IMG/VR virus record: IMGVR_UViG_3300031364_000091 | Location: 1-20,142 of that record | Origin: a virus | Reading direction: 5' to 3' (one strand) | DNA length: 20,142 nucleotides | In this document: piece after piece, positions 1 to 20,142 of the stretch | How positions within the stretch are numbered: the stretch's first letter is position 1 | Layout of the letters: every line of letters starts with the position of its first letter | Program-made: the position numbers and the translations under genes | The notes under the pieces: generated by a model | What the model was told of the DNA's origin: nothing | The model's database searches: none | The model's input: the letters and a program-made list of their open reading frames with translations, nothing else

Positions 1-872
1 CACATGCCCCGGAGCGCACGGGAGTAGTGCAGCAGCACGGTCGGGAAACTGTCCCGCGTCCAGTCCTCGTCGACGAGCGGGGTGGTGGTTCCCTTGATGA
101 ACAACACGTGCCTACCGGGAGACCCAGGCCCGTTCGCCAGCGTGATGACATCGAAGCAGCAGAGCCGCTCGTCGGACTCCTCGTCCTTGGTCCAGATGCC
201 GCTGAAGTCGGACGAGGTCCCGGCCGGTGCATCATCGATGACTGTGGCCAGACCCTCCTCGGTGAACCAGGCGCGCAGCTCGGACCGGCTCGCATCGAAC
301 CGATGGATCAGGGTCTGCGGGCTACCGTAACGGCACTCATCCTGCGGGCAGGCCAGGTCCTCGGGCAGCACGCGTTCGTGCCGCACCCGTCCGAAGTCCT
401 CGTCGGCGCTGACCTTGATCGCGCCCGTGCCGCACGTGAGAGCGTCGAGGGCCACGTACGCGCAGAGCTCGTGGATGTCCGCGTAGGGTTCCTGCCGCGT
501 CGACCAGAGCCCGGCGATGAACCGGTCCGCCTTCTTGCTCTTGCGCTTGACTTTCCAGCTCGCGCCCGAGGTAACGAACTGGACCTTCGGCTGCTGGACT
601 CCCGCAATCTTGGCCAGAGCGGTCGCCACAATGGCGCGCCCCACTGCCCAGCGGAGCTTGGTCTCGTCGTCGATTTGCGGGTCAGCCGCGTTGCCGTACG
701 CGTACGGGCTCAGGCCGTCGAGCTCGCGTAGCTCGTAGCGGCTGACCGCGTCTCGGTACCGCTCGATCCGTTTGCCGTCGCGTTCGAACGTCTTGACGCA
801 GAGGTCCTGGAGCGCGCCCAGCATCTCGGCGTCGTCGTCGAGGTCGTACCAAGGCTTGTTTCGCTCAGCCAC
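1..872 (-). CDS. Phage portal protein (podovirus type), 3' end outside the window
   Basis: The portal forms the dodecameric DNA gate at one capsid vertex and docks terminase during packaging. The visible N-terminal ~290 residues start VAERNKPWYDLDDDAEMLGA. They contain the family pattern of an early helix followed by RWAVGRAIVATALAKIAGVQ, a QPKVQFVTSGASWKVKRKSK block, and LDALTCGTGAIKVSADEDFG followed by RHERVLPEDLACP, as in head-tail connector/portal proteins of podovirus type. The start is GTG at 872, preceded by AGGAGG at good spacing, and overlaps the stop of the upstream gene by 8 bases (GTGGCTGA). The reading frame is open to position 1. Its place directly after the large terminase supports the call. 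Recognition is by sequence pattern, not by a database search. Confidence 0.85.
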   Translation of the reverse strand, partial: MAERNKPWYDLDDDAEMLGALQDLCVKTFERDGKRIERYRDAVSRYELRELDGLSPYAYGNAADPQIDDETKLRWAVGRAIVATALAKIAGVQQPKVQFVTSGASWKVKRKSKKADRFIAGLWSTRQEPYADIHELCAYVALDALTCGTGAIKVSADEDFGRVRHERVLPEDLACPQDECRYGSPQTLIHRFDASRSELRAWFTEEGLATVIDDAPAGTSSDFSGIWTKDEESDERLCCFDVITLANGPGSPGRHVLFIKGTTTPLVDEDWTRDSFPTVLLHYSRALRGM

Positions 873-1185
873 CGGGGACCTCCTCGCGGAAAATGACGCT
901 GGACCATGGGTAATGACGACGGCGGCCGCGCGTGGTGAGCACGAACACGCCGTCGGCGTCTATCCCCTCCACTCGCGCATGGTCGCCCAACGGGGCGAGG
1001 CCGGTGCTGTCCGGGAAGCGGAGCCAGACCTCCCAGTGGGTTGACTCTCGTTCAGGGACTCGCAAATCATCCTGCGGAACTGCCGACACTTGAACGTCAG
1101 CATGATCCCTATGACCAGACACAGGAACAGAACGATCATCTGGTGCCTTTGGTGTCGAGGGCTGAAACTTGCGGCTAGTGCGCAT
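865..1185 (-). CDS. Small conserved-looking protein between terminase and portal
   Basis: A 106-residue protein of unknown function. The N-terminal third is polar and low in complexity. The C-terminal half (from THWEVWLRFPDS to YPWSSVIFREEVPGG) looks like a small beta-rich fold. The ATG at 1185 lies inside the terminase 3' end (11-base overlap) and has GGAG six bases upstream, so I prefer it to longer in-frame extensions within the terminase gene. Its stop overlaps the portal GTG by 8 bases, so the three genes are likely translationally coupled. Its position suggests a packaging or head-assembly accessory role, which is inference only. I recognise no family. Confidence 0.7.
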   Translation of the reverse strand: MRTSRKFQPSTPKAPDDRSVPVSGHRDHADVQVSAVPQDDLRVPERESTHWEVWLRFPDSTGLAPLGDHARVEGIDADGVFVLTTRGRRRHYPWSSVIFREEVPGG

Positions 1186-2653
1186 GGCTACTCCGTCGCT
1201 GGGCAGCCAACTGCCGCAGGTGCTGTTCGCGTTCGCGCTGCTCGAGCCGAGCCGCAAACTCAGGCGTCCCAGGCTTCGGCTCATCGCGGCGAGGGACGTA
1301 CCGGTTCGGCGCGGCAACCGCTCCGTAGCGCATGGCGTCGAGCAGGTCGTGCCTGTAGCGGTCGTCGTGGTTCGTGCGCTTGTCGTTCCAGGTGACGGTC
1401 CGCAGCTGCCCGATCGTCTCCTGACACCGCTCAGTCGAGATCTTCAGCCGACCGCTTGTGAGCAGGCCGTCGACCCAACAGATCTGCCCCTCGGCGTTCA
1501 GTTTGTTCGCCGGCTCGACGCAGAGGCCATGCTCGTCGGACCAGTGCTGGACGAAAGCCTTACCGAGCCCGCCCGAGTCGGCCGTGATAAGCACCGGGCG
1601 ATACCGCGCATGCCATCCGAGCAGATGGGCCGCCGCCGCTTCGGGGCCGAGGCCCGCCCGCGCGAACTCGTCGTCGACGTAGATCTCGGGGAGCCCCTCC
1701 TGCCAGCGCTCGAGCACCATGGCAAACTGGGCCACGACGCCCGGGTCAGCGCTGATCAAACACTTCCACGTGCCCATGTCGCGATCGAGCTTGCCCCACA
1801 GAGCATTGCGCCCGGAGTCGTAGTGGTAGCAGAGAGCGGTCGGGTCATCGCACCAAAGCCCGAGATACTCGCGCTGGAACTGCGGGGTTTCCCAGGTCCA
1901 ACCGTTGTCGTCAAGCACCTTGCGGAAGTACTGGTCAGCGGGCGTGCGCAGGAAGGGGTTGTCGCGTGCGTCCCAGTGGTGGACGTGCCACTTCTTCTGC
2001 CCGTCTCCGGTTGAGACGCCGTACAGGTAGCCGCTCATGACCGCGCCCGGGCTCGACGCCAGCGCCATTTCACCGTCGAAGTCCATGAGCGCCGGTTGGA
2101 CGCCCTCAACCACCAGCTCCTCCAGGTAGTCCACGAGGGCCATGGCCTCGTCGCCGCACCAGGCAACGAGCGGGGAACCACGGATAACGCGGATGTTCAG
2201 CCGGTTCGGGCAGCCATGGATCCAGGTCCTATGTCCGTTCGGCCAGCGCAGGTACAGCAGCCCGTCGCGTCGTTCCCAGCGAAGCGGCAGCCCAGCATCC
2301 TGAGCGATGAGCACGGCGGGCTCCAGGATCTCTCGCGCGCGGCCCATCGTCACCGCCGTGTAGGCCGACAGCCCGTGCGGGTACTGTGCGCCGACTCGTG
2401 CGAACCGACCGAGGATCCCCAGGCTCTTGCCGCCGCGCCGTCCAGAGATGGCCACGGCCGGCCCCCGGTCGAGCGCAAACGCTTTCTGCTTCGGGTGCAT
2501 GCGGTCGACGAACCGGGTCATTGCGTAGGACGCCCGGTTCTCTCGCTCCCACTGCAGCACCCAGGGCTGGGCAAGCAGGCGCTTCTGGGCCGGGGTCAGC
2601 ATGACGATCGCCAGGATGAGTCCAGCGAGGAAGCCGCGCGCAAAGTCATTCAC
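1175..2653 (-). CDS. terL: Terminase large subunit (TerL)
   Basis: The motor ATPase and nuclease that pumps phage DNA into the prohead and cuts the concatemer. With the GTG start at 2653, a Walker A motif SGRRGGKS lies at about residues 70-77 and a Walker B motif VAWCGDEA at about 163-170. The C-terminal RNase H-like nuclease domain has its acidic positions in ISADPG, ITADSGG and RHDLLDAMRYG. The length (492 residues) is normal for TerL. GTG 2653 overlaps the previous stop (GTGAATGA). An in-frame ATG at 2683 and an ATG at 2602 (MLTPAQKRLL) are alternatives; the ATG at 2602 would remove an odd hydrophobic N-terminal stretch, FLAGLILAIV. Flanked by a TerS-like gene and the portal gene. Confidence 0.93.
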   Translation of the reverse strand: MNDFARGFLAGLILAIVMLTPAQKRLLAQPWVLQWERENRASYAMTRFVDRMHPKQKAFALDRGPAVAISGRRGGKSLGILGRFARVGAQYPHGLSAYTAVTMGRAREILEPAVLIAQDAGLPLRWERRDGLLYLRWPNGHRTWIHGCPNRLNIRVIRGSPLVAWCGDEAMALVDYLEELVVEGVQPALMDFDGEMALASSPGAVMSGYLYGVSTGDGQKKWHVHHWDARDNPFLRTPADQYFRKVLDDNGWTWETPQFQREYLGLWCDDPTALCYHYDSGRNALWGKLDRDMGTWKCLISADPGVVAQFAMVLERWQEGLPEIYVDDEFARAGLGPEAAAAHLLGWHARYRPVLITADSGGLGKAFVQHWSDEHGLCVEPANKLNAEGQICWVDGLLTSGRLKISTERCQETIGQLRTVTWNDKRTNHDDRYRHDLLDAMRYGAVAAPNRYVPRRDEPKPGTPEFAARLEQREREQHLRQLAAQRRSSHAH

Positions 2654-2717
2654 GGCCAGCCCCCAAGTCGCGCAGGAAGCCATCGGGGTCGGTCAGGATC
2701 GAGCTCACGGCGATCAT
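2646..2717 (-). CDS. Tiny ORF between terS-like and terL
   Basis: A possible 23-residue peptide, MIAVSSILTDPDGFLRDLG followed by AGRE, that fills the only gap between the TerS-like gene and terL. The ATG at 2717 sits 1 base after the TerS stop, with GGAGAAGG upstream, and its TGA overlaps the terL GTG. The same frame stays open upstream, so ATG 2783 would give 45 residues with a very basic helix overlapping the TerS C-terminus, but that start has no good SD. It may act mainly as a translational coupler. No family recognised. Confidence 0.4.
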   Translation of the reverse strand: MIAVSSILTDPDGFLRDLGAGRE

Positions 2718-2718
2718 C

Positions 2719-3369
2719 TCAGCCCTTCTCCGTTCGAGCTTGCTCCGGTTCACGTGCTCCAGACGGAGCGCGTTGTGCTTCATCGCCCGACGGATCGCCC
2801 GACGGTCCCAGCGCTTGCTTCGAGCCGGCTCCGCAACTCTCCGTCCCATCAGGCTGCCCATCCTTCGGACAGTACTGCGCGGCCAGCATCTTGAGCACCT
2901 CCTCGGGCGGGATCCGTGCGAGCTCGGTCCCCTCGGAGTGATGCCCGAGCAGCAAGCCGTGGTAGCCCTGCAAGTCCCGATGACACCGGGCCGCAAGCTC
3001 CTCGTGCCGCGTCGCGAGAAATTCGACCTTCCAGAGCAGCTTTATGTTGTTGGCCTTCAGCAGCGCATCCGCTCTCGCGCGAAACATCTTCGCCCGGTCG
3101 AGGTGGCGGTACATCGCGCTCGCCAGCTCCTGCTCGTGCTCGCGGACCGTGTTCAGCAGCCAGCCCTTGGTCGTCTCGTCTTCCGCGATCTCGCACTGGA
3201 CAGCCGCGCGGGCCGCTATCACGCACCGGCCGAACTCCGCCGTCGAGTCGCAATCCCCCGTAGCCTTCCAGTGCTCGCGTAGCTGCCTCTGTACAGTGAC
3301 CGTCCAGCGACCGGATCGCATCAGTCGTGCGATGGTCGAGACGCGTGCTTGACGGCGCTCGTCCCTCAC
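2719..3369 (-). CDS. Putative terminase small subunit (DNA-recognition)
   Basis: A 216-residue protein directly upstream of terL. Residues about 10-37 (VSTIARLMRSGRWTVTVQRQ and following) look like a helix-turn-helix segment of the kind small terminases use to bind the pac or cos site. The middle is helical (about 60-150), as in TerS oligomerisation domains, and the C-terminal ~45 residues are a polar, probably disordered tail. The start is GTG at 3369, overlapping the preceding TGA in a GTGA junction. The call rests on position, size and the HTH-like N-terminus. A sequence family match was not made, and another DNA-binding role is possible. Confidence 0.5.
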   Translation of the reverse strand: MRDERRQARVSTIARLMRSGRWTVTVQRQLREHWKATGDCDSTAEFGRCVIAARAAVQCEIAEDETTKGWLLNTVREHEQELASAMYRHLDRAKMFRARADALLKANNIKLLWKVEFLATRHEELAARCHRDLQGYHGLLLGHHSEGTELARIPPEEVLKMLAAQYCPKDGQPDGTESCGAGSKQALGPSGDPSGDEAQRAPSGAREPEQARTEKG

Positions 3370-3458
3370 CTACCACGGCCGCCCTTTTTGCCCCCGCGCG
3401 ACCCCTTGCCGGAACCCCGTCCGCCTCGACCGCCGCGTCCCTTGCCGTTGCTGCACAT
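3366..3458 (-). CDS. RGG/glycine-arginine-rich micropeptide
   Basis: A 30-residue peptide, MCSNGKGRGGRGGRGSGKGS followed by RGGKKGGRGR. It has GGAG eight bases before the ATG and a TGA that forms a GTGA overlap with the TerS-like gene. Composition is almost only Gly, Arg, Lys and Ser, with three RGG triplets and a net charge of about +12. Such RGG-box peptides usually bind nucleic acid, but no function is established here. The SD and the exact 4-base overlap argue that it is translated. Confidence 0.55.
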   Translation of the reverse strand: MCSNGKGRGGRGGRGSGKGSRGGKKGGRGR

Positions 3459-3554
3459 GGTGTTCGCTCCGGGTTGGTGGCCGGCCGGGTCGGAGCTCTT
3501 GGCCCTCTCGTGACCAGGCCGACTACTCTCCCAGGATGACACGACGTAGACCGG

Positions 3555-3579
3555 CGGTCCAGACCAAAAGTCTAGACCG
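3555..3579. other. Hairpin at the end of the 191-aa gene
   Basis: Ten-base arms CGGTCCAGAC and GTCTAGACCG pair with one mismatch around a CAAAA loop. On the minus strand the hairpin spans the TAG stop (3572-3574) of the 191-aa gene. No U-run follows, so it is not a standard intrinsic terminator. It could slow read-through, protect an RNA 3' end, or be a protein site. The 113 bases between this stop and the RGG peptide hold nothing else I can support. Confidence 0.4.
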
Positions 3580-4147
3580 GTGTACGAGACTCTGGCTCGT
3601 GGCTGGGTCCTGGCGTGGCCTGCTCCTTCAAGGGTTCCTCGCGAAGAATGCGCCAGCCCTTCCGGGAACACTCTTGCTTGGCCAGGTCGTACTGGAGCAA
3701 GGTCCCGCTCCCTGTCCTCAGCGTCTTCTCTTGGAATCCTTCTAGAGTCCGGATCCTCCATGCCCGCGATCCGCTCTGTTCAAGCCACACCTCCAGTGGG
3801 TCGTTCAGGACCCGGAAGCGAAGCGAACGCATATTGTCCAGGGCGTTCGTTAGGTCAGTGCCGAACCAGTGGACGCGCCCCGAACTGTCGTAGGCCTTCC
3901 AGGATCCGTCATCCCACCGGATCGAGCAGGTGCCCTCGGACTGTTCCGGCTCGGGTGCCGGCTCCTTCTGCCGTTCGGCCCAGTCGTTGAGCAGCAGGCA
4001 AATTATGAATTCGCCGTACTCCGTCAGGCTGGGCTTCGCGCCGTCCTCCAGACGCAGCAGGACCTCATCGCGATCGGTGTCTACCAGTGCCCACTGCTGG
4101 ATCCCGCTGCTGAGTGCAGGGATCCTCTTCCAGTTGAATCTGCTCAT
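3572..4147 (-). CDS. Hypothetical protein, 191 aa
   Basis: A 191-residue protein with a well-placed AGGAG before its ATG (4147), which overlaps the stop of the Lar-like gene by 4 bases (ATGA). Residues 1-60 and 75-165 look like two small alpha/beta segments; the second contains CSIRWDDGSWKAYDSSGRVH. They are separated by a Glu/Pro linker (about 62-72), and the protein ends in a polar tail. There is no signal peptide or TM segment. I do not recognise a family. The gene is the last before a 113-base gap that leads into the packaging genes. Confidence 0.75.
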   Translation of the reverse strand: MSRFNWKRIPALSSGIQQWALVDTDRDEVLLRLEDGAKPSLTEYGEFIICLLLNDWAERQKEPAPEPEQSEGTCSIRWDDGSWKAYDSSGRVHWFGTDLTNALDNMRSLRFRVLNDPLEVWLEQSGSRAWRIRTLEGFQEKTLRTGSGTLLQYDLAKQECSRKGWRILREEPLKEQATPGPSHEPESRTPV

Positions 4148-4449
4148 GTTGAACTCCTGTAGTTCCAGGCCAAAGCAGCTTCGACCTTAGTCGCTCTGCG
4201 CGGCCCAAGGATGTTGCACGATCGACCGGAGCATTCGACGACCCCGTCTGGAACGTCAGGAATGAACCGCGCCGGTCCTCCGCAGAACGGGCACGGCAAC
4301 AACTCTGGCGGCTCGGGGTCCGGGAGTTCGCCGGTCATCTCGACCCAAGCACCACCCCAGACAGATGGCCCTTCCGGTGGGACAGGTCTCACCTCACCGT
4401 ACTTCCCGTCGTCGCGTACGAACACCCACAACTTCACTGCCTTTGCCAT
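4144..4449 (-). CDS. Lar-like (restriction alleviation) zinc-ribbon protein
   Basis: A 101-residue protein whose C-terminal half follows the Lar_restr_allev pattern: LLPCPFCGGPARF (Cys53, Cys56), then VVECSGRSC (Cys73, Cys78), then ALAWN. In that family a CPFCGG ribbon and a terminal W-N are the hallmarks. Some members, such as Rac prophage Lar, counter host type I restriction; for most phage copies the role is unproven. The N-terminal 45 residues are unlike the short N-terminus of typical Lar and include KLWVFVRDDGKYGEVR. Start ATG 4449 has AGG upstream and overlaps the preceding gene by 16 bases. Confidence 0.65.
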   Translation of the reverse strand: MAKAVKLWVFVRDDGKYGEVRPVPPEGPSVWGGAWVEMTGELPDPEPPELLPCPFCGGPARFIPDVPDGVVECSGRSCNILGPRRATKVEAALAWNYRSST

Positions 4450-4637
4450 CGTTTCGCCTGCTTTCTGCGACATGCAAGCCTGCTGCCTACATCGTCGCCC
4501 TTTTCCTGATTCGTCACGTGCCAGCGACCACAGTCCCGGCACAGGTAGGGCCGGATGCGGAAACCGGCCTTTGCGTGAGCAGCCCTCGCCGCGTGTGCCG
4601 ACTCGTAGGCCCGCTTGAAGCAGGTCACTGCCGGCAC
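4434..4637 (-). CDS. Small phage zinc-ribbon-like protein (CxxCGxWHVT)
   Basis: A 67-residue protein starting at GTG 4637, inside the end of the upstream gene. It has the layout of a common phage protein: a basic helix KRAYESAHAARAAHAKAG, then YLCRDCGRWHVTNQEKG, where the CxxCG knuckle and His probably bind zinc. The C-terminus is basic (RRKQAKRW). Function in the family is unknown. It overlaps its neighbours by 13 and 16 bases. Confidence 0.7.
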   Translation of the reverse strand: MPAVTCFKRAYESAHAARAAHAKAGFRIRPYLCRDCGRWHVTNQEKGDDVGSRLACRRKQAKRWQRQ

Positions 4638-4834
4638 CCGTTGCCGTCGTCACACCCGGCATCAAACCACATCCGCAACCACTCCATGTCGATGACACCC
4701 AGCTCGCCGCAAATGAACTCCCCGGTGTCCTTCAGCTGCCAGATAGCATCACGCTTCAGCCACCGACAGAACACCACGCGAGGCCAAAACCAGAGCGTTC
4801 GAGGGGGCCCCACACGCTCAATCACCGAGCACAT
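4625..4834 (-). CDS. Hypothetical protein, Trp-rich, 69 aa
   Basis: A 69-residue protein, rich in Trp (six) and hydrophobic residues, with a C-terminal DAGCDDGNGCRQ. The ATG at 4834 has GAGG just upstream. A GTG at 4852 in the same frame (6 residues longer) is the alternative. Both starts overlap the upstream zinc-ribbon gene, by 13 or 31 bases. No family recognised. Coding is supported mainly by its fit in the overlap chain. Confidence 0.55.
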   Translation of the reverse strand: MCSVIERVGPPRTLWFWPRVVFCRWLKRDAIWQLKDTGEFICGELGVIDMEWLRMWFDAGCDDGNGCRQ

Positions 4835-5025
4835 CCTTCCCTCGAACCACACTTCCGCAGCCCGTCCTTGTGCCTCGCCCGTCGCTCACGGAAGTACTTG
4901 GCGACGCAGGGCTTGCACCAGCAATGGAGCCCGTCCTTGTTCCTGGACGCCTCCGGATCCCGCGGTGAGAAGTCCGATCGCGGTTTCATCTGCCCGCACC
5001 GGACGCAAAGCCTGGTCTCGGTCAC
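4822..5025 (-). CDS. Small four-Cys zinc-binding protein
   Basis: A 67-residue protein. CVRCGQMKPRSDFSPR, then LHCWCKPCVAKYFRERRARH, gives two CxxC knuckles about 25 residues apart with a K/R-rich tail. This is the pattern of the zinc-binding N-terminus found in phage HNH and endonuclease-VII-like proteins, but no catalytic HNH motif follows. It may therefore be a stand-alone DNA-binding ribbon. Start GTG 5025 shares GTGA with the stop of the lipoprotein gene. Confidence 0.7.
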   Translation of the reverse strand: MTETRLCVRCGQMKPRSDFSPRDPEASRNKDGLHCWCKPCVAKYFRERRARHKDGLRKCGSREGCAR

Positions 5026-5573
5026 TTGGCACCCGCCTTCCGCTTCGCCGCGGCAACGTCGTTGTCGCTCACCTGCATGGCCGCCGAACGCCAGCACATC
5101 GCGTCGGCCGGGTCGTCTGACTTGGGGAGTCCGCACACTCGGCCGACCAAGTAGAGGCTCTGCTGGTACCAGTTCTGCGCCGACACCAAGTCTGTCGCTA
5201 TCTCGATCCGGCCGTCCGGTGAGTAGTGAATAGCGTAGTCGTCGCACAGGCTGACCTCGATCCGCTCCGGGCAGCACGCGCCGTCGGTCCGCACGCACCA
5301 GGCCAGCCGCGCCCGCTCCGTCAGCTCTCGGTCATAGTCGGTCAGGGGACCGTGCTTCTCACCCATACCTACCATGTCCCCAAGAGCCTCGTAGTTGGGC
5401 GAGCAGCCGGACACGAGCCAGAGCAGTGTGAATAGGCCGACTATCCAGGCAGCGACGAGCAGGTACAGCCGAGCAACCTGACACCCTGGAACCACGCGCG
5501 CGCGAGTCGGTGGGCCGGTTATCTCGCCCGTCTGCCTATCGACTGGTGACAGTGGTTTTCCCGATGTTTTCAC
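5022..5573 (-). CDS. Putative lipoprotein / membrane-anchored protein
   Basis: A 183-residue protein starting at GTG 5573, with GAGGTG upstream. After a 34-residue polar N-terminus comes a hydrophobic segment (LYLLVAAWIVGLFTLLWL, about 36-53) that ends in VSGC, a good lipobox with Cys57 as the possible lipidated residue. The rest is soluble, with six further Cys (for example TDGACCPERIEVSLCDDYA) that could form disulfides outside the membrane. The polar N-region is long for a type II signal peptide, so a plain TM anchor is the alternative. Its role could be superinfection exclusion or lysis control; both are inference. First gene after the long hairpin. Confidence 0.7.
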   Translation of the reverse strand: MKTSGKPLSPVDRQTGEITGPPTRARVVPGCQVARLYLLVAAWIVGLFTLLWLVSGCSPNYEALGDMVGMGEKHGPLTDYDRELTERARLAWCVRTDGACCPERIEVSLCDDYAIHYSPDGRIEIATDLVSAQNWYQQSLYLVGRVCGLPKSDDPADAMCWRSAAMQVSDNDVAAAKRKAGAK

Positions 5574-5676
5574 GATGGCACCTCACTTTTCCAGCATGAA
5601 TACAGGCACAAATCTCAGTGGTTACAGCCTTTCCGGCCCATGTCCCAGCAGTGGCACCACTCGCCACAGGGAGGTT

Positions 5677-5741
5677 GGAGTGAGTGGTGAGTGGAGTCCC
5701 CCCCCTGTAAGGGGGGGACGATCCACTCGCCATCACACTCC
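5677..5741. other. Long imperfect hairpin with a 9-bp G/C core
   Basis: The core GTCCCCCCC / GGGGGGGAC pairs perfectly around a CTGTAA loop. Pairing continues outward: GAGTGGA with TCCACTC (two-base bulge), TGG with CCA, then GGAGTG with CACTCC at the ends. The whole fold is about 65 nt. It lies 43-107 bases past the helicase stop and about 105 bases before the lipoprotein GTG, in the 210-base gap between them. No U-run follows on either strand. Candidates are a rho-independent-like pause, an RNA processing or stability element, or a leader structure. Confidence 0.6.
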
Positions 5742-5783
5742 GGCGCGAACCGGTTAGGGGACCGACCCGATCGAGCTCACCAC

Positions 5784-7250
5784 TCATGCGTCACCACCTT
5801 CGTCTTCGGAGCACGGCAGCCAGAGCGTTGCGCGTTTCGGGCCGGCCACCCAGCGAATCTTGCGGGCGATCTGAAGGCGGTCGAGGGACTGTTGGAGCTG
5901 GGCTCCGCGTGAGTAGTCGAGGACCGCTGAGAGCTGACGGCAGCTGAGGTTGGGGTTGTCGGTGACGGCCTTGAGGACTCGGGCGTCGAGGGCGTTCAGG
6001 CGACGTTCGCGGATTTCCTCTTTGCTGGGCTCAGCCTCGGCCAGAATGAGCAGGCCAGCGTGGGTGTCGCCGTCCTCCTCGACGTCGACGAAACGCAGCG
6101 AGAAGGGCGCCTGGGCCCGTCCGTTGGTCCTCGCCTTTTCGTGGGTGACGCGGACCACGGTCTCGGCCTGGTCGTGTCGCTGTAGATCCAGGAGGAAGAC
6201 GGAACTGGCCGCGTCGAAGATGGCGCTCGAGCCACGAAGCTTCTCACGGCCGTCCGAATCGTCGTGGGGTGATGACTTGCGGCCGTGGGTGATGATGACG
6301 ACCGCACAGCCGGTCCGTTCGCTGATTCTGAAGCAGAGGTCGATGATGCGCCGGAAGTCGCTGGAGTTCTCATCGAGTCCCGGGGCCAGGGCACGGAGGC
6401 TGTCCAGGATCCACAGCGTCTTTCCTTCGCAGGCTCGGCACCAGTAGCTCTCTGCATTGGGGTCGGTGAGGTACGGGCCCAAGACCTCGAGTTCGAGCCG
6501 GTCCGGGAACAGTTCGGTTGGGTCGATTTGCATGCCAACGGCCAGGCGCTGGTAGCGTGCTCGGGTGAGTCGCGCGCCCTGCTCGTAGTCCGAGTGTAGG
6601 ACAGGGCCGCACACCGCAGCGAAGGCGCCCCAGATTGGTTTCCCGCTGGCGACGGCGAGGGCCATGGCCTGGGCCGCAGACGTCTTCCCGCTGTAGCCGT
6701 AGCCGGCGAGCAGCGCGGGCGGGCCCGGGAGCAGGTCGAGCGACTGGCAGACCCACGGGGTTGGTGGCAGCGGTTCGAAGATGGCGCGCGCGTCGAGCCG
6801 GCTGGTTCGGGTCCGTGATGACTCGCCCAGCGCCTCGAGCCGGGACTGGATGCGAGAGCGCAGCTCGTCCGACTCGGTCTCGTCGGACAGGGCCGAGACC
6901 TCGGAGCTGAGCAGGCGTAGCTCGCGCCGTGACCAGAGCTCGCGGATCCGGGTGGCGTGCCGTGGCAGGTCCTTGGGCAGGACGTAGGGGGAGTCCAGGA
7001 GCTGGACGAGGTAGGCCGAGCCGCCGACTTGCTCGAGCCGGTGCCGATCGTGGAGCCAGCTGGCGACGCCGGGCAGGTCACGCGTTCCGTCGAGCTCGCG
7101 GCACGCGTTGAAGATCCATCGGTTGGCGTCCGAGTAGAAGTAGCGGGGCTCGAGCTCGACCGAGAGGGAGCTGTCGGAAAGCAGGGCACCGAGCACGGCA
7201 CCTTCGGCGTCGAGGTCACTGGGTGGGACTCGTTCGTCTGGTTCGGTCAC
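5784..7250 (-). CDS. Replicative helicase: DnaB_N domain fused to a RepA-like ATPase
   Basis: A 488-residue protein. Residues ~10-110 match the DnaB N-terminal domain (PPSDLDAEGAVLGALLSD, then YFYSDANRWIFNACREL), which contacts primase. Residues ~160-395 are a RecA-fold ATPase of RepA/AAA_25 type: Walker A GYGYSGKTS (183-191), Walker B LWILDS (279-284), VVIITHGRK (317-325) and RGSSAIFDAASSVFLLD. The C-terminal ~75 residues look like a winged helix (LSCRQLSAVLDYSRGAQLQQ). It should unwind DNA at the phage fork. The GTG at 7250 has AGGTG upstream and a GTGA overlap with the previous stop, so I prefer it to the longer ATG at 7289. No primase gene is seen in the window. Confidence 0.85.
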   Translation of the reverse strand: MTEPDERVPPSDLDAEGAVLGALLSDSSLSVELEPRYFYSDANRWIFNACRELDGTRDLPGVASWLHDRHRLEQVGGSAYLVQLLDSPYVLPKDLPRHATRIRELWSRRELRLLSSEVSALSDETESDELRSRIQSRLEALGESSRTRTSRLDARAIFEPLPPTPWVCQSLDLLPGPPALLAGYGYSGKTSAAQAMALAVASGKPIWGAFAAVCGPVLHSDYEQGARLTRARYQRLAVGMQIDPTELFPDRLELEVLGPYLTDPNAESYWCRACEGKTLWILDSLRALAPGLDENSSDFRRIIDLCFRISERTGCAVVIITHGRKSSPHDDSDGREKLRGSSAIFDAASSVFLLDLQRHDQAETVVRVTHEKARTNGRAQAPFSLRFVDVEEDGDTHAGLLILAEAEPSKEEIRERRLNALDARVLKAVTDNPNLSCRQLSAVLDYSRGAQLQQSLDRLQIARKIRWVAGPKRATLWLPCSEDEGGDA

Positions 7251-8179
7251 CAGGGCACCTCGTCTCGCACGCGCAGATCCTGTGGCCATTCGCGGGGGTC
7301 GTGGCTGATGATGCCTTCGACCTCGAGGGCCTTGACGTGCGCGGGCACATGAGCGTCACGGCACTGTTGCACAACCGAGCGGATCCAGGCGACGTCGCAT
7401 GGTCGGCGCCTGGGACCCGTCTCTGGGCCGACGGCGACGAAGGCTGGCGCTACTCCGGCCCCGACATCGCCAGAAAAGTCGATGGGACCCAGCAACGGCT
7501 CGATGCTCAGCCAGTAGTGCGCAGCCGGTACCTGACGCAGGTGATCCCACCGAGCTTCGAGTGTCGGCTGATTTTCGGCGCTGATGCCGAGCCACGCATT
7601 CGGGAGAGGCCACGGACCGTCAGGGTCGGCGCAGCGCTTGCGATGCAACAGCCCATCTTCCGAATCGTACTGGAGCGCTCGGCTGCAACACTCCAGCAGG
7701 CTCTGCCCTGTTGGTTGCTGGTACTCCAGCCAATCGTGGAACCTCGCCATCCGCTCCGGCCGCTTCGTGAGCAGCAAGAACGTCAGGTGCTGGCACGCCG
7801 CCATGACACCGAAGACCGCGGCAATGAATTCGAATGGCACGCGCTCGTGGAACAAATCCCCCATGAATTGTACTGCTACCACAGCAGGCTTGCGCCAGTG
7901 AAGCGGCTGGCTCAGACGTTCCGGGAAGAGCACGACCTCGCCCGACCACCGCCCGTTGCGCGTGCTCGCGTCGCAATGTCTGTTCGCCATGCGTTCCGCC
8001 CAGCACCCGCCGCCAGACCTATCGCCGCATCCTGGCGAGACACGTGTGCAGCCGTGGGATAAATTCCATCGCCGAGCGGCGTTGAAGTAGTCAGCCATCA
8101 TCGCACCCTTTCCCAAATCGCCTGGCGGTACTCGACGCCGTCGAAACACCCGGCCACAGATGCAGCACCGCTCAGCCAT
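7247..8179 (-). CDS. DUF5131 / phage Gp37-Gp68 family protein with extra zinc-knuckle N-terminus
   Basis: A 310-residue protein. The body carries the family signposts in order: WNLSHGCTRVSPGC, GRWSGEVVLFPERL, FMGDLFHERVPFEFI, FLLLTKRPERM, WLGISAENQ, YWLSIEPLLGPIDF, VGPETGPRRRP and a terminal EWPQDLRVRDEVPW. Family function is not firmly known; the N-terminal three-Cys motif is its hallmark. Here the second and third Cys (51 and 59) are separated by seven residues, where family members commonly have two. A 27-residue extension, MAERCCICGRVFRRRRVPPG and following, precedes the usual start. ATG 8179 has AGGAG at ideal spacing; a second SD precedes ATG ATG near residue 27. Overlap with the previous gene is 8 bases. 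Confidence 0.8.
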   Translation of the reverse strand: MAERCCICGRVFRRRRVPPGDLGKGAMMADYFNAARRWNLSHGCTRVSPGCGDRSGGGCWAERMANRHCDASTRNGRWSGEVVLFPERLSQPLHWRKPAVVAVQFMGDLFHERVPFEFIAAVFGVMAACQHLTFLLLTKRPERMARFHDWLEYQQPTGQSLLECCSRALQYDSEDGLLHRKRCADPDGPWPLPNAWLGISAENQPTLEARWDHLRQVPAAHYWLSIEPLLGPIDFSGDVGAGVAPAFVAVGPETGPRRRPCDVAWIRSVVQQCRDAHVPAHVKALEVEGIISHDPREWPQDLRVRDEVPW

Positions 8180-8426
8180 GTAGGTCTCCTGCAAATAGAT
8201 CGCCGACCTTGGGGTCTCTCACCACGCAATACGGAGTTCCCGTGTGGCCACATGAGCACGTAGGGGCCATGAGCCCGCGCAGAGAGCCGCAGACGAACGG
8301 AATGGAGGTTGTGAGAGCCTCACCGCACTTGCTACACGGATGACTGAACGGCTCCAAGCCGTAGCGCGCTGCCCATCGCCTCACGTCAACACCAAAGATT
8401 CGCAAACACTTGTTGCGGTTGATCAC
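8172..8426 (-). CDS. Zinc-ribbon protein, 84 aa
   Basis: An 84-residue protein starting at GTG 8426 behind a strong AGGAGG. It has a basic N-terminal helix, then HPCSKCGEALTTSIPFVCGS and APTCSCGHTGTPYCV, which together give a Cys-pair zinc ribbon. It ends in DPKVGDLFAGDLHG. The stop overlaps the DUF5131 ATG by 8 bases. A nucleic-acid-binding role is plausible from the ribbon alone; the family is not recognised. Confidence 0.7.
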   Translation of the reverse strand: MINRNKCLRIFGVDVRRWAARYGLEPFSHPCSKCGEALTTSIPFVCGSLRGLMAPTCSCGHTGTPYCVVRDPKVGDLFAGDLHG

Positions 8427-8441
8427 GACGCGACCTCCTGA

Positions 8442-8594
8442 TTACCCACGGCGCAACCTCCTGAGCCTGGCGCCCGAGAGCGTGGCGTAGGTGTTGACCC
8501 GGTCGGTGCGCGAACAGACCCACATGTCGGTTCCGGCACCGAACCGGCAGACGACAAACCAGTGGCCGCGGATGCGACCGGTGAGGTCAGGCAC
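8442..8594 (-). CDS. Small protein, 50 aa
   Basis: A 50-residue ORF, VPDLTGRIRGHWFVVCRFGA continuing to a basic end (SGARLRRLRRG). The GTG at 8594 forms an 8-base GTGCCTGA overlap with the upstream stop, and GGTGG lies upstream. It fits the overlap chain and has a beta-rich N-terminus, WFVVCRFGAGTDMWVCSRTD. Function unknown. The stop is TAA at 8442, 16 bases before the next GTG. Confidence 0.5.
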   Translation of the reverse strand: MPDLTGRIRGHWFVVCRFGAGTDMWVCSRTDRVNTYATLSGARLRRLRRG

Positions 8595-8880
8595 GGATAC
8601 CATTCCACCTTTGAAAAGCAGACCCTGTTAAAAAGCAGACCCCTTTGAACAGCAGACCCCGGCCATTGCTCTTGGCCCACTCCGCACAGGAGCGGGTCTG
8701 TGGTCCCCGGTCGCACCTGATTCGCAACAGCAGATTGTCGGTGCACTCGAGTACCGGTTGCGAATTGTCCGGATCCACGCCCATCGCGTGGTAGTACTCG
8801 GCCGCGCACGCCAGGGCGTCCCCTGGGCTCTCGGCGACTAACCAGTCGGGGCCCAGCTTGTGGACGTGCAGGTCAGGCAT
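8587..8880 (-). CDS. Hypothetical protein with repeat-modified C-terminus, 97 aa
   Basis: A 97-residue protein starting MPDLHVHKLGPDWLVAESPG. Residues 1-70 look like a compact alpha/beta domain with two Cys (LRIRCDRGPQTRSCAEWAKS). The C-terminal 25 residues are encoded by three copies of a 17-base repeat read in three different frames (LLFKG, VCFLTG, SAFQRW), so this tail is probably not conserved. The start region carries the AAGGAGGAC-type junction sequence, and its 8-base overlap with the upstream stop (ATGCCTGA) fits the local pattern. Function unknown. Confidence 0.65.
   Translation of the reverse strand: MPDLHVHKLGPDWLVAESPGDALACAAEYYHAMGVDPDNSQPVLECTDNLLLRIRCDRGPQTRSCAEWAKSNGRGLLFKGVCFLTGSAFQRWNGIRA
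8609..8660 (-). repeat. 17-bp tandem repeat, three copies, inside a gene
   Basis: On the plus strand the core AGCAGACCC recurs at 8617, 8634 and 8651, exactly 17 bases apart, each preceded by CTTTGAAA, TGTTAAAA or CTTTGAAC. Because 17 is not a multiple of three, each copy of the overlapping gene (8587-8880, minus strand) is translated in a different frame. The full array is 51 bases, so the downstream frame is kept. Confidence 0.85.
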
Positions 8881-9061
8881 CGGTCTCGTCCTCCTTGTCG
8901 TTATCTTCGTCCTCTGGAGCGAACTGCTCAGGCATGCATCGGCTGCACCCGTGACACTCCTGAAATCCTGTGTTCAGGCATCCTGGACAGACACCAGGAT
9001 CGCCGTCTGGAAAACAGGCGCACAGCATGCACTCGCTGTAACCGCTGCCATCACAAGCCAT
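8873..9061 (-). CDS. Cys-rich zinc-binding protein, 62 aa
   Basis: A 62-residue protein starting MACDGSGYSECMLCACFPDG. It has ten Cys in CxxC- and CxxCxxG-type spacings (CPGCLNTGFQECHGCSRC), similar to DnaJ-type or rubredoxin-like knuckles, then a very acidic tail (EDEDNDKEDETD). It probably binds one or two zinc ions. The ATG at 9061 follows AAGGAGGACAAGACC, and the stop overlaps the next ATG by 8 bases. Function unknown. Confidence 0.65.
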   Translation of the reverse strand: MACDGSGYSECMLCACFPDGDPGVCPGCLNTGFQECHGCSRCMPEQFAPEDEDNDKEDETDA

Positions 9062-9404
9062 CGGTCTTGTCCTCCTTCATGAGCTCGGCGAGGCGCTCAT
9101 CCGTGATGCCGCGAAGCGATTCGGCCAACGCTTCCTTGGCAGCCTCGTACTCGATCTCGGAAGCGTCGTCATCCTCTGGTGTTGTCCGTATCCACGCACT
9201 GCGTGTCACCGCGAACGTCACTGCCGCCCGCAGCACCGCGGTCTCCTCTGGCGTGCGCAGGAGTGAGCGGAGGCGATCTTGCCAGGGATCCAGCTTCTCC
9301 AGTTCCTCCAGCGCATCCTCGCACCGACCAGTGCCTGCGCGCGAGGCTGCATAGACCACGACACTCAGCGCGTCGAGCAATTCGGGTCCGGTTGGGTCAA
9401 CCAT
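9051..9404 (-). CDS. Paralog A of an inverted gene pair, 117 aa
   Basis: A 117-residue protein. Residues 1-59 (MVDPTGPELLDALSVVVYAA and following) are nearly identical to residues 1-59 of the plus-strand protein at 13964-14413, and the C-terminal KEDKTD matches its KEDKTN. The middle differs: here it is a helical, acidic segment with TTPEDDDASEIEYEAAKEAL. The conserved N-terminus is helical with a DPWQ-RLRSLL motif. Function unknown. The ATG at 9404 overlaps the upstream stop by 8 bases (ATGGTTGA). The gene ends 11 bases inside the next one. Confidence 0.75.
   Translation of the reverse strand: MVDPTGPELLDALSVVVYAASRAGTGRCEDALEELEKLDPWQDRLRSLLRTPEETAVLRAAVTFAVTRSAWIRTTPEDDDASEIEYEAAKEALAESLRGITDERLAELMKEDKTDGL
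9240..9404 (-). repeat. Inverted duplicate segment, copy A
   Basis: About 165 bases, on the minus strand, that match 13964-14128 on the plus strand at roughly 80% by eye, including exact runs such as CTGGAGGAACT and GAGAAGCTGGATCCCTGGCA. Similarity stops in mid-gene after about codon 59. Confidence 0.85.
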
Positions 9405-9942
9405 GGGCGTCTCCCTTCGACGGCACGTAGGCGGGGCCGATCTCGCGCCATAACCATTCGACAGTCCTACTACCAGGAACTCCCATGGCAGCGCGCAAAC
9501 AGCGTCCTATGAGTTCTCCGTTCTCAATGGAGCAGACCTCTATTAGTCTCCCGTCCCTCACCTCCGGCGGCCACGGCTTCCACTCGCGCGAAGCCTCAAG
9601 GAACCGCATCCTGTCCCGTAGCTGCTGCTCGCTCTCGTACACCGGCCCAGCATCGTCGCGCATACGCTCGATCAGATCCTCGAGCTCAGCTACCTTTTCT
9701 TCTGCGGCCTGGCTAGCGTCGTGAAGCTCTTCGCTTCTCATGAGCAGTTGGCGCACGTCAGCCCGAGCAAGGGCCGCGTCAGCTGCAGATTCGTCGCGCT
9801 CGGACTCGAGCTCAGCGATTCGCAACGTCGCCCCGTCGAGTGCCGCCTCCAGCGCACGAATCGTGGCCGCCTTGCGCCGAAGCGCGGTGCGCAGGTCGTC
9901 GTGCCGGCGCCGGAGCAGTGTGGCGAGGGCTCGGCGGATCAT
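9397..9942 (-). CDS. Coiled-coil protein, 181 aa
   Basis: A 181-residue protein. After a basic start (MIRRALATLLRRRHDDLRTA), residues about 22-100 form a long heptad-rich coiled coil (RALEAALDGATLRIAELESE; EEKVAELEDLIERMRDD). A small globular C-terminus then contains WKPWPPEVRDGRLIEVCSIE and EWLWREIGPAYVP. The ATG at 9942 shares ATGA with the upstream stop and has GAGGG before it. This rules out the much longer upstream extension in the same frame. Function unknown; the coil suggests oligomerisation. Confidence 0.7.
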   Translation of the reverse strand: MIRRALATLLRRRHDDLRTALRRKAATIRALEAALDGATLRIAELESERDESAADAALARADVRQLLMRSEELHDASQAAEEKVAELEDLIERMRDDAGPVYESEQQLRDRMRFLEASREWKPWPPEVRDGRLIEVCSIENGELIGRCLRAAMGVPGSRTVEWLWREIGPAYVPSKGDAHG

Positions 9943-10139
9943 ATTGCACCCTCTTTCATTCCAACAAGCTCCTCGGTGGCATTCCACAACCGCCGCAGGG
10001 CTTCGCGTTCGTCGCGCACACTTTTTTGATTGTCGGAAACGAACGCTTTCCCATCCACCGATACCGCTGCACCCACACGAGCGACGGTTGCGTACCAGTC
10101 GCGCGCCGCCTGCAGAACCGCTTTCTGCTGGCGAGTCAC
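9939..10139 (-). CDS. Small helical protein, 66 aa
   Basis: A 66-residue, mostly helical protein, VTRQQKAVLQAARDWYATVA and following, with a central AAVSVDGKAFVSDNQ and a second helix REALRRLWNATEELVG. GTG 10139 sits behind GGAGG at ideal spacing and forms a GTGA overlap with the previous stop. I prefer it to ATG 10184, which would overlap the neighbour by 49 bases. It resembles short phage helical proteins of unknown function. Confidence 0.6.
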   Translation of the reverse strand: MTRQQKAVLQAARDWYATVARVGAAVSVDGKAFVSDNQKSVRDEREALRRLWNATEELVGMKEGAI

Positions 10140-10369
10140 GGCCGCCTCCGGAAGCACGGGCAGGTCTGGGGGCAGTCGCCACATGGAACCACGGACGCCA
10201 TCAGCGGAGTGGCATCACAACGACCAGCGAATACTCCCGCCCGAAAATGCTCACATTCCTCCGCGTGGTCCCCAGGCCGCGCCTTGCCCCTGTCACGCTC
10301 GGCACGGATGGTACGGGACAGCTCCTCGAGCTCATCACGCACCGACCTCAGTTTGGTCCGTGTCTTCAT
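10136..10369 (-). CDS. Small Cys-rich protein, 77 aa
   Basis: A 77-residue protein. A basic coiled N-terminus (MKTRTKLRSVRDELEELSRT) leads to HAEECEHFRAGVFAGRCDA and VVPCGDCPQTCPCFRRRP. The Cys and His residues suggest a zinc or metal site. The ATG at 10369 shares ATGA with the upstream stop. Function unknown. Confidence 0.6.
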   Translation of the reverse strand: MKTRTKLRSVRDELEELSRTIRAERDRGKARPGDHAEECEHFRAGVFAGRCDATPLMASVVPCGDCPQTCPCFRRRP

Positions 10370-10644
10370 GGCTGCGGCTCCTCCGCTTTCATGGCGGACT
10401 CGAATGCATCCACCGCGTGAATCCATGCACCCTGGAGCCGCAGCACCTTGGCCGCTGTTTCGTGGAATACGATTTCGGCTAGGATACGCCGCCCCTCGAA
10501 CTCGACCGAATCACCTGAGCTTGGCAGTGCTCGCCTGGCCTCCAAGTGTTCGCGCAATGCAGCCAAATAGTCCACCAATAGCCGGCACACCTCGCGGGAC
10601 TCGTAGCAGTCGAACTTGTCGTCTGGAATTCTACCTTGTCGCAT
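10366..10644 (-). CDS. Hypothetical protein, 92 aa
   Basis: A 92-residue protein, mostly helical, starting MRQGRIPDDKFDCYESREVC with GAGGAGG at ideal distance upstream. It overlaps the end of the lysozyme-like gene by 14 bases. The middle contains SVEFEGRRILAEIVFHETAA. No family recognised; no TM segment or signal peptide. Confidence 0.6.
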   Translation of the reverse strand: MRQGRIPDDKFDCYESREVCRLLVDYLAALREHLEARRALPSSGDSVEFEGRRILAEIVFHETAAKVLRLQGAWIHAVDAFESAMKAEEPQP

Positions 10645-11134
10645 GTCGTACCTCCTCGAGTAGTCGAAACACCATGGACACCCGTCGTCGTGCCCAGCCA
10701 GCCTTGCACCGGGCTAGGCCACTGTTCGCCGCGATGCCGCCTTCGACTGTGTGACAGCGCGCGAACCCGGAGCGGAAAGCACGGAGCGAGCACGAGGCCC
10801 CGGCAGCCCACCGCTCGACGTCGGTGCTCTCCTGGTCCCACGCGGCACGGCACCAGGCATGGACCTGCCATGGACCGGTAGCGCGCCCCTCGTCGCACCG
10901 GACACCGACCGGCATGTCCTGGCATCGCCCCTCTATCACTGCGCGCGCGAGCCGGGTCTCATCGTAGGCCTGCCGAGCGAGGTAGGCGCGTTCAAGCGGA
11001 GTACGCCCAATGCCACACACGACTGCGGCGACGGGACGGTACAGCTCGGTGCGCTGCTCGCCCGACTCGTGGGCGTCGAGGTACCACGGGGCCAGGGCCA
11101 GCCACGCGCGCAGGATGATGGAGATGCAGGTCAC
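10631..11134 (-). CDS. Lysozyme-like / lytic transglycosylase-type protein
   Basis: A 167-residue protein that follows the SLT/lysozyme-like layout: a helix ending in AYDETRLARAVIEGRC with Glu59 as the likely catalytic residue, then GVRCDEGRATGPWQVHAWCR (the A-x-G-x-W-Q-x-H strand segment), and a C-terminal GFARCHTVEGGIAANSGLAR. Paired Cys residues around these segments could form disulfides. It would cleave peptidoglycan. There is no clear cleavable signal; the first 18 residues are mildly hydrophobic. GTG 11134 shares GTGA with the RuvC-like stop. Placement among replication and recombination genes, far from the cell-wall genes at the right end, is unusual. The call is from motif pattern only. 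Confidence 0.55.
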   Translation of the reverse strand: MTCISIILRAWLALAPWYLDAHESGEQRTELYRPVAAVVCGIGRTPLERAYLARQAYDETRLARAVIEGRCQDMPVGVRCDEGRATGPWQVHAWCRAAWDQESTDVERWAAGASCSLRAFRSGFARCHTVEGGIAANSGLARCKAGWARRRVSMVFRLLEEVRHATR

Positions 11135-11658
11135 TTGGCACTCACCGAGGCAAAGCAGTCGCCCCTGAGCTCGCTCAGCCCCCAGTTGGCGCAGGTCATG
11201 GCGTCGCACAAGTCGTTGTCTGGGGCGAACGGGGCCCCGGCCGCTTTCCACGCAGAGACGACCTCGAGCTTGGCTTTGCCCTTCGCAGGCGCGTGACCGA
11301 GCAGGAGTCCGCGCGCGCTGCTCATGTTCGCGACGGTGACGACGAACCCATCACGGTACAGGTCCAGCTTGACAGCGCCGTGGAGTTCTCCGGCCGCATG
11401 AGAACCGTGCTCACCGAAGGCCGGGTTCTCCACATAGGCGTAGACACGCTCCATAGGATTGCGGAGAGAACGTAGCGGGGAGAGCATGGTGGTGATGCTG
11501 TCAAGTCTCCCGATTTGATCCATCGCGTTCCTGCTGGCTGGAGTGGCCGGCTCGATTACACCGGTGACGATCTGCCCCCAATCCCTGCGCCAGGACAGTG
11601 GCACCGCTACCCACGCGGTCCTGCGCAGGGACAGGTCGAGCCCCACGACCCAGGTCAT
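11131..11658 (-). CDS. RuvC-like Holliday-junction resolvase / nuclease
   Basis: A 175-residue RNase H-fold nuclease. The RuvC catalytic set is present: Asp8 in VVGLDLSLRRTAW, Glu77 in AYVENPAFG, and Asp149/Asp152 in DNDLCDAMTCANWG, with the D-x-x-D spacing of RuvC Asp138/Asp141. Phages use such enzymes to resolve branched replication or recombination intermediates before packaging. ATG 11658 shares ATGA with the upstream stop. A longer in-frame start is rejected because it would overlap that gene. Confidence 0.8.
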   Translation of the reverse strand: MTWVVGLDLSLRRTAWVAVPLSWRRDWGQIVTGVIEPATPASRNAMDQIGRLDSITTMLSPLRSLRNPMERVYAYVENPAFGEHGSHAAGELHGAVKLDLYRDGFVVTVANMSSARGLLLGHAPAKGKAKLEVVSAWKAAGAPFAPDNDLCDAMTCANWGLSELRGDCFASVSAK

Positions 11659-12314
11659 TTCTGCACCAGGCGCAGGCGGGGATCCTCGCCCGGCTTCTCG
11701 CACCGTTCGATCGTCTCGTAGCCGATGAGCTCAGCGATCGCATCATCGACGTCCTTGACAGAAAATCGCGAGAGCTCGTTTGCGATGGCGTGATAGTTGC
11801 GCTCTATGCCATCGGACAGAAGGTAGCTAACGGCCGCCATCGCCGCGTCCAGCTGGTCATCGTCCAGCCCGTTGTGCAGTTGCCGTTCGTCGTCGCGCAT
11901 GGGCCGCTCCTCGAGCTGCTCACCCGTGTCGACGCGGATCTCCGTCACCTTGCCGAGCCGGAAGTCGAAGCGACGTTCGCACGGAACGAGCCGGTACTCG
12001 CGCTTGTCTCGGACCGTTGCCAGCAGCGCGTCGGCCTCGTTCTGCAGCCGTTTCACCGTGGCTTTCGCGGTGGCGTCGGCTTCTTTCCTGGCCTCCTCCG
12101 CCTCGTGCGCTTCCTTCGACAGGTGAGCGGCCCTGTCCCCGACCCCGAGCAGCTCCTGTTCGGTGAGCAGCACGGGCAGCCGTTGCTGGAAGGGCTCGAT
12201 CTTGAGGTCGGTCGGGAGCTTGTCGGCTTCCTTCATGCGTTTCGCCACTGCTCGTAGCTCCTCTGCGTCGGTGTTGATCACGGGCACTTGTTGCTTTTTG
12301 CGTCTCGTTGCCAT
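11655..12314 (-). CDS. Coiled-coil phage protein with DTGE segment, 219 aa
   Basis: A 219-residue protein. A basic start (MATRRKKQQ) is followed by a coiled coil (about 62-100, AHLSKEAHEAEEARKEADAT and following). A segment YRLVPCERRFDFRLGKVTEI then RVDTGEQLEERPMRDDERQ resembles a conserved block seen in many phage early proteins of unknown function. The C-terminal ~60 residues (AVSYLLSDGIERNYHAIANE and following) look like a winged helix. ATG 12314 has GGAG upstream and lies 37 bases inside the repressor gene. It is the first gene after the repressor in the minus train. Confidence 0.75.
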   Translation of the reverse strand: MATRRKKQQVPVINTDAEELRAVAKRMKEADKLPTDLKIEPFQQRLPVLLTEQELLGVGDRAAHLSKEAHEAEEARKEADATAKATVKRLQNEADALLATVRDKREYRLVPCERRFDFRLGKVTEIRVDTGEQLEERPMRDDERQLHNGLDDDQLDAAMAAVSYLLSDGIERNYHAIANELSRFSVKDVDDAIAELIGYETIERCEKPGEDPRLRLVQK

Positions 12315-12535
12315 GTCTTCTCCAGTCTCTTCCAGTCGTCTCCGTAGAGCAGAGAGAGTAGGGGGATGTGCAGTGCGCGCGCCATGGCCATGGCCACGGT
12401 GACCGACGGGTCCGTGCCGCGCTCGATCATCTTCTGCACTGACGTTGGATGCAGTCCGCAGGCCCGCGAGAGGTCGAACCGGGTCAGCCCCCGTGCTTCT
12501 CGGGCCTGCTCCACTCGTTTGAGGAAATCGTTCAC
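12278..12535 (-). CDS. XRE/Cro-CI family repressor
   Basis: An 85-residue protein with a helix-turn-helix at about residues 15-40 (GLTRFDLSRACGLHPTSVQK), then VAMAMARALHIPLLSLLYGD, as in HTH_3 proteins. It is a single DNA-binding domain with no C-terminal protease or oligomerisation domain, so it resembles Cro or short repressors more than full CI. GTG 12535 is the probable start. A -10-like TACTCC (12544-12549) close upstream suggests a nearly leaderless mRNA. The palindrome at 12570-12585 lies just upstream and is a likely target. An ATG at 12577 is possible but falls inside that palindrome. Confidence 0.85.
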   Translation of the reverse strand: MNDFLKRVEQAREARGLTRFDLSRACGLHPTSVQKMIERGTDPSVTVAMAMARALHIPLLSLLYGDDWKRLEKTWQRDAKSNKCP

Positions 12536-12569
12536 GGTTCTGAGGAGTACCAGACTGGGCAGGGGCGCG

Positions 12570-12585
12570 CAAGACAATTGTCTTG
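12570..12585. promoter_or_regulatory. Perfect 16-bp palindrome, probable repressor operator
   Basis: CAAGACAATTGTCTTG is its own reverse complement. It sits in the 103-base gap between the divergent XRE repressor and nuclease genes, and its last three bases form the start of TTGACT, a -35-like hexamer for the rightward gene. It is AT-rich relative to the flanks. This is the expected position for a repressor that blocks the rightward promoter and its own promoter. Binding is inferred, not shown. Confidence 0.75.
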
Positions 12586-12611
12586 ACTGACCCCAAACAC
12601 CATGGCAGGCT
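12583..12611 (+). promoter_or_regulatory. Candidate rightward promoter for the nuclease operon
   Basis: TTGACT (12583-12588), a 17-base spacer, then CAGGCT (12606-12611). The -35 is a 5-of-6 match to TTGACA and overlaps the palindrome. The -10 is weak. It would start transcription about 20 bases before the nuclease ATG, which has GAAAGGA upstream. Confidence 0.4.
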
Positions 12612-12638
12612 CCCTGTCAACCCCGAAAGGAACCCCAG

Positions 12639-13460
12639 ATGCCAGTCTACGAAAACCTGAGTTATTCCGCGTATGAGGAACTCCCCGGGATCCGCTCCGG
12701 GGACCTACGAGCGATCCGACAGAGCCCGCGCCACTACCGGCTGAGGGAGGCGCACGACAACGACGGAATGCGTGTGGGTAGGATAGTGCACGACGTCGTT
12801 GCCGGTGCCGACCTCGAGTCCTGCTGCTCGGTTTGGCGTGGCGGGGTTCGGCGAGGGAAGCAGTGGGAGTCCTTCGTCGCCGCAGAGTCGGAGCCGATCA
12901 TCACCGAGGCGCAGGAGCAGTCCATCCGGTGCATGGTCAACGCGCTGCAGGAGCATGACGTCGCCCGGGAGCTGCTCAGTCGGCCGGCGCGCAAGGAGCT
13001 AGTCGTCACGTGGGAGGAGGACGGACTACCAGCCAAGGCCCGTCTCGATTCCCTGACCGACGACGGCGTGATCCTCGAGCTGAAAACCGATGGGAAGGGC
13101 ATCGATGAACGACGGTTCGCGCAACGGATGGTCGAGCTCGGGTATCATCTCCAGTTCGCCTGGTACCAGTACGGGCTGGTATCGGCGCAGGGACTGATCG
13201 CACCAGTGACAGTCGTGGCCGTCGAGCAGAACTGGCCACACGACGTCGCGGTCTACGACATCGGCGAGGACACGATCCGGGCCGGGCTCGACGAGTGCCG
13301 CGAAGCACTGGCCACGCTCAAGCACTGCCAAAAAACAGGACGCTGGCCCGGCGCGCACCCGGGAGTAGGAACGATCGAACTACCTCCCTGGTACTGGAAG
13401 CAGGCCGAGCAGGACGCGGGGCCAGGCCTGAACCTGCAGGGGGTGCGCCGTGGCAAGTGA
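12639..13460 (+). CDS. PD-(D/E)XK exonuclease-type protein (Exo VIII / DUF3799-like)
   Basis: A 273-residue nuclease. LRAIRQSPRHYRL near the N-terminus, GRIVHDVV (His51), KARLDSLTDDGVILELKTDG (Asp137, Glu147, Lys149) and HLQFAWYQYGL (motif with Gln172) give the complete PD-(D/E)XK catalytic set of the RecE C-terminal / Cas4-like exonuclease group. In phages these enzymes resect double-stranded ends to make single strands for annealing. It is the first gene rightward from the repressor-operator region, with an AAAGGAA SD. The next gene starts 11 bases before its stop and is SSB-like, a typical pairing. Confidence 0.85.
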   Translation: MPVYENLSYSAYEELPGIRSGDLRAIRQSPRHYRLREAHDNDGMRVGRIVHDVVAGADLESCCSVWRGGVRRGKQWESFVAAESEPIITEAQEQSIRCMVNALQEHDVARELLSRPARKELVVTWEEDGLPAKARLDSLTDDGVILELKTDGKGIDERRFAQRMVELGYHLQFAWYQYGLVSAQGLIAPVTVVAVEQNWPHDVAVYDIGEDTIRAGLDECREALATLKHCQKTGRWPGAHPGVGTIELPPWYWKQAEQDAGPGLNLQGVRRGK

Positions 13461-13971
13461 CCGACGCAGGCCCAAGACGTGGGACGACCTCTATCACAAG
13501 CGATTCCTGAACGCGGAAAGCTTCCAGGGCAAGAAGGTGACCTTGACCATCACAGACCTGTACGTGGACGAGCTACCGGACGACAGCGGCAAGATGGAGG
13601 ACCACGGGCTGTTGAACTTCAAGGAGACGAAACGAGAGATGAAGATCAACTACACGAACGGGACCTGCATGCGTCTGATGTTCGGTATCGACGACCCTAC
13701 GAAGCTCATCGGTCACCGGGTCACGTTCTACCCGACAAGCGTGCCGTTCGGGAAGGAGATGAAGCTCGGGATCCGAGTGTGGGGCAGCCCCGAGCTCGAG
13801 CATGACATGGTCGTAGAGGTACCGATGCCGCGCCGGAAACGTCCCGAGCGCCACACCATGCACGCCGTGCGCAAGGGCCAGCAGCAGGCACAGGAGACGG
13901 AAACCAAACACGAGCCAGAGCCCGAGCCAGAACAGCACGGGGACGCATGGGAGGGACCGGACGATGGGTGA
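13450..13971 (+). CDS. SSB-like OB-fold protein with acidic tail
   Basis: A 173-residue protein. Residues 26-115 have the pattern of a phage protein group with an OB-like fold: FQGKKVTLTITDLYVDELPD, then HGLLNFKETKREMKINYTNG, then LIGHRVTFYPTSVPFGKEMK, then GIRVW. After a basic patch (PRRKRPERH) comes an acidic C-terminal tail, EPEPEPEQHGDAWEGPDDG, which recalls the protein-contact tail of SSBs. A single-strand-binding or annealing-partner role beside the exonuclease is inference. The start is GTG 13450 with AGGGGG upstream. Confidence 0.65.
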   Translation: MASDRRRPKTWDDLYHKRFLNAESFQGKKVTLTITDLYVDELPDDSGKMEDHGLLNFKETKREMKINYTNGTCMRLMFGIDDPTKLIGHRVTFYPTSVPFGKEMKLGIRVWGSPELEHDMVVEVPMPRRKRPERHTMHAVRKGQQQAQETETKHEPEPEPEQHGDAWEGPDDG

Positions 13972-14128
13972 TCCTACAGGACCCGAACTGCTCGACGCGC
14001 TCAGTGTCGTGGTCTACGCGGCATCACGTGCAGGGACGTCTCGGTGTGAGGATGCACTGGAGGAACTCGAGAAGCTGGATCCCTGGCAAGAGCGTCTCCG
14101 CTCCCTCCTGTGCACGCCCGAGGAGACC
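13964..14128 (+). repeat. Inverted duplicate segment, copy B
   Basis: Plus-strand partner of the segment at 9240-9404. The two copies are 4.6 kb apart in inverted orientation, flanking the repressor and nuclease control region. In principle, recombination between them could invert that region. Confidence 0.85.
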
Positions 14129-14413
14129 GACATTCTACGCGCCGCACGACTGTACGGTGTTGCTGCCAGGGCACTCGAGCGAGACGCTACCTGTACCGAG
14201 GGGACAATCAACACGCCGCTACTCCGTCAACAGCGCAGCGAACGGTGGCGCGAGTTGATGGCCGCGCTTGAGGGATCACTCGAACCCGGAGCGCCTGTGT
14301 TCTCCTGCTCGTGCCCATGTTGCGGTGCCACGCTCGAGGTTGAGTGCGGTGACGCACCAGGCACCCTGGGTGTGTGTGGCGAGCTCACGAAGGAGGACAA
14401 GACCAATGCCTGA
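13964..14413 (+). CDS. Paralog B of the inverted gene pair, 149 aa
   Basis: A 149-residue protein. Residues 1-59 (MGDPTGPELLDALSVVVYAA and following) and the last nine residues (LTKEDKTNA) match paralog A on the opposite strand. The middle is unrelated: RLYGVAARALERDATCTEGT is followed by a helix and a Cys-rich segment, VFSCSCPCCGATLEVECGDA, that could bind zinc. The ATG overlaps the upstream stop by 8 bases (ATGGGTGA). Function unknown. The mosaic structure suggests recombination between conserved ends. Confidence 0.75.
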   Translation: MGDPTGPELLDALSVVVYAASRAGTSRCEDALEELEKLDPWQERLRSLLCTPEETDILRAARLYGVAARALERDATCTEGTINTPLLRQQRSERWRELMAALEGSLEPGAPVFSCSCPCCGATLEVECGDAPGTLGVCGELTKEDKTNA

Positions 14414-14696
14414 CCCAGGACAAGGACTGGTCGACCTCATGGTGCGTCGCCTGCGCCGGGGACGGGTGCCGCCCAACGCCAACCACCTGGAGGGCCACCG
14501 GTACGGGCAGTGGCTCGTCGTGGGTCTGGCCGGGTCCGGCTACGGCAACGGCGAGCGGGTCTGGAGGTGCGAGAGCCAGACCCGGCCCGGGGTCGTGCGC
14601 GTCATGACCGCGGGCAAGCTCAGGCTCTGTGCAGCCCGAGCAGTGCGAGCTGACAGGACATGGCCAGCGCAATCTCCACATGAGCCGGCTGAATGA
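14406..14696 (+). CDS. Small phage protein, degenerate CrCdCG-type domain, 96 aa
   Basis: A 96-residue protein. GHRYGQWLVVGLAGSGYGNG, then RVWRCESQTRPGVVRVMTAG and KLRLCAARAVRADR, follows the outline of a common phage zinc domain (GxRxGxWxVxG...WxCxCxCGxxxxV...SCGC). Most of the expected Cys are replaced: only two remain. It may therefore be a decayed or remodelled copy. ATG 14406 overlaps the upstream stop by 8 bases (ATGCCTGA) and is preceded by AAGGAGGACAAGACC. The 3' end overlaps the convergent gene by 77 bases. Confidence 0.55.
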   Translation: MPDPGQGLVDLMVRRLRRGRVPPNANHLEGHRYGQWLVVGLAGSGYGNGERVWRCESQTRPGVVRVMTAGKLRLCAARAVRADRTWPAQSPHEPAE

Positions 14697-14844
14697 ACCC
14701 CACCTCAGTCCACAGATGGCCACACCTGACGCAGCAGCACCGGCACAGCCACACATCTGCCTCTGCCCAGGACTCGAGACGGCGCACGGCGGCATGGTGT
14801 CCACAACACTGCTCGGAGTCGGGGCGGCGGCGCCAGCGGCTCAC
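14620..14844 (-). CDS. Cys/His-rich protein, 74 aa, convergent overlap
   Basis: A 74-residue protein from GTG 14844 (GTGA overlap, GAGGGTG upstream). EQCCGHHAAV and WLCRCCCVRCGHLW give a dense Cys/His cluster suited to zinc, followed by a hydrophobic helix (HVEIALAMSCQLALLGL). It is last in its minus-strand block and runs 77 bases into the plus-strand gene that ends at 14696. Either both genes are real and overlap, or one uses an earlier end. Function unknown. Confidence 0.55.
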   Translation of the reverse strand: MSRWRRRPDSEQCCGHHAAVRRLESWAEADVWLCRCCCVRCGHLWTEVGFIQPAHVEIALAMSCQLALLGLHRA

Positions 14845-15320
14845 AACGACACCCTCGGCAACGGAAGCGGTTCCAGGATCTGCGCAGCCCCAGCACGGTC
14901 CGGCGGCGGGAGAGTCAGGGTACCGAGCCCCGCCCGACCTTCGCACACCCAGCACAGCCGCTCAGGCGTGTCGACGATTCGGCCACAGCCTGGGCACGTG
15001 TACGTGGTTCGGAGCGGTCCCGAGTCTGGCCAGGAGGCGACCGAACGACCGAGACGGGCCTCGAGCTCGGAGCGGGTCAGATGTTGTCGTTTCTGGTACG
15101 ACAACGGATACAGCCTGCCGCCGTATTTGATGAGCCAGGCGCGCAACCGGTCGTCAACCGCTGTGCCCTGTAGGTCCTTGTCTGTCAGACGCACACCAGA
15201 CAGCCGCACCGGGCCATCACTGTAGCTCGATTGGACGATGTCCAGAGCCTCGCGCGTCGAGTAGCCATGCTCCCGCAGCATCGCAACTCTCGGGAGTGAT
15301 ACCGGGTGTTGATGTTTCAT
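14841..15320 (-). CDS. Zinc-ribbon protein, 159 aa
   Basis: A 159-residue protein. The N-terminal ~95 residues (MKHQHPVSLPRVAMLREHGY, then LTDKDLQGTAVDDRLRAWLI) are helical. TTYTCPGCGRIVDTPERLCW then VCEG forms a clear CxxC-x12-CxxC ribbon near residue 115, and the end is Pro/Leu-rich. The start ATG 15320 shares ATGA with the previous stop and has GGAGG upstream. A DNA- or RNA-binding role is plausible; the family is not recognised. Confidence 0.65.
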   Translation of the reverse strand: MKHQHPVSLPRVAMLREHGYSTREALDIVQSSYSDGPVRLSGVRLTDKDLQGTAVDDRLRAWLIKYGGRLYPLSYQKRQHLTRSELEARLGRSVASWPDSGPLRTTYTCPGCGRIVDTPERLCWVCEGRAGLGTLTLPPPDRAGAAQILEPLPLPRVSL

Positions 15321-15559
15321 GGCGCCACCTCCAGCCCCAAAGCGCGCACGGCCCGCTCCGGTCCCAGGTGCATGGCCGCCGCGAGCCTGCGCCCGATCTG
15401 CAGCGCGTACTCGTCGGGCGTGAGGGGGATCGCGTACCGGTCCAGCTGCTCGACGATGGCCAGCGCGACGTCCTGGTGCTGGTGACACCACTGGTCCAGT
15501 GCGGCATCGGCCTGGCACGCGAGCGCGAATCCTGATTCGGCGTTTGGGCTGAGCATCAT
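15317..15559 (-). CDS. Small helical protein, 80 aa
   Basis: An 80-residue, mainly helical protein starting MMLSPNAESGFALACQADAA and ending AVRALGLEVAP. The stop of the upstream gene and this ATG share one base (TAATG), with AAGGGA upstream. ATG 15556 is an equal alternative. No family recognised; no TM segment. Confidence 0.6.
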   Translation of the reverse strand: MMLSPNAESGFALACQADAALDQWCHQHQDVALAIVEQLDRYAIPLTPDEYALQIGRRLAAAMHLGPERAVRALGLEVAP

Positions 15560-15750
15560 TATTTGTCCCTTTTCAACGAGAACATCGGACCCATGAACCT
15601 GCTGCGGAAACGCCGCCTGCGACGAGCCATGTCGGCCCGTTCCTCGTCGGTCACGTACTGTCCCACGGACGGACACTGCTCTCGGCATTTCTGGGCTATC
15701 TCCAGTTTCTGGGGAACGACACCCATACTGCGACGCCTGTGTGCGGACAT
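15559..15750 (-). CDS. Small basic protein, 63 aa
   Basis: A 63-residue, strongly basic protein (MARRRRRFRSRFMGPMFSLK near the C-terminus) with a central KCREQCPSVGQYVTDEERAD. ATG 15750 has AGGA upstream; a TTG at 15771 in the same frame is less likely. The Arg run suggests nucleic-acid binding. Function unknown. Confidence 0.55.
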   Translation of the reverse strand: MSAHRRRSMGVVPQKLEIAQKCREQCPSVGQYVTDEERADMARRRRRFRSRFMGPMFSLKRDK

Positions 15751-15770
15751 TGTTGTTTCCTGACGCCTCA

Positions 15771-15798
15771 AGCCCGCCGGGCCGAAACCGAGCGGGCT
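15771..15798. other. Short hairpin between two small genes
   Basis: Seven-base arms AGCCCGC and GCGGGCT with a 14-base loop in the 66-base gap between the genes at 15817-16047 and 15559-15750. No U-run follows. It could be a weak pause or RNA-stability site. Confidence 0.3.
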
Positions 15799-15816
15799 GG
15801 AGGCTACCGTGTCGGA

Positions 15817-16047
15817 TCAGAACAGGTCCGGACGCGCCTCGACGAATGACTCTAGCGCTGAGTTCCAGTCCGCCTCTGACGGCTCTTCGGCTCCGGGCCA
15901 CTGGCCGATGTGCTGCCGGGCAACGAAGTCCGACTCGGGACGGCCGGTCTGATCTGCCAGAATCGGAATAAACTCAGACAGGTCGCCGAGGTCACCTTTG
16001 AACTCCGGGCCGATCATCTCTGCGTCGATTTGGTACTGAGTGGTCAT
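15817..16047 (-). CDS. Acidic hypothetical protein, 76 aa
   Basis: A 76-residue acidic protein (MTTQYQIDAEMIGPEFKGDL, then DLSEFIPILADQTGRPESDF) with an ideal AAGGAGA before its ATG. It is first in the leftward block behind the -24/-12-like promoter at 16075-16090, with a predicted leader of about 17 bases. Small, acidic and first in an operon resembles DNA-mimic or anti-host proteins, but that is speculation. No family recognised. Confidence 0.65.
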   Translation of the reverse strand: MTTQYQIDAEMIGPEFKGDLGDLSEFIPILADQTGRPESDFVARQHIGQWPGAEEPSEADWNSALESFVEARPDLF

Positions 16048-16074
16048 TTTCGTGTCTCCTTGCCCAAGTACATT

Positions 16075-16090
16075 TGCATGGCCCGTGCCA
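16075..16090 (-). promoter_or_regulatory. -24/-12 (sigma-54-like) promoter box, leftward
   Basis: Read on the minus strand, TTGGCACGGGCCATGCA (the first T lies just outside the box) fits the sigma-54 consensus YTGGCACGRNNNTTGCW with one mismatch (ATGC for TTGC). The invariant GG and GC are exactly ten bases apart. Predicted start is about 12 bases downstream of the GC, near 16064, giving a short leader with AAGGAGA before ATG 16047. Confidence 0.55.
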
Positions 16091-16199
16091 AGCGCGCTCA
16101 GACACTCGAACACGCCCGTCCGAATACGGATCCGCGTTGTTTCGTGGCCCGTCTACGCAAAGAGTTGCAACCGACCGCGCAAACGCTGTTACCAGCCCC

Positions 16200-16246
16200 C
16201 GGACACTTGTCCGCCTACCGGACACTTGTCTGCGGACACTTGTCCG
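16200..16246. promoter_or_regulatory. Three CGGACACTTGTCCG-type palindromic sites
   Basis: Copies at 16200-16213, 16219-16232 (last C to T change) and 16233-16246. Each is GGACA-CT-TGTCC with flanking C and G, so a dimeric protein site. Start-to-start spacing is 19 and 14 bases. They lie 62-108 bases upstream of the rightward promoter box and 110-156 bases upstream of the leftward one, the usual place for activator or enhancer sites. Replication iterons are an alternative. Confidence 0.65.
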
Positions 16247-16307
16247 GGTGCCCACCTGTACCGACGCGGTTTCGGGCACTTACGAGAGCAGGCGTCCGGG
16301 CTGTCCG

Positions 16308-16323
16308 TGGCACGGGCCATGCA
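16308..16323 (+). promoter_or_regulatory. -24/-12 (sigma-54-like) promoter box, rightward
   Basis: TGGCACGGGCCATGCA, identical over 16 bases to the leftward box in inverted orientation. GG-N10-GC spacing is exact. Predicted start is near 16333, followed by CAGGAG and ATG 16349, so the leader would be about 15 bases. It would drive the block that contains the SNF2 helicase. Confidence 0.55.
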
Positions 16324-16348
16324 GTAGTCACTGTCCAGGAGACGCAAG

Positions 16349-16570
16349 ATGAAGACCATGACCCACGAAGCAGCATCCCTGGCCCTGGTAGTCGAGCTCC
16401 CCAACGTTGCCGAGCGCGACGCACTGATCGGGTACCTGTACAGCGAGTCGACGGACATTGAGGAGAACCCGGGTGTACCGGGCCGTTCGCTCGAGCGCCT
16501 GTACCGGTCGGCCGCGATCGAGTTCGGAGTCCGGTCGGAAATCTGCCGCGGGATCATCGAAGGCGAGTGA
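16349..16570 (+). CDS. Hypothetical protein, 73 aa
   Basis: A 73-residue, mostly helical acidic protein (MKTMTHEAASLALVVELPNV, then ERDALIGYLYSESTDIEENP). It is the first gene of the rightward block, with AGGAG seven bases before the ATG. It ends seven bases before the SNF2 helicase ATG, so the two are coupled. No family recognised. Confidence 0.65.
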   Translation: MKTMTHEAASLALVVELPNVAERDALIGYLYSESTDIEENPGVPGRSLERLYRSAAIEFGVRSEICRGIIEGE

Positions 16571-16577
16571 GGAGAAC

Positions 16578-18236
16578 ATGCTCATCACCAGCAAATACGA
16601 CGGGAACTGCACGACCTGCGGAGGAGCGATCCGAGCGGGCGACCGGGTCAGTTGGACGAAAGGCGTGCGCGGTGTCAAGCACGCGTCCTGCTCTGAGGAG
16701 GGCCGTGCGGCGCAGGCGGCTACGGTCGCGAGCCGGGCCACGGACGCTGACCTGGAGATCCCGCTCCCAGACGGGTGCGAGCTGTACCCGTACCAGAGGG
16801 CCGGTGTTGCGTACATGGCGGCTCGTGCCGGCGTGGTCCAGGGCGACGAAATGGGCCTAGGGAAGACCGTCCAGGTACTCGCCGCGGTCAACGTCCTGCG
16901 GCTCGAACGCGTGCTGGTGATCTGCCCAAAGAGCCTGGCGTCGAACTGGGTGCGAGAGGGTCTGAAGTGGCTCGTCTCGCCGTCCGTGTCCAGGACCCCG
17001 GACTTCTCGGGGGGACTCGTGGTGGTGACCTACGAGGAAGCCAAGAAGTTCGCCGAGACGCTGGCCCTCAAACAGTGGAACGCGGTCGTCGTCGACGAGG
17101 CGCACCTGGTCAAGAACCCGACGGCCCAGCGCTCGAAGGTCGTCTACGCCCTGGCTTCGAAGTGTCCCAGGCGCTGGCTCTTGACCGGGACCCCGATCCC
17201 GAACAAGCCGATCGAACTGTTCCAGCTCGTGGCGTTGGCCGGACCCGACGAATGGAACCCGGGCGGCAAGGGGTTTTTTCGGTTCGCCCGCAGGTACTGT
17301 GACGCGCACCAGGAGACGGTAGCGCGCAACAAGACCGTCTGGATCTTTGACGGAGCCTCGAACCTAGACGAGCTCCAGGAACGGCTCAGGTACACAGTCA
17401 TGATCCGGCGGCTGAAGGCGGACGTGCTCGCGGACCTGCCCCCGAAGGTGCGCCAGGTCATCGAACTGCCCGCGAACGGTGCCAAGGCCGCGCTCCGGGC
17501 CGAGCAGAAGCTGGTCCAGCAAACGCTTGGGGCGCCCACGGACTGGGCCGAGGCCGTGCGACAGCTGCAGGCGACCGATCCGGTGGCGTTCTCGGAGCTG
17601 GCCCGGATCCGGGCTGAGACCGCGCTCGCCAAGGCCCCGGCTGTGGTCGAGCACGTGAGGATGGCCTTGGAGGGTGGTGTGCACAAGCTGCTGCTCTGGG
17701 CCCATCACCACGCCGTCATCGACGCCCTGGTCGAGGGGCTGTCCGAGTACTCGCCGGTAGAACTCACGGGCAGGACCAGCTCCGAGGACCGTCAGGCGGC
17801 CGTGGACAGGTTCCAATCAGATTCGACCTGCCGCGTGTTCGTGGGCTCGATCCAGGCCGGGGGCGTGGGGTTGACCCTGACCGCGGCCTCGCTGGTGCTG
17901 TTCGCGGAATCGTCCTGGGTCCCGGCCGAAAACACCCAAGCCGAGGACCGGGCGCACCGGATCGGCCAGCGTGACACGGTGACGGTTCAGCACCTGGCGC
18001 TTGAGGGGTCGCTGGATGCCCATGTCCTGCAGACGGTCCTGGCCAAGCAGGAGATCGCGGACCTGGGGCTCGATCGCGAAACGAACCCCCCTGTTCATGA
18101 AACGAACCCCCCTGTTCATGAAACGAACCCCCCTGTTCATGAAACAGGAAGCCCCGTTCATGAAACAACACACTCCGGGGGCCGGGACAGGACCGGCACG
18201 TCTCCTCGCCGCGAACCTGGACTGGCCCCCGACTGA
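16578..18236 (+). CDS. SNF2-family DEAD/DEAH helicase with N-terminal zinc finger
   Basis: A 552-residue SF2 translocase. Residues 1-40 are a short zinc-finger-like unit (GNCTTCGGAIRAGDRVSWTK, then HASC). The helicase core then shows LYPYQRAGVAYM (Q motif), DEMGLGKT (90-97), DEAH (173-176), LTGTPIPNK (202-210), VFVGSIQAGGVGLTLTAAS and QAEDRAHRIGQRD. The layout resembles small SMARCAL1-type phage helicases, used to remodel forks or strip proteins from DNA. Residues 501-528 are four copies of a seven-residue unit encoded by a 21-base tandem repeat. ATG 16578 with AGGAG is preferred to longer in-frame starts within the upstream gene. Confidence 0.9.
   Translation: MLITSKYDGNCTTCGGAIRAGDRVSWTKGVRGVKHASCSEEGRAAQAATVASRATDADLEIPLPDGCELYPYQRAGVAYMAARAGVVQGDEMGLGKTVQVLAAVNVLRLERVLVICPKSLASNWVREGLKWLVSPSVSRTPDFSGGLVVVTYEEAKKFAETLALKQWNAVVVDEAHLVKNPTAQRSKVVYALASKCPRRWLLTGTPIPNKPIELFQLVALAGPDEWNPGGKGFFRFARRYCDAHQETVARNKTVWIFDGASNLDELQERLRYTVMIRRLKADVLADLPPKVRQVIELPANGAKAALRAEQKLVQQTLGAPTDWAEAVRQLQATDPVAFSELARIRAETALAKAPAVVEHVRMALEGGVHKLLLWAHHHAVIDALVEGLSEYSPVELTGRTSSEDRQAAVDRFQSDSTCRVFVGSIQAGGVGLTLTAASLVLFAESSWVPAENTQAEDRAHRIGQRDTVTVQHLALEGSLDAHVLQTVLAKQEIADLGLDRETNPPVHETNPPVHETNPPVHETGSPVHETTHSGGRDRTGTSPRREPGLAPD
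18078..18161 (+). repeat. 21-bp tandem repeat, four units, at the 3' end of the SNF2 gene
   Basis: Units start at 18078, 18099, 18120 and 18141. The first three are identical, the fourth diverged, and a fragment of a fifth follows. They encode ETNPPVH three times, then ETGSPVH. Each unit junction creates the 8-base palindrome TTCATGAA (18094, 18115, 18136, 18157), so palindromes recur every 21 bases, two helical turns. Confidence 0.9.
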
Positions 18237-18261
18237 ACCACACAACCGATGAGGTAGGAAG

Positions 18262-18519
18262 ATGAAGATCCAGACACGTATTGCAACCCCACCGTCTAGG
18301 GCACCGTACCCGCAGCTTAGTATCATATGCAAGGCGATGTGTGATCTCACCCATTACAGTACTGATGAAGCGGAATTCCGCACGTACTCTGGCACCCCCG
18401 ACGAGCTCGAGGTCGCGGCCCAGGCCCTGCTCGACCTGGCCCACGCACTGAGAACGGAACTGGCCGCGTACGAGGAGCGCAAGGGACAGGCGCAGAAACC
18501 TGAGGAGGTGCAGCCATGA
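18262..18519 (+). CDS. Hypothetical protein, 85 aa
   Basis: An 85-residue protein (MKIQTRIATPPSRAPYPQLS, then a helical half DELEVAAQALLDLAHALRTE). AGG lies seven bases upstream of the ATG. It is less GC-rich than its neighbours between about 18260 and 18370. It overlaps the next gene by 4 bases (ATGA). Function unknown. Confidence 0.65.
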   Translation: MKIQTRIATPPSRAPYPQLSIICKAMCDLTHYSTDEAEFRTYSGTPDELEVAAQALLDLAHALRTELAAYEERKGQAQKPEEVQP

Positions 18520-18767
18520 ACTTCCTAGGCCGCGACCCGCCCACGTACGACGACGACGAACCGGACGGCGACGAGCCCGAGGACGAACTCTGTCAGCAGT
18601 GCAACGGGTCCGGCGAGGGATACGTGGACGGATCACGGTGCCTCGCATGCCGAGGGTCGGGCGTGACGCGTCACAAGGAAGACGACGATGCGCCCGACGG
18701 GTATGGAGAGCACGTGTCCTGTGGGTTCTTGGTGCTGGTGCCGAGAGGAGGTGTGCCGTGGTGGTGA
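18516..18767 (+). CDS. Acidic protein with DnaJ-type CxxCxGxG zinc knuckle, 83 aa
   Basis: An 83-residue protein. A very acidic N-terminus (DDDEPDGDEPEDE) precedes CQQCNGSGEGYVDGSRCLAC then RGSG, two CxxCxGSG repeats as in the DnaJ zinc domain, where they bind one zinc. No J-domain is present. Similar free-standing knuckles are common in phages and their role is unknown. ATG 18516 shares ATGA with the previous stop, with GAGGAGG upstream. Confidence 0.7.
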   Translation: MNFLGRDPPTYDDDEPDGDEPEDELCQQCNGSGEGYVDGSRCLACRGSGVTRHKEDDDAPDGYGEHVSCGFLVLVPRGGVPWW

Positions 18768-19069
18768 GCAGGGTTGAGGAACTGGCCAACAAGATCCTGG
18801 ACTGCGGCTATGAGTGCGAGGCAGGACCGCTCGCGAACAATTCCGATTTCCAGGAGCTCATTGCCACCCTGGCCCAGCGCGACAAGTGGATCGCGGATCT
18901 GGAACTGGACGTGCGTCAGTTCCATGCTGCCTTCAAATCCGCCCGCGCCGAGGTCCCGGAGTGGTGCGAGAAGATGATCCGCGATCTGCGCAGGGGAATA
19001 GCTGTGCACCTGGTTCTGGATGACATACCAAAAGACCAGCTCCGCGCTTGCGGAATCGAGGCGCCATGA
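18758..19069 (+). CDS. Helical hypothetical protein, 103 aa
   Basis: A 103-residue protein starting with three successive GTG codons (18758, 18761, 18764); AGGAGG before 18758 favours the first. It contains ELIATLAQRDKWIADLELDV, probably a coiled coil, and VPEWCEKMIRDLRRGIAVHL. It overlaps both neighbours, by 10 bases and by 4 bases. No family recognised. Confidence 0.65.
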   Translation: MVVSRVEELANKILDCGYECEAGPLANNSDFQELIATLAQRDKWIADLELDVRQFHAAFKSARAEVPEWCEKMIRDLRRGIAVHLVLDDIPKDQLRACGIEAP

Positions 19070-19197
19070 GCATGTGCGAGAAATGCTGGGCTGACGCCGC
19101 TCGCGCCGCAGGGCCAGACGCTGAGTGGTGCCCGGTCTGTTGCCGCAAGACGCTGCACCAGCACACTGGCCAGTGCATGACGCACGCCTGCACGTAG
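19066..19197 (+). CDS. Small Cys-rich protein, 43 aa
   Basis: A 43-residue protein, MSMCEKCWADAARAAGPDAE followed by WCPVCCRKTLHQHTGQCMTHACT. The opening MCEKCWADA is the hallmark of a common short phage protein of unknown function. CxxC plus CPVCC and later His/Cys suggest zinc. ATG 19066 shares ATGA with the previous stop. It is the last gene of the rightward block and ends four bases from the convergent gene. Confidence 0.7.
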   Translation: MSMCEKCWADAARAAGPDAEWCPVCCRKTLHQHTGQCMTHACT

Positions 19198-19201
19198 CCG
19201 C

Positions 19202-19429
19202 TCACCGTACCGACAGTGCGGCACCGAGCTGAGCGGGGCACGTCGTGCAGTCAGTGCGGATTTCTACCCGCGCGGCCTCCAGCTGGTACCACCCAGTGAC
19301 CGCCGCCGCGATGACCGCACCGAGGACACCGAGCACGGCAACCAGGGTCGCATTCCCTGAGCGGCGCAATCCTCGGAGAAACGTCTCGATCGAGAGCAGT
19401 CTGTCTGCGTGGTCATCACAGCGGGACAT
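19202..19429 (-). CDS. One-TM membrane protein, holin candidate
   Basis: A 75-residue protein with one strong TM segment at about 27-48 (NATLVAVLGVLGAVIAAAVT). A charged N-terminus (RCDDHADRLLSIETFLRGLRR) and a CTTC motif in the C-terminal part flank it. It lies nine bases downstream of a cell-wall-hydrolase-like gene, with AGGAG before ATG 19429. Size, topology and neighbour make a holin or spanin-type partner plausible; sequence similarity to a known holin is not claimed. Confidence 0.6.
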   Translation of the reverse strand: MSRCDDHADRLLSIETFLRGLRRSGNATLVAVLGVLGAVIAAAVTGWYQLEAARVEIRTDCTTCPAQLGAALSVR

Positions 19430-19437
19430 GGTGGCTC

Positions 19438-20142
19438 CTAGAGTAGTGGTTGGATGGGATAGAACACGTGCGGGTGCGTTGGAGCGCCCGAGAGTGCCAC
19501 GACTCCCCCTTTGCCGTTCCCGTTCACGAGCTCGAGCGGGTCAGTGCGGACCACGACCGCGTGGTGTTGGTAGGGCTGGTCCACGTAGCACATGTCCCCG
19601 AGTTCAGGAGTGTGCCGCGGCGGGGCCAGGTGCCAGAGGAACCCAGACCGGTTGTACTGGTTCAGCCACTCGAAGTCCCAGGTCCACGAGCACAGTCCGG
19701 CCTCCCGCAGGATCGAGAGGGCAAACGCTCCGCACCAGGACGTGGGATACGGCTTGGCCACTCCACATCGCGCCCAGAAGGTGTCCTCGTCCGAGCGCCC
19801 CAGGTACGACCGCGCCAGCGCCGCGACGTACTGACGGGCCTCGGCTGGGGTCCTGGACTGTGGCGGAGCCGTGACTAGCTCGAGGTCGCCCAGCAGCCGG
19901 TCCACGTCGAGTCCGGTGATGGTACGGCCCACGGAATTGAGCCAGTCGTTGGTCACTACGGCGTAGGCCTCGTAGCAGTAGGTCCTGCGAAACGGCAACG
20001 TGTAGGGCTGGAGCTGTCCCCACGTGACGAGCTGCCCGTCGTGCTCCCGGTCCGGATCCATGCCGAATTCCGCGTCGCACACCGCGTGTCGCCCCCACGA
20101 CGCCGGGGCACCATCTCCCGTGGTCGAGACCAGGTCCCAGAC
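19438..20142 (-). CDS. Two-domain cysteine peptidase/amidase (papain-like half + NlpC/CHAP-type), 5' end outside
   Basis: The reading frame is open to the right edge, so at least 234 residues. The first ~75 visible residues (SWGRHAVCDAEFG, LVTWGQLQPYTLPF, CYEAYAVVTNDWL) follow the C-terminal half of a papain-like phage domain, with His19 as the likely catalytic His. After a linker comes an NlpC/CHAP-type domain: YPTSWCGAFALSILREAGL with Cys137, then ELGDMCYVDQPYQHHAVVV with His193/194, then VNGNGKGGVV. It would cut peptide bonds in peptidoglycan, or process phage proteins. The catalytic Cys of the first domain would lie outside the window. Confidence 0.65.
   Translation of the reverse strand, partial: VWDLVSTTGDGAPASWGRHAVCDAEFGMDPDREHDGQLVTWGQLQPYTLPFRRTYCYEAYAVVTNDWLNSVGRTITGLDVDRLLGDLELVTAPPQSRTPAEARQYVAALARSYLGRSDEDTFWARCGVAKPYPTSWCGAFALSILREAGLCSWTWDFEWLNQYNRSGFLWHLAPPRHTPELGDMCYVDQPYQHHAVVVRTDPLELVNGNGKGGVVALSGAPTHPHVFYPIQPLL

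Follow-up and report, generated by a model that had tools for sequence, protein, structure and literature searches.

Short direct repeats in tandem occur in three kinds of described systems that lie closest to the array considered here. Short tandem duplications and minisatellites at gene ends consist of a short unit in few, imperfect copies, lie at a variable tail of the protein and can be absent from a relative. Contingency loci carry near-identical units able to slip, whose length is not divisible by three inside a reading frame, so that the gain or loss of a unit shifts the frame. Iteron arrays, such as the lambda origin and those of plasmids, are formed by direct repeats of about 17–22 nt, can overlap a gene and have a replication helicase gene nearby. 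The window analyzed, i.e., the whole stretch of a 20,142-base virus record from an uncultured phage, contains an array that agrees with all three in some respects: it has few imperfect copies at a gene end, its unit of 17 nt lies inside a 97-aa ORF, and both the unit length and the direct-repeat layout match those of iterons. No feature was found here that would distinguish it from short tandem duplications and minisatellites, and the array looks like an ordinary small local duplication, not a genetic switch.

The array occupies positions 8660–8610 of the minus strand as three consecutive 17-nt units that are imperfect copies of one another (Table 1), agreeing pairwise at 14, 15 and 14 of 17 positions (82–88%). 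The sequence AGCAGACCC is common to all three units at a spacing of exactly 17 nt, and copies of 18 nt are likewise found three times, with spacings of 17 and 17. TRF calls the array at 8614–8661 with a period of 17, 2.8 copies and a score of 68, which bears out the original prediction of a 17-base repeat triplicated at an exact period inside a gene. A search of both strands of the window gives three exact occurrences of AGCAGACCC, all of them within the array. When one mismatch is allowed, 10 matches are found against 7.37 expected, a number reached by 18 of 100 shuffles; since this count is near chance, what distinguishes the array is its exact copies at even spacing. Moreover, 9-mers present three times at one period (10–30 nt) were absent from all 100 copies generated from the window with a first-order Markov model, while the real window has 22 such positions, including those of a second array at 18078. 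Windows simulated with Markov models of order 1, 2 and 5 reached a TRF score of at least 68 in 4, 3 and 5 cases out of 300, respectively. The array is above chance; for the top-scoring tandem repeat in 20 kb of sequence, it would be rare, yet neither unique nor extraordinary.

Table 1. Positions of the 17-nt units, of the two genes at their junction and of the second tandem array in the window
Feature	Position	Strand	Remarks
97-aa ORF, function unassigned	8587..8880	-	Last 20 residues encoded by the array or past it; 63% identical to its counterpart in L155
53-aa ORF, next gene	8442..8603	-	Start at ATG 8603 or GTG 8594; 71% identical to its counterpart in L155
Array unit 1, GGGGTCTGCTGTTCAAA	8644..8660	-	First half encodes the end of GRGLL, conserved in L155
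Array unit 2, GGGGTCTGCTTTTTAAC	8627..8643	-	
Array unit 3, AGGGTCTGCTTTTCAAA	8610..8626	-	3' end runs into AAAGGTGG ahead of the next start
Second tandem array, 21-nt unit GAAACGAACCCCCCTGTTCAT, about four copies	18078..18166	+	C-terminal tail of the SNF2 helicase ORF

The window encodes a terminase large subunit (TerL), a DnaB-like helicase, an SNF2 helicase, an exonuclease and an HTH protein (12278–12577). The array extends over the C-terminal tail of the 97-aa ORF, which matches no family in PHROGs at an E value of 0.001 or in Pfam at 0.01, and it ends just ahead of the 53-aa gene. The 97-aa protein reads GRGLL followed by the array-encoded tail FKGVCFLTGSAFQRWNGIRA, and the peptides LLFKG, VCFLTG and SAFQRW attributed to the three copies in the original prediction are indeed present in this ORF. 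Its stop codon (8589–8587) falls within the 53-aa gene, whose own stop codon lies at 8444–8442. The start proposed for this next gene, position 8594, corresponds to an in-frame GTG, the ATG at 8603 being another possible start. As a 17-nt unit does not fill whole codons, adding or removing one would alter both the tail and the overlap, as had been anticipated: the frames past the array stop at 8587 (the present one), at 8442 (the frame of the next gene, entered when one unit is gained) and at 8423 (entered when one is lost). An RNA element was rejected, the whole window having no Rfam match at gathering scores and the array an unremarkable fold. Among the papers listed by literature searches, none concerns the array.

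Searches with the helicase and TerL found one close relative, contig 3300031585_000005 (loci L155 and L196), with best-segment identities of 97% for TerL and 94% for the helicase. In this relative, both small genes lie side by side and the array is absent: the upstream protein ends in GRGLLCSTEW and is followed by the stop codon, 2 nt and the ATG of the downstream gene. The alignment with L155 shows a gap of 29 columns inside the array with alignable flanks on both sides, and the record of the relative, itself a fragment, was run through TRF over its full 17,264 bases, with no array built on a 17-nt or GGGTCTG-type unit being listed. The upstream proteins have their sequence in common up to GRGLL and their tails then differ; therefore, conservation stops where the array begins. 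Judged from the sequences of the window and this one relative, the array is a length difference at the gene junction. A copy number fixed in all relatives and a protein conserved across the array had been named as the outcome contrary to the prediction; what was found is one relative devoid of the array and a protein that is not conserved at that place.

Further searches for relatives covered phages, viral contigs and genomes. Among phages, neither a megablast of the window nor searches with TerL, the helicase or the 53-aa protein produced a match, the array region gave a single weak match to the tape measure gene of a Vibrio phage (E = 2), and the 97-aa protein hit a single Pseudomonas phage, pf16, represented by two records (E = 0.9). 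In viral contigs, the 53-aa protein was found in the L155 contig alone. Three loci retrieved with the 97-aa protein (L152–L154) match residues 34–73 only, at 41% identity, and their protein ends differ, which makes them uninformative on the array; a distant TerL match in viral contigs (L197, 29%) was also set aside. A search for TerL in 199 genomes from the same phylum as G004, a guessed host phylum searched without a positive control, found no match.

The origin considered probable, albeit with appreciable room for doubt, is a small local tandem duplication at the gene boundary, followed by divergence. A 17-nt segment extending from the end of the 97-aa gene to the approach of the ribosome-binding site of the next gene, which would be the native junction, may have given rise, along the lineage leading to this phage, to three copies that subsequently drifted. 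With two copies added (34 nt), the frame of the 97-aa gene would have shifted and, as a result, the old C-terminus and its stop would have been replaced by the array-encoded tail, with the new TGA overlapping the next gene and the tail presumably being tolerated functionally. The direction of this change would be duplication, not loss in the relative, gain and loss being indistinguishable here because a single close relative was found. Unit 1 matches the codons of L155 in part only (GGT CTG CTG versus GGA TTG CTC). Moreover, a single unit between the present flanks would read into the frame of the next gene with no stop and, thus, the ancestral junction must have differed in other ways too. 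The 14–15 of 17 positions common to the units also leave room for selection on the motif, which counts against plain duplication and drift. If the array is indeed ordinary, it offers an example of a small tandem duplication that rewrites the end of a phage gene together with a gene overlap.

That the 17-nt repeats bind a replication or regulatory protein of the phage and overlap the gene end by chance appears unlikely, even though their layout is that of iterons and a DnaB/AAA_25 helicase gene (5784–7289) lies about 1.3 kb from the array. The array is not kept with this replication gene in the one relative, whose record is a fragment: L155 has the helicase without the array, which lowers this reading. 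In addition, the array differs from known iteron arrays in having three units only and no initiator identified. Comparable arrays elsewhere were sought in viral contigs, where 32 + 37 stretches amounted to 68 distinct loci, and in genome contigs, with at least 117 stretches; the arrays inspected, i.e., the first one or two per strand of each locus, were mostly codon-periodic as judged by eye. Of 10 records chosen for containing arrays, 5 matched a two-copy pattern. Nine viral loci were picked by eye (L028, L029, L162, L171, L174, L175, L177, L180 and L188), and three of them have CAGACCC arrays in or beside replication genes: that of L028 is within a replication initiation protein, that of L171 occupies the 3' end of a VapE/helicase-type gene, and that of L180 lies downstream of a primase/helicase gene at a distance of about 350 nt. 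These three speak in favor of binding sites, but the nine contigs were chosen post hoc and have no control set. Around the array of L162, there is only a weak replication match (best E = 0.0048) and no Pfam match; the neighbors of L174, L175, L177 and L188 were scanned with no replication-gene match, and those of L029 were not scanned. What comes nearest to such a match is an SbcC-like side match (E 1.3e-6) in L175, in an ORF about 2 kb away, and L188 has a terminase gene near its array.

A role in translation, in which the SD-like stretches AAAGGGG, ACAGGG and AAAGGTGG and the stop–start overlap would tune the expression of the 53-aa gene, is considered quite improbable. It would account for the purine-rich SD-like stretch at each unit boundary, the last of them directly before the ATG of the next gene, and for the upstream stop codon lying inside that gene. 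However, the downstream gene of L155 does with a plain 2-nt stop–start junction and no array, any duplication near a ribosome-binding site yields repeated purine stretches, and the fold of the array transcript is not notable (z +0.89).

The second array of the window lies in frame and encodes HETNPPV repeats from helicase residue 541 onwards; its TRF score of 141 was not reached by any simulated window. For eight of the 12 SNF2 homologues listed, out of 1605 matching records, the alignments end at residues 533–541, and for the other four at 548–585. Among five homologues whose annotation was opened, two genes end no more than about 10 codons from the alignment end and three run more than 100 further. 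Given these mixed ends, the tail that carries the second array is variable, and the array need not mark an ancestral end. Two patterns of the second array searched in viral contigs gave no match.

It is very doubtful that both arrays are members of a scattered family of C-run tandem repeats whose core is fixed and whose remainder differs from array to array, and which are seeded at gene ends and in replication genes of phages and some bacteria, perhaps as binding or priming sites; should C-run arrays near replication genes indeed form such a family, they would provide a sequence handle on the replication regions of uncultured phages. Each array sits in the tail of a gene and combines an A/T tract with a C-run, in the two cases on the same strand. 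However, the likeness of the 17-nt and 21-nt units is not significant (an equally good alignment is reached by 51 of 500 composition shuffles and by 24 of 500 17-mers of the window) and the SNF2 gene has no match in the record of the relative, so the link between the arrays is unproven. A three-copy CAGACCCT pattern gave 9 matches in 2 of 59 genomes (G004 and G016), G004 having been preselected for containing one, and its reversed control gave 4 matches, also in 2 of the 59 (G016 and G021); for these reasons, no enrichment is claimed. As a separate observation, G004, a Thermoanaerobaculia MAG, and its relative G016 contain short tandem arrays that have the CAGACCCTG core in common and each their own remainder (L230, L231, L221 and L225), situated inside ORFs, near ORF ends or between ORFs, the ORFs there being unannotated.

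The slippage hot spot and phase-variation device of the original prediction, in which changes in unit number would alter the 97-aa C-terminus and the way in which it overlaps or fuses with the next gene, is highly improbable: one unit gained or lost would lead into the alternative frames given above and the one relative does differ at this site, but the units are only three and too divergent for the near-identity that slipping demands, the change would touch nothing beyond the non-conserved tail, and the relative lacks the whole array instead of differing by one unit.

Apart from the arrays, the window has three other features of note. Shortly past the DnaB-like gene, a hairpin at 5689–5728 (minus strand) has a C7/G8 stem flanked by GAGTGGA/TCCACTC; L155 has the identical 40 nt, folding of the surrounding 121 nt as DNA gives a z of -4.42, and the hairpin is a candidate origin or terminator. 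The motif AAGGAGGACAAGACCGATG, made up of an SD sequence plus a start, occurs with 0–1 mismatches at 8878–8896, 9059–9077 and 14390–14408, against a mean of 0.01 expected, and once in L196; it precedes different small ORFs and may represent a common translation-start module. Finally, an inverted repeat of 195 nt (9222–9416 versus 13952–14146, 82% complementary) covers part of each of two small ORFs (9051–9404 and 13964–14413) that are similar to one another and lie on opposite strands.

Follow-up and report, generated by a model that had tools for sequence, protein, structure and literature searches.

The closest described counterpart of the locus considered here comes from the Cluster I mycobacteriophages, where the same arrangement was published for genes 67/68 of Island3 in comparison with Brujita (PMC3029335). 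There, an orphan gene of Island3 has its 3' end in common, at the DNA level, with the gene upstream, and a relative without the orphan retains just one copy of the repeat, which is a hybrid (PMC3029335). Short repeats of another kind are known from the Cluster K mycobacteriophages, whose 13-bp Start-Associated Sequence (SAS), GGGATAGGAGCCC, is present in 11-19 copies per genome (PMC3203893). Short conserved boundary sequences have also been described for the mosaics of lambdoid phages, according to work cited in PMC3029335 and PMC2327257. As for the homology that such exchanges call for, the minimum quoted for efficient recombination by Red or RecA is about 30 bp, and inverted repeats with 22% divergence still support inversion by lambda Red (1.5e-4; PMC2327257).

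The window analysed here, of 20,142 bases, is an entire IMG/VR viral record (IMGVR_UViG_3300031364_000091), possibly itself a fragment. Two of its genes, A and B, resemble each other at both ends, and the first-pass annotation of this DNA took them for paralogs with conserved ends and exchanged middles, that is, a variable cassette between two fixed ends. As discussed below, the two ends appear to be alike for different reasons.

The record and its nearest relative

The window encodes a PHROG terminase large subunit of the tailed-phage kind, a DnaB-type helicase, a DUF3799 PDDEXK protein and an SNF2-type helicase. At its 3' end (18078-18166), the gene of the SNF2-type helicase holds about 4 copies of a 21-bp tandem repeat, GAAACGAACCCCCCTGTTCAT, which give the protein C-terminal heptapeptide repeats, HETNPPV. 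Another gene, at 4147-4698 on the minus strand, encodes a protein whose C-terminus matches the Lar family of restriction alleviation proteins (PF14354, E 1.2e-7). Gene A belongs to a leftward gene set and gene B to a rightward one, and the two inverted copies do flank the region that had been read from the letters alone as a repressor region; a regulator gene with a Cro/C1-type HTH lies between them (Table 1).

A second record, IMGVR_UViG_3300031585_000005 (hereafter L003), has a terminase 97% identical to that of the window and is collinear with it, on the opposite strand, over window positions 1-11394. Further relatives with the slot that holds A and C were sought through gene D and through the gene at 9397-9945, and L003 was the only one recovered; a search for a host by way of terminase relatives in GTDB genomes gave none. 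The products of A, B, C, E and of ORF X of L003 had sub-threshold matches only in Pfam, NCBIfam, PHROGs and PADLOC, as did that of D in Pfam, PHROGs and PADLOC. Gene D has a 17-bp tandem repeat (2.8 copies) at its 3' end, 8614-8661, where its C-terminus is unlike that of the L003 homolog, which ends earlier.

Table 1. Features of the window around genes A and B
Feature	Position	Strand	Description
Gene D (MPDLHV...)	8587..8880	-	downstream of C; homolog at L003 1655-1909, where the upstream neighbour is X
Gene C	8873..9061	-	62 aa, Cys-rich; unrelated to A; between two direct copies of the module; not in L003
Junction module C/D	8878..8896	-	AAGGAGGACGAGACCGATG; L003 homology begins exactly at 8896
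Gene A	9051..9404	-	117 aa; N-terminal 61 residues in common with B; remainder acidic, helical; end ELMKEDKTDGL
Junction module A/C	9059..9077	-	AAGGAGGACAAGACCGATG; last codons of A are the SD, spacer and ATG of C
N block in A (SD and codons 1-61)	9222..9416	-	195 nt, 82% identical to 13952-14146, inverted
HTH_3 gene (Cro/C1-type HTH)	12278..12577	-	E 6.7e-9; divergent region between A and B
N block in B	13952..14146	+	195 nt, inverted match to 9222-9416
Gene B	13964..14413	+	149 aa; 61-residue start as in A; helical middle; Cys-rich end; final residues ELTKEDKTNA
Junction module B/E	14390..14408	+	AAGGAGGACAAGACCAATG; SD and ATG of E
Gene E (MPDPGQG...)	14406..14696	+	downstream of B; unlike C and D past the first three codons

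Genes A and B

The likeness of A and B at their N-termini is slightly longer than first thought: where about 59 shared residues had been counted, alignment of the two proteins gives 61, of which 55 are identical (90%). At the DNA level, a similarity put at roughly 80% by eye comes to 82%, and extends from the AGGGA ribosome-binding site, 12 nt upstream of the ATG, to codon 61. A repeat finder places the two arms 4,535 nt apart. Between the two blocks, of 61 codons each, 22 differences are synonymous and 8 are not (Ks 0.68, Ka 0.06), and the resulting Ka/Ks of about 0.09 marks the block as a real conserved protein segment under purifying selection. The best reading of these sequences is that A and B form an old paralog pair, not a recent copy, and would be small helical proteins in divergent operons. 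Within the record the segment occurs in A and B only. Searches of phages, plasmids, IMG/VR (with the single sequence and with the alignment) and GTDB genomes returned no relatives of the 61-residue segment.

Past codon 61 the DNA identity drops sharply, from 82% to background. The two middles do differ in character, A being acidic and B having a Cys-rich tail, and similarity between them does not rise above that of shuffled sequences in either protein (p 0.72 and 0.97) or DNA (p 0.15 and 0.26), apart from a weak leftover at codons 62-74 (p 0.03). That said, when divergence was simulated at d = 0.68, the Ks of the N block, with 3-6 indels, similarity as low as that observed turned up in 22-32% of runs, so the missing similarity is a weak argument for exchange; at d = 1.0 the figure was 57-75%.

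Predicted structures bear on the same point. AlphaFold models, built from the alignment of the pair, reach moderate confidence for A (pLDDT 67) and very low confidence for B (pLDDT 46), and place helices at residues 7-23, 28-37, 41-48, 52-73 and 80-96 of A and at residues 7-23, 28-36, 42-48, 52-77 and 85-105 of B. The order of the predicted helices is alike up to residue ~105, and B adds a Cys-rich hairpin, an end that is probably metal-binding and possibly zinc-binding. Codon 61 falls inside predicted helix 4, with no domain border there. A Foldseek search with the A model gave no match below E 0.1.

These observations leave considerable room for plain divergence, in which A and B would be homologs over their full length, the N-terminus constrained, the rest fast-evolving, the Cys-rich tail gained by B, and nothing exchanged. 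The corresponding helices, the simulations and the residual similarity past codon 61 all fit such a history; the abruptness of the change at codon 61, the protein comparison of the middles and the derivation of the models, with the low score of B, speak against it, and we put its chances somewhat below even. The first proposal, that unrelated middles were exchanged, agrees with the lack of detectable sequence similarity, but exchange is not established by it, and divergence within a helical bundle fits too. Past residue 61, replacement and divergence beyond recognition are held to be about equally likely, and neither alters the argument about the tail.

The junction module and its slot

A second match between A and B lies at their 3' ends (9056-9087 and 14380-14411; 32 nt, 91% by the repeat finder). 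The conserved last 8-9 residues with KEDKT, reported earlier as a property of the pair, are a real match, but this end is not specific to A and B, as its core also closes gene C, and what is conserved is nucleotide rather than protein sequence. Gene C has nothing but this module in common with A or B. The core of the module, AAGGAGGACRAGACCNATG, occurs at 3 sites in the window, against 0.01 expected, and no other gene start in the window carries it. Read directly from the sequence, all three sites have AAGGAGG as a full Shine-Dalgarno (SD) sequence and an ATG that is the start of the next gene (C, E or D), and the stop of the upstream gene falls just within that next gene, as in ATGCCTGA. In the frame of the upstream gene, AAG GAG GAC AAG ACC reads KEDKT, and doubles as SD and spacer.

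The substitutions in the tail point the same way. Compared over ten codons, the tails of A and B agree at every third position (10/10), and each of the three changes between them is non-synonymous; in the N block third positions agree in 38 of 61 codons, and at that rate the chance of 10/10 is 0.009. Frozen third positions together with non-synonymous changes indicate that nucleotides are conserved in the tail, not the peptide. Judged on these grounds, the common KEDKT end is the SD and start codon of the next gene and not a feature of the protein, and the overlap of stop and start would couple translation of the two genes.

L003 has a different gene in the same slot. Between its orthologs of gene 9397-9945 and gene D, where the window has A and C, lies ORF X (L003 1405-1662; 85 aa, MPDWSHRS...LAELSAWKEDKTDA), which is without the 61-residue segment and ends in KEDKTDA. 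ORF X was considered as a homolog of A, at 30% over 81 aa, and rejected when p went from 0.003 to 0.11 once the KEDKT tail was removed. On the D side, homology between L003 and the window begins at the first base of the module. At the single junction of L003 the core is that of A (AAG, against GAG in C), with an A-like CTCGCCGAGCT upstream, and on the downstream side stands the C/D version (ATGCCTGACCTG). Such a hybrid is the leftover expected from a crossover between the direct repeats around gene C, a correspondence that is suggestive and involves few diagnostic bases. The idea of a cassette between fixed ends holds in a modified form, for genes: the gene-junction ends are fixed and the whole small gene varies (A and C against X). 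It does not hold within the protein, as a middle set between conserved termini; the 61-residue N-terminus is a separate matter and is lacking in L003.

The best explanation is, in our judgement, quite probably a paralogous pair combined with gain and loss of gene cassettes through short repeats at coupled stop/start junctions. Two separate things would then coincide, namely the old paralogs A and B and a junction module at their 3' ends. Any gene ending in the module would keep the start signal of the gene downstream, so that recombination between modules could bring whole small genes in or out and leave the operon unharmed. On the junction reading, ORFs that fill the slot between the orthologs of 9397-9945 and 8587-8880 would end in AAGGAGGACRAGACC. 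We infer that the module was spread by recombination rather than by convergent selection, and convergence on a good SD could contribute to its occurrence. Counting against this explanation are the single relative, a 19-nt core that is shorter than the minimal homology of ~30 bp, and the small number of diagnostic bases in the hybrid junction. The process is phage gene mosaicism at gene borders, an ordinary kind of shuffling, and the shared tail has a clear molecular reason.

The module pattern is also found beyond this lineage. Across IMG/VR the exact 19-mer pattern occurs in 10 contigs, 8 of them distinct (L003 included) and every one at a gene junction, while a permuted-spacer control gave 5 contigs, 4 distinct, with about 2 at junctions. 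The 19-mer was considered as a widely mobile element and rejected, 8 distinct contigs against 4 being near the level of SD use alone. Because counts of this size are expected from SD selection alone, by a rough estimate, the outside matches are treated as convergence, their uniform frame being curious. Seven of the distinct contigs are further, unrelated viral ones (L005, L006, L007, L008, L010, L012 and L013), and in these the upstream gene is always in the same frame, with KEDKT or KEDET right before the stop.

A bolder proposition, which we regard as unlikely, is that the lineage keeps a portable "tail-plus-start" module, with frame, SD and stop/start overlap all fixed, upstream of which orphan genes slot in, and that the copies in its two divergent operons make up a permanent system of gene exchange. 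Were this true, arbitrary orphan genes could be inserted with the start signal of the next gene preserved.

Other explanations fare worse. One is a modular protein whose 61-residue N-terminus and KEDKT end would each be functional, on either side of an exchanged middle that serves as a specificity cassette. The sudden fall of DNA identity past codon 61 would suit such a protein, as would 8 extra nt (CGAGCTCA) that A and B have in common upstream of the module. However, two genes without that N-terminus, C of the window and X of L003, have the same tail, third positions in the tail stay fixed where its amino acids vary, and codon 61 is within a predicted helix rather than at a domain border, all of which makes the modular protein improbable. 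Weakest is inversion, first envisaged as a flip of about 4.6 kb by homologous recombination and taken here as a switch in which the inverted N blocks would turn over the regulator region and swap the operon tails behind the two N-termini: arms of 195 nt, 82% identical and about 4.5 kb apart, make it possible in principle, given what lambda Red can do with inverted repeats 22% diverged (PMC2327257), but it is very improbable here, with short arms whose longest exact run is 23 bp and whose conservation is accounted for by coding selection, no match to PF00239 or PF00589, the serine and tyrosine recombinase domains of an invertase, resolvase or integrase, on a contig that is possibly a fragment, and an L003 that is collinear, not flipped, across 8.9-11.4 kb, the part it covers short of copy B.

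Comparison with known systems

Genes A and B show in compact form that the ribosome-binding site of a neighbouring gene can pass for a conserved protein terminus, and they caution against taking short C-termini common to overlapping phage genes as protein motifs. A repeat at an overlapping stop/start junction would also allow gene gain and loss without damage to the operon, and may help to explain why gene borders and recombination borders coincide in phages.

The likeness to lambdoid mosaics is drawn from their description in the work cited above: in both, module borders lie at short sequences at gene edges. SAS offers a more specific parallel, as an SD-containing repeat just upstream of an ATG, at non-structural genes, with conserved bases beyond the SD. 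In contrast to SAS, the module has another sequence, is present in 3 copies and lies within the coding end of the upstream gene.

The strongest resemblance is to Island3 and Brujita, phages to which the searches made gave the window phage no relationship. In both cases there is an orphan gene of similar size, and unrelated neighbours (A and C in the window) have a 3'-end repeat in common; as in the relative described there, L003 is without the extra gene and has one hybrid module, with few diagnostic bases. The Island3/Brujita repeat is longer, at ~50-60 bp, compared with a 19-nt core between A and C and 32 nt between A and B. Unlike the repeat of those phages, the core described here can be recognised as the SD and start codon of the following gene, and it recurs in a second operon.
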